From Bauldia sp. (GTDB lineage Bacteria > Pseudomonadota > Alphaproteobacteria > Rhizobiales > Kaistiaceae): 64,000 nucleotides of DNA. Positions 1-64,000 of this stretch are shown here, one piece after another. Numbering within the stretch: position 1 is the first letter of the stretch; the number at the start of each line of letters is the position of its first letter. The position numbers and the translations under genes were made by a program. The notes below the pieces were generated by a model, which ran no database searches, was not told the DNA's origin, and saw only the letters and a program-made list of their open reading frames with translations. Location of the stretch: contig JAHCJZ010000001.1 in NCBI GenBank assembly GCA_026126025.1, forward strand, positions 186,001 through 250,000, read 5' to 3'.

Positions 1-1
1 C

Positions 2-502
2 GCTATCCTCGACGGCAGCTGGGCGGCGTGGGTGGAGGAAGCGCGACCGGTGGCGACCGACGCAGCCGCGCCCGTGGCCGCATCGTTCACCGCATCGCTC
101 CGGCCGGAAATCCTCGTCGCCACCGCGGACGTCGCCGCGCGCGTCGGCACCGACACGGTCCTGATCGACGCGCGCTCGCCGGCGCAATATCGCGGCGAGG
201 AGACGAGCCAGCTGGTCCTCCGCCCCGGCCACATCCCGGGCGCCGTCAATTTCGACAACGCGCTCACCTTCGACGCAGCGACGCACCGCCTGCTGCCGCC
301 CGACGCGATCCGCGCCCTGCTTCCCGCCGCGGCGCGCGATCCGGCGACACCCGCGATCGTCTACTGCAATTCCGGCCACTGGAGCTCGATCGTCTGGTTC
401 GTCCTCCACGAGCTCCTCGGCTACGCCGATATGCGCCTCTACGCCGGCTCCATGGCCGCCTGGAGCCGCATCCCCGAACTGCCGGTGGAAACCGGCGAGT
501 AA
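2..502 (+). CDS. Sulfurtransferase (rhodanese), C-terminal part, cut by window start
   Basis: The reading frame is open to the left edge, so the N-terminal part lies outside the window. The first residues visible (AILDGSWAAW) look like the end of one rhodanese domain. A second full rhodanese domain follows, with VLIDARSPAQYRG near its start and a catalytic loop CNSGHWSS. Two-domain rhodaneses move sulfane sulfur from thiosulfate or 3-mercaptopyruvate to cyanide or thiol acceptors. The Cys-Asn-Ser-Gly-His loop fits neither the classical TST nor the MST loop exactly, so the donor is uncertain. A GTG at 32 could be read as a start, but that would begin in the middle of a domain. Confidence 0.85.
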   Translation, partial: AILDGSWAAWVEEARPVATDAAAPVAASFTASLRPEILVATADVAARVGTDTVLIDARSPAQYRGEETSQLVLRPGHIPGAVNFDNALTFDAATHRLLPPDAIRALLPAAARDPATPAIVYCNSGHWSSIVWFVLHELLGYADMRLYAGSMAAWSRIPELPVETGE

Positions 503-548
503 GTGAGTACTCACCCTTTCTTTCGCCGGGGCGACGAGGCTGAGATTG

Positions 549-1208
549 TCAGCCGCCAATCGCCTCCGCCACGACTTGCCGGACCACCGGCAGGAGCTCC
601 GCCTCGAACCACGGGTTCTTCCTGATCCAGGAATTGTTGCGCCAGGACGGGTGCGGCAGCGGGATGACCGGCGGGCCGCTCCGCGCCGTCGCCTCCATGA
701 TCTCGCGCCAGGCGGCGACGGTGTCGGTGAGGTTGCCGCGCACCAGCGGGCCGAGGTGATAGGCGTGCGCGTAGAGGCCGATGGCGAGGATCGCGCGCAG
801 CTGCCGAAGGTGCGGGAACACCTGCGGGCGCCATAGCGGGGCGCATTCGCGCCGCGGCGGAAGGTCGCCGCCCTTCGCGTCCTGGCCCGGAAAGCAGAAG
901 CCCATCGGGACGATCGCCACCCGCGCGTCGTCGTAGAAGGTCTCGCGGTCGACACCCATCCAGCTGCGGAGCCGGTCGCCGGACGGGTCGGTGAAGGGGA
1001 GGCCGCTCGCATGGACCCGCGTCCCCGGCGCCTGGCCGACGATGCAGAGGCGCGCCGACGGCTTGGCGCGGATCACCGGCCGCGGCTCGTGCGGCAGGGG
1101 CGCGCCGCGCGGCGCGTCGCGGCAGACCCGGCAGGACCGGATCGAAGCCAGCAACGCATCGAACCCGGCCGCGGCGCCGGCCGGTTCCTCCAGATCTTGC
1201 GCCGCCAT
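549..1208 (-). CDS. Uracil-DNA glycosylase family protein
   Basis: A 219-residue protein of the COG1573 uracil-DNA glycosylase family, which removes uracil from DNA at the start of base excision repair. The first catalytic motif is GQAPG (residues 58-62) followed by SGLPFTDPSGDRLR. The last motif is PHPSWRNNSW around residue 186. Cys26 and Cys29 (CRVCR) could be part of an Fe-S cluster as in family 4/5 enzymes, but I cannot place four clear ligands. It lies between the convergent sulfurtransferase and the divergent histidine kinase. The exact substrate class is not certain. Confidence 0.85.
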   Translation of the reverse strand: MAAQDLEEPAGAAAGFDALLASIRSCRVCRDAPRGAPLPHEPRPVIRAKPSARLCIVGQAPGTRVHASGLPFTDPSGDRLRSWMGVDRETFYDDARVAIVPMGFCFPGQDAKGGDLPPRRECAPLWRPQVFPHLRQLRAILAIGLYAHAYHLGPLVRGNLTDTVAAWREIMEATARSGPPVIPLPHPSWRNNSWIRKNPWFEAELLPVVRQVVAEAIGG

Positions 1209-1294
1209 TAACCACGCTCCTGAAAGCCATCTTAAGCCTTCCCCCGCAATTGTTAGTCAACCAAGCGGAAAAAGGCGTTCAGGGAAGGCCGTCG

Positions 1295-2824
1295 ATGACT
1301 GCCGTGCGCTCCGGCGAGTCCGACAAGACAGCGATCAACCGCCAGCGCGCCGAGCGGCGCCGCGCGGTCGCGCGCACCGTCCACGACCTTCGCGAAAGGC
1401 TCACCTCGAGCACCGGCACCCGACCGGCCTTCGACTACGAACTCGCCCTGACCTATGCCCGCAACCGCCGCAGCGCGACCTTCGTGCTGCCGCTGCTCGT
1501 CATCCTGGTGGGCGCGACGGCGCTGCTGTGGATCGACGTGGCCTTCGTCGCGACCTGGGCGCTCGTCGTGCTGGCGGTTCAGCTCGTCACCCTGATGATG
1601 TCGCGCCAGTTCCTGGCGACACCCGCCGCCAAGGTGAATGTCCGGCAATGGGTGCGCCGCTTCGTCGGCGCCGACATCGCGCATGGCCTCGCCTGGTCCG
1701 GCATGCTCGCCCTGTCGCTGGTCGGCGAGGGCGGGCCGGGGCTCGACGTCTTCCAGTTCTCCACCACCGTCCTGATCATCTCGGTCGGCACGATGCTGGC
1801 GTCGACCGTGCCGGCCGCCGCGGTCGCCGGCACCATCTCGATGGGCCTCACCGCGGTGGTCGTCTTCGCCAGCCACGGGACACCGCTCTATTACGCGATG
1901 GCCCTTCTCGCCGCCGGCGCGGAGGTGTTCTTCCTCGTGCTTGCCGGCCGGTTCTATTCGGCGACGTTGGCGACGCTGGAATCCCGTGCCGAGAAGGATC
2001 TCCTCATCGGCGAGCTCGGCACCGCCAAGGCGATCTCGGACGAATCGCGCCGCCGCGCCGAGGAGGCGAACCTCGCCAAGTCGCGCTTCCTCGCTACCAT
2101 GAGCCATGAGCTGCGCACGCCGCTCAACGCTATCCTCGGCTTCTCCGAGGTGATGAAGAACGAGGTCCTCGGGCCGATCGAGAATGCCAGCTACCGCGAC
2201 TATGCCGGCGACATCCATGCCAGCGGCCAGCACCTCCTCAACCTCATCAACGAGATCCTCGATCTGTCGCGGATCGAGGCCGGCCGCTACGAGCTTCACG
2301 AGGAGCCGCTCAACCTCGCCCACCTCGTCGAGGAATGCCGCCACCTCGTCCAGCTCAAGGCGAAGACCAAGAACATCGCGATCGTCGAGGAAATCGAGCC
2401 CGATCTGCCGCGGCTATGGGCCGATCCGCGCGCGATCCGCCAGGTGATCCTCAACCTGCTGTCGAACGCGGTGAAGTTCACGCAGCCCGGCGGCCACATC
2501 GAGGTCACTGTCGGCTGGACCAGCAAGGGCGGGCAGTACGCGTCGGTCCGCGACAACGGCCCGGGCATCCCCGAGGAGGAGATCCCGATCGTCCTCTCCG
2601 CCTTCGGCCAGGGCTCAATCGCGATCAAGGGGGCCGAGGAGGGAACCGGACTTGGCCTCTCGATCGTCCAGGCGCTGATGCACACCCATGACGGCACCTT
2701 CGAGCTCACCTCGAAGCTGCGCGAGGGCACCGTCGCCACCGCCACCTTCCCGCGGTCACGCGTGATGGAAGCGCTGCCCCCGATGGGCGAGGAAGGGACG
2801 ACCCGCCTCCGCCGCGCGGGCTAG
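1295..2824 (+). CDS. Membrane sensor histidine kinase, PleC/PdhS-like
   Basis: A 509-residue sensor kinase. After a basic N-terminus come about six hydrophobic segments (residues roughly 60-220), then a linker and a HisKA domain with the phospho-acceptor His271 in ATMSHELRTPLNA. The HATPase domain has the N box (NLLSNAVKF), G1 (DNGPGIP) and G2 (GTGLGLSIV). The HisKA sequence (FSEVMKNEVLGP) is typical of the alphaproteobacterial PleC/DivJ/PdhS group that feeds the DivK cell-cycle relay, but no partner is in the window. An in-frame TTG lies at 1250. I chose the ATG at 1295 because AGGGAAGG stands just upstream. The stop overlaps the convergent next gene at CTAG. Confidence 0.9.
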   Translation: MTAVRSGESDKTAINRQRAERRRAVARTVHDLRERLTSSTGTRPAFDYELALTYARNRRSATFVLPLLVILVGATALLWIDVAFVATWALVVLAVQLVTLMMSRQFLATPAAKVNVRQWVRRFVGADIAHGLAWSGMLALSLVGEGGPGLDVFQFSTTVLIISVGTMLASTVPAAAVAGTISMGLTAVVVFASHGTPLYYAMALLAAGAEVFFLVLAGRFYSATLATLESRAEKDLLIGELGTAKAISDESRRRAEEANLAKSRFLATMSHELRTPLNAILGFSEVMKNEVLGPIENASYRDYAGDIHASGQHLLNLINEILDLSRIEAGRYELHEEPLNLAHLVEECRHLVQLKAKTKNIAIVEEIEPDLPRLWADPRAIRQVILNLLSNAVKFTQPGGHIEVTVGWTSKGGQYASVRDNGPGIPEEEIPIVLSAFGQGSIAIKGAEEGTGLGLSIVQALMHTHDGTFELTSKLREGTVATATFPRSRVMEALPPMGEEGTTRLRRAG

Positions 2825-3066
2825 AGGCCCGGCGGGGGGCGCGGCAGCGGCATCCAGCAGGCGAGCTCGCCTTCGGAGAAGACGACCGTGCTGCTCGGCC
2901 CGGAATCGGCCGTGTACCAGCAGGCCTCGGCCTCGTGCCGCGGCGTCCCCCAGCGGACCAGTTCCACCTCGGCCGGCCACTGCTCGCTGCGATGGACCAC
3001 CGCCAGAATGCGGCTCCCGTCGCGCGGCGCCGCGTTCATCGGCCGCCAGTCCTCTGTCTTCGTCAT
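2821..3066 (-). CDS. Small conserved hypothetical protein
   Basis: An 81-residue protein beginning MTKTEDWRPMNAAPRDGSRI. The W-x-P-M-x-x-A-P-R-D-G pattern followed by short beta segments recurs in small uncharacterised alphaproteobacterial and phage proteins. No catalytic motif or membrane segment is visible. The ATG at 3066 has a GGGAG-like ribosome site in front of it, so I prefer it to an ATG 39 codons further upstream whose extra residues look non-coding. It converges on the histidine kinase with overlapping stops. Function unknown. Confidence 0.65.
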   Translation of the reverse strand: MTKTEDWRPMNAAPRDGSRILAVVHRSEQWPAEVELVRWGTPRHEAEACWYTADSGPSSTVVFSEGELACWMPLPRPPPGL

Positions 3067-3182
3067 CGCGACTCCCTGCCGCCCGGAAGGTCGTGGCAGC
3101 GGCCGGGAAATGCAAGCTGACGGCTTGCCCGCATGGGTGGAGGCACATACAGTCCGCGCCCGGTGAGGAGACGAGAACCCCA

Positions 3183-4439
3183 ATGAGGGTCACGCAGACA
3201 TTCTTGATGGCCGGCGCTATTGCGCTTCTGGCCATGCACCCGGCTTCGGCCCAGATATCCGGTCGCGCCAATGTCCTTGGCGGCGATACGCTTTCCATCA
3301 ACGGCCAGAACATCCGGCTCTACGGCATCGACGCCATCGAGTTTCACCAGTTCTGCTACGTCGACGGTCAGCCCTGGGCCTGCGGCGCGCCGGCGATCCG
3401 CCAGTTCCAGACGCTGGCCGAGCTCGGCCGGACCACCTGCGAGCCGACCGGCGAGGCAATCGGCGGCTTCGTCTGGGCGGTCTGCGAGCTCGGCGGGCTG
3501 GACCTCGCCGAAGAGCTTGTGCGGCAGGGCCTCGCGATCGCGCTCCGCGAGCAGACCGACCGGTACGCCGCCGTCGAGGACCGGGCGCGCGAAGCGCGCC
3601 AGGGCATCTGGGCCGGCATCTTCGTCCCCCCCGCGACCTTTCGCGAGACCATGGCGCTGAGCGAGGACCGCATCCGCCAGCGCGCCCACGAGACGATCGG
3701 CGCCGAAGTCGACGCCGCGATGCTCGCCCTCGGCCCGCAGCTGGCAATGTTCCAGGACCTTGAGATCGGAACCACCACCGAGGACGGCATCGAGCGTCGG
3801 GCCGAGGTCGGCGATCTCCCGGTCGGTTTCGTTCTCAGCGCCGTCCCGCCCCCCGGCATCTTCAACTGGCAGGCCGCCACCAACGATTATTCGCGGTGGC
3901 GCGCCGGCACGATCGCGACCGCCTCGCGGAGCGCCAGCCTCGCCGTCTGGGCGGAAATCACCGCCCGGGTAGCGCGCGAACTCACGACCGACAATGTCGA
4001 CCGCTATGTCGCGGCGATCAACGCGGCCGCGGCCCCGATCATCGAGGAGGGACGGCAGCCCGTGCTCGTCGTGCGTGCCCAGGGCGATCCGGTCTGGATC
4101 GCGGCATGGCGCGACGACAACCCCGCCGGCGGCGTCACCATCGAGCACAGGGAAGGCCTCGAAGGGACGGCCTATGTCGTGACCGTCGACGGCATCGACA
4201 TCTACACCGGACCGATGATGCCGGGGCAGTCCCTCGTCTTCCCGGCCGATGTCCTGGCCACGATGGCGCTGGTGACGAACGACGACGGCGCCATCGTCCA
4301 GGTCAGCGAGAGCGAGAACATCGAAGGCGAAACCCTCGTCTTCACCTATGGCCAGGTGCTGACGTGGCGCGACGGCGACGTCGTCTCGATCCGCTACCCC
4401 GATCAGTCGAACCCCTACGCCCAGCCCGGCAACTTCTAA
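3183..4439 (+). CDS. Exported SNase-like protein with long C-terminal extension
   Basis: A 418-residue protein with a signal peptide (cleavage probably after HPASA, residue about 20). Residues 25-155 form a staphylococcal-nuclease-like domain: YGIDAIEFHQFC resembles the SNase YGIDAPE strand, and AREARQGIW is the usual end of such domains. The metal-binding and catalytic Arg/Glu/Asp pattern is only partly recognisable, so nuclease activity is not assured. The remaining 260 residues match nothing I know. A GAGGAG site precedes the ATG at 3183. The DUF2125-like gene starts 11 bases after the stop, so the two are probably co-transcribed and act in the envelope. Confidence 0.75.
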   Translation: MRVTQTFLMAGAIALLAMHPASAQISGRANVLGGDTLSINGQNIRLYGIDAIEFHQFCYVDGQPWACGAPAIRQFQTLAELGRTTCEPTGEAIGGFVWAVCELGGLDLAEELVRQGLAIALREQTDRYAAVEDRAREARQGIWAGIFVPPATFRETMALSEDRIRQRAHETIGAEVDAAMLALGPQLAMFQDLEIGTTTEDGIERRAEVGDLPVGFVLSAVPPPGIFNWQAATNDYSRWRAGTIATASRSASLAVWAEITARVARELTTDNVDRYVAAINAAAAPIIEEGRQPVLVVRAQGDPVWIAAWRDDNPAGGVTIEHREGLEGTAYVVTVDGIDIYTGPMMPGQSLVFPADVLATMALVTNDDGAIVQVSESENIEGETLVFTYGQVLTWRDGDVVSIRYPDQSNPYAQPGNF

Positions 4440-4450
4440 CCGAGCGACCA

Positions 4451-5692
4451 ATGTCCCAGCGCGGCCCTTCGAGAAGAACAGCGCAGTCCGGCGCGACGCA
4501 GCAGCGCCGGTCGCCGCTGGTCATCTACACCGTCCTTGCCGTCGGCCTCCTGGTGGTTGGGGGCGTGTTCGTGGCGATCTCCGGCGGCGCGTCGGACGAT
4601 ACCGAAGCGCCGGACGTCGGCGCGGGCTCGCTTCTCGCCGGCGCCGATGGAGGCCCCGCCCAGCCGGCCGCGGGCGGCGAGGCGACTCCGGCGGCCGATG
4701 CCGGCCTCGCGCCGGAGCTTCAGGAATGGGCCGAGGGCCTGCGCGCGGCCGGATACCGGATCGCCTTCGGCAATGCCGACGGGACCAGCTTCGGCCGCGT
4801 CGAGATCGCCGGTCCCGAGGGCACGCTGGGCTGGATCTGGGCGGCGGAGAATGTCTCCGTCACCGGCCTCGACGGTGGCGAGGTCACCGCGACGGTTTCC
4901 GGCCAGCCTGCCGCCGGCACGCCGGCGCGCATGCAGCTCACCTTCAGCCGTGACGGGGCGCTGCGCACCTACAACCTCACCGCAGACGTGGCGCGCATCA
5001 TCTTTGCCCGCAACGATGCCGGCGAAGTCACCGGCGTCACGCTCGACGCCACCAATCTTACGATCCAGCCGCCCGATGATACGGCGCCGACCACCGCCGC
5101 GCGGTTCCAGGTCACGTTCGCGCCGGCCGCCGGGCCGGGCCTGTTGCCCGACGGCACGACCGGCACGCTGCGCATCCAGGAGCTCAAGATGCCCGGCCAG
5201 TTCAATGGGCCGCTCGGCGGAACGATGGCGCGGCTCACCGCGAACTTCACGCTTGAGGACGGCTTCGACAGCCTCGCTCTGGCCGAGGAGCTCGACGGAT
5301 GGCTAGCGCTGGCGGCGGCCGCCGCCACGCCCGGCGCCGGCTACAGCGTGACCCTGTCCGACATCGACCTGGAGTGGGGCCTCCTGCTCCTCACCGGCAG
5401 CGGGTCGTTCGGCCTCGACGCCGAGATGCGGCCGATCCTCGCGGTGGACGCGGCGATCTTCGACTTCCTTGCGACGATCGATCCGTTCGACGTGGCGCAG
5501 GGCTACGATTCGGCGCTGGTCGCCGACTGGGTCGCCGCGCTGTTTGAGCGCCAGGCTGCGGGCGAGACGACGCAGAACTTCGACCTCACCATCGCCGACG
5601 GCGTGATCACGCTGTCGAGCGACGATCTCGGCCTCGCGCCGCTGCAGCTCGGGACCGTCGGCCCGATCGAGGTTCTGGCGCCTGCGGAATAG
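4451..5692 (+). CDS. Membrane-anchored periplasmic protein, DUF2125-like
   Basis: A 413-residue protein with a short basic N-terminus, one transmembrane helix (residues about 22-45, VIYTVLAVGLLVVGGVFVAI), an Ala/Gly/Pro-rich linker, and a large periplasmic beta-rich domain. The start of that domain (EWAEGLRAAGYRI) and the repeated beta-strand texture fit the DUF2125 family found mostly in Hyphomicrobiales, whose role is unknown. It directly follows the SNase-like gene. Family assignment is by pattern only. Confidence 0.65.
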   Translation: MSQRGPSRRTAQSGATQQRRSPLVIYTVLAVGLLVVGGVFVAISGGASDDTEAPDVGAGSLLAGADGGPAQPAAGGEATPAADAGLAPELQEWAEGLRAAGYRIAFGNADGTSFGRVEIAGPEGTLGWIWAAENVSVTGLDGGEVTATVSGQPAAGTPARMQLTFSRDGALRTYNLTADVARIIFARNDAGEVTGVTLDATNLTIQPPDDTAPTTAARFQVTFAPAAGPGLLPDGTTGTLRIQELKMPGQFNGPLGGTMARLTANFTLEDGFDSLALAEELDGWLALAAAAATPGAGYSVTLSDIDLEWGLLLLTGSGSFGLDAEMRPILAVDAAIFDFLATIDPFDVAQGYDSALVADWVAALFERQAAGETTQNFDLTIADGVITLSSDDLGLAPLQLGTVGPIEVLAPAE

Positions 5693-5699
5693 GGAGAAA

Positions 5700-5774
5700 T
5701 GGTGGGCGGTACTGGGATTGAACCAGTGACCCCTCGCGTGTGAAGCGAGTGCTCTCCCGCTGAGCTAACCGCCC
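5700..5774 (-). tRNA. tRNA-Val, anticodon CAC
   Basis: Read on the minus strand the gene starts GGGCGGTTAGCTCAGC and ends with an encoded CCA. The acceptor stem is GGGCGGT/ACCGCCC. The anticodon stem is CTCGC/GCGAG around the loop TTCACAC, giving anticodon CAC (valine, GUG codons). The T arm is ACTGG-TTCAATC-CCAGT. Total length with CCA is 75 nt. It sits just downstream of, and opposite to, the DUF2125-like gene. Confidence 0.95.
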
Positions 5775-5777
5775 GTC

Positions 5778-5880
5778 AGAGCATGATCCGAAAAAGCGGA
5801 TGCCGGCTTTTCGAGAAGACCATGCTCCAGCAAAGACATAACGCTGGAGCGTGATTCGACTTGGTTGGATCACGCTCCAG
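5778..5880. repeat. Pair of intergenic palindromic repeat units
   Basis: Two hairpin-forming units lie between tRNA-Val and gph. The first runs from AGCATGATCCG to CATGCTC with an internal AAAAAGCGGATGCCGGCTTTT stem. The second has perfect 12-bp arms CTGGAGCGTGAT (5844-5855) and ATCACGCTCCAG (5869-5880) around ATTCGACTTGGTTGG-type sequence. Both are recognisable as dispersed short palindromes common between genes in Hyphomicrobiales. Confidence 0.8.
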
Positions 5881-5936
5881 GTCAGGCGCGGCATATAAGG
5901 TTCGGCGGAATCCCGAGTCAACGGGCCGGTCCGCCG

Positions 5937-6620
5937 CTATGTCGTCCGCGCCGCGAGGATGGCGTCGACGGCCTCGTCGAGCTGGTCGAAATGGCTGATC
6001 AGCCGGTCCGGGCCGAAGGTCGCGACCGGCACCGGCGTGTAGCCGAAATCGACGCACACCACGGGAAGGCCGGCATTGCGCGCCGTCTTCACGTCAGTCT
6101 CCGAGTCGCCCACCATGACCGACGCCATCGGGTCGCCGCCGGCCTTGGCGATGGTCCGCAGGAGATGCTGGCCGTCGGGCTTGCGGATGTCGAACGTGTC
6201 GCCGCCGCACACCGCCGCGAAGCGGTCGATGATCCCGAGGTCGCGCAGCAGCGCGCGCGAGAGGCCTTCGAGCTTGTTGGTGCACACCGCGAGCCGCCAC
6301 CCGCGGGCGCGGAACCGGTCGATCGCCGCGACGACGCCCGGATACGGCCGGCTGCCGTCGGCGATGTGCGGCTCGTAATAGGCCACGAACTCGTCGAACA
6401 GCCGGTCGATCTGCTCCGGCGTGCGGTCGGCGCCGACGGCCTTCAGCCCGCGCTCGATCAGGGCCTGCACGCCGGCACCGATCATCTCGGTCGCCTCGGC
6501 CATGGAAAGGGTGCGCAGCCCGTCGCGCTCCAGCAGCATGTTGAGGGTGGCGACCAGATCGGGCGCCGTATCCACCAGCGTGCCGTCGAGATCGAGCGCG
6601 AGAACCGGGGAGGAATCCAT
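5937..6620 (-). CDS. gph: Phosphoglycolate phosphatase (HAD family)
   Basis: A 227-residue HAD-superfamily phosphatase. It has the nucleophile motif LDLDGTLVDTAPDL (residues 9-22), a helical cap, motif II in CTNKLEG, and motif IV MVGDSETDVKTARNAG. The ending VDFGYTPVPV is usual in Gph. It hydrolyses 2-phosphoglycolate, a by-product of DNA repair and oxygenase reactions. It is divergent from rpiA, a neighbour arrangement often seen in rhizobia. Confidence 0.9.
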   Translation of the reverse strand: MDSSPVLALDLDGTLVDTAPDLVATLNMLLERDGLRTLSMAEATEMIGAGVQALIERGLKAVGADRTPEQIDRLFDEFVAYYEPHIADGSRPYPGVVAAIDRFRARGWRLAVCTNKLEGLSRALLRDLGIIDRFAAVCGGDTFDIRKPDGQHLLRTIAKAGGDPMASVMVGDSETDVKTARNAGLPVVCVDFGYTPVPVATFGPDRLISHFDQLDEAVDAILAARTT

Positions 6621-6742
6621 CGCAAGCCTTTGATGTTATTGGAATACGGAGCGCGATCCCGTAGCCGTGTGGCCCGCGGGGGAGGGCGGTAGCGTCCCGA
6701 CGGGGGCTCTGATAACAAGCCTGCACCTTGACGGAAACAGGC

Positions 6743-7486
6743 ATGATTGAAGCACCCGCGACAAACCCGCCGCCGGCCGATGCGATGGAGGCGCTGAAGC
6801 GCCGCGCCGCCGCCGCGGCGCTCGACTCCATCCAGTCCGGCATGATCGTCGGCCTCGGCACCGGCTCGACCGCCGACCAGTTCATCCGCCTTCTCGCCGA
6901 AAAGGCGCGGGCCGGGCTGAAGGTCCGCACCGTGTCGAGCTCCGAGCGCAGCACCACGCTGGCCCGCGCCGAGGGCCTCGACGTCGCCACGCTGGACGAG
7001 CTGCCGCAGCTCGACGTCACCGTCGACGGCGCCGACGAGGTCGACCAGCAGCTCCGCCTCATCAAGGGCGGTGGCGGCGCGCTGCTGCGCGAGAAGATCG
7101 TCGCCACCGCCTCGCGGCGGATGATCGTCATCTGCGACGAGGGCAAGCTCGTTGCCGAGCTTGGCCGGTTTCCCCTGCCGATCGAGGTCGTCCCCTTCGG
7201 CGTCACCGCGATCCGCGCCTCGCTCGACAAAGCCGCCGCGCGCCTCGGCCTCGGCGGTGCGATGGCGGTGCGCCAGACCGCCACCGGCGAGCCCTATTAC
7301 ACCGACGGCGGCCACCTGATCATCGACGCATCGTTTGGCCGCATTCCCGACCCAGAAGCCCTCGCGGATGCGCTGGACCGCATCCCCGGGGTGGTTCTGC
7401 ATGGCCTTTTCATCGGACTGGCGAGCGAGGTGATCCTCGCCGGCGCCGACGGGGTGAGGCGGCTGACCCCGCCGCAGCCAGCGTAA
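6743..7486 (+). CDS. rpiA: Ribose-5-phosphate isomerase A
   Basis: A 247-residue cytosolic enzyme that interconverts ribose 5-phosphate and ribulose 5-phosphate. Family motifs are [24 protein letters not shown] and [13 protein letters not shown]. The ATG at 6743 has GGAAA seven bases upstream; a TTG 15 bases earlier and an ATG at 6785 are alternatives. The 14 or so residues before MEALKRRAA are not conserved in the family. It is followed after 16 bases by the DUF2059 gene, so the two likely share a transcript. Confidence 0.95.
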
Positions 7487-7502
7487 CCTGAGGAGATTCT
7501 CG

Positions 7503-8006
7503 ATGAAGTCCGTTCGCGCCGTTCTTGGCTCGATTGCTATCGTTCTCGCGATGAGCGTCGCCGTCCTTCCTGCCAGGGCGCAGGAAATCAGCGACAGCCA
7601 CCTCCAGGCGGCTCTCCGCGCCTTCCAGCTCTCGCAGTCGGGCGAAGGCTTCGACGAGGTGCTGCCGAACATCGCCGACCAGGTGATGAGCCTTCTGATC
7701 TCGCAGCGGCCGGACCTCTATCGCCAGATCGAGACCGCGGTGAACGATGCGGCGGTGGCCCTGGTGGTGCGGCGCGCCGACCTCAACAACGACATCGCCC
7801 GGCTTTGGGCCCGGCTCTTCACCGAGGAGGAGCTGAACGTGATCATCGCCTTCTACAGCACCTCGGCCGGCCAGAAGCTTGCGGTGAGCGGGTCCGACCT
7901 CCTCAACAGCACCGTTTCGGCCGTCCAGAACTGGTCGGAACGCCTCGGCGAGGAGATGCTTGCGGTCACCCAGGCCAACCTCGAAAGCGCGGGCGTCGAA
8001 TTCTAG
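7503..8006 (+). CDS. Periplasmic DUF2059 family protein
   Basis: A 167-residue protein with a clear signal peptide ending at LPARAQ (about residue 26) and an all-helical mature part. The segment LFTEEELNVIIAFYSTSAGQKL is the hallmark of DUF2059, where an E-L-x-x-I-x-F-Y-x-S-P/S-x-G-x-K pattern recurs. Function is unknown. It has a strong site (CTGAGGAGATT) before its ATG, and the gene sits between rpiA and glutathione reductase as in many rhizobial genomes. Confidence 0.85.
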   Translation: MKSVRAVLGSIAIVLAMSVAVLPARAQEISDSHLQAALRAFQLSQSGEGFDEVLPNIADQVMSLLISQRPDLYRQIETAVNDAAVALVVRRADLNNDIARLWARLFTEEELNVIIAFYSTSAGQKLAVSGSDLLNSTVSAVQNWSERLGEEMLAVTQANLESAGVEF

Positions 8007-8033
8007 GTTCGCGTTCGCGGCTGGGCGAAGGGC

Positions 8034-9419
8034 ATGAGCCGGCGCGAATTCGACCTGTTCGTCATCGGCGGGGGCTCGGGAGGCGTGCGCGCCGCCCGGG
8101 CCGCGGCGCGCCACGGCGCGCGCGTAGCGGTCGCGGAGGAGAGCCGCATCGGCGGCACCTGCGTCATCCGCGGCTGCGTGCCGAAGAAGCTGATGGTCTA
8201 CGCCGCCCGCTATGCGGACGAGTTCGCCGACAGCGTCGGCTTCGGCTGGACCCCGGGGGCCCCCGCCTTCGACTGGGCGACGATGCTGCGCAACATCGAC
8301 CGCGAAATCGACCGGCTGAACCAGGCCTATATCCGCGGGCTCGAGACGGCGGGCGCCGAGATCATCCACAGCCGCGCCACGATCGTGGCGCCGACGGTGG
8401 TCCGGATCGAGGCGACCGGCGAGGAGGTCGAGGCGCGGAACATCGTCGTGGCGACCGGCGGCCGCCCCAATCGCGCCGACGACATCCCCGGCGGCGAGCT
8501 TGCGATCACCTCGGACGACATGTTCCGGCTGGAGACGCTGCCGTTGCGCATTCTCATCGTCGGCGCCGGCTTCGTCGCGATCGAATTCGCCGCCGTGATG
8601 GCCGGGCTGGGCGTCGCGACGACCGTCCTGCACCGCGGCGAGGAGATCCTCCGCCCCTTCGACCGCGACATGCAGCGCATGATGCATGAGTCGATGGAAC
8701 GGCGCGGCATCGCGATCCGCACCCGGGACGAGCTCGCCGCGATCGAGCGCACCCCGACGGGGCTGCTGGCGCGCACCACCGCAGGCGCGGCGATCGAGGC
8801 CGACCAGGTGTTGATGGCGATCGGCCGCACGCCGAACACCACCGGCTTCGGCCTTGCCGAGACCGGCGTCGCGGTCGACCCGGCAGGCGCGATCATGGTC
8901 GACCGGCACTGCCGCACGACCGTGCCGCACATCTTCGCGGTCGGCGACGTGACCAACCGGGTGAACCTGACGCCGGTCGCTGTCCGCGAGGGCCAGGCGG
9001 TGGCGGATACGCTGTTCGGCGGCCGCGAGACCGAGGTCGACCACGCCGACATCCCCCACGCGGTCTTCGGCACGCCGGAGATCGGGGCGGTCGGCCTCAC
9101 CGAGGAGACGGCGCGCGAGCAATATCCGTCGCTCGACATCTACCGCGCCGAGTTCTTGCCGCTGCGCAACCGGCTCTCCGGCCGCGCCGACCGCACGCTG
9201 ATCAAGCTCCTGGTCGATGCCGCGACCGACCGCATCGTCGGCTGCCACATCTTCGGCCCCGAGGCCGCGGAGCTGATCCAGCTCGTCGGAATCGTGGTGA
9301 AGATGCGCGGCCGCAAAGCCGACCTCGATTCCGTCATCGCGCTCCACCCGACCGCGGCGGAGGAGATCGTCACCATGCGCGAGCCTTCCGAGCGGGTGCG
9401 CCGCGCGGCCGCGGAATAG
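8034..9419 (+). CDS. gor: Glutathione-disulfide reductase
   Basis: A 461-residue FAD/NADPH flavoprotein that keeps glutathione reduced. The N-terminal FAD fold is [14 protein letters not shown], and the redox-active disulfide is in [13 protein letters not shown] (residues about 42-54). The NADPH domain is [19 protein letters not shown], and the C-terminal dimer domain holds the catalytic His/Glu in [10 protein letters not shown]. It is 27 bases downstream of the DUF2059 gene. The GCVPKK ending marks it as glutathione reductase rather than lipoamide dehydrogenase. Confidence 0.95.
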
Positions 9420-9501
9420 GCGCTTCCCGCGCCGCGCGGGTGTGGTTCTTCACACTCCGGGAGTATATAAAGCCGGCCCTTCGGGGCTTCGGAGCACCGT
9501 C

Positions 9502-10884
9502 ATGGTCAGACAATGGACGCCGGACAGCTGGCGCGGCCGGCCGGTCCAGCAGATGCCGGAATACCCGGACGCCGCGGCGCTTGCCGCGGTGGAGGGCCGG
9601 CTTGCGACCTATCCGCCGCTGGTCTTTGCCGGTGAGGCGCGGAAGCTGAAGCGCGCCTTGGCCAAGGCGGCGGCGGGTGAGGGCTTCCTCCTCCAGGGCG
9701 GCGACTGCGCCGAGAGCTTCGCCGAGCATGGCGCGGACACCATCCGCGACTTCTTCCGCGTCTTCCTCCAGATGGCGGTGGTGCTGACCTTTGCCGGCGC
9801 CATGCCGGTGGTGAAGGTCGGTCGCATCGCCGGGCAGTTCGCCAAGCCACGCTCCGATCCGATGGAGACCAATGGCGGCGTCGCGCTGCCGGCCTATCGC
9901 GGCGACATCGTCAACGGCATCGATTTCACGCCCGAGGCGCGGACCCCCGATCCGGCGCGGCTCGAAATGGCGTACCGCCAGTCGGCGGCGACGCTCAATC
10001 TGCTGCGCGCCTTCGCCGGCGGCGGCTACGCCAATCTCGAGCACGTCCATCAGTGGACGCTGGGCTTCGTCAAGGACAGCCCGCAGGCGCATCATTACGA
10101 GGAGATCGCGACCCGCATCTCGGACACGCTGTCCTTCATGCGCGCCTGCGGCATCGATCCGCAGACCACGCCGTCGCTGCAGACCACGGATTTCTTCACC
10201 AGCCACGAGGCGCTCCTCCTCGGCTACGAGCAGGCGCTGACCCGCGTCGATTCCACGACCGGCGACTGGTACGCGACGTCCGGCCATCTGCTGTGGGTCG
10301 GCGATCGCACCCGCCAGCTCGATCATGCCCATGTCGAGTACCTGCGCGGCGTACAGAATCCGATCGGCCTCAAGGTCAGCGGGTCGCTGTCGCCCGACGC
10401 CATGATGGAGCTCATCGACCTTCTCAACCCGAAGGACGAGCCCGGCCGGCTGACGCTCATCACCCGCTTCGGTGCCGGCAAGGTGGAGGAGGGGCTGCCC
10501 AAAATCGTGCGCCGCATCCAGCGCGAGGGCCGCACCGTGCTGTGGTGCTGCGACCCGATGCACGGCAACACGATCAAGGCGACCAACGGCTACAAGACCC
10601 GGCCGTTCGACCTGATCCTGAAGGAGGTCGAGACCTTCTTCGCAGTGCATCGCGCCGAAGGCACCCATCCCGGCGGCATCCATATCGAGATGACCGGCAG
10701 CAACGTCACCGAGTGCCTCGGCGGCGCGCGGGCGATCTCGGAGGCCGACCTGCGCAGCCGTTACCACACCCACTGCGATCCGCGGCTCAACGCCGACCAG
10801 GCGCTGGAGCTCGCCTTTCTCGTCTCCGAGCTGATGAAGCGGGATCGCACGTCGAACGGGCGAAGGGCGGTCGCGGGCTTCTGA
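9502..10884 (+). CDS. 3-deoxy-7-phosphoheptulonate synthase, class II
   Basis: A 460-residue class II (plant-like) DAHP synthase, which condenses phosphoenolpyruvate and erythrose 4-phosphate in the first step of the shikimate pathway. Recognisable pieces are QGGDCAESF, the metal/substrate segments [13 protein letters not shown] and [10 protein letters not shown], and [16 protein letters not shown]. The ATG at 9502 has GGAG seven bases upstream. An in-frame ATG 60 bases earlier would add non-conserved residues. The preceding 80 bases hold a hairpin-prone CGGCCCTTCGGGGC stretch and an AT-rich TATATAAAG. Confidence 0.95.
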
Positions 10885-10954
10885 GTCGCGGCCGCCATCT
10901 ACCGCCGCTCCGGCGCCGCCTCTATCTTCGGGCCATGAAGACGGAGCGCGCGCC

Positions 10955-11743
10955 ATGACCATGCCCACGCTGTTCGTGTCCCACGGCTCGCCGATGACGG
11001 CGATCCAGGAAACGCCGGCGCACCAGTTCATGAAGCGGCTCGCCGGCCTCCTGCCGCGGCCGAAGGCGATCGTGGTGGTGTCGGCGCATTTCACCACCCA
11101 CCAGCCGGCGGTCGTCGCCGACCCGCACCCGTCGATGATCTACGATTTCGGCGGCTTTCCCGAGGCCCTGTCGCGGATCGTCTACCCGGCTCCCGGCGAT
11201 CCCGATCTCGCCCGCCGCGTCGCCGACCTCGTCACCGAGGCCGGGCTGCCGGTCCGCATCGTGCCGGAGCGCGGCTACGACCATGGCAGCTGGGTTCCGC
11301 TGTCGCTGATCTACCCCGACGCGACGATCCCGGTGGTGCAGCTGTCGATCCAGCCCGACCGCGACACCACCCACCACTACGCCCTCGGCGCGGCGCTCGC
11401 CGCGCTGCGCCATGACGACATCCTCGTGCTGGCGACCGGCGCGATGACGCACAACCTCATGGAGGTGATGCGCGGCGGCCTTCGCGACATCGCCCGCCCG
11501 CCGGAGCACTGGGCCGTCGCCTTCACCGACTGGATCGAGGCGAAGGCCAAGGCCGGCGCCGTCGACGACCTGCTGCGCACGATGGAGCTCGCGCCGGACG
11601 GCGTCCGCGCCCATCCCGACGACGATCACTTCCTGCCGTTCTTCGTCGCCCTCGGCGCCGCCGGCCCCAACGCGAAGGGCACCCGCATCCACGCCTCGAT
11701 CGAATACGGCTCCCTCGCCATGGACACCTACCGCTTCGATTAG
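10955..11743 (+). CDS. DODA-type extradiol dioxygenase family protein
   Basis: A 262-residue class III extradiol ring-cleavage dioxygenase of the 4,5-DOPA dioxygenase / YgiD type. Likely metal-binding histidines are in VSHGSP (near residue 10), VSAHF, YDHGSW and MTHNLM. YgiD-type enzymes open catechol rings and use a single metal ion. The natural substrate here is unknown. It is 70 bases after the DAHP synthase and may or may not share its transcript. Confidence 0.85.
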   Translation: MTMPTLFVSHGSPMTAIQETPAHQFMKRLAGLLPRPKAIVVVSAHFTTHQPAVVADPHPSMIYDFGGFPEALSRIVYPAPGDPDLARRVADLVTEAGLPVRIVPERGYDHGSWVPLSLIYPDATIPVVQLSIQPDRDTTHHYALGAALAALRHDDILVLATGAMTHNLMEVMRGGLRDIARPPEHWAVAFTDWIEAKAKAGAVDDLLRTMELAPDGVRAHPDDDHFLPFFVALGAAGPNAKGTRIHASIEYGSLAMDTYRFD

Positions 11744-11773
11744 CTCAAGCGTACCCACACACGCTCTCCGCTC

Positions 11774-11844
11774 ATTCCCGCGAAGGCGGGAATCCACGCT
11801 GCGGACTATGGGGCTTGTGGCAGGGTTCCCCGCCTTCGCGGGAA
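11774..11844. repeat. Two facing copies of a short intergenic palindrome
   Basis: ATTCCCGC-GAAG-GCGGGAAT at 11774-11793 and a related inverted copy GTTCCC...GGGAAC around 11825-11844 lie between two convergent genes. They are typical alphaproteobacterial intergenic palindromes and could fold as one larger stem. They may also end transcription from both sides, although no T-run follows. Confidence 0.7.
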
Positions 11845-11869
11845 CGAGCGGTGGGTTTCGCCCTGGGCG

Positions 11870-12232
11870 TCAGCCCCGCGACAGGCCCTTCGCCGCAAGC
11901 TCCGCGACATACTCCGCCCACAGCGCCTCCCGCTCGTCGCCGAGCTTGCGCAGATAGTCCCAGGTGAAGATCCCCGTGTTGTGGCCGTCGGAGAAGGTGA
12001 GGCGCACGGCGTAGCGGCCGATCGGCTGGATCGCTGCGACCTCCACCGCCGCCTTGCCCGCCACGGTCTTCCGCTGCTCCGGGCTGTGGCCCTGCACCTC
12101 GGCGGAGGGGCTGAGGACGCGCAGCATCTCCGCGGCGATGGCGAATTCCCGGCCGTCGTCGAAGGATACCGTGAGCGTGCGCTTGTCCCGGCTGAGCCGG
12201 AGCTCGGTCGGCCAGGGCTTCGTTTCCGCCAT
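11870..12232 (-). CDS. DUF971 family protein
   Basis: A 120-residue protein matching the DUF971 / gamma-butyrobetaine-hydroxylase N-terminal-like fold. It has WPTELRLSRDKRTLTVSFDDG at the start, a central AEMLRVLSPSAEVQGH, and the signature PIGRYAVRLTFSDGHNTGIFTWDYLRKL. These small proteins often bind a metal through the conserved residues and are linked to Fe-S protein biogenesis. I see no cysteine pair. It is divergent from the DMT transporter. Confidence 0.85.
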   Translation of the reverse strand: MAETKPWPTELRLSRDKRTLTVSFDDGREFAIAAEMLRVLSPSAEVQGHSPEQRKTVAGKAAVEVAAIQPIGRYAVRLTFSDGHNTGIFTWDYLRKLGDEREALWAEYVAELAAKGLSRG

Positions 12233-12318
12233 GTCAGCCGCGTCCCGTGCCGGTGCTTGCGCGCCGGCTCGCGGCGCGATAGCCCCTTCGCGAGGCGGTG
12301 GAGGCCGCCGATTCCATC

Positions 12319-13242
12319 ATGTTCACCTACCAGGAAAACCTGCGAGCCATCGCCGCAATGTGCGTGGCGATCGCCGGTTTCATCGCCAATGACGCCCTGA
12401 TCAAGCTCGCCAGCGAGACGCTGCCGCTGGGCGAGATCATCTTTATCCGCGGCATCATCACCGGCATCGCCATGGTGGCGATCATCCGCTTTCGCGGCGA
12501 GATGAGCCAGCTCCATCACATGGGCGAGCGCAAGGTCCTGCTGCGGACGCTGGCCGAGGTCGCGGCGTCCGTCGCCTATCTCCTCGCGCTGTTCAAGATG
12601 CCGATCGCCAACGCGACCACGGTGATGCAGACTGTGCCGCTGGCCGTCGCCGCGGGCGGCGCGCTGTTCTTCGGCCATCATGTCGGCTGGCGGCGGTGGA
12701 CCGCGATCCTGGTCGGCCTCGCCGGCGTGATCATCGTCATCCGGCCGGGTGTCGAAGGCTTCGACGCCTATGCGCTGCTGGTGCTGCTGTCCGTCGTCTT
12801 CGTCGCGATCCGCGACATCCTCACTGCGCGCCTCGGCCACGGCGTGTCGACCACCATGGTTGTGGCGGGGGCGTGTTTCGGCCTTGGCATCACCGGCCTC
12901 CTGCTGTTCCCGTTCGAGACCTGGCTGTGGCCGAGCGGGAGCATGCTCGCCATCCTCGTGGCGGCGTCGGCGATGCTCCTCGTCGGCTTCTTCGCCATCA
13001 TCGTGTCGCTGCGCATCGGCGACATCTCGGTCACCGCCCCGTTCCGCTACACGGCAGTGCTGTGGGCGACGCTCTATGGCTTCCTCATCTGGGACGAGCT
13101 GCCCGACTGGCTCACCTTCGTCGGCATGGGGCTCGTCGTCGCCACCGGCGTTTACACCCTCGCGCGGGAGCGCCAGCTGGCCCGCCGCGGGCTTGGCGAC
13201 GCCGAGCCGGCGCCGGCCGTCAGCGGCGGGGATGCAGGCTGA
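12319..13242 (+). CDS. EamA/DMT-superfamily transporter
   Basis: A 307-residue membrane protein with about ten transmembrane helices in two EamA repeats. The first repeat runs from AAMCVAIAGFIANDALIKLA. The second starts near VLLSVVFVAIRDILTARLG. Members export small metabolites such as amino acids, nucleosides or drugs, and the substrate cannot be read from sequence. I chose the ATG at 12319. An in-frame GTG at 12298 would add seven residues and overlaps a GGAGG. Confidence 0.85.
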   Translation: MFTYQENLRAIAAMCVAIAGFIANDALIKLASETLPLGEIIFIRGIITGIAMVAIIRFRGEMSQLHHMGERKVLLRTLAEVAASVAYLLALFKMPIANATTVMQTVPLAVAAGGALFFGHHVGWRRWTAILVGLAGVIIVIRPGVEGFDAYALLVLLSVVFVAIRDILTARLGHGVSTTMVVAGACFGLGITGLLLFPFETWLWPSGSMLAILVAASAMLLVGFFAIIVSLRIGDISVTAPFRYTAVLWATLYGFLIWDELPDWLTFVGMGLVVATGVYTLARERQLARRGLGDAEPAPAVSGGDAG

Positions 13243-13301
13243 GCCGCATCCGGCTAAGAAGACGGCGACCGACCGGTTCACACATGTTCAGGGAGTTGAG
13301 A

Positions 13302-13580
13302 ATGGCCCAGCCGGAGCCGCCCAAGGACTACAGCAAGCCCTACACCAACGACCAGTACGTCGCGCTGGCCAACAAGTTCATCGGCTACGCCAATGACGAG
13401 GGCAAGAAGACCATCCCGACCAACGTCCAGGCGGCGTTCCTGTTCGCGGCCGCGCGCTACACCGCCTTCATGGCCCGCAAGGTGGTGCGCCCGCCCGACG
13501 ATGCGGCGTTCATCGAGGACGTAACGAAGAACTTCCGCCGCATGCTCACCGAGCAGATGGCCGACAAAGGCTTCCTCTAG
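13302..13580 (+). CDS. Small DUF3144-like protein
   Basis: A 92-residue soluble protein. The pattern DQYVALANKFIGYAN followed by NVQAAFLFAAARYTAF resembles DUF3144, a family of short helical proteins of unknown function. A GGGAG site lies six bases before the ATG. It follows the DMT transporter by 59 bases on the same strand. No signal or membrane segment. Confidence 0.75.
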   Translation: MAQPEPPKDYSKPYTNDQYVALANKFIGYANDEGKKTIPTNVQAAFLFAAARYTAFMARKVVRPPDDAAFIEDVTKNFRRMLTEQMADKGFL

Positions 13581-13601
13581 GGGCCGCTTCGCTCCCCCTG
13601 T

Positions 13602-13687
13602 CGTCATTCCGGCGGCGGCCGGAATCCAGCGCGTCGGGTGCGCCGCCTGTCGTGTGGTGCTGGACCCCGGCCTTCGCCGGGGTGACG
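13602..13687. repeat. Two dispersed palindromic repeats after the DUF3144-like gene
   Basis: CGTCATTCCGGCGGCGGCCGGAATCC (13602-13627) and TGGACCCCGGCCTTCGCCGGGGTGACG (13661-13687) are two GC-rich palindromes in opposite orientation. The second is the same family as the unit at 26941-26965. They may fold as terminators for the gene upstream. Confidence 0.75.
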
Positions 13688-13734
13688 GGTTTGGTTGGGG
13701 GGGCATCTCGCCTGGTCCCAATTCCTCTGCGGAC

Positions 13735-13763
13735 TTGACTGATCATTCAACTCCGACGTTAGT
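13735..13763 (+). promoter_or_regulatory. Candidate promoter of the DUF4287/DUF5655 gene
   Basis: TTGACT at 13735-13740 makes a good -35 box. With 17 bases of spacing the -10 position falls on GTTAGT (13758-13763), which is weak. Almost the entire spacer and -10 lie inside the 13-bp inverted repeat described next, an arrangement expected for a repressible promoter. Confidence 0.5.
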
Positions 13764-13773
13764 TGAATGATCA
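13740..13773. promoter_or_regulatory. 13-bp perfect inverted repeat, probable repressor operator
   Basis: TGATCATTCAACT (13740-13752) and AGTTGAATGATCA (13761-13773) are perfect inverted arms with an 8-base spacer. The site ends just before a GGAGGAAG ribosome site (13779-13786). It covers the candidate promoter. Symmetry and position fit an ArsR- or MarR-type dimer. The regulator is not in the window. Confidence 0.7.
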
Positions 13774-13790
13774 ACCAAGGAGGAAGTGGA

Positions 13791-14369
13791 ATGACTGGAG
13801 AGCTGGATCGCGCGCGCGACACGCAGCTGCGGAACATCGAAAAGAAGACCGGCAAGACGCTGGACGAGCTGAGGAAAATGATCGCGGCCAGCGGGCTTGC
13901 GAAGCACGGCCAGATCCGGGGGATGCTTCAGGAGACGCTCGGCCTCGGCCACGGCGATGCCAACACGATCGCCCATCTCGCGCTTGCTTCGGACGGCCAG
14001 ACCGCGGCCGCGGCGGTCGGCGCGTCGATCGACGATGTGCTCGCCGGAATCTATGCCGGGTCGAAGGCCGCGCTCCGTCCGGTCCACGACGCCGTCATCG
14101 CGGCGATCGCGCCCCTCGGCGCTTACGAGACCGTGCCCAAGAAGGGCTATGTGAGCCTTCGCCGGAAGAAGCAGTTCGCCATGGTCGGCCCGGCGACCAA
14201 AGGGCAGATCGAGGTCGGCCTCAACATGAAGGACGTGCCGCCGACCGGCCGGCTCGTCGCGATGGCGCCGGGCGGCATGTGCCAGTACAAGGTGAGGCTG
14301 GCGACCGTCGCCGAGGTCGATCGCGACCTCAAGGGATGGCTGAAGCGGGCCTTCGACGCCGCCGGTTGA
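13791..14369 (+). CDS. DUF4287 / DUF5655 protein
   Basis: A 192-residue two-domain protein. Residues 1-70 (TQLRNIEKKTGKTLDELRKM ... KHGQIRGMLQETLGLGHGDAN) match DUF4287. Residues about 80-190 (YAGSKAALRPVHDAVIAAI ... KKGYVSLRRKKQFAMVGP) match DUF5655, a small alpha-beta domain. Such genes often sit beside an ArsR regulator and an SRPBCC protein; neither is here. An in-frame ATG at 13767 lies inside the operator palindrome. The ATG at 13791 has the proper GGAGGAAG site. Confidence 0.85.
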   Translation: MTGELDRARDTQLRNIEKKTGKTLDELRKMIAASGLAKHGQIRGMLQETLGLGHGDANTIAHLALASDGQTAAAAVGASIDDVLAGIYAGSKAALRPVHDAVIAAIAPLGAYETVPKKGYVSLRRKKQFAMVGPATKGQIEVGLNMKDVPPTGRLVAMAPGGMCQYKVRLATVAEVDRDLKGWLKRAFDAAG

Positions 14370-14471
14370 TCACGGCTCGTTGAATTGCGGAGGGAAACCG
14401 CCGGGCCGACATCACCGTATGTCCGTGAGATGATGCGGATACAACAAGCAGAAAACGGCAGGAGGATTCCG

Positions 14472-15017
14472 ATGCTCAGCCGGCGTTCGGTGTTGCTTTC
14501 GACGGTTGCGGGCGCTGCGGTCCTTGGCGTCGGCGCCTGGCGGATCGCCGCCGGCAATGCCCAGGAAGGCGAGGGCGAGGACGCCGGGCCTGAGGTCTTC
14601 GAGGTCACCCATACCGACGAGGAATGGCGCGCGCTGCTGACCCCCGCCCAGTTCGCCGTGCTTCGCCGCGAAGCGACCGAGCGGCCCTTCTCGGGCGAGC
14701 TGATGGGCGAGCAGAGCCTCCTCAACTACGAGCATCGCGAGGGCATCTTCCACTGCGCGGGCTGCGATCTCGCCGTCTATTCCTCCGAGCACAAATACGA
14801 GAGCGGCACGGGCTGGCCGAGCTTCTGGCAGCCGATCTCGGACGAGGTCATCGGCACCAAGACCGACTACCTCCTCGGCTATGGCCGCACCGAGGTGCAT
14901 TGCGGCCGCTGCGGCGGCCATTTCGGGCACATCTTCAATGACGGGCCGCCGCCGACCGGCAAGCGCCATTGTCTCAACGGCCTCGCGCTCGTCTTCAGGC
15001 CGGCCGTCGCCGCATAA
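14472..15017 (+). CDS. msrB: Exported peptide-methionine (R)-S-oxide reductase
   Basis: A 181-residue MsrB with an N-terminal export signal containing a twin-arginine-like SRRSVLLS, suggesting periplasmic location after folding. The catalytic domain has zinc-binding CAGCD and CGRCGGH pairs, GTGWPSFWQPI, and the catalytic cysteine in KRHCLNGLAL. It reduces methionine-R-sulfoxide in damaged proteins. AGGAGGA directly precedes the ATG at 14472. Longer in-frame starts upstream have no ribosome site. Confidence 0.9.
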   Translation: MLSRRSVLLSTVAGAAVLGVGAWRIAAGNAQEGEGEDAGPEVFEVTHTDEEWRALLTPAQFAVLRREATERPFSGELMGEQSLLNYEHREGIFHCAGCDLAVYSSEHKYESGTGWPSFWQPISDEVIGTKTDYLLGYGRTEVHCGRCGGHFGHIFNDGPPPTGKRHCLNGLALVFRPAVAA

Positions 15018-15075
15018 GCCTCTGCGCCGCTCTGCCGCGATTGTCGGCCAACCGGCCGCGCGCTAAACGGGCCGG

Positions 15076-16749
15076 ATGGCGCAACGCCTGACCGACGCCT
15101 TCCGGCTCGCAATAGCCCAGCTCAACCCGGTGGTCGGCGACCTCGCCGGCAACCTCGCGCTGGCGCGGGCGGCGCGGGCCGAGGCTGCCGCGGGCGGCGC
15201 CGATATCGTCCTTTTCACCGAGCTCTTCCTTTCCGGCTATCCGCCGGAGGATCTCGTCCTGCGTCCGGCCTTCCTCGACGCCTGCCGCGCCACGCTGTCC
15301 GCCTTCGCCGCCGATACCGCGGACGGAGGCCCCGCCGTGCTCGTCGGCGTCCCGTGGCGCGATGAGGGCGGCGTGCGGAACGCGATGGCGCTCCTCGACG
15401 ACGGACGCGTCGAAACGCTGCGCTACAAGGTCGAGCTGCCGAACTACGGCGTGTTCGACGAGAAGCGCGTCTTCGCCGCCGGCCCCCTGCCGGAGCCGTT
15501 CACGGTGCGCGGCCTCCCGCTCGGCGTCCCGATCTGCGAGGATCTGTGGACGCCGGCGCTCTGCGATCATCTCGTGCGGGCCGGCGCGACCATGCTCCTC
15601 GTCCCCAACGGCTCGCCCTACTGGCGCGGCAAGATGGTCGAGCGGCATGCGGTCGTAGCCGCGCGCGTGGCGGAAACGGGCGTCCCCGTCGTCTACGCCA
15701 ACATGGTCGGCGGCCAGGACGAGCTCGTCTTCGACGGCGGCTCCTTCGCCCTTCATGGCGACCGCAGCGACGCCTTTCGCCTCCCGCAGTTCACAGCCGA
15801 GACGGCATTCGTCGACTGGAAGCGCGACGGCGGCGGCTGGCGCGTCGTCAGCGGGCCGCACGCGGCGGCGCCGGCCGACGACGAGGCGGACTGGCGCGCC
15901 TCCGTCCTCGGCCTTCGCGACTATGTCGGCAAGAACCGCTTTCCCGGCGTCGTCCTCGGCCTGTCGGGCGGCGTCGATTCCGCCGTCGTCGCCGCCATCG
16001 CCACCGATGCGCTAGGTCCCGACCGGGTGCGCTGCGTGATGCTGCCCTACCGGTTCACCTCGTCGCAAAGCCTCCGCGACGCCGAAGCCTGCGCCCGCGT
16101 GCTGGGCGTGCGCTACGACGTCGTGCCCATCGCAGGCCCGGTTGAAGCGGCCGAAGCGGCGCTGCAGCCGCTGTTCGGCGACCGCGCGCGCGACGTTGCC
16201 GAAGAGAACCTCCAGGCCCGCACCCGAGGGATTCTCCTGATGGGCATCTCCAACAAGCTCGGCCCGCTCCTCCTCTCCACCGGCAACAAGTCGGAGGTGT
16301 CGGTCGGCTACGCCACGCTCTATGGCGACATGAACGGCGGCTTCAACCCGATCAAGGACCTCTACAAGACCGACGTCTACCGCCTCGCGCGCTGGCGGAA
16401 CGCCAACCGGCCCGACGGCCTGCTCGGTCCGCCGGGCGAGGTGATCCCGGAGGCGATCATCGTCCGCGCGCCCTCCGCCGAGCTCCGCGAGAACCAGACC
16501 GACCAGGATTCGCTGCCGCCCTACGACATCCTCGACGCCATCCTCCTCGACCTGATCGAGAACGAGCGCTCGGTGGCTGAGATCGTCGCCAAGGGGCATG
16601 ACGCGGCGACGGTCCGCCGCGTCGAGCACATGGTGGCGATCTCCGAATACAAGCGCCGCCAGGCGGCGCCCGGCGTGAAGATCAGCGGCCGCAATTTCGG
16701 GCGCGACCGCCGCTACCCCATCACCAACCGCTTCCGCGAAGAAGGCTGA
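15076..16749 (+). CDS. nadE: Glutamine-dependent NAD+ synthetase
   Basis: A 557-residue enzyme of the two-domain type. The N-terminal nitrilase-like amidohydrolase has Glu in LFTELFLSGYPPEDL, Lys in YKVELPNYGVFDEKR and the nucleophile Cys in VPICEDLW. The C-terminal synthetase has the ATP loop GLSGGVDSAVVAAI, then STGNKSEVSVGYATLYGDM. It uses ammonia from glutamine to amidate deaminoNAD. It stands alone, convergent with the L,D-transpeptidase, five bases apart. Confidence 0.97.
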   Translation: MAQRLTDAFRLAIAQLNPVVGDLAGNLALARAARAEAAAGGADIVLFTELFLSGYPPEDLVLRPAFLDACRATLSAFAADTADGGPAVLVGVPWRDEGGVRNAMALLDDGRVETLRYKVELPNYGVFDEKRVFAAGPLPEPFTVRGLPLGVPICEDLWTPALCDHLVRAGATMLLVPNGSPYWRGKMVERHAVVAARVAETGVPVVYANMVGGQDELVFDGGSFALHGDRSDAFRLPQFTAETAFVDWKRDGGGWRVVSGPHAAAPADDEADWRASVLGLRDYVGKNRFPGVVLGLSGGVDSAVVAAIATDALGPDRVRCVMLPYRFTSSQSLRDAEACARVLGVRYDVVPIAGPVEAAEAALQPLFGDRARDVAEENLQARTRGILLMGISNKLGPLLLSTGNKSEVSVGYATLYGDMNGGFNPIKDLYKTDVYRLARWRNANRPDGLLGPPGEVIPEAIIVRAPSAELRENQTDQDSLPPYDILDAILLDLIENERSVAEIVAKGHDAATVRRVEHMVAISEYKRRQAAPGVKISGRNFGRDRRYPITNRFREEG

Positions 16750-16754
16750 CGGTC

Positions 16755-17438
16755 CTAGCCCGACAGCACCGTCACGCGGGTGCCGATCGGCACGTTCGCG
16801 TAGAGGTGGATGATGTCCTGGTTGAGGAGGCGGATGCAGCCCGACGACATCGACTGCCCGATGCTGGCCGGCGCGTTGGTGCCGTGGATGCGGTAGAGCG
16901 TGTCGCGGCTGCCCTGGTAGAGGTAGAGCGCGCGGGCGCCGAGCGGGTTGTCCGGTCCGCCCGGCATGCCGTTGGCCCACGGGCGGGCGGCGGGGTCGCG
17001 CGCCACCATGGCCGGCGGCGGGGTCCAGGTCGGCCACTCGGCCTTGCGCTGGATCGTCGCCCGGCCCGACCAGCCGAAGCCTTCGCGGCCGACGCCGACG
17101 CCGTAGCGCACGGCGCTGCGGTCGGCCTGGATGTGGTAGAGATAATGGTTGGCCGGATCGACGACGATCTCGCCCGGATTGTCCGGGATGTGCGGCGGCA
17201 GCATCGTGATCGTGCGGCGATAGTACAGCGGGCTGATCAGCGCCGTGTCGATCGCGGGAACCGGGAACGGCTCGCCGAAGACCGGCCCGTACATGCTGGT
17301 GTCGGCGAGAAGGCTCGTCGCCGTCGTCACACCTTCCGTCTGGCACGCGGCCAGGAACACCGGTATGCCGACGAGCAACGCCCGCCGCGTCAAACGGCCA
17401 TCCATGGCCCCCGGCTTATCAACGCCATCCGGCGACAT
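16755..17438 (-). CDS. L,D-transpeptidase (YkuD domain), exported
   Basis: A 227-residue cell-wall enzyme. The N-terminus ([18 protein letters not shown]) carries an Arg pair, a hydrophobic stretch and a lipobox-like LAAC, so it is probably lipid-anchored. The YkuD domain has the active site [20 protein letters not shown], with catalytic Cys. Such enzymes make 3-3 peptidoglycan crosslinks or attach proteins to the wall. The start at 17438 has GGGGG six bases ahead. An ATG at 17405 would give the same signal peptide. Confidence 0.9.
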
Positions 17439-17614
17439 TCACGACCCCCAGCATTTTCGGCAGGATTCGGCCCGCGAGTCGGTGCCGTTCCTCAATCTTA
17501 GCAACTTGACGAGGTCGGGCTATTGCAGTGGGGCAACAGTGCCCCGCCGACTTGCCACACCGCTCCGCCAGGTTTCCCTTTGCGCGCGCTGCAGAGGGCG
17601 TCTAGTCAACCGCC

Positions 17615-18973
17615 ATGCCCGCCACCGTCCGCTTCGCGCCGTCGCCCACCGGGCATATTCACGTCGGCAATGCGCGGACCGCGCTGTTCAACTGGCTGTT
17701 CATCCTGCGTGAGGGCGGCCGCTTCCTGTTGCGCTTCGACGACACCGACCGCGAGCGCTCGCGCGAGGAATATGCCGAGGCGATCGACCGCGACCTCCGC
17801 TGGCTCGGCATCGCGCCGCACGAGACCTTCCGCCAGTCGGAGCGCCTCGATCGCTACGAGACGGCTGCCGACCGGCTGCGGGCGTCCGGCCGTCTCTATG
17901 CCTGCTACGAGACGCCGGAGGAGCTCGACCGCAAGCGCAAGGCGCGCCTCCGCCGCGGCCTGCCGCCGGTCTATGACCGCGCGGCGCTGGCGCTCACCGC
18001 CGAGCAGAAGCGGGCGCTCGAGGCCGAAGGCCGCCGCCCGCACTGGCGGTTCCTGCTCGAGACCGGCGGTCCGCCGGAGCTCGCCTGGGACGACCTCTTC
18101 CGCGGCCGCCAGCGCGTCGACCTCGCCTCGCTGTCGGATCCGGTGCTGGTGCGCGAGGACGGCAGCTTCACCTACACGCTGCCGTCGGTGGTCGACGACA
18201 TCGACCGGGCGGTCAGTCACGTCATCCGCGGCGACGACCATGTGACCAATACCGGCGTCCAGATCGCCCTGTTCGCGGCGCTCGGCGCCGCGCCCCCGGT
18301 CTTCGGCCACCACAATCTGCTGCTCGACGCGAGCGGGGAGGGGCTGTCCAAGCGGAGCGGCGCGCAGTCGGTCGCGAGCTACCGCGACGCCGGCTACGAG
18401 GCGCTTGCCGTGGCGATCCTCGCGGTGCGCACCGGCACCTCCGACGCCGCCGAGCCCGTCGCCGATCTCGCCGCGCTGGCAGCGTCCTTCGACCCGCGGC
18501 GCGTGTCGCATGGCGGGGCGCGCTTCGACACCGCCGAGCTCGACGCGCTGAACGCGCGCATCCTCCACGGCCTGCCCTATGACGATGCGGCGCCGCGGCT
18601 TCAGGCGATCGGTGCCGATGGCGGCGAGGCCTTCTGGCTCGCGGTGCGCGGGAACTGCACCCGCCTTCGCGACGCCGCGGACTGGCGGCGCGTGGTGCGG
18701 GGGCCGGTCGCCGCCTCGCCGGCTCCGCCCGAGGACGAGCCCGTCATCGCCGCCGCCCTGGCGGCGCTGCCGCCCGAGCCCTGGGACCGGTCGACCTGGG
18801 GGCCGTGGACCGATGCGGTGAAGGCCGCGACCGGGAGGAAGGGGCGCGCGCTCTTCATGCCGATCCGCCGCGCGCTGACCGGCCTCGACCACGGGCCGGA
18901 GCTGGCGGCCTTGCTGCCGCTTATCGGGCGAACAGATACGCAGGCCCGATTAGCCGCATCCCTTCGTCGTTGA
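17615..18973 (+). CDS. gltX: Glutamyl-tRNA synthetase
   Basis: A 452-residue class I synthetase. The HIGH motif is [13 protein letters not shown] and the KMSKS equivalent is GLSKRSG. The Rossmann core and the C-terminal helical domain are complete, and [17 protein letters not shown] is typical. Many Hyphomicrobiales have two gltX copies, and this one could be either the Glu-tRNA or the Gln-tRNA charging form. Its 3' end overlaps the convergent DUF2865 gene by 53 bases. A TTGACG lies about 100 bases before the ATG without a clear -10. Confidence 0.92.
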
Positions 18974-19991
18974 CGAGGGCGACCGGGCCGAGATCGGGCG
19001 GGGCCATCGCGCCGGGAATGAACCCGCCCTGCCGGTTGGCGAGGGTTTCGGGATCCTCGCTCGGGTCCGGCCGCTCGCGCGGGATCGGCGGATAGGACGC
19101 GCCGCCGCCGGCGGCGATCTGGACGCCCTGCGACAGGTCGACGGTCACCACGCTGGCACCGCGGTCGTCGGCAACGATGGTCGAGAGCGGACCGCAGCCG
19201 CAGGAGGGATTGTAGGTCTCGCGATAGACGAACGCGTTGGCGAGCGACGCGTAGGAGAGGCCGTCGACCGAGGTCGCATTGTCGATCGACCCGGCGCCGG
19301 CGCGGTAGGTGAAGAGGCCGACCTGCTGGCCGGGGCACCGCGCCTGGCAGGTCGCGGCGTCCTGGCTGAACCGCGACTGGGTGGTCGAGAAGCTGATCGG
19401 GAAGAACGACCCGTCGCAATAGCGCACGCACACCGTGGTGTAGGTCGCGACCTGCTGCGCCGGCGACGCCGGTGCGCCGATGACGACGTTGGGATCGACC
19501 ATCACCTCGTTGCCGAACAGCCGGTCGAGCAGGCGGCCATCGCCGGGACGGTCGGCATAGGGCGCGTATTGCGGCCCGCATTGCGCATTGCCGAGGGCGC
19601 GCAGCACGTTGTTGATGTCGGCGGCCCGGCTGCCCGGGTCGGGCAGCGTCTGCATCTGCCGGGCGAGGGCGTCCATGCTGGCCGCCATCTGCTGCAGCTG
19701 GCCGAGAATGCCCGCGCAGGTCGCCGGCACCAGCCGCTGGATCACCCGGATGCAACCCTGCTGCTGAGCCGCCTGGTAGGTCTGGTTGTAGGCCACCTGC
19801 GCCTGCTGGTACTGCGCGGCGAGGTTCTGGTACTGCCGGTCCGACTGGCCCTGCTGGAGGGCGGCAAGCTGCTGCTCCAGCTGCGCGCAGTAGTTCTGCG
19901 CGGCCGCGGGCACGGCGAAGGCGACGCCGAGGCCGAAAGCGAGGCCCCTCGTCCAGCGTCGCCATCGGGAATGGCGGAAAAACCCTGACAT
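18921..19991 (-). CDS. Exported DUF2865 family protein
   Basis: A 356-residue secreted protein with an Arg-rich signal peptide ending at VPAAAQ. A Gln-rich coiled-coil region (residues about 30-85) is followed by the DUF2865 core, with Cys pairs in [25 protein letters not shown] and SCGCG. DUF2865 is largely restricted to Hyphomicrobiales and has no known function; paired cysteines suggest disulfides. The ATG at 19991 has GGAG eight bases upstream. An ATG 33 bases earlier is possible. Confidence 0.8.
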
Positions 19992-20162
19992 CTGCCAACT
20001 CCGGCCGCGGCGACGCGATAGCATGGATGTCCGTATGCCGCACCTTTCGGGCGGTGGCTAAGCCCATCCCGGCACTGGCCAAGCCCCGGGACCGTCAGTA
20101 AAAGGACACCGAACCTTGGCGGCCTCAGGGCGGGCGCCGACGGCATTTCGAGGGAGGGGAGC

Positions 20163-20738
20163 GTGATCTTCAGCGACATCGAGCGGAACCTGATGCCTTG
20201 GCAGCTCGTCGGAGCGTGGGTCGTCGTCATTGCCGCCGCCGCCTTCATGGCGTTCGGCACCATCCCGCATATCGACGACGTCACCGGCGGGCTCCAGGTG
20301 CTGTCGCTCCACTGGAACGGCTTCGACCATGACGAGGTCCACGCGCTTGCCGAGGCGCTGGGCGAGGAGGGGCTCCTCTACTACGCGGTCAACCAGGTCA
20401 TCGCCGAGCTGGTGTTTGCGATCGCCGCCTTCCTCGCGCTGACCATCACCTTCCTCTGGGTGACCCGCCCCGGCGAGAAATTCGCCCTGCCGCTGCCGGA
20501 GGCGCTGCGCCTCGCGCCGCTCGGCACCGCGGTGGCGGCGCTCTTCTGCCATGTCGTGACCGCCTTCGCGCAATGGGGCGTCCTCGCCAGCGAGGAGCCG
20601 GCGAGCGGCGTGGTCGAGCTTGCCAGCACCACGGTCGCGATCATGCAGATCGCCTATATCGCGACCGCCGCCGCGGTGCTGATCACGGTAGTCTTCGCCA
20701 TTCTGCGCGGCCTCGGCTCGCAGCCCGCCCACGCCTGA
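20163..20738 (+). CDS. Membrane protein of unknown function
   Basis: A 191-residue protein with four hydrophobic helices (about residues 15-32, 75-97, 112-132 and 153-178). Between the first two lies a soluble loop with several His, Asp and Glu residues (HWNGFDHDEVHALAEALGEE). I do not recognise the family. It has a GAGGGGAG site before the ATG and no close partner; a strong hairpin follows. Confidence 0.7.
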   Translation: MIFSDIERNLMPWQLVGAWVVVIAAAAFMAFGTIPHIDDVTGGLQVLSLHWNGFDHDEVHALAEALGEEGLLYYAVNQVIAELVFAIAAFLALTITFLWVTRPGEKFALPLPEALRLAPLGTAVAALFCHVVTAFAQWGVLASEEPASGVVELASTTVAIMQIAYIATAAAVLITVVFAILRGLGSQPAHA

Positions 20739-20759
20739 CGGCTTGACGGCTTCCGTCCA

Positions 20760-20797
20760 AAGGCGCATGAGCACCGCCATGACGGCTCATGCGCCTT
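20760..20797. terminator. Hairpin after the unknown membrane protein
   Basis: Perfect 12-bp arms AAGGCGCATGAG (20760-20771) and CTCATGCGCCTT (20786-20797) enclose a 14-base loop. No T-run follows, so termination is plausible but not proven. Confidence 0.5.
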
Positions 20798-20925
20798 CGC
20801 GGGCGATTAACATCTGCGGGATCATCATTACCGGCTAGCAACCCTGCTGGCTGAGGCCGTCCCTCTTACGCAATCGGATCATCTGAGATGGACGCCCCCG
20901 GCCAGCGGGTCAGGGAGCTTTTCGC

Positions 20926-22347
20926 GTGTCCGACGCTTCGACCGACACCGCCTTTCGCGGCCTGCGGCTGCACAATACGCTGACCCGGGCGAAGGAGGAC
21001 TTCGTCCCGATCGATCCGGCGCATGTGCGCATGTATGTCTGCGGGCCGACCGTCTACGACTTCGCCCATATCGGCAATGCGCGGCCGGCGATCGTGTTCG
21101 ACGTGCTGTTCCGGCTCCTGCGCCACCTCTATGGCGAGGAGCACGTCACCTATGTCCGCAACATCACCGACGTCGACGACAAGATCATCGCCCGCGCTGC
21201 GGAGGATTTCCCCGACCTCCCGCGCGGCGAGGCGATCGGCCGGCTGACCGAGACCACCGAGCGCCAGTATCTGGAGGACGTGACCGCGCTCGGCTGCCTG
21301 CCGCCCACGATCCAGCCGCGGGCGACCGAGCATATCGGCGACATGATCGCGCTTATCGAGGCGCTCGTCGCCCGCGGCCATGCCTACGCCGCCGAAGGCC
21401 ATGTCCTGTTCGACGTGCGCTCCTGGAAGAGCCATGACGGCAGCCTCGAATACGGGAAGCTGTCGCACCGCACGCTGGACGAGATGGTCGCCGGCGCCCG
21501 CGTCGAGGTGGCGCCCTACAAGCGCGATCCGATGGACTTCGTGCTGTGGAAGCCCTCGCATGACGACGACCCAGGCTGGGCCTCGCCCTGGGGCCTCGGC
21601 CGTCCCGGCTGGCACATCGAGTGCTCGGCGATGGCCGGCCGCCACCTTGGCGACACCTTCGACATCCATGGCGGCGGCCTCGACCTCATCTTCCCGCACC
21701 ACGAGAACGAGATCGCCCAGTCGCGCTGCGCGCACGGCACCGAAACGATGGCGCGCTACTGGCTCCACAACGGCTTCCTCCAGGTCGAGGGGGAGAAGAT
21801 GGCGAAGTCGACTGGCAATTTCGTCACCATCCGCGAGCTCCTCGCCGACTGGCCGGGCGACGTGCTGCGCCTCAACATGCTGCGCACCCACTATCGCCAG
21901 CCGATCGACTGGACCGTCGCAGGGCTCGAGGAGAGCACGCGCACGCTCGCATCGTGGTTCGACGCCGCCTCCGACGATGCCGAGCCGCGGCCGGCGGCCG
22001 AGATCGTCGAGGCGCTGTCCGACGACCTCAATACCCCCAAGGCGATCGCCGAACTCCACGGCCTGAAGGGCCGCGCTGGCCACAAGGCGCTGGCCGGGTC
22101 GCTGGCGTTCCTGGGCTTCCGCCGCGACAGCTTCGCGGCGTGGCAGGAATCCCGCGCGCCCGAGCCTGCCGTCCCGGTCGAGGAGATCGAGCGGCTGCTC
22201 GACATGCGGATCGACGCCCGCAAGGCAAAGAACTTCGCCGAGGCCGACCGCATTCGCGCCGAGCTCGAAGCGAAGGGCATCCAGCTCAAGGACGCTCGCG
22301 ACCCCGCCACCGGCGAGCTCGTCACAACCTGGGAGGTCAAGGCATGA
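20926..22347 (+). CDS. cysS: Cysteinyl-tRNA synthetase
   Basis: A 473-residue class I synthetase. It has [17 protein letters not shown] (HIGH motif), the zinc ligands Cys, Cys, His, Glu across GPTV and [13 protein letters not shown] to [11 protein letters not shown], and KMAKSTGNF. It starts at GTG with GGGAGC upstream. The stop overlaps the GFA gene start by ATGA, so cysS heads a coupled four-gene operon ending with cimA. No T-box leader is visible. Confidence 0.97.
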
Positions 22348-22826
22348 GCGCACCGGCAACCACCGGACCCTATAGCGGCGGCTGCCAGTGCGGCGCTGTC
22401 CGCTTTCGCGCCGCGCGGCTCGGACGCGCCACGATCTGCCATTGCCGGATGTGCCAGAAGGCGTTCGGCGCCTTCTACGGCCCGCTGGTCACGGCCGAGG
22501 GCGTGGAGTGGACGCGCGGCGCGCCGGCCTATTTCCAGAGCTCGGAGCGGGTGCGGCGCGGCTTCTGTTCCGCCTGCGGCACCCCGCTCACCTTCGAGGC
22601 GGAAGGCGGCATCGACCTTGCGATCGGCGCCTTCGACGACCCGCGCGTCGCCGAGCCGACGCTGCAGGTCAACCCGGCCGACAAGCTTCCCTTCGTCGAC
22701 CGCATCCCGGGCCTGCCGACCCGCCTGCCGGGGACCGAACCGCTGGCCGACGCGCTCCTCACCGGCATCCAGTCGCGCCAGCACCCCGACCACGACACCG
22801 CCTTCTGGAGGAGCCCGACGCCATGA
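22344..22826 (+). CDS. GFA (CENP-V) family zinc protein
   Basis: A 160-residue protein of the glutathione-dependent formaldehyde-activating (GFA/CENP-V) family. Zinc-binding cysteines are in [21 protein letters not shown] and FCSACGTPL. The namesake activity has been questioned, and most members have unknown substrates. Its start overlaps the cysS stop, and its own stop overlaps the next start (ATGA), so all are translated in a coupled way. Confidence 0.9.
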
Positions 22827-23218
22827 CCATCGAAATCGATCATCTCGGTCTCAATGTCGGCGACTATGCCGGGGCCAAGGCCTTCTACCTCGCCGCGCTG
22901 GCGCCGCTGCGCATGACGCTGCTGCAGGAATACCCGGCGAGCATGACCGGCGGCGCCGACACCTGCGGCATCGGCGCGGACGGCAAGCCGTTCTTCTGGA
23001 TCACCGCCGCGGGCCGCACCACGCCGCGCGTCCACCTCGCCTTCCGCGCCGAAACCCGCGAGCAGGTCGAGGCCTTTTACGCCGCGGCGCTTGCCGCCGG
23101 CGGCGTCGACAATGGCGCGCCCGGCATCCGCAAGCTCTACCACCCCGACTATTACGGCGCCTTCGTCATCGACCCCGAAGGCCACAACCTCGAAGCGGTC
23201 TGTCACAAGCCGGCCTGA
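22823..23218 (+). CDS. VOC-family protein (glyoxalase fold)
   Basis: A 131-residue single vicinal-oxygen-chelate protein. IDHLGLNVGDYAGAKAFY opens the first beta-alpha-beta-beta-beta unit, and YHPDYYGAFVIDPEGHNLEAVCH closes the second, with His and Glu metal ligands in the usual places. Members include glyoxalases, dioxygenases and resistance proteins. The substrate is not predictable. CTGGAGGAG precedes the ATG, which overlaps the GFA stop. Confidence 0.88.
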   Translation: MTIEIDHLGLNVGDYAGAKAFYLAALAPLRMTLLQEYPASMTGGADTCGIGADGKPFFWITAAGRTTPRVHLAFRAETREQVEAFYAAALAAGGVDNGAPGIRKLYHPDYYGAFVIDPEGHNLEAVCHKPA

Positions 23219-23241
23219 TCGGCCCGGTTCCGAGCGAAGCC

Positions 23242-24873
23242 ATGAGCAGGGAACGCCTCTACCTCTACGACACTACCCTCAGGGACGGCGCGCAGACGCC
23301 GGGCATCGATTTCTCGCTGCCCGAGAAGCTGCTCGTCATCGAACTGCTCGACCAGCTCGGCATCGCCTATGTCGAGGGCGGCTATCCCGGCGCGAACCCG
23401 ACCGACACGGAGCTTTTCGGCCGCAAGCGGACGAGGAAGGCCGCCTTCACCGCATTCGGCATGGTGAAGCGCGCCGGCGTGTCGCTGTCGAACGACCCCG
23501 GCCTTCGCGCGCTGCTCGCCGCCGAGGCCGACGCGATCTGCTTCGTGGCCAAGGCCTGGGACTATCACGTCCGTGTCGCGCTCGGCACGACCGAGGCGGA
23601 GAACCTCGAGGCGGTGCGCCAGTCGGTGACCGCCGCTCGCGAGGCCGGCCGCGAGGTGCTGGTCGACTGCGAGCATTTCTTCGACGGGTGGAAGGCGAAC
23701 CGTGACTACGCCCTCTCCATTGCGGCGGCCGCGTTCGAATCCGGCGCCCGCTGGGTCGTGCTGTGCGACACCAATGGCGGCACCATGCCGGAGGAGATCG
23801 AGGCGATCGTCCGCGACGTCGCCATGGTCGTTCCCGGCGACCGCCTCGGCATCCACGCCCACAACGACACCGGCCAGGCGGTGGCCAATTCGCTGGCGGC
23901 GGTGCGGGGCGGGGCGCGGCAGATCCAGGGGACGCTGAACGGCATCGGCGAGCGCTGCGGCAACGCCAACCTCACCACGCTGATCCCGACGCTCGCTTTG
24001 AAGCCGGCCTATGCCGACCGCTACGACACCGGGATCGACGCCGACGCGCTGGCCGGGCTCACCGCCCTGTCGCGCCGCTTCGACGAGCTCCTCAACCGCG
24101 CGCCCGACCGCCAGGCGCCCTATGTCGGCGCCAGCGCCTTCGCCACCAAGGCCGGCATCCATGCCTCGGCGCTCGCCAAGGATACCCGGACCTACGAGCA
24201 CGTCTCGCCGGACGCGGTGGGAAACAGCCGCCGGGTGTTCGTCTCCGACCAGGCCGGGAAGTCGAACCTCGTCGCCGAGCTCGCCCGCATCGGGCTCGCC
24301 GTGCCGAAGGACGATCCGCGTCTCGACGGCCTCCTCGCCGAGGTGAAGCGGCGCGAGGCCGGCGGTTATGCCTATGAGAGCGCCGACGCCTCGTTCGAGC
24401 TGCTGGCGCGCCGCCGGCTCGGCACCGTCCCGACCTATTTCGAGGTCGAGGGCTTCCAGGCCACCGTGGAGCATCGCCGCAACGCCATCGGCAAGGAAGT
24501 CTCGGTCTCGCAGGCGGTGGTGAAGGTGATCGTCGGCGGCGAGCGCCTCCTCAACGTCGCCGAGGGCAACGGCCCGGTGAACGCCCTCGACCGCGCGCTC
24601 CGCAAGGATCTCGGCGCCTACCAGGACGCCATCACCGACCTCGAGCTGGTCGACTACAAGGTCCGTATCCTCGACGGCGGCACCGAAGCCGTGACCCGGG
24701 TGCTGATCGAAAGCGCCGACGCCTCCGGCGCGCGCTGGTTCACCATCGGCGTCTCCGCCAACGTCGTCGACGCCTCCTTCGAAGCGCTCCTCGACTCCAT
24801 CGCCTTCAAGCTGATGAAGGACGGCGTGAAACCCGTCGGCGGCTCGGCCCCGCGCCAAATGGCCCCGGCGTAG
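23242..24873 (+). CDS. cimA: Citramalate synthase
   Basis: A 543-residue enzyme of the isopropylmalate-synthase superfamily, CimA type. The catalytic N-terminus is LYDTTLRDGAQTPGIDFS, with metal ligands in IHAHNDTGQAVANSL and the NGIGERCGNANL motif. The C-terminal regulatory domain is present. It condenses pyruvate and acetyl-CoA to citramalate for threonine-independent isoleucine synthesis. Isopropylmalate and homocitrate synthases are close relatives, but the GMVKRAG and AKAWDYHV segments favour CimA. It is the last gene of the cysS operon. Confidence 0.9.
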   Translation: MSRERLYLYDTTLRDGAQTPGIDFSLPEKLLVIELLDQLGIAYVEGGYPGANPTDTELFGRKRTRKAAFTAFGMVKRAGVSLSNDPGLRALLAAEADAICFVAKAWDYHVRVALGTTEAENLEAVRQSVTAAREAGREVLVDCEHFFDGWKANRDYALSIAAAAFESGARWVVLCDTNGGTMPEEIEAIVRDVAMVVPGDRLGIHAHNDTGQAVANSLAAVRGGARQIQGTLNGIGERCGNANLTTLIPTLALKPAYADRYDTGIDADALAGLTALSRRFDELLNRAPDRQAPYVGASAFATKAGIHASALAKDTRTYEHVSPDAVGNSRRVFVSDQAGKSNLVAELARIGLAVPKDDPRLDGLLAEVKRREAGGYAYESADASFELLARRRLGTVPTYFEVEGFQATVEHRRNAIGKEVSVSQAVVKVIVGGERLLNVAEGNGPVNALDRALRKDLGAYQDAITDLELVDYKVRILDGGTEAVTRVLIESADASGARWFTIGVSANVVDASFEALLDSIAFKLMKDGVKPVGGSAPRQMAPA

Positions 24874-24909
24874 CGCCCAACTGCGTAGCGCCCAACTGCG
24901 TAGCGCAAG
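24868..24909 (+). repeat. 15-bp tandem repeat over the cimA stop
   Basis: GCGTAGCGCCCAACT occurs twice head to tail (24868-24882 and 24883-24897) with a partial third copy GCGTAGCGCAAG. The first copy contains the cimA stop codon TAG. Confidence 0.9.
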
Positions 24910-24926
24910 TTATTGAAACGGTTAAC

Positions 24927-25052
24927 CTCCCCCTCGTGGGGAGGTCGAAATCGGCAAGCGGAGCGCCGCCGATTTCGGGAGGGGGGCAGCCTCTCAGTCA
25001 GTCCCCCTCCCCGAAACCGCTGCGCGGTTTCGACCCTCCCACGAGGGGAGGG
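24927..25052. repeat. Dispersed intergenic repeat, two facing units
   Basis: CCTCCCCCTCGTGGGGAGG is followed by CGAAATCGGC-loop-GCCGATTTCG and GGGAGGGG (24927-24985). A related unit in opposite orientation lies at 25002-25052. The 43 bases 24942-24984 are identical to 35353-35395, so this is a mobile or amplified intergenic element. It lies between convergent genes. Confidence 0.85.
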
Positions 25053-25077
25053 TTAGCCGCGCGGGAGACGATAGGCT

Positions 25078-25692
25078 TTACATCAGCGCAGCCGGCCCGG
25101 CCGCACTGGGCAGGGGTTCCGGCAGCAGCTCCACCAGCCGCGCGACCGTCGGCAGGATCGCCGCAACTTCGCTGACGACGGTGTAGAGCTCCGCCGGCGC
25201 GCCGCCGAGGAAGGGCTTCCGCACGAAGCCCTGCGCTTCCATGTGGCGCAGCAGCGTGGTCAGCGGGTCCCAGAAGCCCTTGATGTTGGCGAGGACGACC
25301 GGCTTGGCGTGCTGGCCGAGCTGCGCCCAGGTCATCATCTCGACCGTCTCTTCCAGCGTGCCGATGCCGCCCGGCAGCGCCACGAAGGCGTCGGAGCGGT
25401 CGAACATCAGGCGCTTGCGCTGATGCATGTCGTCGGTGACGACGAGCTCGGTCGCCTCGCGCAGCATGACCTCGCGGTCGCGGAGGAAGCCGGGGATGAT
25501 GCCGGTGACGGTGCCGCCATTCTCCATGACGCTCCGCGCCAGGATGCCCATCAGGCCGACCGCGCCGCCGCCATAGACGAGGGCGATGCCGGCCTCGGCC
25601 ATGCGGCGGCCGAAGTCGATCGTGGCGGCCGCATAATCGGGGTCGACCCCTTCGGACGAGCCGCAATAGACGCACACGCGTGAGAGCTTCAT
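25078..25692 (-). CDS. LOG-family phosphoribohydrolase (TIGR00730)
   Basis: A 204-residue Rossmann-fold protein with VCVYCGSSEGVDPDY at the start, LVYGGGAVGLMGILA, the RKRLMF basic segment and the signature PGGIGTLEE. These proteins cleave nucleoside 5'-monophosphates such as cytokinin riboside monophosphate to the free base. In bacteria they may take part in purine turnover or cytokinin release. It stands alone. Confidence 0.9.
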   Translation of the reverse strand: MKLSRVCVYCGSSEGVDPDYAAATIDFGRRMAEAGIALVYGGGAVGLMGILARSVMENGGTVTGIIPGFLRDREVMLREATELVVTDDMHQRKRLMFDRSDAFVALPGGIGTLEETVEMMTWAQLGQHAKPVVLANIKGFWDPLTTLLRHMEAQGFVRKPFLGGAPAELYTVVSEVAAILPTVARLVELLPEPLPSAAGPAALM

Positions 25693-25845
25693 GGCCCGGG
25701 GTGTCGCATCGGCTCTCGCGGGCCGTCAAGCGACCGACGCCGCGCCGCGGATGTGGTAAGAAGAGCGGGGAGGGCGGCCCGCCCGGCCGTCCGGCTGGGA
25801 CGGTGGCGTCCGGATCGCGTCCGGGCGCGAGGAGCGTGCCTCGCC

Positions 25846-26907
25846 ATGCGTCGCGGTGGCCCCTTGGTGCCAATGCTGGTGCTTGCCGCCGCGCTCGTCG
25901 CCGCGGTTGCCTTCGTCGTGCTCCGCAACGGGAGCCCAGACGTTGCGTCGGGCGGTGCCGCGGACGCGCTTGGCCTCGCGGAGGTTCCCGCCGATGCGGT
26001 CGCCGCGGCCAGCGCCGGCGATCGCCCCGCGCCGGTCGTGGTCGCCCAGGCCGAACCGGACGGCGCCTCCGACGCCGGCGCGCCGTTCGATTATGTCGCC
26101 CCGCTTTACGATATCGTGCGCGTCGGTGTGGATGGCGCCGTGATCCTCGCCGGGCAGGGCACGCCCGGCGCGCGGATCGAGCTGATCGACGCGTTCGACG
26201 TCATCGGCGTCGCCGAGGTCAACGGGCGGGGCGAGTGGGTGCTCCTGCCGGACGGGGCGCTGTCGCCGGGAACCCACGACCTCGCGCTGCGCACTACCAG
26301 CGCCGACGGCCGCTACCAGGTCGTCGCCGACGAGCGGATCGGCGTGCTGGTCGAGGCCGGCTCGCCCGCGCTCGTCGTCCTGGCTGGGCCCGATGCCCCG
26401 AGCCGGGTCCTCCAGCAGCCCCGCGCGCAGGACGCGGTGCGCGGCGATCCCGCAGTCGTCACCATCGGCACCGTCGAGGCCGACGGCGCCGCGCTCTATG
26501 TCGGCGGCGAAGGCCGCGGCCTGATCCGCGTCTATCTCGACGAGACCATGATCGCCGAGGCGGTCGCCGACGCCGGCGGCCAGTGGACCATCCTCGCCGA
26601 GGCGCCGGACGGTCCCGGCCCGCACGTCATCCGCGCCGACCGCCTCGAACCGGGGAGCGCCACCGTCGTCGCCCGCGCCGAGGTCACCTTCGGCCAGTCG
26701 CCAGCGCTCGTAGCCGCGATGGACGACGCGCCGCCCGACGTCATGACCCTCGCCATCCGCCGCGGCGACAATCTGTGGGAGCTGGCGCGCCGGCTCTACG
26801 GCGACGGCCTCCGCTACACGACGATCTACGACGCCAACCGCGACCAGATCCGCGACCCCGGCCTGATCTACCCCGGCCAGGTGCTGGTCATCCCGGCGCC
26901 GGACTAG
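25846..26907 (+). CDS. LysM-containing envelope protein
   Basis: A 353-residue protein with one N-terminal membrane segment (MLVLAAALVAAVAFVVL), an Ala/Pro-rich linker, and two or three Ig-like repeats. The repeats carry G-x-G-x-W-x-x-L patterns (GRGEWVLLPDG, AGGQWTILAEA). A C-terminal LysM domain follows (LAIRRGDNLWELARRLYGDG ... YPGQVLVIP). It probably binds peptidoglycan and spans inner membrane to wall. The ATG at 25846 follows GAGGAG by 11 bases. A GTG at 25836 is out of frame. Confidence 0.85.
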   Translation: MRRGGPLVPMLVLAAALVAAVAFVVLRNGSPDVASGGAADALGLAEVPADAVAAASAGDRPAPVVVAQAEPDGASDAGAPFDYVAPLYDIVRVGVDGAVILAGQGTPGARIELIDAFDVIGVAEVNGRGEWVLLPDGALSPGTHDLALRTTSADGRYQVVADERIGVLVEAGSPALVVLAGPDAPSRVLQQPRAQDAVRGDPAVVTIGTVEADGAALYVGGEGRGLIRVYLDETMIAEAVADAGGQWTILAEAPDGPGPHVIRADRLEPGSATVVARAEVTFGQSPALVAAMDDAPPDVMTLAIRRGDNLWELARRLYGDGLRYTTIYDANRDQIRDPGLIYPGQVLVIPAPD

Positions 26908-26940
26908 AGGTCGGGTTCACTCGCGTACCCAACCACCCTC

Positions 26941-26965
26941 GTCACCCCGGCGAAGGCCGGGTTCC
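26941..26965. repeat. Dispersed palindrome upstream of marR
   Basis: GTCACCCCGGCGAAGGCCGG followed by GTTCC is the same family as the unit at 13661-13687, read in the opposite orientation. It is a standard alphaproteobacterial intergenic palindrome and could terminate the LysM gene. Confidence 0.8.
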
Positions 26966-26995
26966 GGAAGGCTGACCACCGCCTGCCGTGTCGCC

Positions 26996-27025
26996 TTGAC
27001 CGTATATAATAAGGAGCCTTATAAT
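26996..27025 (+). promoter_or_regulatory. marR promoter with overlapping palindrome
   Basis: TTGACC (26996-27001) and a perfect TATAAT (27020-27025) are 18 bases apart, a near-consensus sigma-70 promoter. Between them TAATAAGG-AG-CCTTATAA forms an imperfect 8-bp inverted repeat that reaches the -10 box, a good place for MarR autoregulation. The AT-rich patch stands out from its GC-rich surroundings. Confidence 0.75.
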
Positions 27026-27051
27026 TAGGTATCCGAACTATCGGTCTCTCC

Positions 27052-27597
27052 ATGTCCGATCTTGAGCTCCGAGACACGCCAGCCCTTGCGGTGCTGAGCC
27101 AACAGCCCGAAGCGCTGGGCCATATCCGGGCCGAACACATCGCGGCGGCGCAGGATCTGCTGCGGGTCTCGAAGAAGCTGCTCGGCGCGTTCACCGACGA
27201 GTTCGCCCTGCATGGCCTGTCGCCCGGCCGCTACGCGCTCCTGATGGGTCTCTACGCCGCAAGGCAGTCGCTCGCGCCCTCCGAGATCGCTGATCGCCTC
27301 GGCGTGACCCGCGCCACGGTCACGGACCTGATCACCGGATTGGTGCGTGACGGGCTGGTCGCCTCCGCCCCTGCCGACGACCGCGATCGGCGGAGGAAGG
27401 CCATCGTGCTGACGCCGGCCGGCAAAGACCTGCTCGGCGGGCTCGTTCCGGAAATCTTCGCGCGCATGGCGGAGATCGTCGCCCCGTTGTCCGCGCAGGA
27501 ACTCACCACGCTGGTCCAGCTGCTGAGGAAGGTCGAGGTCGGTCTCGGTCGCTCGGCGCCGAGCGCAACAGAGGAGCAGGGCAATGGCCATCGCTGA
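27052..27597 (+). CDS. MarR-family transcriptional regulator
   Basis: A 181-residue winged-helix regulator. The DNA-binding helices are in LAPSEIADRLGVTRATVTDLITGLVRDGLV, and the wing is ADDRDRRRKAIVLTPAGKDLL. MarR dimers usually repress their own operon and release DNA on binding small aromatic ligands. The next gene overlaps it by 14 bases, so the membrane protein downstream is its likely target and partner. Confidence 0.9.
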   Translation: MSDLELRDTPALAVLSQQPEALGHIRAEHIAAAQDLLRVSKKLLGAFTDEFALHGLSPGRYALLMGLYAARQSLAPSEIADRLGVTRATVTDLITGLVRDGLVASAPADDRDRRRKAIVLTPAGKDLLGGLVPEIFARMAEIVAPLSAQELTTLVQLLRKVEVGLGRSAPSATEEQGNGHR

Positions 27598-28276
27598 CAC
27601 GCCGGTCGCTTCGCCGCGGCCGAGGCTGATCTGGTTCGCGGTCGGGGTTGCCCTCTTGGCCTATGCCGTCCTCGGCAACTACCTCGTGCTTCCGGGCTAC
27701 CGGCGGTTTCTGGAAGGGGGCAGTCCCAACGAGGGCCAGTCCGGAGTGGACTTCGCGCTGATTTGGGGCGCGACCCGGACGATCGTGTGGATGATGTCGT
27801 TCCACGTCGGCGCCTTCTGCCTGGCGATCGCAGCGCTGGCCGCCCAGGGCGACGCGATCCGTACCTTCCGCCGGTGGTTCGCGATCGGCGCGCTGGTCTG
27901 GCTGGGCCTTTGGACCGTCCCCTCGATACCCGGCCCCTACACCATCCTTTTCGCATTGCTGGGTATGCTGATCCTCGTGATGATCGTGCTGATCTTCGGC
28001 AGGGCGACGCTCAACGCGGCGCGGACCGGCTCGCATTTCTCGGCTTTCAGGGGCGGGCACTGGCAGGTCGCGAGCTATTTCTTCTTCGCGCTTGCGACCT
28101 GGGATCTGTGCGGCCTCGGAAGCGTAGGCGGCATGCTCGATCCCGACGGCGCCGTCCGCGCCGCCAACCAGTCGCTGATGGTCGCGCAGACCACCAAGCT
28201 CATCATCGAGATCTTGATCGCGTGGGGCTTGCTTGCAGTCGCGGCTTTCCCCCGCGCCACCAGCCATCGCCGCTGA
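27584..28276 (+). CDS. Membrane protein of unknown function, marR partner
   Basis: A 230-residue protein with about five hydrophobic helices (residues near 15-38, 62-85, 90-110, 115-137 and 195-222). The loop after the first helix (YRRFLEGGSPNEGQSGVDFAL) and ANQSLMVAQTTKLI are the least hydrophobic stretches. I do not recognise the family. Overlap with the marR gene suggests translational coupling and control by the MarR protein. Confidence 0.75.
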   Translation: MAIADTPVASPRPRLIWFAVGVALLAYAVLGNYLVLPGYRRFLEGGSPNEGQSGVDFALIWGATRTIVWMMSFHVGAFCLAIAALAAQGDAIRTFRRWFAIGALVWLGLWTVPSIPGPYTILFALLGMLILVMIVLIFGRATLNAARTGSHFSAFRGGHWQVASYFFFALATWDLCGLGSVGGMLDPDGAVRAANQSLMVAQTTKLIIEILIAWGLLAVAAFPRATSHRR

Positions 28277-28369
28277 AGAGCGAGCACCGCCACCTGTCTG
28301 CGCCTTGGCGGGTCGCCGTCCCCACATCGCCTCTTGAGAATGCCTCCAGGGAGGACGACATAGGGGCCG

Positions 28370-30295
28370 ATGACCGTCGCCGAATCCTCCCGGCCGCGCC
28401 GGGTTTCGGCCGACCGGGGCTCCACCGCCACCGCCCTTCGCAATCTCTGGCCCTATATGTGGCCGGCGGACCGGCCCGACCTGAAGCTGCGCGTCGCGCT
28501 CGCCTTCGCGGCGCTGGTCCTCGCCAAGGTCGCGACCGTCCTCGTTCCCTATCTCTACAAATGGGCGACCGACGCGATCGTCCCGGTCGACACCGGCCCC
28601 GGCGCCGCCGTCGCGCTCGCCGTGGCGACGCCGGTGATGCTCGTCGTCGCCTATGGCGTCGGCCAGGTGCTGCGGCGCGGTTTCGACCAGCTGCGCGACG
28701 CGCTGTTCGCCAAGGTCGGCCAGCACGCGGTGCGGCAGCTCGCCTTCCGCATGTTCGTGCATCTCCACGCGCTGTCGTTGCGCTACCACCTCCAGCGCCG
28801 CTCCGGCGGCCTGACGCGGCTGATCTCGCGCGGCATCAACGGCATCGAGACGATGGTGCGCCACACCATCCTGTCGAGCCTGCCGACGCTGCTGGAATTC
28901 GCGCTCGCCGCCGCCGTCATCGCCTACCAGTTCGGCTGGCAGTACGTCCTCGTCGTCGCCATCACGGTGGTGCTCTACGTCACCTATTCGGTGCTCGCCT
29001 CGAACCGGCGGATCGCGATCCGCCGCGAGATGAACGAATCCGACACCGACGCCAACCAGAAGGCGATGGATTCGCTCCTCAACTACGAGACGGTGAAGTA
29101 TTTCGGCAACGAGGCGATGGAGGCGGAGCGCTACGACCGCTCGATGGAGCGCTACCAGGCCGCCGCGGTGAAGACCTGGACCTCGCTCGCCTGGCTCAAT
29201 CTCGGCCAGAACGCGATCTTCACCGCCGGCATGACGATCTCCATGGCGATGTCGGCGGCCGCCGTCATCAACGGCACCCAGACCGTCGGCGACTTCGTGC
29301 TGGTCAACGCGCTCCTGATGCAGCTCGCCGTGCCGCTTAATTTCATCGGCTTCATCTATCGCGAGATCCGCCAGGGCCTCGCCGACATCGAGGCGATGTT
29401 CGACCTCCTCGACGTGCCGGCCGAGATCGTCGACAAGCCGGGTGCGCCGCCGCTCGACGTCGTCGGCGGCACGATCCGCTTCGAGGACGTGCATTTCGCC
29501 TACGACCCGTCGCGGCCGATCCTGAAGGGCATCAGCTTCGAGGTGCCCGCCGGCCGCACCGTCGCCATCGTCGGCCCGTCGGGCGCCGGCAAGTCCACCA
29601 TCGCGCGCCTGATGTTCCGCTTCTACGACGTGACGGGCGGCCGCATCGCCATCGACGGCCAGGACATCCGCGACGTGACGCAGCATTCGCTCCGCGCCGC
29701 GATCGGCATGGTCCCGCAGGACACCGTGCTCTTCAACGACACCATCGAGTACAACATCCGCTACGGCCGCACCGATGCGTCGGACCGCGAGGTGCGGCAG
29801 GCCGCCGAGCTGGCGCAGATCGCGGATTTCGTGGAATCGCTCCCCGACGGCTACACCACCGAAGTCGGAGAGCGCGGCCTCAAGCTGTCGGGCGGCGAGA
29901 AGCAGCGCGTCGCCATCGCCCGCACCATCCTCAAGGGGCCGCCGATCCTCGTCCTCGACGAGGCGACCTCCGCCCTCGACAGCCACACCGAGCGCGAGAT
30001 CCAGGGCGCGCTGGAGCGGGTCGCCGCGAACCGCAGCACCATCATGATCGCCCACCGGCTCTCCACCGTGGTCCACGCCGACCGGATCATCGTGCTGCGC
30101 GACGGGGTCATCGTCGAGGAGGGGAACCACGGCGAGCTCCTCGCCCGCGGCGGGCTCTACGCTTCGATGTGGAACCGCCAGCTCGAAGCGGCGGAAGCCG
30201 CGGAGCGGCTCCGCGCCGCGCGCGAGGCGGACGCCGAAGGCTTCCTCGACCCGCCCCCGCCGCCCGACGCGATCCCCGTGCCGGCCGCGGAGTAG
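28370..30295 (+). CDS. Atm1-type ABC exporter
   Basis: A 641-residue half transporter. A six-helix membrane domain (residues about 40-320) is followed by an ATPase domain with Walker [10 protein letters not shown], signature LSGGEKQR and Walker [13 protein letters not shown]. The membrane domain ([35 protein letters not shown]) is diagnostic of the Atm1/HMT1 group. That group exports glutathione-linked compounds and links to heavy-metal tolerance and cytosolic Fe-S assembly. It works as a homodimer. Confidence 0.93.
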
Positions 30296-30366
30296 GGGCG
30301 AAGCCTTCACCCTGCCGGGTTTCCGTGCTTAGAGCTTCGGGCGCAGCAACAGGCCGACGACACGAC

Positions 30367-31068
30367 ATGGAAGCCATCATCGACTCGATCCGCAACGCCT
30401 TCGCGCCGGTCCGGCACGAAGGCCTGCCGATCATCGTCGTGGTGGTGATCGTCGCGATCCTCCTCGGCCTCCTGTGGTCGCCCTTCTTCTGGATCGGAAT
30501 CATCCTCGCCGGCTGGATGGCCTATTTCTTCCGCGACCCGCAGCGCACCAGCCCGCAGCATCCTGACATCGTCGTCAGCCCGGCCGACGGCCAGGTCTCG
30601 GCGGTCGGCCCGGCGATCCCGCCGGTCGAGCTCGGGCTCGGCCCGTCGCCGATGACCCGCGTGTCGGTCTACATGAACTTCTTCGACTGCCATGTGAACC
30701 GCGCCCCCGCCGCCGGCCGCGTCGCCCGCATCGCCTATCGGCCGGGCAAGTTCGTCAACGCCGATCTCGACAAGGCGAGCGAGGACAATGAGCGGAATGG
30801 TCTCGTCATCGAGACCGCCCATGGCGCGCTCGGCGTCGTCCAGATCGCGGGTCTCGTCGCGCGGCGCATTCTGTCGTGGACCGCCGAGAATGCCGAGCTC
30901 GCGACCGGGCAGCGCTTCGGTATGATCCGCTTCGGCTCGCGGCTCGACGTCTATCTCCCCGCCAGCGCCCGGGTTCTCGTCGCCGTCGGCCAGCGCGCGA
31001 TCGCCGGCGAGACCCCGATCGCCGACTACGGGACGATGCCGGCCGGCTGGCCGGCACGCGTGGACTGA
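30367..31068 (+). CDS. psd: Phosphatidylserine decarboxylase, archaeal-type
   Basis: A 233-residue short-form proenzyme with two N-terminal membrane helices (residues about 20-55). The conserved [12 protein letters not shown] and [14 protein letters not shown] are followed by the self-cleavage site RFGSRLD, whose Ser becomes the pyruvoyl group. It converts phosphatidylserine to phosphatidylethanolamine at the inner membrane. pssA, which makes its substrate, starts four bases after the stop, forming a psd-pssA operon as usual in Hyphomicrobiales. Confidence 0.95.
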
Positions 31069-31072
31069 ACCG

Positions 31073-31984
31073 ATGGCCCGTCTCTTCCCGCCCTTCGACC
31101 CCGACGTCAGCCCGGCGCCGCCCCGCGGCCGGCCGCGGCCGCTGCCGCAGGTGCCGATCCGCCAGATCCTGCCGAGCCTCGTCACGCTGGTCGCGCTCTG
31201 CTCAGGCCTGACCGCGATCCGCCTCGCCATCGAGGGGCGGTTCGAATGGGCGATCTACGCCATTCTCTTCGCCGCGGTTCTCGACGGCATCGACGGCCGG
31301 GTCGCCCGGCTCCTGCGCGCCACATCGCGCTTCGGCGGCCAGCTCGATTCCCTCACCGACTTCGTCAATTTCGGCGTCGCCCCGGCGGTGCTCCTCTTCG
31401 CCTGGTCGCTCGGCGACATGGGGTCGCTCGGCTGGGTGGCGTCGCTGGTCTTCGCAATCTGCGCCGCGCTTCGCCTCGCGCGCTTCAACGTCTCGCTCGA
31501 CGCGCCCGCCAAGCCCGACTGGCAGATGTCGTTCTTCGTCGGCGTGCCGGCGCCCGCCGGCGCGGTGCTCGTCCTCTTGCCGATCTACCTCGAATTCCTC
31601 GGCGCGCCGCACGGCTTCTGGACCGCCCCGGTGGTCGCGATCTACACCCTCGCGATCGGCTTCCTCATGGTGAGCACGCTGCCCTCCTGGTCGGGCAAGC
31701 TGATCGGCCAGCGCATCCCGCGCGATTACGTCGCGCCGCTCCTCATCGCCTTCGTGGTGTTCGCGGCTCTGCTGGTGAGCTTCCCCTGGGTGGTGCTGAC
31801 GATCGGTGTCCTCGCCTATCTCGGCGCGCTGCCGCTCTCCTGGCGGTCGTACCAGGACCGCAAGCGCGAGGCCGCGCGCCTTGCGGCCGCGCCGGTCAGG
31901 ACCGAAACGCTGAAGCTAGAGCCGCCAGCCCGTGACGGCGGCAGTCCGCGCCGCCAGGCTCGCGTCCGGAAAGGCGGCGCGTAG
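31073..31984 (+). CDS. pssA: CDP-diacylglycerol-serine O-phosphatidyltransferase
   Basis: A 303-residue integral membrane enzyme. The CDP-alcohol phosphatidyltransferase motif D-G-x2-A-R-x8-G-x3-D-x3-D is visible as DGIDGRVARLLRATSRFGGQ followed by LDSLTD. About eight helices follow. It makes phosphatidylserine from CDP-diacylglycerol and serine for psd just upstream. The C-terminal tail is charged and its end overlaps a small convergent gene. Confidence 0.95.
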   Translation: MARLFPPFDPDVSPAPPRGRPRPLPQVPIRQILPSLVTLVALCSGLTAIRLAIEGRFEWAIYAILFAAVLDGIDGRVARLLRATSRFGGQLDSLTDFVNFGVAPAVLLFAWSLGDMGSLGWVASLVFAICAALRLARFNVSLDAPAKPDWQMSFFVGVPAPAGAVLVLLPIYLEFLGAPHGFWTAPVVAIYTLAIGFLMVSTLPSWSGKLIGQRIPRDYVAPLLIAFVVFAALLVSFPWVVLTIGVLAYLGALPLSWRSYQDRKREAARLAAAPVRTETLKLEPPARDGGSPRRQARVRKGGA

Positions 31985-32122
31985 CGCGCGCAGCGCGTCC
32001 GTCGCGCTCGCCTCCGACATCAGCGCGAGCAGGCGCCGCATGTCGGCGATCTGCCGGTCGATCATCCTGTCGAGGGCGAGGTCGCCGGCATCGGCATTGT
32101 CGGCAGAAATCTGTCGCGCCAT
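31916..32122 (-). CDS. Small hypothetical protein overlapping pssA end
   Basis: A 68-residue helical protein (DLALDRMIDRQIADMRRLLALM). Its last 22 codons lie antisense to the pssA tail. The ATG has GGAGA nine bases upstream. No known family. It may be a genuine short gene, as the overlap is tail to tail, but the evidence is only an open frame, a ribosome site and a plausible helix. Confidence 0.45.
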   Translation of the reverse strand: MARQISADNADAGDLALDRMIDRQIADMRRLLALMSEASATDALRALRAAFPDASLAARTAAVTGWRL

Positions 32123-32198
32123 GGCCGCATCTCCGCTGTCCCCAGCGTGGGGAGCGTCGCGTTAACGAAAGGTTAACGCCGCGCTTCCGTCACGACGG

Positions 32199-32507
32199 CT
32201 AAACGCGGGGACGGCTGAAGAAGTTCGCGAGGCCCACCGCCGTTACGAAGGCGGCGGCCGCCATGATCAGCTTGTCGGCGAGCGGCCAGTTCGCCGGGAT
32301 CGGCGACAGCCACAGGAGCAGCCACACCACGGCGAGGTTGAACGACCCCCACATGACGTTCACCACCGGCGGCGAGTCGCCGCGCCCGGGCGGCGAGGAG
32401 AAGGGCGAGGGGAACGGCCGGCCGGTCAGCCCGGCGATCAGGTGCGGCAGGCTGTTGACGAGGAACAGCGCCGCGAAGGCGTGCGCCACATAGTCGTACC
32501 AGTCCAT
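32199..32507 (-). CDS. Small membrane protein
   Basis: A 102-residue protein with about three helices (VAHAFAALFLVNSLPHLIAG, VMWGSFNLAVVWLLLWL, LIMAAAAFVTAVGLANFF). HLIAGLTGRPFPSPF in the first loop resembles small conserved membrane proteins of unknown role. GGGGGC lies just before the ATG. It is 11 bases downstream of another small membrane gene, forming a pair. Confidence 0.7.
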   Translation of the reverse strand: MDWYDYVAHAFAALFLVNSLPHLIAGLTGRPFPSPFSSPPGRGDSPPVVNVMWGSFNLAVVWLLLWLSPIPANWPLADKLIMAAAAFVTAVGLANFFSRPRV

Positions 32508-32518
32508 CTTCGCCCCCT

Positions 32519-32761
32519 TCAGAAGCGGCGCGCGTCGGAAAGCTGGCGCACCACGGGCCCCATCACCACCGCCAGCACGACGAGGCCGATCGCCCAGGCA
32601 AGGGCGATCAGGCCGGCCTCCTGCTGGTCCGGCGCGGTGGGGTAGTTGTCCGCGCCGGAGGAGAGGATGACCACCGCCAGGGCGGCAAAAAGGACTGCCA
32701 TCGCCCAGGCGCCCCACCGGACGAACTGGGCCACGACGAACACGATGTTCATCGGCGACAT
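32519..32761 (-). CDS. Small membrane protein, two helices
   Basis: An 80-residue protein with two hydrophobic helices (IVFVVAQFVRWGAWAMAVLFAALAVVIL spans residues 5-32, and LIALAWAIGLVVLAVVMGPVV is near 50-70), joined by a short polar loop. The ATG at 32761 is preceded by GGAGGGG; another ATG three codons later is possible. It precedes and probably shares a transcript with the other small membrane gene. Function unknown. Confidence 0.65.
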   Translation of the reverse strand: MSPMNIVFVVAQFVRWGAWAMAVLFAALAVVILSSGADNYPTAPDQQEAGLIALAWAIGLVVLAVVMGPVVRQLSDARRF

Positions 32762-32831
32762 GGGGTGACGTCCCCTCCGAGCGCGACCGCGGGATGAAGA
32801 AAGCCGAGTCGCGGCCCCGCGACAAACTCCG

Positions 32832-33215
32832 TCAGCGGCGGTCGCGCCGCGGCGCGCCAAGTCGGGCGAAATCGAGCTTGTAGAGCGAGGATTCCTCCGG
32901 TCGGACGGCGGCCACCGTCTCGCGGAGCGTCTGGAAGCGCACGATCAGCGCCGCCCGCGATGACGCGGCCGGTGCCTGGATCGCCCGCTTCAGCTCCTGC
33001 TCCACCGCCCTGGCGGCGGTGCTGACCGCGCGAAAGCCGATCGAGCCGCCGGCGCCCGCCACCTGATGCGCCAGATCGAGCGCCTGCCGCGCCGCCGTCC
33101 CGCCGTCCGGCCCGGCCATGCTCCCGATCAGCTGGCCGATGAGTTCGGTGTTGGCGCGCAGCGTTGCGCAGTGCCGCTCGATCAGCGCCTGCAGCGAGGC
33201 CCGCTCCTCCATCAC
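32832..33215 (-). CDS. Hpt (histidine phosphotransfer) domain protein
   Basis: A 127-residue four-helix protein. His50 in DLAHQVAGAGGSIGF matches the H-x3-G-x3-x-x-G pattern of Hpt domains, and the following helix (VSTAARAVEQELKRAI) is typical. It would take phosphate from one receiver and pass it to another. Its start overlaps the stop of the receiver gene upstream by ATGA, so the two form a coupled pair. No kinase is adjacent. Confidence 0.8.
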   Translation of the reverse strand: MMEERASLQALIERHCATLRANTELIGQLIGSMAGPDGGTAARQALDLAHQVAGAGGSIGFRAVSTAARAVEQELKRAIQAPAASSRAALIVRFQTLRETVAAVRPEESSLYKLDFARLGAPRRDRR

Positions 33216-33616
33216 GCACCCCGCGACGGCCGTTTCGCCTGGCTCCAGATCGCGCGGACCTGGTCGGCGAGGATGATCGGATCGAACGGCTTCGAGATCA
33301 CCGAGGCGGCCCCCAGCCGGTAATAGTCTTCGACCTCCTGGACCTGCACCTTGGCCGTCATGAAGACCATCGGCGTTTCCTCGAAGGCCGGCAGGCCGCG
33401 CAGCGCCACGAGCGTTTCCTGGCCGGTCATCCCGGGCATCATCACGTCAATGAGGAAGAGCTCGGGGTCGAAGCGCGGCGACTGCTCGATCGCCTCGGGG
33501 CCGGAGGCGTAGACCGCAAGCTTGAGGCGGCCAATCTCACTCAGCGAGATGCGGATCAACTCGCGAATGTCCGGGTCGTCCTCCACGCAGGCGACCCGCT
33601 CGAGACCGTAGACCAT
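33212..33616 (-). CDS. Single-domain response regulator
   Basis: A 134-residue receiver domain with acidic EDD near residue 13, the phospho-acceptor Asp57 in LFLIDVMMPG, Thr in VFMTAK and Lys in ISKPF. No output domain. It is the first gene of a receiver-Hpt pair, so it probably acts as a phosphate shuttle or sink. Its upstream region has CACTTAAAAGTG, a short symmetrical AT-rich site near the likely promoter. Confidence 0.9.
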   Translation of the reverse strand: MVYGLERVACVEDDPDIRELIRISLSEIGRLKLAVYASGPEAIEQSPRFDPELFLIDVMMPGMTGQETLVALRGLPAFEETPMVFMTAKVQVQEVEDYYRLGAASVISKPFDPIILADQVRAIWSQAKRPSRGA

Positions 33617-33695
33617 GCATCAAACTCCCGTTCCGATCATGCAACCGGAAGGATGGATTCGGTGCTATCGCAACACTTAAAAGTGTACAGAAAAT

Positions 33696-34733
33696 TTAGC
33701 CGTCGCCCGATCCCCGCGGCGGATAGGCGTGCCAGTCGCCGCGGACGTCGGTGACGACATCGTCCGCGACATAGGACGGCCCGGCAGGGACCTTGCCGAA
33801 GCCGTCGGGCACGTCGAGCACATAGGTCGGCAGCGCAATGCCTGACAGCCGGCCGCGCAGGGCGCGCATGATCGCCTGTCCCTCGGCGATCGTGGTCCGG
33901 AAATGCGCCGTGCCGGGCGCAAGGTCGGCGTGGTGGAGGTAGTAGGGCCGCACGCCGGTCGTCACCAGCGCGCGCATCAGCGCGGCCAGCACATCGGCAT
34001 CGTCATTGACCCCCTTCAGCAGCACCGTCTGCGAAACGAGGATGACCCCGCCGTCCGCCAGCCGCTTCAGCGCGCCGCGCGCCGCGTCGGTGAGCTCGCG
34101 CGGATGGTTCACGTGGACCGCGAGCCAGGTCGGCTTGCCGCTGGCGACGACCGCGTCGACCAGCGCCGGCGTCACCCGCCCGGGATCGACGATCGGCACC
34201 CGGCTGTGCCAGCGCACGACGCCGAGATGCGCGATGCCGCCAAGCGCGGCCGCGATCTCGGCCGCCCGCTTCGGCGCGAGCATCAGCGGGTCGCCGCCGG
34301 TGAGGATCACCTCGAAGATTCCGGGATGCGCGCGCACATAATCGAGCGCCGCCGCGAGCTCCGCCGGCGTCAGCGCGCCGTCGCCGTCGGGTCCGACCAT
34401 CTCGCGCCGGAAACAGAACCGGCAATAGACCGGGCAGACGTGAACCGGCTTCAGGAGCACGCGGTCCGGGTAGCGATGGACGATGCCCTTCACCGGCGTG
34501 TGCGCGCGGTCGCCGATCGGGTCGGCGCGCTCCTCGGGACGCGTCGTCAGCTCCCGCGGGTCGGGCAGGAATTGCCGCGCGATCGGATCGGCCGGGTCGC
34601 CGGCGTCGATCAGCGCCGCCATCTCCGGCGTGACCGCCACGGCATATCGCGCCGCCACGGCGCGGAGCGCCGGGTCGTCGGCCGCGAGGCCGGCCGCGGC
34701 AAGATCGGCGATGGAGCGGAGGGTGACACCCAT
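33696..34733 (-). CDS. epmB: KamA-family radical SAM aminomutase, EF-P lysylation type
   Basis: A 345-residue radical SAM protein. The 4Fe-4S cysteines are Cys100, Cys104 and Cys107 in CPVYCRFCFRR. EVILTGGDPLML, VRWHSRVPIVDP and YYLHHADLAPGT are typical of lysine 2,3-aminomutases. Its short length and lack of the long C-terminal tail fit EpmB, which turns lysine into beta-lysine for EF-P. That role is supported by epmA and efp 2 kb away. Confidence 0.85.
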   Translation of the reverse strand: MGVTLRSIADLAAAGLAADDPALRAVAARYAVAVTPEMAALIDAGDPADPIARQFLPDPRELTTRPEERADPIGDRAHTPVKGIVHRYPDRVLLKPVHVCPVYCRFCFRREMVGPDGDGALTPAELAAALDYVRAHPGIFEVILTGGDPLMLAPKRAAEIAAALGGIAHLGVVRWHSRVPIVDPGRVTPALVDAVVASGKPTWLAVHVNHPRELTDAARGALKRLADGGVILVSQTVLLKGVNDDADVLAALMRALVTTGVRPYYLHHADLAPGTAHFRTTIAEGQAIMRALRGRLSGIALPTYVLDVPDGFGKVPAGPSYVADDVVTDVRGDWHAYPPRGSGDG

Positions 34734-34778
34734 GGCGCGCTCGGTAGAGGATAGCGGCAACAAGGGAAAGGGAGACCG

Positions 34779-35270
34779 ATGGCCGGCCGCTATGTGGCGC
34801 TGCTGCGCGCCATCAGCAATGTCAGCATGGCACCGTTCCGCGCGGCGCTGGAGGAGCTCGGCTACACCGGCGTCACCAGCTTCGGCATGTCCGGCAATCT
34901 GGCCTTCACCGCGAATGGCGGAACGGTGGCCGAGATGGAGCGCCGGATCGGCGCGGCGCTGAACACCGTCGCGATCGTGCGGACGGTTGCCGAGCTGAAG
35001 CGGGCAGCAGCGGACAATCCGTTCCGCGACACGGGTGGTTCGGCTGTTTTCTTCCTCGCCAGGGCGCCCTCGGCCGCGACGCGCAAGGCATTCCTCGCCC
35101 TCGACCTCAACCAGGAACCTCTCCTTCGCGCCCGGACGCTCTACTTCCGACACCCGCTGACGCTGCAAGGGAAGCGCGCGCCCCTCGACATCGAGAAGCG
35201 CCTCGGCGTCACCGGCACCGCCCGCTCGTCGAACGTCGTCGAGCGGCTCGCCGCACTCGGGGACGGTTGA
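34779..35270 (+). CDS. DUF1697 family protein
   Basis: A 163-residue protein. The start YVALLRAISNVSMAPFRAAL and the ending ARSSNVVERLAAL match DUF1697, an uncharacterised small alpha-beta family. GGGAGACCG precedes its ATG. It is divergent from epmB, and I know no link with EF-P modification. Confidence 0.85.
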   Translation: MAGRYVALLRAISNVSMAPFRAALEELGYTGVTSFGMSGNLAFTANGGTVAEMERRIGAALNTVAIVRTVAELKRAAADNPFRDTGGSAVFFLARAPSAATRKAFLALDLNQEPLLRARTLYFRHPLTLQGKRAPLDIEKRLGVTGTARSSNVVERLAALGDG

Positions 35271-35336
35271 AGCCACATTGACGGCGCGCTCAGTAGGCGC
35301 GCGATCGGATATGACCGGCCCAACATGCGCGGTTCA

Positions 35337-35395
35337 CCTACCCCTTGTGGGTAGGTCGAAATCGGCAAGCGGAGCGCCGCCGATTTCGGGAGGGG
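35337..35395 (+). repeat. Second copy of the dispersed intergenic repeat
   Basis: CCTACCCCTTGTGGGTAGG leads into 43 bases (35353-35395) identical to 24942-24984. It holds the CGAAATCGGC / GCCGATTTCG inverted arms. The first stem differs from the other copy at matching positions (CCTACCCC/GGGTAGG against CCTCCCCC/GGGGAGG), so stem pairing is kept by compensating changes. Confidence 0.85.
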
Positions 35396-35468
35396 GTCAC
35401 TGACTCAGCACCTTCCTCGACGCCTGCGGATGGGAACGTTAGCCACGGGCCCGATCCGATCACGCTGC

Positions 35469-36524
35469 TCAGGCGAACGGGTCCACCACCGGCGTCCATT
35501 GCACGTCCTCGACGCGCTCGGCGCCGGCGGCGAGCATCGCCAGCCGGTCGAAGCCGAGCGCGACGCCCGAGGCCGGCGGCATGGCGGAAAGCGCGGCGAG
35601 GAAGTCTTCGTCGACCGGCGCGCGCCGGCCGTAGAGCCGCTCCTTCTCGGCCATCTCCGCGGCGAAGCGGCGGCGCTGCTCGGCCGCATCGGTCAGCTCG
35701 CCGAAACCGTTGGCGAGCTCCACGCCGCAGGCGAAAAGCTCGAACCGCTCGGCGACCCGCGGGTCGGCCGGCGCGCGCCGCGCCAGCGCGGCGGCCGGCG
35801 CGGGGTATTCCGTCAGCAGGGTCGCACGCCCGCGGCCGAGGGCGGGCTCCACCCGCTCACCGAGGACGCGGCCGAAGATGTCCATCCAGCTATCGTCCGG
35901 CGCGACACGGATGCCGGCCGCCTGGGCGGCATCGGCCAGGGCGGCGCGATTCGGCGCGCCGTCGGCCGGGATCGTCGCAAGGAGATCGATGCCGGCGTGG
36001 TGCGCAAGGGCCTCGGCGACGGTGATCCGCTCCGGCGGCAGGGCCGGATCGATCGACGCCTCGCGCCACCGGAACGCGGTCGCCTCCGCCGTCTTCGCCG
36101 CAAGGGCAATGAGCGCCGCGCAATCCGCCATCACCGCCTCGTAGGGCGCGCCGGCCCGGTACCATTCCAGCATCGTGAAGGATGGCGCGTGCAGCGCCGA
36201 GCGCTCGCGGTTCCGGAACACCTGCGCGAGCGCGAAGATGCGCGTCTCGCCGGCGGCGAGGAGCTTCTTCATCGCGAATTCGGGCGAGGTGTGGAGATGA
36301 AGCGGGGCGGACCGCCCGTCCGCCGCCTCGATCCGGGTCTCGAAGCCGTGGAGGTGCAGCTCGTTGCCGGGCGAGGTCTGGAGCGCCGCCGGCTCGACCT
36401 CGACGAAACCCTCGGCCGCGAACCATGCCCGCACCGCGGCGGCGATGCGATTGCGGAGGAGCAAACGAGCACGCCGGTCGCGGTGGCGCCCGCGGTCCCA
36501 CCACGGGGAGGGCGAAACGGTCAC
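35469..36524 (-). CDS. epmA: Elongation factor P lysyltransferase
   Basis: A 351-residue class II lysyl-tRNA synthetase paralog lacking the anticodon-binding domain, as in EpmA (PoxA/GenX). Motif 2 is [20 protein letters not shown] and motif 3 is [11 protein letters not shown]. It attaches (R)-beta-lysine to Lys34 of EF-P. It is divergent from efp with 75 bases between starts, so both promoters share this short gap. Confidence 0.93.
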
Positions 36525-36599
36525 GACAGCCGCCGCTGGCGTTTTTCGCGCCGATCAGTATGGTCCCGGCGCCATTCGCGCAGGAAAGGGTCGTTCTTC

Positions 36600-37172
36600 G
36601 TGGCACGAATCATCGCCAGCTCCGTCCGCAAGGGCAACATCCTCGAAATGGACGGGCAACTCGCCGTCGTTCTCTCGGCCGAGAGCTTCTTCCCCGGCAA
36701 GGGCACGCCCACGACCCAGATCGACATGCGGCGCCTGTCGGACGGCGTGAAGGTAAGCGTGCGCTACCGCACCACCGAGCAGGTCGAGCGTGCCTTCGTC
36801 GAGGACATCGACTTCACCTATCTCTACCAGGACGGCGACGGCAGCTACGTCTTCATGAATCCGACGACCTACGACCAGATCAACGTGCCGGCCGACGTCC
36901 TCGGCGACCAGGCGGTCTATCTGCAGGAGGGGATGGTGGTCCGCCTCTCGATCCACGAGGGCGTTCCGGTCGCCGCCGAGCTGCCGCAGCGCGTCGTGCT
37001 GGAGGTGACCGAGACCGAGCCGACGATGAAGGGCCAGACCGCCTCGTCCTCCTACAAGCCGGCGATCCTCTCCAACGGCGTGCGCACCATGGTGCCGCCG
37101 CATATCGTCGCCGGAACCCGGATCGTGGTGATGACCGCCGACGGCACCTACGCCGAGCGCGCCAAGGAGTAG
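36600..37172 (+). CDS. efp: Translation elongation factor P
   Basis: A 190-residue EF-P. The first KOW-like domain carries Lys34 in SFFPGKGTP, the residue that EpmA modifies. OB domains 2 and 3 are complete through [17 protein letters not shown] rescues ribosomes stalled at polyproline. I chose the GTG at 36600 with GGAAAGGG nine bases upstream, because translation then begins [13 protein letters not shown] as in the family. A much longer open frame upstream is antisense to epmA. Confidence 0.97.
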
Positions 37173-37262
37173 CGCGTTTCCGCGCATTGACACTCCGGCC
37201 CCCCGACGATACCTCACCCGGCACTCCGGCTTCGGCCGCATCCGACGCCGCATGGCGGCCGT

Positions 37263-37336
37263 TGGGGGATAGTTTAACGGTAGAACAGCGGACTCTGACT
37301 CCGCTAGTCTAGGTTCGAATCCTAGTCCCCCAGCCA
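37263..37336 (+). tRNA. tRNA-Gln, anticodon CTG, element insertion site
   Basis: The acceptor stem is TGGGGGA/TCCCCCA, with G73 and an encoded CCA. The anticodon stem GCGGA/TCCGC holds loop CTCTGAC, giving anticodon CTG (glutamine, CAG codons). The T arm is CTAGG-TTCGAAT-CCTAG. The last 47 bases, from the anticodon stem on, are repeated exactly at 52879-52925. The gene is therefore the attachment site of the element and remains intact at its left end. Confidence 0.97.
37290..37336 (+). other. attL core (tRNA-Gln 3' part)
   Basis: 47 bases identical to 52879-52925. The identity begins inside the anticodon stem and ends at the encoded CCA. Flanking bases on both sides differ (C before against G; A after against T), which fixes the limits of the repeat. 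Confidence 0.95.
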
Positions 37337-37383
37337 AATAAAATCAGTTACTTAGGTAGGACATGGCCGCTCAGTTGGGCGGC

Positions 37384-37409
37384 CATGTCGCGTTTATGTC
37401 GCATGGACG
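37384..37409. promoter_or_regulatory. Left arm-type repeat, candidate integrase site
   Basis: CATGTCGC-GTTT-ATGTCGCATGGACG holds two direct copies of ATGTCGC 11 bases apart. It matches 52704-52729 at 24 of 26 positions. Here it also encodes the last residues of the integrase. Repeats of this kind near both ends fit arm-type binding sites of a tyrosine recombinase. Confidence 0.55.
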
Positions 37410-38644
37410 GCTGCGAAGAGCGTTCGTTCGGCCTTGGCAAGAGCCTTCGCATCGTTCGTGCTCGGGAAGAGGTGGCCGTACACGTCCATCGTCATAGTGA
37501 TGGACGCATGACCCATGCGCGTCTGCACGACCTTTGGCGGCAGCTCAAGACCGCCATCGGCCCGCCGGTTGATGCACCACGAGGCGTAAAAGTGCCGAAG
37601 GGCATGGAGTCCGGTATATTTCGGCGCGAGGATCGGGTTGCCGGCTTCGTCCCGCTCGTCCGTCTCGACCGTTACGCCTGCGGCGAGCATGGCCGGAAGC
37701 AGCCCGCGGCTGACGATGTTGCTGTGGTACTCGATCGCTCCGGCCCCCGTCGGAAACACGAGATCGAGTTCCCCTTTCGGGCACTGCAGTTTCCATTCTC
37801 GCAAGATGTTCGAGACGAGCGGCGGAAGCGGGATGGTCCGCTGGCCGTCCTCGCTCTTCGGCATGCCGATAGGGTTGTGACCCGCCTCGCGGTGCCGCGC
37901 CGAATGATAGCGGTCCGCCCGCTGACGGATGTGGATTTTGCCTTCCTTGAGATCGACGTCCTGCCATCGCAGTCCTCGAATCTCCGACGCCCGCATGCCC
38001 GTAAAGATCGCGGTGACGATGAGGGGGCGGTAGCGGCCTTTCGCGTGTCTGAGGATCGCCCCGATTTCGGCCGGGGAGGGAATATCGACGCCGACCTCGA
38101 GGCGCTTTTTCTGGCGGCGCGTGCCTTGTGACGCCCGGCCGCGGCCGCGCCGCTTGGCGAGCTCGGCGACGGGATTGCGCGCGGCGACCCCACGCTCCTG
38201 GGCGTCGGCGAAGAGGCTGCCGAGGCTGACCGTGACCCGCTTCACCATGTCCGCCGAGGCGCCCTTTTCGCGGAGGCGATCCTGAAAGGCCCTCACGCCC
38301 GGGACGTTCAGTTTGGAGAGCTTTTCGCGGCCGATCAGGGGCGCGATGTGGAGATCCAGGTGCTGCCGACGTTGATCCAGGGTGCTGAGCTCAAGGGGAG
38401 GGTCGCTGTTCTCTCCGGTTTTGATCCACTCCCTTCCGGCCTCCTCCACCGTGACCGTGGCGCGATCGGCTACGTGAGTGCCGTCCCGAACCTCCACGCT
38501 CGTGCTCGCCGCGAACGCGTCAGCGTCCTTCTTGCGGGCAAAGGTGCGCAACCGCCGGACGCCGCCGCCGTCGCGGTAGTCGACGACCCAGGCTGTTTTG
38601 GTTTCACCCGATCCGGCCTTCCATTCGCGCTTGCGGACTGACAT
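37394..38644 (-). CDS. int: Tyrosine integrase of the element
   Basis: A 416-residue phage-type integrase. The N-terminal part (residues 1-60) resembles an arm-binding domain, then a core-binding SAM-like domain follows. The catalytic domain has Arg in TGMRASEIRGLRW, the HxxR box in LHALRHFYASW, and GHASITMTMDVYGH with the nucleophile Tyr. It recombines the tRNA-Gln att sites. I chose MSVRKREWK at 38644; 15 residues further upstream are unlike integrases. The gene ends 58 bases from the attL core. Sequence before the start has ATGTCGC/ATGTTGC repeats like those at the ends. Confidence 0.95.
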   Translation of the reverse strand: MSVRKREWKAGSGETKTAWVVDYRDGGGVRRLRTFARKKDADAFAASTSVEVRDGTHVADRATVTVEEAGREWIKTGENSDPPLELSTLDQRRQHLDLHIAPLIGREKLSKLNVPGVRAFQDRLREKGASADMVKRVTVSLGSLFADAQERGVAARNPVAELAKRRGRGRASQGTRRQKKRLEVGVDIPSPAEIGAILRHAKGRYRPLIVTAIFTGMRASEIRGLRWQDVDLKEGKIHIRQRADRYHSARHREAGHNPIGMPKSEDGQRTIPLPPLVSNILREWKLQCPKGELDLVFPTGAGAIEYHSNIVSRGLLPAMLAAGVTVETDERDEAGNPILAPKYTGLHALRHFYASWCINRRADGGLELPPKVVQTRMGHASITMTMDVYGHLFPSTNDAKALAKAERTLFAAVHAT

Positions 38645-39120
38645 CTGCGACACCCCCGGTTGGAACCACCTTGTTCCACCTCGTACCATGTCGCACCATG
38701 TTGCACAAATCCGCTAGTCGCAACATCGGCCGCGGCGGACACCGAGACGGCGCCGGACTCGACGGCGGCGACCAGCTCTCGCGCGCCCTCTTCCTGAACC
38801 GTCTTTGCGGTGCGAACGCTGCGATCGGACACATTGAGAAGCTCTGCCGCGCGCTCCTGCGTAGCCGCTTCAAGCGGCAAATTTGCCGCTTGATCGGAGC
38901 GCCGATCACCGCCGTGCGGAAGCTTGGCTAGCCTCGCCGCCACCATGGCGCGCTGGCTCTCGCTGAGGTGCCGGCGGGCGAGGTTCTTGGCGACAACGAA
39001 ACCAAGCGGGTCGTCCCCGACGTACTGCGCGACGGGGTACGCAACACCAGCTTCCCGTGCCGCCATGTAGCGGTTGCGGCCGTCGCAGAAACGCAAGGGT
39101 TCGGTGAACGAAAAGCGACG
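38470..39120 (-). pseudogene. Remnant of a phage ParB-like nuclease-domain gene
   Basis: The open frame encodes CDGRNRYMAAREAGV, KNLARRHLSESQRAMVAARL, GGDRRSDQAANLPL and ERAAELLNVSDRSV, typical of phage and plasmid ParB-like regulatory proteins. The usual 40 or so N-terminal residues before DGRNR are missing, and no other frame supplies them. After about residue 125 the sequence no longer fits the family and runs out of frame across the integrase start. No ATG with a ribosome site is present. I take it as decayed. It is not the chromosomal partition ParB. Confidence 0.7.
38871..38892. repeat. 22-bp perfect palindrome in the ParB-like remnant
   Basis: CAAGCGGCAAA and TTTGCCGCTTG meet without a loop. 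The core GCAAATTTGC recurs as a palindrome at 46571-46580 in a gene 7.7 kb away. Confidence 0.85.
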
Positions 39121-39130
39121 TGCGGCACGT

Positions 39131-39148
39131 TGCGTGACGAGTCACGCA
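39131..39148. promoter_or_regulatory. Inverted repeat between divergent element transcripts
   Basis: TGCGTGAC-GA-GTCACGCA is a perfect 8-bp inverted repeat between the leftward ParB-like/int side and the rightward HTH/rep side. Its position suits a switch operator. The 39150-39300 stretch otherwise holds CTCCGCCGGCTTCTGACGGAG, a possible hairpin, and AT-rich sequence but no gene I can support. Confidence 0.5.
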
Positions 39149-39301
39149 GCGTGCGCGATCAGTAACTTATTGCGGTTACAGCGGTTTCGGCCCGCGGGCG
39201 CCCGGCAAAGGTTGAGTTATCCACCAGAAAAGCCAGAAACGCCAGCTAACTAATTCAAGCAGATAGGAAAGCTCCGCCGGCTTCTGACGGAGCAGAGTGC
39301 G

Positions 39302-39598
39302 TTGCGGGCTGACTCGGATCAGCCCAACACTGTCCCACGGTGCCCCCCCCCCCAACAACGGATGGTCACAGTGGAAACCAAATCCGATCAGGACGAGCCG
39401 GTTCTGAGAAACGCAAAACAGATTGCGGAGTTCGTCTTCGGAGAAGACAGTAAACAGAACCGACGGCGGATTTACTATGCAGCCGACAAAGGTTATCTGG
39501 CCGTTCGGCGAGTCGGAAAGCTGATCCAGACCACCCGCGCAGCAGCGCGGGCATACATGGAGCCGCCCACGGATGGCTCCTTCGCAGCGGGGGAATAG
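39302..39598 (+). CDS. Small HTH protein, excisionase/AlpA-like
   Basis: A 98-residue protein if it starts at TTG 39302 (GGAG nine bases ahead), or 78 residues from the ATG at 39362, which has no ribosome site. NAKQIAEFVFGEDSKQNRRRIYYAADKGYLAVRRVGKLIQTTRAA reads as a winged helix-turn-helix of the kind found in excisionases and AlpA-type island regulators. If the TTG is used, an 11-C run lies inside the coding part. It opens the rightward transcript of the element and could control excision or replication. Confidence 0.65.
   Translation: MRADSDQPNTVPRCPPPQQRMVTVETKSDQDEPVLRNAKQIAEFVFGEDSKQNRRRIYYAADKGYLAVRRVGKLIQTTRAAARAYMEPPTDGSFAAGE
39343..39353 (+). repeat. Run of 11 cytosines at the HTH gene start
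   Basis: An uninterrupted C11 tract lies nine bases before the ATG at 39362 and 41 bases inside the frame that opens at TTG 39302. Such runs vary in length by slippage, and they are also a common place for sequencing errors. Confidence 0.9.
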
Positions 39599-39774
39599 CG
39601 AGGCCTGGGCAGGAGGAGGCGCCTGGCCCCAGGCTTCGCTGATCAACAACGGCTCGGGCGAGCTGTTCGACTATCCCACGAGTGGGCCCGGCGAGCTCGC
39701 CGGGCAACGCACCTCGGTCGGCGAGCTCAGCGATCCGCTCGACGACATTCTGCCACTGGCAGGGGGCTGAGCGC

Positions 39775-40527
39775 ATGGCGGCCGCCAAGCCGATCTTCGC
39801 CCCGGTGCCGCTACGCTGTCTTGTCGACGGCCGACTCGATGACCGCCACAAACTTGTCCTGATGGTCGTCGCGGCTCATGACCGGCTGGGGCGCAACGGT
39901 CTTGGTTGCACGGCCTCGGTCTCGCGGATCGCTGAGCTCGCGGGAGTTGACTACACAGTGTGCTCGGCTGCCCTGAACCACCTGATGCGGTGCGGCTACC
40001 TCGAGGGCGCTCGCCAGCAGGATGATGGCCGCGCCCGTATTTGGCGGGTCGTTTACACCGACGACGATGCCAAGGTGCTGCCGAATCCCCGTCGCGGTCG
40101 TTTGCCTCCACGCAAACCATCGCCCGCAGATAGTTTGCCTGGAGACCATTCGGACCGCCGAGATAGTTTGCCTGAGGCGGCCACAAAACCCAGCGCGCTC
40201 AACGGTTCTCCCGATCCAATATATTCCCTGAAGGGGAAGAGAGACCCTGAAGGGGAAGAGAACCCTCCAAGAGCGTCGCGTGGCCGCGACGGTGAGCGTT
40301 CGAGCCATTTGCCGACGCGGTTGCATCAGATCGAGAAGAGGCTCTTGGAGACCGGCTACAAGCCGCCGAGGAATCATCCGACGCTCGATCAGCTCAACGA
40401 GTGGAGCGAGGAGCTGTCCCGGATCTCTGACGACCACGGCGCCGCGGGCGGTGATCCGATCGGCGGCCATGCTCATCGCCTCTTCGAACGTGTCGAACAG
40501 CTGATTGCCGAGAAAGAGGCGGAATAG
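39775..40527 (+). CDS. Replication-initiator-like protein with winged helix
   Basis: A 250-residue protein. Residues about 15-100 (DDRHKLVLMVVAAHDRLG ... CTASVSRIAELAGVDYTVCSAALNHLMRCGYL) form a winged helix like those of phage O-type and plasmid replication proteins. The middle is Pro/Ser/Asp-rich and unstructured, and the C-terminal 70 residues are helical. The gene middle carries three 33-bp-spaced repeats, a 17-bp repeat read in two frames, and an AT-rich patch, as in lambda O where the origin sits in the gene. AGGGGG precedes its ATG. The 176 bases before it hold only a weak short frame. Confidence 0.6.
   Translation: MAAAKPIFAPVPLRCLVDGRLDDRHKLVLMVVAAHDRLGRNGLGCTASVSRIAELAGVDYTVCSAALNHLMRCGYLEGARQQDDGRARIWRVVYTDDDAKVLPNPRRGRLPPRKPSPADSLPGDHSDRRDSLPEAATKPSALNGSPDPIYSLKGKRDPEGEENPPRASRGRDGERSSHLPTRLHQIEKRLLETGYKPPRNHPTLDQLNEWSEELSRISDDHGAAGGDPIGGHAHRLFERVEQLIAEKEAE
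40100..40261 (+). other. Candidate replication origin inside the rep-like gene
   Basis: GTTTGCCT starts at 40100, 40133 and 40166, exactly 33 bases apart. The last two copies extend to AGATAGTTTGCCTG (40128-40141, 40161-40174). An inverted GCAAAC lies at 40112-40117. Then comes AT-rich CAATATATTCC (40218-40227), and CCCTGAAGGGGAAGAGA twice (40226-40242 and 40245-40261), 19 bases apart and so in different reading frames. Iterons followed by an AT-rich patch are the classic layout of an origin. Confidence 0.6.
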
Positions 40528-40834
40528 GTGTTCTGAGCGCGAGCGAGACGGCGGCGAGGATATTCGCGCCGAACGACTAGCGGAGGTTTACACCGATAGT
40601 CCGACATGGCACAAAGCGAGGGAATGAATGCTCTTTCCTCGGCCGATCGGTTGCTATGTCGCGTCGCTTGTCGCACCGACCGTGACCCCCACCCCCTTCG
40701 TTGCGTAACGGCGTTGCGGGCGGGCCGGCCCGAAAATTCGCGTCAGAAGTGGCGTTCGTGTCCGGTCAGAGCGGTTCCACACCGCTCAAATCTTCGAGTT
40801 CCCCCGCGTTTTTCACCCCGTTGCGAAAGGTCCG
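40528..40834. other. 307-bp stretch without a clear gene
   Basis: Short open frames on both strands here (for example 40606-40857 plus, 40473-40676 minus) have no ribosome site and no recognisable sequence. A promoter for the next operon may lie here, but I cannot pick one. No RNA gene is visible. Confidence 0.5.
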
Positions 40835-41422
40835 GTGCCGGTGAGTGTTCCACGTGAAACCGCCCCGCTGGTCCGACGGCAGGCGCCGATCCTGAAGCCC
40901 GGCCGGCCGAGGAAGCGCGTCGCGCCGAAGTCGCGCGGGCCGAGCGCGAAGGTGCGGGCGGCGCTGGAGAAGATGGTCCACGAGGGTCTGCCGCGGCCTG
41001 AGGCCGCGGCATTGGCGGGCCTGACTGACAACGGGCTCTATCGCGCGCTCCGAAACCCTGCGGTTTTGCGCTGGTACAACGACGAACTCGCCGCTGTCCG
41101 CAACGCGGAGAAGCCGCGGAACCTGCGGGTGGCGACGGATATCCGCGACGACGCGACGCTGGAGGGCGCCGCCGGCGCGACGGCGAAGCTCAAGGCGATC
41201 GCGGCGATCGAAGGCCGCGACGACCGGCCCGGCGTCACGATCCACAACAACGTCGGCGTGGCGGTCGAGACGCAAACCCCTGGCTACCGGGTTGTCCTGA
41301 ACCCCCACTACGTCGACGCCGAGATGATCCGCTCCATGAGCCCCGAACAACGGCGCGCGCTCAATCTCGACCCGGGCGCCATCGACGAGGCAGCCGAAGA
41401 CGAGGAGCACGCGACGCCATGA
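40835..41422 (+). CDS. TerS-like / phage DNA-binding protein
   Basis: A 195-residue protein. Basic residues (GRPRKRVAPKSRG) are followed by an HTH (AALEKMVHEGLPRPEAAALAG / LTDNGLYRALRNPAVLRWYN) and a helical RNLRVATDIRDDATLEGAAG segment. This organisation resembles small terminase subunits of alphaproteobacterial phages, which recognise DNA for packaging. No large terminase follows. GAAAGG is five bases before the GTG at 40835; GTG 40841 is an alternative. Codons 4-9 contain a near-parS sequence. Its stop overlaps the next start by ATGA. Confidence 0.55.
   Translation: MPVSVPRETAPLVRRQAPILKPGRPRKRVAPKSRGPSAKVRAALEKMVHEGLPRPEAAALAGLTDNGLYRALRNPAVLRWYNDELAAVRNAEKPRNLRVATDIRDDATLEGAAGATAKLKAIAAIEGRDDRPGVTIHNNVGVAVETQTPGYRVVLNPHYVDAEMIRSMSPEQRRALNLDPGAIDEAAEDEEHATP
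40846..40861. promoter_or_regulatory. parS-like site
   Basis: TGTTCCACGTGAAACC matches the bacterial chromosomal parS consensus TGTTTCACGTGAAACA at 14 of 16 positions, including the central CACGTGAAAC. It lies inside the start of the TerS-like gene. Confidence 0.55.
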
Positions 41423-41643
41423 GCAACGAAGGACAGCGCATCCTGGCCGAGTGCTACGACATGCTCACCGCCATGTCGGACAAGATGGCCATCGGACACC
41501 GGGTCGACCGCGGCGAGGTCCAGGTCGACCAGCTGCCGACAATCGACCGCTACGTCTCGCGGGCCGCGACGCTCGACTACGTCGTGCACGGCAAGGTCTC
41601 GCCGGCGGTGGCCAGCATCACCGGCCTCAAGGTGCGGCGATGA
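41419..41643 (+). CDS. Small element protein, unknown
   Basis: A 74-residue soluble helical protein (RILAECYDMLTAMSDKMAIG ... TIDRYVSRAATLDYVV). Start and stop each overlap the neighbours by ATGA, so it is translated in series with the TerS-like gene and the next one. I do not recognise it. Confidence 0.65.
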   Translation: MSNEGQRILAECYDMLTAMSDKMAIGHRVDRGEVQVDQLPTIDRYVSRAATLDYVVHGKVSPAVASITGLKVRR

Positions 41644-41876
41644 CGATCGCGAACGGCGGAGGCTCCGGGACAGGGCGAAACGCCGTCGCTAGCGACGAGC
41701 GTGCAACTCCCCGTGGTACGGAGCCTCCGGGGCCAATATGCGCGCCCGTCATGCCGCTCCGCAAGCCGGCGCCGGAGCGTCCGCCGCTGCACGAGCTCAT
41801 AGCCGCGATCCAGCGCGGATTCCGCCGGCCTGAGCGGCCGTCGGCGGTGGTCCTGCAGTTCCGTCGCGAGGGCTGA
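41640..41876 (+). CDS. Small Pro/Arg-rich element protein
   Basis: A 78-residue protein, mostly disordered (Gly, Pro, Arg and Ser rich) with a short helix HELIAAIQRGFRRP at the end. Its ATG overlaps the previous stop, and the next gene starts two bases after its stop. Coding status rests on this tight packing. Function unknown. Confidence 0.5.
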   Translation: MTIANGGGSGTGRNAVASDERATPRGTEPPGPICAPVMPLRKPAPERPPLHELIAAIQRGFRRPERPSAVVLQFRREG

Positions 41877-41877
41877 G

Positions 41878-42315
41878 ATGGGGATCTCGCCAGGAGGGAT
41901 CGCCGCGATCGGCATCGGCATGCAAGCCATGTCGATCCTTGGCCGTTCGTTTGGCGAGCGAGCGGCCGCGCTGGACCAGAAGCGCAAGGCGGAGTTTGCC
42001 GCCCGCGTGGGGATGGTCGCGGCCGACCAGATCGACACAGCCTACCGGCAGGAACTCGCCGCCACGGTGTCGAACATCCGGGCGATCCAGGCATCGGCCG
42101 GGGTCAATGTCGGCAGCCCGTCGGCGCAGGCCTTCCTCCGCGGCGAGGAGGCGGCGAGCGACGGCGACCGGGCGACGGCCGTGGCGTCGGCGCGCCTGCA
42201 GGCCGGGCAGCACGGTCTCGACGCCATCGCCTACCGGCGCGCCGCCCGGTGGTCGCTGATCGGCGGTGCGATCGGTGCGGGCTCCACCTTGATTGGAATC
42301 GCGGGGCTATTCTGA
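41878..42315 (+). CDS. Internal virion protein-like (gp14-type)
   Basis: A 145-residue protein with hydrophobic ends (GGIAAIGIGMQAMSIL and SLIGGAIGAGSTLIGIAGLF) around a helical, Ala/Gln/Arg-rich middle. The phrase IRAIQASAGVNVGSPSAQAF is characteristic of small internal core proteins of T7-like phages, which leave the head first and form a pore in the outer membrane. It begins the ejection-protein series; its stop overlaps the next start (TGATG). The assignment is by pattern, without alignment. Confidence 0.6.
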   Translation: MGISPGGIAAIGIGMQAMSILGRSFGERAAALDQKRKAEFAARVGMVAADQIDTAYRQELAATVSNIRAIQASAGVNVGSPSAQAFLRGEEAASDGDRATAVASARLQAGQHGLDAIAYRRAARWSLIGGAIGAGSTLIGIAGLF

Positions 42316-45300
42316 TGGTGAAGTTGCCGACCATTCTTCGCCGCGGCGAGACATTGCGGGCGCCGCAGTCGGGCGTCTCGCCGGGCACGATCGCCGCGCC
42401 CTACGCGTCGATCTCCAACGCGCTCGGTGCGCTCGGGGAGAAGCTTGAGCAGCGCGGTATCGCGGAGCTGCAGACCCAAGGCCAGAACGCGGTGACGCGG
42501 GATGCCGAGGGCAACCTACAGGTCCGGCTGATGCCGAATACGTCGGCCGCGGCGAACGCCTACAACCGGGCGGCGTCGCAGGCCTTCCTCGCGCGGCTCG
42601 ACGGCGACATGCGCACCCGGTCGCTGGAGTTCGCCCAGCAGGCCAATGGCGATGTCGCGGTGTATGACGCGGCGTGGGTGGCCTATGCTGAGCGCACCCT
42701 GCAGCTCGTGCCGGACGAAATCCGTGGCGGCGTGGAGCAGATGCTCGACGCGATCGGCGGGGCGCAGCATCGCGGCATCTCCGCGGCACGGTTCGACAGC
42801 GACACGCGCGAGTTCCGCGACACGCTCGAAACCCGGCGCGAACGTCTCCTCGTCGAGATGCAATCGCTCGCCGCCACCGGCGGTGCGGCGACCGCCGAGA
42901 TGGCGCGCCTCCGGGCCGACTTCGGCGCCCTCGGGCAGGAGCTCGTCGGCAACCCCGCATTCGCCGTCTCGGCAGAGGCGGTGAGCTGGCTCGACGCACA
43001 GGCCGACGCGCAGGTCGCGGTCGCTGGCGTCACCTATGAGGTCTTTCAGCGCTTCCCGATGAACCCCGCCGCCGGCATCGCTTGGGCGGAGGAACAGCTG
43101 GCCGGGATCGAGGGGCTGTCGCTCGCCGAGCAGAGCCGGGTCATGGGGCAGGTCCGCACCGGCTACACCGCCGAGGGCGCCGCGTGGCAGGTCGCGGTGC
43201 GCGATCTCACCGGCCGGGTCGATGACGTTATCGAGCGGATCGAGAAAGACCTGCCATACAACGCCGCGGCGGTGTCGCGGCTCATGGACGAGGCTCACGG
43301 CCTCAATGCCGGCGTCCAGGCCGCGCGCCTGCAATTCGCGATCGACCTGGCCGGCTTCGACGCCGAGATTCGCGCTGCGCCGCTGCCGGCGCTGGTTGAC
43401 ACTTGGAACGACGCCGAAGCGATAGCGACCGGCGTTCCCACGCCGGAGGTCGTGTCGTTCCTGACCGAGCGCCGGATCGGTGGCGGCGTCAACATCGAGG
43501 GGCTGAACCCCGACGCGGCCGGCGTCTTCGCGCAGGCCATCGCCGCAGCCGAACAGGCGACCGGGCAGCGAGCGGTTATCACCAGCGCGCATCGCACCGC
43601 GGAGGTGCAGGCCCAGCTCTACGCCAACTTCACCCAAGCGCCCGTCACCTACAACGGCCGCACCTACACCCCGAATGTCGGGCCGGGCGTGCAAGGCACA
43701 GCCGCGCCTCCCGGCCAGAGCCGGCACCAGGGCGGGAACGCTGTCGACCTCGCCGCGGGGCCGGTGCTGGACTGGCTTCATGCCCACGCCGCCGAGCTCG
43801 GCATCGAATTCCTGCCCGACAGCGCCGGCGATCCGGGCCACATGCAGCTCGCCGGCGGCCGCGGCGGCGCGAGCGAGGTGCGTACGGAGATCCTGGAGTC
43901 GATCCAGTCGGGGGTCGCGGCCTCGCTCCCCGTGGTGCTCGACGATGTCGAAGCGATCCTCAACACGACCGGCGGCGGCGTCTCGGTTTCGGATGCGACG
44001 TACATCGCCCAGGCCGCGGCGATCGCGGGCGATCCCACCCTTGTGCAACGCACCGTCGGGGTTCTCTTCCAGGCCGCCGGCGTGGCGAGCGCGATGGCGC
44101 CGACATCGGGCGGCCTCACCGTCGACGACGTGATCAGGATCACCGCGCCGCTTCTCGCCGAGGGCGCGGTGATGGGGCCGGCCGCGGCGCAGGCCGCGCT
44201 CGACCGGGGGTTCCAGCAACGGCAGGGAGCGCTCGCCGACCTTCACGAGGATGATCCTCTACTCGAAGGGCAGGCGCGCCACCTCTACACCGTCGAGCCG
44301 ATCGACTGGACGACGCCGGAGACCGCGCGCCAGGGGCTGCTGCAGCGCCAGGCGCAGGTCGCCGCGCTGGAGACGACACAGGGCTATGGCCCGCAGGGCG
44401 CGCTCCTCGCCAGCGAGGCCGCGGCGCTCGCTTCGCGTTTCGGCCGCGCCGCGCCCGACGAGCAGATCGCGATCCTCGGCCAGCTCGCCGGCGCCGGGCT
44501 GCGGCAGGAAACGCTGGTGGCGACGCTGGCGCAGATCGCCGACGAGGCGCCGATGCTGGCCGTCGCGGGCGCGGTGTACGCCGACAACCCGGAGGCCGCC
44601 GAGGGCATCCTGCGCGGCCAGGCGCTCGAAGCGGCGGACAGTAGCCGGGCGCCGAAGCCGTCGGACTGGCAGGGCGCGATCGACACGGCGTTGCCGGCCT
44701 CCGTCTTCGCCTGGGGGCTGGAGCGGCAGCGGCAGGCGATCGTCGCGGCAGTTCGTTACAGGTTCATCGACCTTGCCGCGCGCGCCGGCCTGGGCGCAGG
44801 GGTCGTCACCACCGACCTTGTGCAGCGCGCGGTGGCCGACATCACCGGCGGCACCGTCAGCTTTCATGGGCACGACGTGATCGCGCCGGAATACGGGGAG
44901 AACCAGGCCGCGTTCGACCGGCGGATCGCGGCATTGCCGGCGGAGGCGATGGCCGGCGCGGTCACCGCAAGCGGCGCGCCGCTGACGATCGACGACCTCC
45001 GGTCCTCCACGATCTTCGGCGAGGACGACGTGCGGCTGCGCAGCTACGACGAGGGCCGGTATCTGATCGAGTTCGGACCGACGTCCGATCCGCTCTACGC
45101 GCTGGCGGCCGACGGCTCAGGAGCCTTCATCCTCGACCTTTCCTCGCGGGCGCGCGACGAGCTGCTGCGGCGGTACTACACCACGCCACCGATCCCGAAC
45201 CCGGCCGGCCCGGACGCCGCAGCCTTCGCAGCCGAGGGCTTCGTGCTCCGGGAGACGATCCGCGAAAACCTCCCGCCGCTCGACCAGCTGACGCGGGGCG

Positions 45301-45470
45301 ATTTCGACATCATCGCCGCTGCGCTCAGCGAGGGCCTGCCGCAGCGCGTTCCGGACGACATGCTGCTGCGCTTCCTCGCCGACCACTACGGCGCCGAGCC
45401 GGCCGACATCGCCCGGCAGATCGGCGCCGCCGGCGGCGTCCTCGGCCGCTTCATCGAGGGGGCGCACTGA
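42315..45470 (+). CDS. Large ejection protein with M15 peptidase domain
   Basis: A 1051-residue protein. Residues about 400-510 form a D-Ala-D-Ala carboxypeptidase (peptidase M15, VanY-like) domain with zinc ligands His471 in QSRHQGG, Asp478 in GNAVDLA and His509 in GDPGHMQL. The flanks are long helical, Ala/Glu/Gln-rich stretches. Large virion proteins with an embedded peptidoglycan hydrolase open the cell wall for phage DNA entry (as T7 gp16 and relatives). The gene is a single unbroken frame and overlaps the next start by one base. I see no signal peptide, which fits a virion protein. Confidence 0.7.
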   Translation: MVKLPTILRRGETLRAPQSGVSPGTIAAPYASISNALGALGEKLEQRGIAELQTQGQNAVTRDAEGNLQVRLMPNTSAAANAYNRAASQAFLARLDGDMRTRSLEFAQQANGDVAVYDAAWVAYAERTLQLVPDEIRGGVEQMLDAIGGAQHRGISAARFDSDTREFRDTLETRRERLLVEMQSLAATGGAATAEMARLRADFGALGQELVGNPAFAVSAEAVSWLDAQADAQVAVAGVTYEVFQRFPMNPAAGIAWAEEQLAGIEGLSLAEQSRVMGQVRTGYTAEGAAWQVAVRDLTGRVDDVIERIEKDLPYNAAAVSRLMDEAHGLNAGVQAARLQFAIDLAGFDAEIRAAPLPALVDTWNDAEAIATGVPTPEVVSFLTERRIGGGVNIEGLNPDAAGVFAQAIAAAEQATGQRAVITSAHRTAEVQAQLYANFTQAPVTYNGRTYTPNVGPGVQGTAAPPGQSRHQGGNAVDLAAGPVLDWLHAHAAELGIEFLPDSAGDPGHMQLAGGRGGASEVRTEILESIQSGVAASLPVVLDDVEAILNTTGGGVSVSDATYIAQAAAIAGDPTLVQRTVGVLFQAAGVASAMAPTSGGLTVDDVIRITAPLLAEGAVMGPAAAQAALDRGFQQRQGALADLHEDDPLLEGQARHLYTVEPIDWTTPETARQGLLQRQAQVAALETTQGYGPQGALLASEAAALASRFGRAAPDEQIAILGQLAGAGLRQETLVATLAQIADEAPMLAVAGAVYADNPEAAEGILRGQALEAADSSRAPKPSDWQGAIDTALPASVFAWGLERQRQAIVAAVRYRFIDLAARAGLGAGVVTTDLVQRAVADITGGTVSFHGHDVIAPEYGENQAAFDRRIAALPAEAMAGAVTASGAPLTIDDLRSSTIFGEDDVRLRSYDEGRYLIEFGPTSDPLYALAADGSGAFILDLSSRARDELLRRYYTTPPIPNPAGPDAAAFAAEGFVLRETIRENLPPLDQLTRGDFDIIAAALSEGLPQRVPDDMLLRFLADHYGAEPADIARQIGAAGGVLGRFIEGAH

Positions 45471-47323
45471 TGGCCGCCCTCGCTCTCCCGACCGCGGACC
45501 AGGCCTACGCCGCACGCTTCGCCGCGGCCCGTCCGGTCGACGCGCCCGATCCGGGCTTGGGCGGGGCGATCGGGGCTGCTTTCCGCGCGGTGGAAGCGCG
45601 GATCAGCGGGTTCCGCGCCGAGGAGCTGCGGCGCGATGTTGTGCAGGAATACCTCGACCGTCTCTACGCGGCGACCGGCGAGCGGCTGGAGAACCCGGCC
45701 GTCGGCGCCCCCATGTCGATCCGCACCGATTGGCGCTCGATCTTCACCCCGGCGCGCGACCTCATAGCGGAGCTGTGGGCCACCACGCGCGAGCGGTACG
45801 ACGCCTGGGCGGTCCCGGCGGGCTATGACCCGTTCCCGACCGACGAGGCGATCGAGGAAGAGGTTCGCGCCCGCCGCCAGGCCCAGCTCGAGGAAGCGCA
45901 GGCGACCCTCGGCGCGGCGCGCACCACCGACGCCGCGATCGGGCGCATCCTCGGCGGCCTCGCCGCTCCGGTGATGCTCGACCCGATCGTCGGCGGCAGT
46001 CTGGGCCTTGGCGCGCCCTTCGCCGCGGGCATCCTCCGGACGGCCCTGATCGAGGCCGGAATCGGCTTCGGCGCCGAAATCGTGTCGGGCGTGGCGCATC
46101 TCGGCGGCGTTCGCGCGATCGATCCCGGCTACGGGCTCGACGACATCATGGGGCAGGCGGCCTTCGCTGCGGGCGGTGGCGCCGTCTTCGGCGGCGGCAT
46201 TCGCGCCCTCGCGGCGCTGTGGAGCGCGGTGCGCGGCCGCGCCTGGCCGTCCTCGGTGCGCGACGCCGGTATCGTCGTCGAGCACCAGGCGGTTCACGCG
46301 CCGCCAGGCGCGACGGTCGCCGAGCAATCGGCCTACGCCGCACGCGCCGCCATCATCGAAGCCGACATGCTCGCCGGCATCCGGCCGCGCCAGCTCGACT
46401 TGCCGTTTCCGCAGTCGGCAGGACGGGCCGCCGAACCGCCGGCGCCTTCCCCGGCCGCGGCCATGCCCGCCGATCGTCGCCCGGCGGTGACGGGCGAAGG
46501 CGCCGCTCCGGGCCGACCATCTGAAACTCCCTCAATTGAGGGAGTTTCCCATCCGCAACGTCTTCAATCCGCAAATTTGCGGACTGATCAAATGCTGACC
46601 CGCGCCTATGGCGAGCCGCTGGCGCTCGTCAGGGCGCTCCGCGAGCCCGGGAGCCCGGCGCGCGCCATCGCCGCCGGCATGGCGGACGCCGCCGAACCGT
46701 GGGCGCGCATGCGCGAGGCGGCAGCGGCGGGAGACATCCCGGCGGGCATGGACATCACCGGCAGCCTGATCGAGGCGCTGCAGCTCGTCACGCGGGCCGG
46801 CGGCCGACCGGAACGGCTCGCCGCCGCGATCGACCAGGGCACGATGTTCGGCGGTCCTTCTCCGGCGGCGCGGCAGATCCTGCGCGGTCTCATCGGCGAC
46901 GGCTCGCCGGCGCAGCTCTCGCCGCGCCGGGTGTCCGCCTTCCTCACCGACTATGCCGACGAGGCGCTGCGGAACACGGCGGCGCCGCGGCTGATCGGCG
47001 ACCCCCTGCGGGCCGACGAGGTGATGGCGACGGCGCTCGCCAAGGCCGGCCGGGCGGACCTCTACGCCGATGCGGTGGAGCTCACGCGGCCCGCGGCGAT
47101 CGAGAAGGCGATCGACAATCCCGAGGTCGCCCGCGCGACGCTGCACGAGGTCGACCAGCTGCTGACCGCGGACCCCGACATGACGATCGCGATCACGGTG
47201 CGCGACGCCGCGGGCGATACGATGGTGGTGACCCGGCCGCTGCGCGAAGTGCTGGACGAGCTCGAGGCCGACGCACTCGCCGCCCGCGAGATCGAGGCCT
47301 GCGTGGTCGGAGACGAAGCATGA
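45470..47323 (+). CDS. Putative ejection/virion protein with hydrophobic glycine-rich region
   Basis: A 617-residue protein. Residues about 160-270 are Gly/Ala-rich and hydrophobic (GRILGGLAAPVMLDPIVGGS, QAAFAAGGGAVFGGGIRAL), suggesting membrane insertion, with helical regions on both sides. A Pro-rich linker near residues 320-380 is encoded by DNA with two perfect palindromes. It overlaps both neighbours by a few bases. I infer a role with the adjacent ejection proteins; I do not recognise a named family. Confidence 0.55.
   Translation: MAALALPTADQAYAARFAAARPVDAPDPGLGGAIGAAFRAVEARISGFRAEELRRDVVQEYLDRLYAATGERLENPAVGAPMSIRTDWRSIFTPARDLIAELWATTRERYDAWAVPAGYDPFPTDEAIEEEVRARRQAQLEEAQATLGAARTTDAAIGRILGGLAAPVMLDPIVGGSLGLGAPFAAGILRTALIEAGIGFGAEIVSGVAHLGGVRAIDPGYGLDDIMGQAAFAAGGGAVFGGGIRALAALWSAVRGRAWPSSVRDAGIVVEHQAVHAPPGATVAEQSAYAARAAIIEADMLAGIRPRQLDLPFPQSAGRAAEPPAPSPAAAMPADRRPAVTGEGAAPGRPSETPSIEGVSHPQRLQSANLRTDQMLTRAYGEPLALVRALREPGSPARAIAAGMADAAEPWARMREAAAAGDIPAGMDITGSLIEALQLVTRAGGRPERLAAAIDQGTMFGGPSPAARQILRGLIGDGSPAQLSPRRVSAFLTDYADEALRNTAAPRLIGDPLRADEVMATALAKAGRADLYADAVELTRPAAIEKAIDNPEVARATLHEVDQLLTADPDMTIAITVRDAAGDTMVVTRPLREVLDELEADALAAREIEACVVGDEA
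46523..46548. repeat. 26-bp perfect palindrome inside a coding region
   Basis: GAAACTCCCTCAA meets TTGAGGGAGTTTC with no spacer. It lies in the linker codons of the 617-residue protein gene and is much more AT-rich than its surroundings. Confidence 0.95.
46568..46583. repeat. 16-bp perfect palindrome, shared core with remnant
   Basis: TCCGCAAATTTGCGGA lies 20 bases after the 26-bp palindrome. The core GCAAATTTGC is the same as in the 22-bp palindrome at 38871-38892, and both encode Ala-Asn-Leu. Confidence 0.95.
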
Positions 47324-49806
47324 GCGTGATCGCGAACTGCCTCGCCCGCCTCGTCCGGCTCGGTCGCATCGATCGGGCGACGGCCGACGCCGCGCAGGCG
47401 ATCCATGACGGCCTTGCCGGCCGCCTCGCCGCCGAGATGCCGTCCGTCCACGCCGAGGCCTACGCGGCTTTGAATACGGCGAAGCTGATGGTCGCCAGGG
47501 CGGCGGAGCGAAAGCTGAGCGTCGCCCGCCAGGCGATCCGCGCCGGGGAAGCGGCAACGCGGGTGACGACGCACGGCCACAGCAGCGCGGCCGGCCTCAT
47601 GGCCGAGATGACGACGGACATCCGCGGCATGGCGAGGGGCGGCAACGTCGAATCCCTGAGCGAAGTCCTCACCGCGGAGATGATGCAGAAGTTCAAGGCC
47701 GGCGCCGAGCGCATGGGAAGCCGGTTCGCCGGCCTGGTGCAGGACCGCGCCTTCGCCGAGCGCTTCATCGACGAGGTGTTCGAGGTCGACAGCGGCGACG
47801 ACGCGATCCGCGCCGCGGCACGGGGGTTCAAGGACGCCAACGAGTGGGGCGTCGCCCGCGCCAAGGCCGGCGGCAAGGTGTTCACCGCCCTCGATGACTG
47901 GCGGCTGCCACAGCCATGGTCGGCCGGGCAGATGCGCAGCCGGGGCGCGGATCGGTGGGTCTCCGACGCGATGCGGCAGCTCGACACCGGCGGCATCGCG
48001 GCGATCCTCGATCGGAACGGCGTCCCGCTCACCCGCGCCGACGCACCGGCCCGGCTGCGCGAGATGCACGAACACGTCACCCTCCGCCGCGGCGGTGCTG
48101 CCGGCGCCTTCTCCCCGGAGATGCGCGCGATCCGCTTCGCTCCCGGCAAGGCCGGCGCCGCGGCCTGGCGCGAGCTGCAGGGGCGCTACGGCGCCGGCCG
48201 GGACATCTACGGCATCGTCACCGGCCACATCGCCGCCATGGCGCGCGAGATCGCGTTCATCGACCAGTGGGGCCCCGACTACAACGCGACGTTCCGCACG
48301 CTGGTCGACACCGTGCGCCGCGACGAGGTGGCGGGGAAGGCCCGCCGCTCGGCGGCGCGCGTGTTCGGCTTCGAGAGCGCCGCCGCCGCCGAGCGGACGT
48401 TCAAGGTGCTGACCGGCGAAGCCAACGTGGTCCAGTCGGAAGCCTGGGCCGGCATCCTCGGCGGCATCCGCGCCGCGCAGGCCGCGGCGGACCTCGGCGG
48501 CGCGGTCTGGCCGTCGGTGTTCGGCGACAGCGTCACGGCCAAGCTCGCCGCCAACTGGAACGGCGTCGCCGGCGCCCGCGTCATCGCCCGCGCCGTCGCG
48601 ATCATGATCAAGGACAACCCGACGATGCGGGCCGACGCCGCGCGGCTCGGGCTCACCGCCTACGCGGTGACCGACGCGCTGGCCGGCAGCGCCCGCTATC
48701 TCGACGACACGTTTGGCCCGGCGCTCTCCGCCGCCCTTCGCGGCGAGAGCGGCGTCGGCCTCGCCCGCCGGTTCAACGAGGTTGCCGCCGGCGCCGCGCA
48801 GTTCGTGATCCGCGTGCAGGGCCTGCAGGCCTGGACCGAGGCGATGAAGCGGGCCTTCTCGATGGAGATGCTGGCGCTCGTCGCGAAGCAGCGCGGCCGC
48901 GCCATGAGCCGGGTCGATGTCGAGTTCCGCCGCTTCCTCGAAAGCCACGGCTTCACCGCGGCGGAGTGGGACGCGCTGCGCGCCACGCCGGCGCTCGACA
49001 TCGACGGCGCGCAGTTTTTCGACATCGAAGGCGTCGCCGACCGCCGCCTCGGCGAACGCCTTCTCGGCGCCATCGTCGACGAGCGCCGCTACGCCATCCT
49101 CGAGCCCTCGGCGCGGGTCCGCCAGTGGACGACGCAGGCGCTGCCGCGCGGGTCGCTGATGCGCGAGGTGCTGTCCTCGGTGCTGGCGTACAAGTCGTTC
49201 CCGATTTCGATGATGTTGATGCACGGCTCGCGCCTCTTCACGCAGGAAGGCGTCGTGAACCGGCTCACCTATCTCGCCAAGCTGGCGGCCCTCGGCACGC
49301 TCGCCGGCGCCGCCGTCGTCCAGGCGCGGTCCATCTTCCAGCTCCGCGATCCGCGGCCGATGAACAATGCCGAGTTCTGGGGCGCCGCGCTGATCCAGGG
49401 CGGCGGGCTCGGGATCTTCGGCGACCTCCTCTATGAGGGCTACACCCGCGGCGGCGGCGGCCTCGTCGCCACCCTGGCCGGGCCGATCGGATCGCGGATC
49501 GAGCAGGTCGGCCAGGTCGTGTTCCCGACGCTGCGGTCGGCCTTCGAGGGCGAGGAAGTCAGCCCCGGCGCCGCCCTCTACCGGCTCTTCAAGTCGAACA
49601 CGCCGGGATCGAATCTCTGGTTCGTGCGCGGGATCATCGACCGGTATGTCTTCGACCAGGTGCAGCGCCTCGTCGACGGCGATTACGAAGCGTCGCGCCG
49701 CCGGCTCGTCCAGCGGATGCAGCGCGAATACGGCAACGGCTTCTTCTGGGCGCCGGGCACGCTCGCCCCGCAGCGGGCGCCCGATTTCGGGAACGCGCTG
49801 CGATGA
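47320..49806 (+). CDS. Large ejection/internal virion-like protein
   Basis: An 828-residue, mostly helical, Ala/Arg-rich protein. Near the C-terminus are a hydrophobic segment (LAALGTLAGAAVVQARSIFQL, residues about 655-675) and Gly-rich parts (IQGGGLGIFGDLLYEGYTRG). The conserved-looking core AKSFP-like stretch (VLAYKSFPISMMLMHGSRL) and the ending YGNGFFWAPG resemble large internal proteins of podovirus-like prophages. No catalytic domain is visible. The start overlaps the previous stop and the end overlaps the next start, each by four bases. Confidence 0.6.
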   Translation: MSVIANCLARLVRLGRIDRATADAAQAIHDGLAGRLAAEMPSVHAEAYAALNTAKLMVARAAERKLSVARQAIRAGEAATRVTTHGHSSAAGLMAEMTTDIRGMARGGNVESLSEVLTAEMMQKFKAGAERMGSRFAGLVQDRAFAERFIDEVFEVDSGDDAIRAAARGFKDANEWGVARAKAGGKVFTALDDWRLPQPWSAGQMRSRGADRWVSDAMRQLDTGGIAAILDRNGVPLTRADAPARLREMHEHVTLRRGGAAGAFSPEMRAIRFAPGKAGAAAWRELQGRYGAGRDIYGIVTGHIAAMAREIAFIDQWGPDYNATFRTLVDTVRRDEVAGKARRSAARVFGFESAAAAERTFKVLTGEANVVQSEAWAGILGGIRAAQAAADLGGAVWPSVFGDSVTAKLAANWNGVAGARVIARAVAIMIKDNPTMRADAARLGLTAYAVTDALAGSARYLDDTFGPALSAALRGESGVGLARRFNEVAAGAAQFVIRVQGLQAWTEAMKRAFSMEMLALVAKQRGRAMSRVDVEFRRFLESHGFTAAEWDALRATPALDIDGAQFFDIEGVADRRLGERLLGAIVDERRYAILEPSARVRQWTTQALPRGSLMREVLSSVLAYKSFPISMMLMHGSRLFTQEGVVNRLTYLAKLAALGTLAGAAVVQARSIFQLRDPRPMNNAEFWGAALIQGGGLGIFGDLLYEGYTRGGGGLVATLAGPIGSRIEQVGQVVFPTLRSAFEGEEVSPGAALYRLFKSNTPGSNLWFVRGIIDRYVFDQVQRLVDGDYEASRRRLVQRMQREYGNGFFWAPGTLAPQRAPDFGNALR

Positions 49807-50702
49807 CGGCCCCGCGCATCCTCGGCCTCGCCAACAATTACGAGGACTTCGCCCGAATCCTCGCGGCGCGCAGGCGGGCGCTCGGCAAGCCGCAGCTGGA
49901 GATAGACCACATCGCCGGGCTGCAGGACGGCTACACCGGCAAGCTGGAGATCGGCGGCCGCCGCGGCGGGCGCAATGCCGGGCGCGTGTCGCTGTTCCTG
50001 TGGCTGCAGGCGCTCGGCGTGACCATCGCAGTCGTTGAGCTCGCCTCCAATTCCAACCTCTCACCAGGAGACATCGCCGTGGGCAAGGAAGACCTTACCG
50101 CCGAACGCAAGCGTATCGAAGATCGGCTCGACGAGAAGCGCCTGGAGCGCGGCCGGCTCGTCGTCGCCGGCAAATCGACCAAGGCGGCAGATGCCGAAAT
50201 CACCCGCCTCGAAGGCCTCATCGAAGGCCTCGACGATGCCGAGCGCGCTGTCGCGGTCGACGAGGCCGAGCGCCTTGCCAGCCGGCGCGAGGACCACATC
50301 AGGGAGCTGCACGACGTCGCGATCGACACGGCCGAGGTGCTGGGCGCCTGCTATGAGGCCGTGGAGAAGGCCGCGCGGGAATGCGCGGTTACCGTCGCGG
50401 AGGCGCTGAAGCTCGTGCGGGACCGCAGCGAGGCCCTCGCCTCGCTGCACCGGCTCGTCGTCGACGGCCCGGGCGCCTATCCGAACATCCCCAACGTCGT
50501 GCAGCGCGCCGCCGACGAGTTCGGCGCGATCATTAAAGGCGCGCTCTACGCCGAGGTGCAGCCGCTGCAGCACCTCGGGTCGCTCGCGCTGATGCATGGC
50601 GGCGCCAGCTCGACGGCGGAGGAAAGCCGCAAGCAGCTCGCCGCCTGGCTGGAGACGATCCAGCGCGCGAACCACCAGCGCCTCATGGCCCTCACGGCCT
50701 GA
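49803..50702 (+). CDS. HTH plus coiled-coil protein, possibly two fused genes
   Basis: A 299-residue frame. Residues 1-85 (EDFARILAARRRALGKPQLEIDHIAGLQDGYTGKLEI ... WLQALGVTIAVVEL) match small XRE-like HTH proteins common in Hyphomicrobiales, which usually end about here. Residues 93-299 are a separate charged coiled coil (LTAERKRIEDRLDEKRLERG) followed by helices. At the junction AGGAGA stands ahead of an in-frame GTG at 50079, so the second half could also be made alone. Role unknown; the second half may be structural. Confidence 0.65.
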   Translation: MTAPRILGLANNYEDFARILAARRRALGKPQLEIDHIAGLQDGYTGKLEIGGRRGGRNAGRVSLFLWLQALGVTIAVVELASNSNLSPGDIAVGKEDLTAERKRIEDRLDEKRLERGRLVVAGKSTKAADAEITRLEGLIEGLDDAERAVAVDEAERLASRREDHIRELHDVAIDTAEVLGACYEAVEKAARECAVTVAEALKLVRDRSEALASLHRLVVDGPGAYPNIPNVVQRAADEFGAIIKGALYAEVQPLQHLGSLALMHGGASSTAEESRKQLAAWLETIQRANHQRLMALTA

Positions 50703-50744
50703 GGCGTTCGCCCCATCACCACCGCAAAACCCGGAGCACCGCCG

Positions 50745-50915
50745 ATGCCCATCGCGTTCACGATCCGAGACACCCTGACCGGAGAAATTCACAAGCGCCA
50801 CGGCGCCGACGCCGACGAGATGGTCAAGAACGGCATGGGCCGTTACGAGTTCGTCGACCGCGCCGGCGAGCATGCGGCCGCCACCAAGACCCGGCCGAAG
50901 CCGACGAACGGTTAA
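50745..50915 (+). CDS. Short element protein of 56 residues
   Basis: The frame starts MPIAFTIRDTLTGEIHKRHG and ends RPKPTNG. A CCGGAG site stands nine bases before the ATG. Composition and codon use match the neighbours, and the gene fits the gap after the HTH/coiled-coil gene. No family recognised. Confidence 0.55.
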   Translation: MPIAFTIRDTLTGEIHKRHGADADEMVKNGMGRYEFVDRAGEHAAATKTRPKPTNG

Positions 50916-50959
50916 GCCCGGCGTCGCCGGCGCCTATATTCGGCTTGGAGGTATCCCCC

Positions 50960-51157
50960 ATGATCCTTGTCGATTGGGAATATCGGCCCGCGGTGATGGT
51001 CGGCGTGCGCGCATTCGCAATCCTTGGGCCCGGCGAAGGTTGGACCGAAGTCGAGCCAGCCGAGGTTGCCGACAGCGGCAATGTCGTGTCGCCAGAGGAA
51101 TTCGCGTCCCGGTTCGGTGCGCTGCCGCCCCTGCCGAGCACCGTCGCGGAGGCTTAG
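50960..51157 (+). CDS. Short element protein of 65 residues
   Basis: The frame starts MILVDWEYRPAVMVGVRAFA and ends LPSTVAEA. GGAGG lies nine bases before the ATG at 50960. Soluble, beta-rich by appearance. Unknown function. Confidence 0.6.
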   Translation: MILVDWEYRPAVMVGVRAFAILGPGEGWTEVEPAEVADSGNVVSPEEFASRFGALPPLPSTVAEA

Positions 51158-51871
51158 CCCCGCGCGCGAAGGGAACACCGTCGAGGCTGCAACGAAAAGG
51201 GCGGTCCCGAGGGAGCCGCCCGTTGCGTTGCCTTGCCTTGCCATGAACCACCCTCCGTGAGGGTGGTTGGATCTGAGGCTCGTCTTGGCCGCGATGGCGC
51301 TCTTGACGCTCACCCCGTAGGGCCCTGGTCCTTGGCGCGCTGTGGGGCGCTGGTGCGAGAAACCGCTCGCTCAAATCCGAGGGCAATAATACGCCCCGGC
51401 TGATAGCCGTCAACAGGGCGCGCAGAGCATAAGCCGCGCAGGCTTCTGACAGACTGTACTCAACTCTTTGGCGCGGAACGTGAAAATAAACCTCGTTCCT
51501 ACGGCGTTGCAGCAGTCTGTTTGCGAATTGTTCAACGACCGGGTCGCCCGCCCCAAAGGGCGGTTCTTGATCGGCGAAGCAAATCGGTTCAGCTTGTCCG
51601 TGGGCTTGAACACCCGGACCGAAGATTGGGCACACGCTCCCGCTTGGCGGCGGGGCCGTGCCGACGCAGATGGCCTTGGCGGGCCAGCTGCAATGACGGC
51701 GCCTTGGCGGGCGCGTCGACCTGGCCACTATGGCCGGGAGCGGCGTGCCATGTCCAGAGCTTCGGCTTAAAAGCGCGCCGGCCAGTCTCTTCGGCTGGTG
51801 TTCAACTCCCGGCTGCCGCGGCTGTCCCGCGGTGCAGGGCCTTGAACAGCCCATACCGAAGAGCACGAACC
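51158..51871. other. 714-bp stretch without a supported gene
   Basis: It begins with GC-rich inverted repeats (GGGCGGTCCC ... GGAGCCGCCC, then a perfect hairpin at 51246-51268). From 51360 to 51620 base composition drops and codon pattern is lost on both strands. Open frames at 51468-51770 (plus) and 51410-51613 (minus) lack ribosome sites and known motifs. It may contain an RNA or be the remains of lost genes. Confidence 0.5.
51246..51268. terminator. Hairpin after the small element genes
   Basis: AACCACCCTC and GAGGGTGGTT are perfect 10-bp arms around CGT. No strong T-run follows. It probably ends the long rightward transcript of the virion-like genes. Confidence 0.6.
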
Positions 51872-52396
51872 ATGGTTGCCCAACCGCATTCGATTGGAGA
51901 CTCGCTGACGGCCGAAAGCCGCTGGCCGCTGTATGACACCCGCCACGACCCTTCCGCCGCTCCACGGCCTATTTCTGAGTCACGGCGACCCACTGCCGCC
52001 GACCTGGCAGAGCTCGCCGCCGAGGTCGCGGCCGGCGACGAGCACCTGACCTATCCGCTCGGCCGCCGGCTGCGCGAGCTCGTCGAGGCGACGATAGAGG
52101 ATCTGATCGGCTTCCTCGACAGCATCGCGCCCGACCCGGACCTGGAACCGAGCCTCGGCAGCTACCCGTATTGGGGCGCCACCGAGCCCGACCTTGAGGG
52201 CGACGGCGCCGACGACGAGCCGGGGGGCGACGACGAGCCGTCGCTTGGTTCTCTCGACCGTATGCCCAACCAGGAGCGCTGGTCGGACGGGAACGGCGGC
52301 TCGTGGCTGCTCGACGCCGAGGCCGAGCATGACGGCCGCGAGGATGACGAACTGGAAGACGACGGGTTCGACGAGTCGCGCGAAGTGGCGGCATAA
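51872..52396 (+). CDS. Acidic element protein
   Basis: A 174-residue protein. The first 100 residues contain a helical AADLAELAAEVAAGDEHLTY ... LRELVEATIEDLIGFLDSI. The last 70 are strongly acidic and disordered (EGDGADDEPGGDDEPS, REDDELEDDG). Acidic tails of this kind occur in DNA mimics and in phage accessory proteins, but no family is recognised. Its stop overlaps the next start (TAATG). Confidence 0.6.
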   Translation: MVAQPHSIGDSLTAESRWPLYDTRHDPSAAPRPISESRRPTAADLAELAAEVAAGDEHLTYPLGRRLRELVEATIEDLIGFLDSIAPDPDLEPSLGSYPYWGATEPDLEGDGADDEPGGDDEPSLGSLDRMPNQERWSDGNGGSWLLDAEAEHDGREDDELEDDGFDESREVAA

Positions 52397-52665
52397 TGTC
52401 GACCGTGACCATCATGGGACGCGACCCGATGACCGATCGTAGCGAACTGATCCGCGCCGGAGTGAAGAAGGGCGTCGACCTCATCATGCAGGGGCAATTC
52501 GAGGGAGAGAACCCTTGGGAGGTTGTTGCGGCCTTTGCCTATGACGCTGCGGCCGATGTCACCATGGGCGAGCTCCAAGAGGCGATCGACGACCTGGCAA
52601 AGACTACCGAGATGATCGGCACTTTGCTCAAGCCTGCCGACGAACCGCCGGCGTCCACCGGCTGA
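52396..52665 (+). CDS. Small helical element protein
   Basis: An 89-residue protein (RAGVKKGVDLIMQGQFEGEN, ELQEAIDDLAKTTEMIGTLL). It is coupled to the acidic protein by overlapping stop and start. An ATG at 52429 could give a shorter product starting MTDRSELIRAG. It is the last gene before the right end. Unknown function. Confidence 0.6.
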   Translation: MSTVTIMGRDPMTDRSELIRAGVKKGVDLIMQGQFEGENPWEVVAAFAYDAAADVTMGELQEAIDDLAKTTEMIGTLLKPADEPPASTG

Positions 52666-52678
52666 CCCGGCGCCCGCG

Positions 52679-52704
52679 GGGAGGGGGTTGAAAGGCCCCC
52701 TCCC
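52679..52704 (+). terminator. Hairpin at the right end of the element
   Basis: GGGAGGGGG (52679-52687) and CCCCCTCCC (52696-52704) form a 9-bp stem around TTGAAAGG, 14 bases after the last element gene. No T-run follows. The remaining 174 bases to attR hold the arm-type repeat and no gene. Confidence 0.6.
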
Positions 52705-52729
52705 ATGTCGCATTCATGTCGCATGGACG
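52704..52729. promoter_or_regulatory. Right arm-type repeat, candidate integrase site
   Basis: CATGTCGC-ATTC-ATGTCGCATGGACG matches 37384-37409 at 24 of 26 positions and keeps the two ATGTCGC copies at the same spacing. It lies 150 bases inside the attR core. Confidence 0.55.
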
Positions 52730-52878
52730 TGCCGCGTCACATTCGGACTCGTTGGAATCCAGCCGGTTTGTCTGCAACATGAAAGGACCGAGCTTGGCAA
52801 GGTTTCGACCTCTCCTCGCTGCTGTAACAGACTGCTATTAAAGAGTAATTTGCCAACGCGGATGCACACGGGATAGCG

Positions 52879-52925
52879 GGACTCTGACTCCGCTAGTCTA
52901 GGTTCGAATCCTAGTCCCCCAGCCA
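52879..52925 (+). other. attR core
   Basis: An exact 47-base copy of the 3' part of tRNA-Gln (from the anticodon stem to CCA). The 5' half of a tRNA is absent upstream, so this is an attachment-site duplication and not a second tRNA gene. Confidence 0.95.
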
Positions 52926-52993
52926 TCGATGCACTGAACGGCGGCTTGCATACCGCGCTCGGCCGACAGTCTGCGCTCGGTACTTTGAGGCCC

Positions 52994-54184
52994 ATGACGA
53001 AGAAGCGCGTCATCATCCATATCGGATTCCACAAGACTGGATCATCCGCTCTTCAGACGTTCTTCTCGGAGAATGTCGACGCTCTTCTTGCGGCAGGCAT
53101 TGACTACCCGTACCCGGAGCCAGAATCGGTTGTGTCGGTCGGTTCTTGCAGTGGCAACGTCGTGCAGGTTCTCTATCGCGACGGGTTTATGAGCGGCTTC
53201 CAGCGGACGCGGGAACAGGGCTGGCAGAGGATAAGCCCGGCGTTTGCGCGACGGCTCGTCGAGGTGGTTAAGGCGTCGGAGAAGGACGTGGTCCTTCTGT
53301 CGGCCGAGATGTTGGCGAATGCGCCGCAGGAGAGCTTGGCGGAGCTTGTTGCCGGTTTCTCGGACGATGATCTGACGTTCGTCTGCTTCGTTCGTGACCC
53401 GTTTGACTTCGCTTATTCGTGCTGGCGGCAGCAGGCCAAGGATGGTGTTCGGAAGAAGCTGTTGGCGGACTATATCCGGTGGGCTTTCGAGGATCGGCGA
53501 ATTCTTTCCATGTTCAAGGCCTTCCCCCGTTTCAAGGCCCTTGGCGTCCCGCTTGTCGTCGTCCGCTATGAAAGCCATCGCGCCAATGTCGCGAAGGCGT
53601 TCTTCGAGGCTACCGGGCTGGCGGACACCTTCGGCCAGGCGCCGATCGCGATCCCAAGAGAAGCCAACAGATCTCTCACCGGCTCGGAAGCCTTGATGGC
53701 GACGACGCTCGCCGCACATATGCGCCCGGATTTCGTCGCCACCTTCATTCGATCGGCGCTCGCGCGAACCCATCGTGAGGAGGCTCCCTTCTACGACCGC
53801 GAAATGCACCAGATCCTGCTGGATCGCTTCGAGTCGGTCATCGCCCAGATCAACGAGTATCTTCCTGAAGCCGACCGGCTCGTGACCAAGACGCGACCTG
53901 GGCCGAACATCCCGCTTTCGATCGGTCGCGCCGAGGTGGAACTCCATCTCGATCTCCTGAAGAAGCACCCGCCTCCTTCGCGGGCATTGCGGCTCAAGTC
54001 AGCGTTGCATCCCCTCGTTGAGCGGTTGCGTCGCGCGGTCGGACAGAGCTCTCGCCTGCCACCGGACTTCGATGGCGCGGCGTACCTGTTTCACAATCCT
54101 GACGTGGCAGAGGCCATGGTCGATCCGGGTCGGCACTACTTGGACACGGGCCACGCCGAGGATCGCCGCTACCGTTTCCACTGA
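52994..54184 (+). CDS. Sulfotransferase-like protein with glycan-type C-terminal motif
   Basis: A 396-residue protein. VIIHIGFHKTGSSALQTFF at residues 5-23 is a PAPS-binding loop as in sulfotransferases, and FVCFVRDPFDFAYSCW carries the second (3'-phosphate-binding) motif. The C-terminal 40 residues (DFDGAAYLFHNPDVAEA ... HYLDTGHAEDRRY) match a short repeat often attached to surface-polysaccharide enzymes. It is likely to add sulfate to a surface glycan. It begins 69 bases after attR, next to dTDP-sugar genes, and uses more AT-rich codons than its neighbours. Confidence 0.75.
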   Translation: MTKKRVIIHIGFHKTGSSALQTFFSENVDALLAAGIDYPYPEPESVVSVGSCSGNVVQVLYRDGFMSGFQRTREQGWQRISPAFARRLVEVVKASEKDVVLLSAEMLANAPQESLAELVAGFSDDDLTFVCFVRDPFDFAYSCWRQQAKDGVRKKLLADYIRWAFEDRRILSMFKAFPRFKALGVPLVVVRYESHRANVAKAFFEATGLADTFGQAPIAIPREANRSLTGSEALMATTLAAHMRPDFVATFIRSALARTHREEAPFYDREMHQILLDRFESVIAQINEYLPEADRLVTKTRPGPNIPLSIGRAEVELHLDLLKKHPPPSRALRLKSALHPLVERLRRAVGQSSRLPPDFDGAAYLFHNPDVAEAMVDPGRHYLDTGHAEDRRYRFH

Positions 54185-54198
54185 GGGATCCACCCGTC

Positions 54199-54750
54199 TC
54201 AGGCGAACACCTCCGCCTCCGCAAGCGGCGGCGCTGCGCGGTCCTTGTCCGACAGCTGGTACCCCTCCGGCACGGCCGGCCACGCGATGCCCAGCGCCGG
54301 ATCGTCGAAGCGGATGCTGCGTTCGAGCGGCTGGGCGTAGGTGTCCGTGGTCTTGTAGAGGACGAGCACGTCGTCGGTCAGCGTCATGAAGGCGTGGGCG
54401 AAGCCCTTCGGGATCAGGAGCTGGTTGCCGCGCTCGGCGGATAGCTCGGCACCCACCCACTGGCCGAAGCGCGGCGAGCTTTTGCGGATGTCCACCGCCA
54501 CGTCGAAGATCGCGCCGCGCAGCACTGTGACCAGCTTGTCCTGCGCCCGCGGCGGCAGCTGGTAGTGCAGGCCGCGAACGACGCCGGCCCGGGCGGACCA
54601 GGAGACATTGTCCTGCACGAAGGCGAGGTCGATGCCTTCGGCCTGGAGGCGATCGCGATTGTAGGTCTCCGTGAAGAAGCCGCGCTCGTCGCGAAACCGG
54701 CGCGGGACGATCTCGACCACCTCTTCGAGGGCAAGGCGCGTGACGTCCAC
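54199..54750 (-). CDS. rfbC: dTDP-4-dehydrorhamnose 3,5-epimerase
   Basis: A 183-residue cupin-like enzyme. VEIVPRRFRDERGFFTETYN, QDNVSWSARAGVVRGLHYQ (active-site His) and PKGFAHAFMTL are family signatures. It epimerises C3 and C5 of the dTDP-4-keto sugar on the way to dTDP-rhamnose. It is 34 bases downstream of rfbA and last in the rfbB-rfbA-rfbC operon. Confidence 0.95.
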   Translation of the reverse strand: MDVTRLALEEVVEIVPRRFRDERGFFTETYNRDRLQAEGIDLAFVQDNVSWSARAGVVRGLHYQLPPRAQDKLVTVLRGAIFDVAVDIRKSSPRFGQWVGAELSAERGNQLLIPKGFAHAFMTLTDDVLVLYKTTDTYAQPLERSIRFDDPALGIAWPAVPEGYQLSDKDRAAPPLAEAEVFA

Positions 54751-54784
54751 GATGGCTCCCGGTTCGAGTCTGTTGCCGCTCGGG

Positions 54785-55660
54785 CTATTCGGCGGGTTGC
54801 TGGGCGAGCTGGGCGAGATAGCGCCCGTATTCCGTCACCTGGAGCGGGGCCGCGAGCGCCAGCAGAGCGTCGGTGTCGATCCAGCCCATGCGCCACGCCA
54901 CTTCCTCGATCGAGCCGATCTTCAGCCCCTGGCGGAGCTCGATCGTGCGAACGAAATCGCTCGCCTGGATCAGATTGTCGTGCGTGCCGGTGTCGAGCCA
55001 GGCGACGCCGCGGCCGCAGCGCTCGACCCGAAGCGCGCCGCGCTCCAGGAAGATGCGGTTCACGTCGGTGATCTCGAGTTCGCCGCGCGCGGACCGCTCG
55101 ATCGACCGGGCGATGTCGAGCACCTCGTTGCCGTAGAAATAGATGCCGGTGACCACCCAGTTCGACTTCGGCACCACCGGCTTCTCGACCAGCGACAGCG
55201 GCGCTCCCTTCGCGTCGAGCTCCACGACCCCGAACGCGTCGGGGTTGGCGACACGGTAGGCGAAGACGGTGGCGCCGGACGTTGTTTGCGCCGCGCGCCG
55301 CATCATTTCGGGGAAGCCGTGGCCGTAAAAGAGATTGTCGCCGAGATGAAGCGCCACCGGATCGGCGCCGACGAAGGCCCTGCCGATGAGGAACGCCTCG
55401 GCCAGCCCGCCGGGGCTCGCCTGTTCCGCATAGTCGACCGCGATACCCCATTTTGCGCCGTCGCCGAGGAGGCTGCGGAACGTCGCGATGTCGCGCGGCG
55501 TGGTGATGATGAGGATCTCGCGGATGCCGGCCAGCATGAGGTTGGCGATCGCGTAATAAATCATCGGCTTGTCGAAGACCGGCAGCAGGTGCTTGTTGAC
55601 GGCGACCGTCACCGGATAGAGGCGCGTCCCCGATCCGCCGGCGAGGATGAGGCCCTTCAT
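54785..55660 (-). CDS. rfbA: Glucose-1-phosphate thymidylyltransferase
   Basis: A 291-residue nucleotidyltransferase. [15 protein letters not shown] is the dTTP-binding loop, and [12 protein letters not shown] and [19 protein letters not shown] follow. It makes dTDP-glucose. The ATG at 55660 overlaps the rfbB stop by four bases. An open frame continues 26 codons upstream, antisense to nothing useful, and is not in the family. Confidence 0.96.
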
Positions 55661-56721
55661 GACGCGGCGTCGAGCTCCGGCAGCAGTCCGAGGCGCTCGC
55701 CCTGGTAGACGCCGTCGCGCAGCGGCCGCCACCACCATTCATTGTCGAGGTACCACGCGACGGTTCTGGCGATGCCGCTTTCGAAGGTCTCCGCCGCGCG
55801 CCAGCCGAGCTCGGTTTCGAGCCGCGTCGGGTCGATGGCGTAGCGCCGGTCGTGGCCGGGACGGTCGGCGACGAAGCTGATCAGCCGCTCATGCGGCCCG
55901 TGCGACGGCCGCAGCTCGTCGAGAATGGCGCAGATGGTGCGGACGACCTCGATGTTGCTGCGCTCGTTCCGCCCGCCGATATTGTAGCTCCGCCCGACCT
56001 CGCCGCGCTCCAGCACCAGCGCCAGCGCGCGGGCATGGTCGTCGACGAAGAGCCAGTCCCGCACATGCCGGCCGTTGCCGTAGACCGGAAGCGGCTCGCC
56101 ATGAAGGGCGTTGAGGATCATCAGCGGGATGAGCTTCTCCGGGAAGTGGTAGGGCCCGTAATTGTTCGAGCAATTGGTGACGATGACCGGCAGCCCGTAG
56201 GTGCGGTGCCAGGCGCTGGCGAGGTGGTCGGCGGCGGCTTTCGTTGCGGCATAGGGCGAGCTCGGATCGTAGCGCGTCTCCTCGCGGAAGTGCCCGTCGG
56301 GTCCGAGCGCGCCATAGACTTCGTCGGTCGACACGCACACGACGCGGAACGCATCGGCCGCCGCCGGCGGCAGCCGGCTCCAATACACGCGGGCAGTCTC
56401 CAGTACGTTGAAGGTGCCGATGATGTTGGTGTCGACGAAGCCGCGCGCGCCGGTGATCGAGCGGTCGACATGGCTTTCCGCGGCGAGATGGATGATCGCG
56501 TCGGGGCAGAAATCGTCCACAGCCCGCGACAGCGCCGCCGCGTCGCGCACGTCGATCTTGGCAAACCGGTAGAGCCGGTCATCGGCGACCGGGCGGAGCG
56601 AGGTCAGCGTGCCGGCATAGGTGAGGCAGTCGAGATTGAGGACCGCGTGGCCGTCGCCGACCAGATGGCGAACAACTGCCGAGCCGATGAAACCGGCTCC
56701 CCCCGTCACCAGTACGCGCAT
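55657..56721 (-). CDS. rfbB: dTDP-glucose 4,6-dehydratase
   Basis: A 354-residue short-chain dehydrogenase/reductase. It has the NAD loop [16 protein letters not shown], the catalytic Thr-Asp-Glu in VSTDEVYG, Tyr-x3-Lys in [12 protein letters not shown] and the substrate motif [17 protein letters not shown]. It converts dTDP-glucose to the 4-keto-6-deoxy sugar. First gene of the operon; rfbD (the final reductase) is not found in the window. Divergent from topoisomerase IB. Confidence 0.97.
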
Positions 56722-56900
56722 CAGCAGCTGGCCCTCAGACGCTTGCCGCTGGCCGGGGTCGAAGGGCGCATTACCCCAGCCGCGACCGCCCAGCCGATGA
56801 GGAAGGATGGCTGCTAAGCGTTGACACGTCAACGACCCCCACGGTCCGGAACCTGACGGCGCCGGCTGGGTTTCCCTGCGGTTCAGCGGGGACCGGACCC

Positions 56901-57983
56901 ATGGAAGGCTTCAGCGACGCGGCGATCACGGGTGAACCCTCGGCGGTGCCGCCGGCCGGCGCGGGCCTTCACTATGTTTCGACCGACATCCCCGGCCTGC
57001 TTCGCCGCCGCACCGGACGCGGCTTCCGCTACCTCGACCCCGACGGCCGGCGGGTGGAGGACAGCGCGACGCTCGATCGCGTCCGGGCGCTCGGCATTCC
57101 GCCGGCCTGGTCGGACGTGTGGATCTGTCTCGATGAAAGCGGTCACGTCCAGGCCGTCGGGCGCGACGCCAAGGGGCGGAAGCAGTACATTTATCACGAC
57201 GCGTTCCGTCGCCTCCGCGACCTGACCAAATACGACCATCTCGTCGCCTTCGCCCGCGGCCTGCCGAAACTGCGCCAGCGCGTCGCGGCCGACCTTCGCC
57301 GGCCCGGCGTGCCGCGCGAGAAGGCGCTGGCGGCGGTGGTCGGCCTCCTGGAGCGCACGCTGATCCGCGTCGGCAATTCGGAATACGCCCGCGCCACCGG
57401 AAGTTACGGGCTGACCACGCTGCGCGACCCCCATGTCAGGATCGACGGCGACGAGCTCCGCTTCCTGTTCAGGGGCAAGAGCGGCAAGGCGTGGAGCCTT
57501 CGCCTCCGCGACCGCCGGCTGGCGCGCATCGTGCGGCAGTGCCAGGAGCTGCCGGGCCAGCATCTCTTCCAGTACCGCGCCGAGGACGGCAGCTTCCGCG
57601 CCGTGACCTCGACGGACGTCAACGCCTATCTCCGCGAAGCGACCGGCCGCGACGTCACCGCCAAGGATTTCCGCACCTGGCACGGCACGGTCATGGTGGC
57701 CGAGGCGCTGGCGCGCATGCCGCCGCCTGCGACCGTCCGCGAGGGGAAGAGCGTGCTGCGGAACGCGGTGGCCGAGGCAGCCGACCGCCTCGGCAATACG
57801 GTCACCATCTGCCGCCAGTCCTACGTCCACCCAGCGGTGATCGAGGCCTATCTCGGCGGCGGTCTCACCCTGCCGCGCGCGAAGCCGGTTGCGGGGCTCA
57901 GCGAAGTCGAATCCGCCGTGCTCGCCTTCCTCGCGCGCCGGCGTCGCCGGATGGAGGAAAGGGCGCTCAACGCTGAACGGTAA
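56901..57983 (+). CDS. Type IB DNA topoisomerase (poxvirus-like)
   Basis: A 360-residue enzyme with no magnesium or ATP need that relaxes supercoils. The N-terminal clamp has [18 protein letters not shown] and [11 protein letters not shown]. The catalytic domain has [54 protein letters not shown] and the nucleophile Tyr308 in [10 protein letters not shown]. It sits alone; its 3' end overlaps a small convergent gene by 17 bases. Confidence 0.93.
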
Positions 57984-58221
57984 GCCCGTCGTCGCAGCAA
58001 AGGCCGAAATCGACCCGCACGCGCACCGCCTCCTCGACGAGGTTGCGGACCCGCGCGAAGAGGTCCGACGATGTCGTCCTCCCGTCCTCGCCGGTGAGCA
58101 CCCTGAGGTAGCTGCGCGACACCCGGCAGGAATAGTCGCGCCTGCCGTCGGTCATGGCGAAATGGACGTTGCCGCGCGCGTCGGCGACGGGGGACTGGCT
58201 GCTTCGGCTCAGCTCGATCAT
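57967..58221 (-). CDS. Small conserved hypothetical protein
   Basis: An 84-residue protein with VHFAMTDGRRDYSCRVSRSYL followed by RVRNLVEEAVRVRVDFG. The layout (short beta hairpin, then a helix) recalls DUF1488-type small proteins, but I cannot confirm the family. The ATG at 58221 is preceded by a GGAGG-like stretch. Upstream codons in the same frame look non-coding. Confidence 0.55.
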   Translation of the reverse strand: MIELSRSSQSPVADARGNVHFAMTDGRRDYSCRVSRSYLRVLTGEDGRTTSSDLFARVRNLVEEAVRVRVDFGLCCDDGLTVQR

Positions 58222-58457
58222 GACTGCCCTCCTGGGCCCCCCGGCCGATCTCCCTTCTCGCGCTCCACGGTGTCGGCGAAGCGACGCGACCGTGGCGGCG
58301 CCATGAAGAATTGCGGATCGATTTGCGGCAGGGCCAATCGCGCAACGCATCCGGCCGCGAACGGTTCCCCGCGGCTGCGGTTTGTCCTTCCGCCGCGCTT
58401 TGATAGAGTTGCCCCAACGACATATCCGAAGAGCGCGCGCCCCTGGGGGTCGTCCGG

Positions 58458-59726
58458 GTGAGCCGCGCGCCGGGAGTTCCGAGATTGGCCACGGGCGACG
58501 GCCTGCCGGACGCAGGCGCGCAGCCGATGGCGGCAGGTTCCGCGCCGCCGCTGCCAGCCCCGCCTGGCGGACCGGTATCGTCCGCCGATGACGAGCGGCC
58601 GCTCCGCCGGCGTGGCCGCCGCCGCAGGCGACGCCGCGGACCGATGCCGTCGCAGTTGGCCGCGCCGCCGGCGCTTGCCGCCGCAGCGCCGGTAGAGCGC
58701 CCGCCCGGCGGCTACTACGCCGCCCTCGACCTCGGCACCAACAATTGCCGCCTCCTCATCGCGGCGCCGCGCGGCCGCGGCTTCCGCGTGGTCGATTCCT
58801 TCTCGCGCATCGTCCGCCTCGGCGAGGGCATCGGCGCCAGCACAAGGCTCGCCGAGCCCGCCATGAACCGCGCCATCGCCGCGCTTCGCGTCTGCCGCAG
58901 CAAGCTGGAGCAGTACGCCGTCGCCGGCCAGCGCCTCATCGCCACCGAGGCCTGCCGCATGGCCGACAATGGCGGCGAGTTCGTCTCCCGGGTGAAGGAG
59001 GAAACCGGGCTGGAGCTGGAGATCGTCTCGCGCGAGGTCGAGGCGCGGCTCGCCGTGGTCGGCTGCGCCTCGCTGATCGATCCGGCGGCCTCCGGGGCGC
59101 TGCTATTCGACATCGGCGGCGGCTCGAGCGAGCTGGTGTGGATCGACCTCAGCCGTGCCGGCGGCGGGCCGCGCCAGCGGCCGTCGCAGGCAATCCGCAC
59201 CTGGGTCTCGCTCCCGGTCGGCGTGGTGAGCCTCTCCGAGCGCCATGGCGGCGTCGATGTCGGTCCCGCGGCGTTCGAGGGGATGGTGGGCGAGGTGGCG
59301 GGCATGCTCGATGCGTTCCCCGAGGCGACCGCGCTCGACGCAGCGATCGCCTCCGGCACCATGCACATGCTCGGCACCTCCGGCACCGTAACCACGCTGG
59401 CCGGCGTCCATCTCGACCTGCCGCGCTACGACCGCCGGCGCGTCGACGGGCTCTGGATGACCGGCGACGAGATCGCCGCGTCGGTCGCCCGGCTCGTCGC
59501 CACCGACTATGCCGGCCGGGTCGCCCATCCCTGCATCGGCCGCGAGCGCGCCGACCTCGTCCTCGCCGGCTGTGCGATCCTCGAAGCGGTCCGCCGCCGC
59601 TGGGGCACGAGGCGCCTGCGCGTGGCCGATCGCGGCCTCCGCGAGGGAATGCTCGTCGAGCTGATGGCGGCCGACGGCGTGTGGCGGCGGCGCGATCGCG
59701 GCGCGCGAGACCCGGTCGATGGCTGA
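58458..59726 (+). CDS. Ppx/GppA phosphatase family protein
   Basis: A 422-residue ASKHA-fold protein. After a disordered Arg/Pro-rich N-terminus (about 90 residues) come [17 protein letters not shown] (phosphate 1), EACRMADNG, the catalytic Glu region and [17 protein letters not shown] (phosphate 2). Members hydrolyse polyphosphate or pppGpp. The GTG start at 58458 is tentative; a later start is possible because the first residues are not conserved. Its stop lies inside the start of rlmE, so the two are coupled. Confidence 0.9.
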
Positions 59727-60417
59727 GTCGGGCAGGGGCGGCGGCCGCTCGCTGAAGGTCCGGGTCAAGACCGCGCGCCGGCGGACCGCATCCTCGACGC
59801 GCTGGCTCGAACGCCAGCTCAACGACCCCTATGTCGCGCGCGCCCAGCAGGAGGGATACCGCGCGCGCTCGGCCTACAAGCTGATCGAGATCGACGATCG
59901 CTTCCCGATCCTCGCCCGCGGCAAGCGCGTCGTCGATCTCGGCGCCGCGCCGGGCGGCTGGTGCCAGGTCGCGGCGGCGCGGGTCGGATCGACCGCCACC
60001 GCGCCTCTCGTCGTCGGCATCGACCTCCTGCCGGTCGAACCGATCGCCGGAGTCGTCCTCCTCGAGAAGGACTTCCTCGCCGACGATGCGCCGGCGGCGA
60101 TCCTTGCCGCGCTGGGCGCCGCCCCGGACGTCGTGCTTTCCGACATGGCGGCCGCGACCACCGGTCACCGCCGCACCGACCAGCTGCGCACCGCCCAGCT
60201 CGCAGAAGCCGCCGCGGCGTTCGCGATGGAATCCCTGCGGCCCGGCGGCCATTTCCTGACCAAGGTGTTCCAGGGCGGCACCGAGGGCGCGCTTCTCGCC
60301 GAGCTCAAGCGCAATTTTGCGTCCGTCGTGCATGTAAAGCCGAAGGCGAGCCGCCAGGAATCGGTCGAGCTCTACCTCCTCGCCCGCGGTTTCCGCGGCC
60401 GGCCGCAAGCGGACTGA
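59719..60417 (+). CDS. rlmE: 23S rRNA U2552 2'-O-methyltransferase
   Basis: A 232-residue RrmJ/FtsJ enzyme. [13 protein letters not shown] has the first catalytic Lys, [16 protein letters not shown] binds [15 protein letters not shown] has the catalytic Asp, and [10 protein letters not shown] and [10 protein letters not shown] complete the K-D-K-E set. The N-terminus (about 25 basic residues) is longer than in E. coli, as usual in alphaproteobacteria. It overlaps the Ppx/GppA gene by eight bases. Confidence 0.95.
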
Positions 60418-60560
60418 CCGGCGGTGAGTGTTTCCGCGGGGGTGCGGTGGCGGCAGATTATCTATATAGTCCATCTACAAAATAGAGAATTGGTTTGCTC
60501 GTGCAGGAAGGCGGCAGGCGGCACGCTCAGGGGGTCATGCCCCCCCACGGAGTCCACCCG

Positions 60561-61391
60561 ATGAAATCCCGTCTTCCTCTTGCGCTTCTGGCTTCGGCCG
60601 TAATCGTCGCCCTTCCTGCCGCCGCGCAGGACGCGGTGATCGTGTTTCCCTTCGAGGCGATCGCGTCGCGCAACGCCTCGTTCGACCGCTCCGCCTACAC
60701 CTATCCCGACAATCACGACCTCGCTGGCCAGGTGAACGCCAATGCCGGCGACGTTGGCCTCGATGGCGTCGTCATCGACGGCGAGACGATCTGGCAGAGC
60801 GGCCTCCAGTTCGTCAGCGCCGCGACGATCGTCGTCGACGACGCGACCGATACCGAGCGCGGCGGCCACAACGTCGCCACCGGCTACGGCATCGGCGCCG
60901 ACCTCGACGGCTGGGTCGACGAAGGCGTGGGGAGCACCACGCCGGACGCCGATGCGCTCGTCGCGGCGCAGGGCAATTTCAACCTCACCAGCATCACCGC
61001 GGTGCGCGAGAATGTCGGCACCGTCGTCTACGAGCTGTCGTTCGAGACCCCGACCGATACGCTCCTCCTCTTCGAGCGCGGCAACAGTGGTGACATCCTC
61101 GTCGCGGCGCTCGACGAGGCGGGCAACGAGGTCGCGTCGATCCTCGTGCTCGACGGCGCCAATGACGGCGACGGCGCGGTGAGCGCCTACACGCCCACCG
61201 GCATCGTCGTGACCACCTTTGTGCAGGACGGCTTCCTCAACCAGGGGCAGCAGCTGAGCTCGGTCGGCCTCCGCTTTCCGGTGGCCGCAACGACCTTCCG
61301 CTTCACCGCGCTGCAGGAGGCCGAAGGCGACGGGGCGGTTCGCTACAACGGACCGGACCTCAAGGTGTTGGCACTCGCGTCGGGCGATTAG
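60561..61391 (+). CDS. Exported protein of unknown function
   Basis: A 276-residue protein with a signal peptide ending at LPAAAQ (residue about 21). The mature part is rich in Asp, Gly, Thr and beta strands, for example TLLLFERGNSGDILVAALDEAGNEV, with only one or no cysteine. The composition is typical of secreted or surface beta-sandwich proteins. I do not recognise the family. GGAG lies eight bases before the ATG at 60561. The upstream gap has an AT-rich patch (60457-60488, TTATCTATATAGTCC) that may be its promoter. Confidence 0.75.
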   Translation: MKSRLPLALLASAVIVALPAAAQDAVIVFPFEAIASRNASFDRSAYTYPDNHDLAGQVNANAGDVGLDGVVIDGETIWQSGLQFVSAATIVVDDATDTERGGHNVATGYGIGADLDGWVDEGVGSTTPDADALVAAQGNFNLTSITAVRENVGTVVYELSFETPTDTLLLFERGNSGDILVAALDEAGNEVASILVLDGANDGDGAVSAYTPTGIVVTTFVQDGFLNQGQQLSSVGLRFPVAATTFRFTALQEAEGDGAVRYNGPDLKVLALASGD

Positions 61392-61440
61392 CCCCGCCCG
61401 CGCGGGAGCGGCGGCGCTGACCGCGCGCCGCCGCAAACAG

Positions 61441-61470
61441 GAAACCCCGCCTCGATCGAGGCGGGGTTTC
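61441..61470. terminator. Bidirectional intrinsic terminator
   Basis: GAAACCCCGCCTCGA and TCGAGGCGGGGTTTC form a perfect 30-bp palindrome with T-rich ends on both strands (GGGGTTTCTTG; GGGGTTTCCTG). It separates two convergent genes. Confidence 0.85.
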
Positions 61471-61515
61471 TTGTGGAACGGAGGACTGCAACAGCCCGAA
61501 GTTTCGATGAAGAAG

Positions 61516-62433
61516 CTAGTCGCTGCCGCCGGTGTAGCGGAGGCCGATCTGCCCGCTGACTCTGTGCAAAGGCGGGCCGCCGAAGAAACCGACGCTGTAT
61601 TCGGCGTTGCCGATGAGCGAGAGCGGCCCGGTCCCGATCTGCCTTTCGAGGTCGATGCCGAGCTCGACATTGGCGAAATTGCCGGGCGACCAGTTCGCCC
61701 CGACATAGGGTGTCACGACCCCAAGCGGCACGCGAAGAATGACGCCGGTGTTGAGGAACGTCCCCATGCCGCTGAAGACGACGTCGATGCTCGGGACGAC
61801 CTCGAGGCGGCTGCCGGCCTTGATGGTCGCCTCGGCGAGGACGGTGACGGACGGACCGCCACCGTCGAAATCGACGCCGAAGAACCCGTGAATCTCGACC
61901 CTATCGGTCACGTCGAAGGTGATTTCGGTGCCGTTGCCCCACCCGCTGAACACGCCGCCGAAGAAGGTGAAATAGGTGCTGTTCGTGACGGTCAGCCGGT
62001 CGGTCTCGTACCGGATGTCCGGGCCGAACGAGGAGCTGACCGGCGCGCCGAACGGGACCGACACGCCGACATGGCCGTGGATCCCGATCTCGAAAAGGCC
62101 GAGCGACTTGTAGAGCCGCCCGTTGACGTCGACGAATGCCAGGAGCGGCGTCGACAGCAGGACGCTGCTGCGTTCCGATAGAGTGATACCGAAGCCGGAG
62201 GCGAACTTAACATCCACCTCGCCATAGCTGTAGAGCGAGAAGGCCGGCGGCGGGCTTCCGAGGATGACGCTGCCCTCTATGCCCGCTTCGAGCACGACCG
62301 ACACCTTCGGTTCGGTGCTGGTCGCCGTCGCCGTCTCGGCGCCGGGCAGCGGCGCGTCCGCAGCCCGGGCGACGGACGCCGCGGCCACCATCAGCGCAAT
62401 GCCTGCCGCGCCCGCAACAAATCTGGCTGACAT
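61516..62433 (-). CDS. Exported beta-barrel-like protein, copy 1
   Basis: A 305-residue protein with a signal peptide ending at SVARAAD. The mature part is made of alternating strands with aromatic ends, and finishes SGQIGLRYTGGSD, as expected of an outer-membrane or beta-barrel-like protein. It is a paralog of the next gene: both have EVDVKFASGFGITL / IDVRFASGFGVTL, SFGPDIRYETDRLTV / EFGPDVRYETDRLTI, and LGVVTPYVGANWSP / LGVLTPYTSVFWSP. No known family. The ATG at 62433 begins a good signal peptide; upstream starts do not. Confidence 0.75.
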   Translation of the reverse strand: MSARFVAGAAGIALMVAAASVARAADAPLPGAETATATSTEPKVSVVLEAGIEGSVILGSPPPAFSLYSYGEVDVKFASGFGITLSERSSVLLSTPLLAFVDVNGRLYKSLGLFEIGIHGHVGVSVPFGAPVSSSFGPDIRYETDRLTVTNSTYFTFFGGVFSGWGNGTEITFDVTDRVEIHGFFGVDFDGGGPSVTVLAEATIKAGSRLEVVPSIDVVFSGMGTFLNTGVILRVPLGVVTPYVGANWSPGNFANVELGIDLERQIGTGPLSLIGNAEYSVGFFGGPPLHRVSGQIGLRYTGGSD

Positions 62434-62628
62434 GAGCGGCCCCCCGACCCCCCGGCCGCGCTGGTTGCGCGGCCACAGCTCCATGATTTCACCATACTGC
62501 ACGCCCGGCATGCGCCGCCAATCCCTTCCGCCAGCATTGGCGGTTGGAAACGGTGCATGTTGCAGATGAGACACACTCGCGCGGGCCCCTACGCCGCCTT
62601 CAGGCAGCGTCGCGCATCGTCATCGCGC

Positions 62629-62658
62629 GATCCGGACCGCGTGTCCGCGGTCCGGATC
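62629..62658. terminator. Hairpin between the paralogous genes
   Basis: GATCCGGACCGCG and CGCGGTCCGGATC are perfect 13-bp arms around a 4-base TGTC loop, 22 bases after the stop of the second copy. It probably ends that gene's transcript, so each copy likely has its own promoter. Confidence 0.65.
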
Positions 62659-62680
62659 GATCGGGTGCAGCGTGCAGCGC

Positions 62681-63610
62681 CTAGAACTCGCCGCTGAGAT
62701 CGGGCGGATCGTCGCCCGCGAGGTAGCGCAGGCCGATCCGCGCATCGAAGCTGTGGAAGGTCGGGAATCCGGGGGTGAAGCTCGCGCCGTAATTGGCGCC
62801 GCCGATCAGCGAAAGCGGGGTCGCCCCGATCGGCTTCTCGAGGTCGAAGCCGAGATTGACGTTGATGAAGTCGTTGGTCGGCGACCAGAACACCGAGGTA
62901 TAGGGTGTGAGCACCCCGAGCGGGAAGCGCGCCTCGACGCCGGCGCCGAAGAAGCGTCCGCCCGTGGTGTCAAAGCCGAACTCGGCGTTCGGAATCACCT
63001 CGAAGTGCGGCGCGACCGTGATCGTCACGGCGTTTGCGACATCGATATACACCGGGAAGCCGGGGCCTCCTTCGACCTCGACATAGGTGAACACCTCGAT
63101 CCGGTCGTTCGGATTGAACGTGACCGTGGTCTCGTTCTCCCAGCGATCGAACGTGCCGAAGAAGAATCCGAACGACGTCGCATTGACGATCGTCAGCCGG
63201 TCGGTCTCGTAGCGGACGTCCGGGCCGAACTCGTAGCCGGCGATGCCGGTGAGGAATGAGCCGCCGAACCCGACCTCGAAGGCGCCGAAGGACTTGTACA
63301 CCCGCCCGCCGAGGATGACGAAGCTCACCGGCGGCGATTGTAGTTCGGTCACCACTTCGCTGAAGAGCGTCACCCCGAAGCCGGAGGCGAACCTCACGTC
63401 GATGCCGGCGCGATTGTCGATCGCGAAGAAGGGCGGGCTGAAATTGTTCACGCCGACGAAGAGCCCCGATTCCACGGCCACCGACACTTTCGTGCCTGAA
63501 CCGGCGACGGTCGCCTCGGCGCCCAACGGCGGCACGTCGGCGGCGTTGGCGGCTCCGGCCGCGACGATCAATGCAGCGCCCGCGACGCCGGCGAGAAACC
63601 TGGATGTCAT
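62681..63610 (-). CDS. Exported beta-barrel-like protein, copy 2
   Basis: A 309-residue protein with a signal peptide (FLAGVAGAALIVAAGAANAAD). Strand pattern and conserved blocks match copy 1 along the full length, and it ends DARIGLRYLAGDDPPDLSGEF. Two ATG codons stand side by side at 63613 and 63610; GGGGG is better placed for the second. The 147-base gap to the MFS gene upstream probably holds its promoter. Unknown function, probably in the outer membrane. Confidence 0.75.
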   Translation of the reverse strand: MTSRFLAGVAGAALIVAAGAANAADVPPLGAEATVAGSGTKVSVAVESGLFVGVNNFSPPFFAIDNRAGIDVRFASGFGVTLFSEVVTELQSPPVSFVILGGRVYKSFGAFEVGFGGSFLTGIAGYEFGPDVRYETDRLTIVNATSFGFFFGTFDRWENETTVTFNPNDRIEVFTYVEVEGGPGFPVYIDVANAVTITVAPHFEVIPNAEFGFDTTGGRFFGAGVEARFPLGVLTPYTSVFWSPTNDFINVNLGFDLEKPIGATPLSLIGGANYGASFTPGFPTFHSFDARIGLRYLAGDDPPDLSGEF

Positions 63611-63758
63611 CATTGCCCCCTGACCCCGGAACCGAGTCGGCCGTTCGACCGCACCGGCTTTTCGCAACTCTGCACGCGCCGCGTGCGTCGCCAAGGTCTC
63701 CGAGCGCCCGATCAGGATGAAACTGTGAGTGTTGCGCTGAAGCCACGTCGAGTGGCGG

Positions 63759-64000
63759 CTAGCGCTCCAGCCCTTGCTGAACCGCGACATCGGCGGCGTC
63801 CCTCGGCGCGACGTCGCGCGCGCGATGGCCGGAGATCTCGTGCCCGGCATGCGGCGGCAGGCGGGCGAAGAAGAAGAAGGACGAGGCGCAGAGCACTGCG
63901 ACGACGAGGTAGGGCAGGAGGAAATCGCCGGTCGAAATCTCGTCCCCGCCGACCGACAGCTCCAGCGCGATCGCGCCGATCGAGATGCCGACGCTGAGCG
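63759..64000 (-). CDS. MFS transporter, C-terminal end only
   Basis: The frame is open to the right edge of the window. The visible 80 residues include LSVGISIGAIALE, a hydrophobic helix FLLPYLVVAVLCASSFFFFARLP, then PHAGHEISGHR and a polar tail. The phrase ARLPPxAGxEISGHR is usual at the end of DHA-type major facilitator drug exporters. The rest of the gene lies outside the window. Confidence 0.7.
   Translation of the reverse strand, partial: LSVGISIGAIALELSVGGDEISTGDFLLPYLVVAVLCASSFFFFARLPPHAGHEISGHRARDVAPRDAADVAVQQGLER

Follow-up and report, generated by a model that had tools for sequence, protein, structure and literature searches.

A Probable Replication Origin within Its Initiator Gene

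Phage lambda and some plasmids already provide examples of origins that lie inside the gene of their own initiator, a kind to which the gene and in-gene origin described here would add. Lambda carries four initiator iterons in the middle of gene O, followed by an AT-rich region, and two Stx phages carry six, the extra iterons adding residues to O (PMC7466680). The N-terminal 120 residues of pSK41 Rep bind four Rep boxes in the center of rep, and residues 121–199, which are encoded by ori, serve as a linker (PMC5703833). In repABC plasmids, an alphaproteobacterial replicon type, oriV is located within repC (PMC3155836).

In the window, by which we mean the whole 64-kb stretch of DNA analysed here, positions 40100–40261 very likely are, or descend from, the replication origin of a 15.6-kb integrated element, inside its initiator gene at 39775–40527. 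We read this region as an in-gene origin that would work like lambda ori or the pSK41 oriV, the likeness being one of layout. As in lambda, the iterons lie inside the initiator gene; however, the repeat sequence, the 33-bp step and the weak AT patch are different, no P-like helicase loader was recognised among the 15 element ORFs scanned, and the protein is only distantly O-like. The likeness to pSK41 Rep is a common three-part plan with central sites, here within a linker at residues 101–179 that is predicted to be disordered, but the window element is phage-type rather than a plasmid and none of the four proteins compared below matches the RepA_N family at E ≤ 1. The repABC oriV is likewise within the initiator gene but differs in having a large A+T region, with no iterons reported in the abstract (PMC3155836).

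An Iteron-Like Array in the Linker-Encoding DNA

The gene encodes three predicted parts, and every repeat falls in the DNA that encodes the second.

39775..40527, plus strand: replication initiator-like gene, 250 aa (phrog_270 replication initiation, 3.1e-5; HTH_36, 0.00036, and MarR_2, 2.2e-5, both under the Pfam cut-offs)
39811..40071, plus strand: winged-helix domain, residues 13–99 (AF2 model, block pLDDT 64–93; PDB winged helices)
40075..40311, plus strand: linker, residues 101–179, predicted disordered, holding the repeats (pLDDT < 50 at 101–116 and 118–179)
40309..40521, plus strand: C-terminal helical part, residues 179–249 (AF2 helices 179–192, 204–221 and 228–249)
40100..40117, plus strand: iteron 1, full dyad GTTTGC-6-GCAAAC, core 117 bp before AATATATT
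40133..40150, plus strand: iteron 2, left half-site, 14-mer at 40128–40141, 2/6 dyad pairs, core 84 bp before AATATATT
40166..40183, plus strand: iteron 3, left half-site, extra copy, 14-mer at 40161–40174, 0/6 pairs, core 51 bp before AATATATT
40218..40225, plus strand: AATATATT, proposed unwinding site, sole window copy, at the same distance as in L093, L100 and L139 to within 1 bp
40226..40242, plus strand: 17-bp repeat copy A, CCCTGAAGGGGAAGAGA
40245..40261, plus strand: 17-bp repeat copy B, 19 bp on from copy A, in another frame

The repeats and the dyad were computed directly from the DNA. GTTTGCCT occurs at 40100, 40133 and 40166, at steps of exactly 33 bp and with two copies sharing 14 bases, just where the initial annotation had put it. 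These three are the only copies in the window, all within the initiator-like gene (shuffle mean 0.75; three reached in 4 of 100 shuffles). The 14 shared bases (AGATAGTTTGCCTG) have no other exact copy in the 3.2-Mb genome, in which two further sites match with one mismatch. The first copy forms a full dyad (6/6 pairs), a feature absent from the initial annotation, while copies 2 and 3 keep the left half only. The 17-mer has its two copies in different reading frames (gene offsets 451 and 470), again as had been noted, and no further copy was found in the genome with up to two mismatches allowed. A repeated-palindrome test of the gene was not significant, 35 of 100 shuffles reaching its score.

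Two earlier claims held in part. Conservation across frames had been taken as a sign of selection on DNA; this applies to the 17-mer pair and to AATATATT, but the 33-bp iterons share a single frame, in which (R/S)(L/F)P recurs. An AT-rich patch had been placed downstream of the iterons, and the 30-mer from 40213 does have the lowest GC content of the gene (43%, in the lowest 0.8% of the element), but 40190–40265 as a whole is 57% GC, a far weaker patch than in relatives (35% in L093 and 32% in L100). AATATATT occurs once in the 64-kb window, against 0.03 expected.

Three Relatives with the Same Geometry

The decisive support for an iteron origin with the layout of lambda ori, as first proposed, comes from comparing sequences: three distant relatives have putative iterons at the same place and with the same geometry. 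Searching 397 genomes of the order with a profile gave L093 (E 7.6e-14), the L093 protein gave L100, a Rhizobiaceae metagenome-assembled genome (MAG), and L100 in turn gave L139, a viral contig. The comparison covers only four sequences, two of which come from MAGs and one from a viral contig. Winged-helix identity to the window protein is 38% for L093 (its protein taken from the identical record L099), 37% for L100 and 43% for L139; the C-terminal parts show no clear likeness. The setting of two relatives is that of a phage, with a terminase large subunit and an HNH protein in L100 and a head protease and major head protein in L139. L093 and L139 are only ~3.3 kb each.

L093 and L100 each contain two iterons 33 bp apart, and L139 contains five at steps of 36, 36, 33 and 33 bp. 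All nine start with GGTTSC (dyad GGTTNC) and have 4–6 of 6 dyad pairs. The last two in each relative are 33 bp apart, with cores 118 and 85 bp before AATATATT; their window counterparts are the first two cores, at 117 and 84 bp, and the additional third, at 51 bp, has no counterpart in L093, L100 or L139. The 17-mers are absent from all three, and an 18-base block of the relatives, AATATATTANGTANAAAC, has shrunk to AATATATT in the window. The linker proteins have diverged, yet the relatives keep repeats with dyads, the step of 33 bp and the spacing to AATATATT. This is the reverse of the refuting case named in the initial annotation, homologues that retain the protein and lose the DNA repeats. 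This conserved geometry is a direct computation, and its two distances (33 bp, and 85 bp to AATATATT) provide a handle on how one stretch of DNA can be both protein code and origin. At AATATATT the window frame reads P-I-Y and that of the relatives N-I-L, and what they have in common is therefore the DNA rather than the peptide, although the N-I-L shared among the relatives is a point against a DNA-only reading. The L100 iterons appear to be read in another frame; because the L100 gene carries a frameshift upstream of them, this is not evidence and was dropped.

Relatives were rare in the searches. The window protein matched nothing in genome contigs, viral contigs or phages, only its own genome among 101 relatives, and one plasmid entry weakly (E 0.01). 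The L093 protein had no match in phages, plasmids or viral contigs, nor did the L100 protein in phages; the winged-helix profile A2 and the iteron-pair pattern each found nothing in viral contigs. The search that gave L093 matched 7 of the 397 genomes, its own included, and several of these matches are not initiators; the search that gave L100 returned two loci, one being the L093 contig itself. In the family of G121, one of five matched, namely G121. A route through virion proteins was discarded: the prophages share an 827-aa protein only, and none of their ORFs matches the initiator by phmmer. Among the papers listed in literature searches, none was recognised as describing this subfamily.

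Predicted Initiator Protein

The AF2 model of the 250-aa protein has a mean pLDDT of 63.5, and both the predicted winged helix and the disordered linker are read directly from it. The best PDB match by Foldseek has E 0.014, short of the 0.001 threshold. In a structure comparison that effectively tests the winged helix only, the fold neighbours near the top include 4pt7 (Z 8.9, rmsd 3.0, 95 residues aligned), 4pql (Z 9.1, rmsd 5.6, 103 aligned) and 4pta (Z 8.1), which we take to be N-terminal domains of pSK41-type Rep initiators; the Z values of 4pt7 and 4pql tie with those of MarR/Fur-type winged helices. O-like PHROGs match the window protein weakly (phrog_391, E 0.072; phrog_678, E 0.034); among the four proteins, phrog_391 is found in all (best 3.3e-7) and phrog_678 in three. 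The Pfam O family is not among the matches of the four proteins at E ≤ 1.

The MarR_2 score of the winged helix and the closest PDB sequence matches by profile, which are MarR-type (E 0.0094 and weaker), would fit a MarR-type regulator that binds its own gene to control expression, with no origin involved. We consider this improbable, as the sites lie mid-gene, ~330 bp into the frame, and at a fixed distance from an AT block, and replication-initiation PHROGs (phrog_270, phrog_391 and phrog_8102) dominate in all four proteins.

Under the preferred reading of an in-gene origin, the N-terminal winged helix would bind the GTTTGC/GCAAAC iterons, as a dimer at copy 1, where the dyad is full, and through half-site contacts at copies 2 and 3. 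A 33-bp step is about three helical turns, which would place the iterons on one face of the DNA and align the bound protein. The array could then distort the DNA at AATATATT, the putative melting point at a fixed distance, and the C-terminal helices may recruit the host helicase and primase. The linker would serve mainly as a spacer at the protein level, its codons dictated by the DNA sites. The 17-mers may provide additional binding sites, or they may reflect a recent duplication. We infer binding, melting and helicase recruitment, as well as any role of the 17-bp repeats. The region is a candidate minimal origin of less than 200 bp in a phage-type element.

Codon Usage and Shuffle Tests

The TTG and AGT codons of the repeats had been called unusual, and they are: across the element's genes, TTG accounts for 5% of Leu codons and AGT for 2% of Ser codons. 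A codon-usage test of the repeat region came out as predicted. Codon adaptation to the element's genes is −1.36 over 40075–40284 and −0.57 and −0.61 over the rest of the gene; seven other element genes were cut into 3083 overlapping 70-codon segments, and none of these scores as low as the linker (minimum −1.00). This directly computed collapse is confined to the linker region.

These data bear on the proposal that the linker carries a functional 11-residue (R/S)(L/F)P motif, with the DNA repeat as a by-product. In its favour are the single iteron frame in the window and in L093, the RFPD that the homologous frame of L100 also reads, and 26 of 2000 resamplings at element codon frequencies in which the longest repeat, at whatever spacing up to 60, has 14 bases, a result that arises because the protein itself repeats (D)SLP. 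However, when codons are shuffled within the gene, the 33-step repeat is reached in only 10 of 5000 cases for the window and 0 of 2000 for L139 (2 of 2000 for L093), and the 17-mer score of the window in 0 of 500. The rare codons recur identically, all nine iterons of the relatives have 4–6 of 6 dyad pairs, the distance to AATATATT is kept though the frame differs, and the linker is predicted to be disordered. A by-product of this type is therefore quite improbable, although, because the iterons lie in one frame, a protein-level constraint on (R/S)(L/F)P may still act.

The 15.6-kb Integrated Element

The initiator-like gene belongs to an element, 37290–52925, that we regard as a satellite-like or deleted prophage.

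37263..37336, plus strand: tRNA-Gln(ctg), integration target (ARAGORN)
37290..37336, plus strand: attL-like 47-bp direct repeat, 3' part of tRNA-Gln, exact match to 52879–52925
52879..52925, plus strand: attR-like 47-bp direct repeat, bounding an element of ~15.6 kb
37394..38689, minus strand: integrase, tyrosine recombinase family (Phage_integrase 9e-15; phrog_1 4.3e-63)
38470..39096, minus strand: ParB-like ORF, matched part being the first ~124 residues (phrog_21315 3.1e-12; phrog_4715 ParB-like 3.7e-5)
39362..39598, plus strand: small protein, possibly of excisionase type (weak; phrog_18541 unknown 7e-7; phrog_7506 recombination directionality factor 0.041)

Several large genes match internal virion or head families (phrog_418 3.8e-6, phrog_992 6.7e-12 and phrog_684 4.8e-131). 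One 1073-aa ORF (42249–45470) fuses a VanY peptidase domain (1e-7) to a phrog_992 head-protein region and probably encodes a virion-borne wall-cutting enzyme. A second, divergent phrog_684 virion protein is encoded in the same genome at 27241–29757 of the 41.8-kb contig C9 (locus L084), which might be another prophage.

At its 3' end the ParB-like ORF shares ~220 bp (38470–38689) with the start of the integrase ORF, and its matched part stops just before the overlap, as if the gene were truncated. Located ~320 bp past the initiator stop, TGTTCCACGTGAAACC (40846–40861) resembles parS, with one mismatch to what we take to be the chromosomal parS consensus. The genome has two perfect sites of this type, both on another contig, and seven with one mismatch, 40846–40861 included; window shuffles give 0.18 expected matches with up to three mismatches. 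No parS-like site was found in L093, L100 or L139. The adjacency of this ORF and the nearby parS-like site raise the idea that the repeats are a centromere bound by the ParB-like protein, but we hold this to be extremely improbable: L093, L100 and L139 keep the iterons with no ParB-like relative (best E 0.45), L093 and L139 within their ~3.3 kb.

Two features put the present activity of the origin in doubt: in the window, copies 2 and 3 have only half-sites, and there is little of an AT patch. There is an appreciable but clearly minor chance that the origin, with the ancestry we prefer and thus overlapping that reading, is now inactive in the element. The half-sites and weak AT patch are consistent with such decay, as are a ParB-like ORF that runs into the integrase frame and the failure to find terminase, portal or major capsid matches among the 15 element ORFs scanned; the gene, however, is open over 250 codons, the att repeats are perfect over 47 bp and the two 14-mers are identical.

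The inventory of integrase, ParB-like ORF, initiator, host-type parS-like site and internal-virion-type genes also allows a more speculative and, on balance, unlikely picture: a tRNA-integrated, satellite-like element of 15.6 kb, without a terminase, portal or capsid match, that would use the in-gene origin for its replication, may segregate with the help of host ParB and would depend on a helper for packaging. Such an origin would combine one full dyad with half-site iterons and two 17-bp palindromic repeats of its own.

In-Gene Repeats among Wider Profile Matches

Profile A2 has matches in 41 of the 397 genomes at E ≤ 0.001. A repeat counted as beyond chance if no more than 4 of 400 codon shuffles reached it, and 167 other prophage ORFs, a control stopped once more than 160 had been tested, were judged at the same 1% level. 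With loci divided at E ~1e-5, a split set after seeing the list, in-gene repeats pass in 10 of 17 stronger loci (L093, L100 and L103–L117), none of 13 weaker ones (L118–L130) and 14 of the 167 control ORFs (Fisher 0.001 for stronger versus weaker loci and 2e-6 for stronger loci versus controls). Two of the passing loci, L093 and L100, had already been looked at when the shuffle test was run; without both, 8 of 15 pass. The absence of such repeats from the weaker helix-turn-helix matches is a further argument against operator sites of a MarR-type regulator.

Many of the repeats are palindromes placed after the winged helix, with sequences and steps (20–51 bp) that vary by locus. In the repeated-palindrome test, 12 of the 17 stronger loci score at ≤ 2/100; among the 13 weaker loci, one is at 0/60 and the others are not below 4/60. 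An additional set of loci with a profile-matched ORF had 12 of 25 passing at ≤ 4/400, but it was left unused because three of the 12 are loci already counted among the 17 and some ORFs had been chosen at very weak E. The data suggest that initiators of this type in the order commonly carry in-gene iterons just behind the winged helix.

An unrelated O-like initiator (L069, 11021–12019; phrog_345, 7.1e-19), encoded in one of the prophages reached through the virion protein and one of the 14 positives among the control ORFs, contains a 12-bp tandem in-gene repeat.
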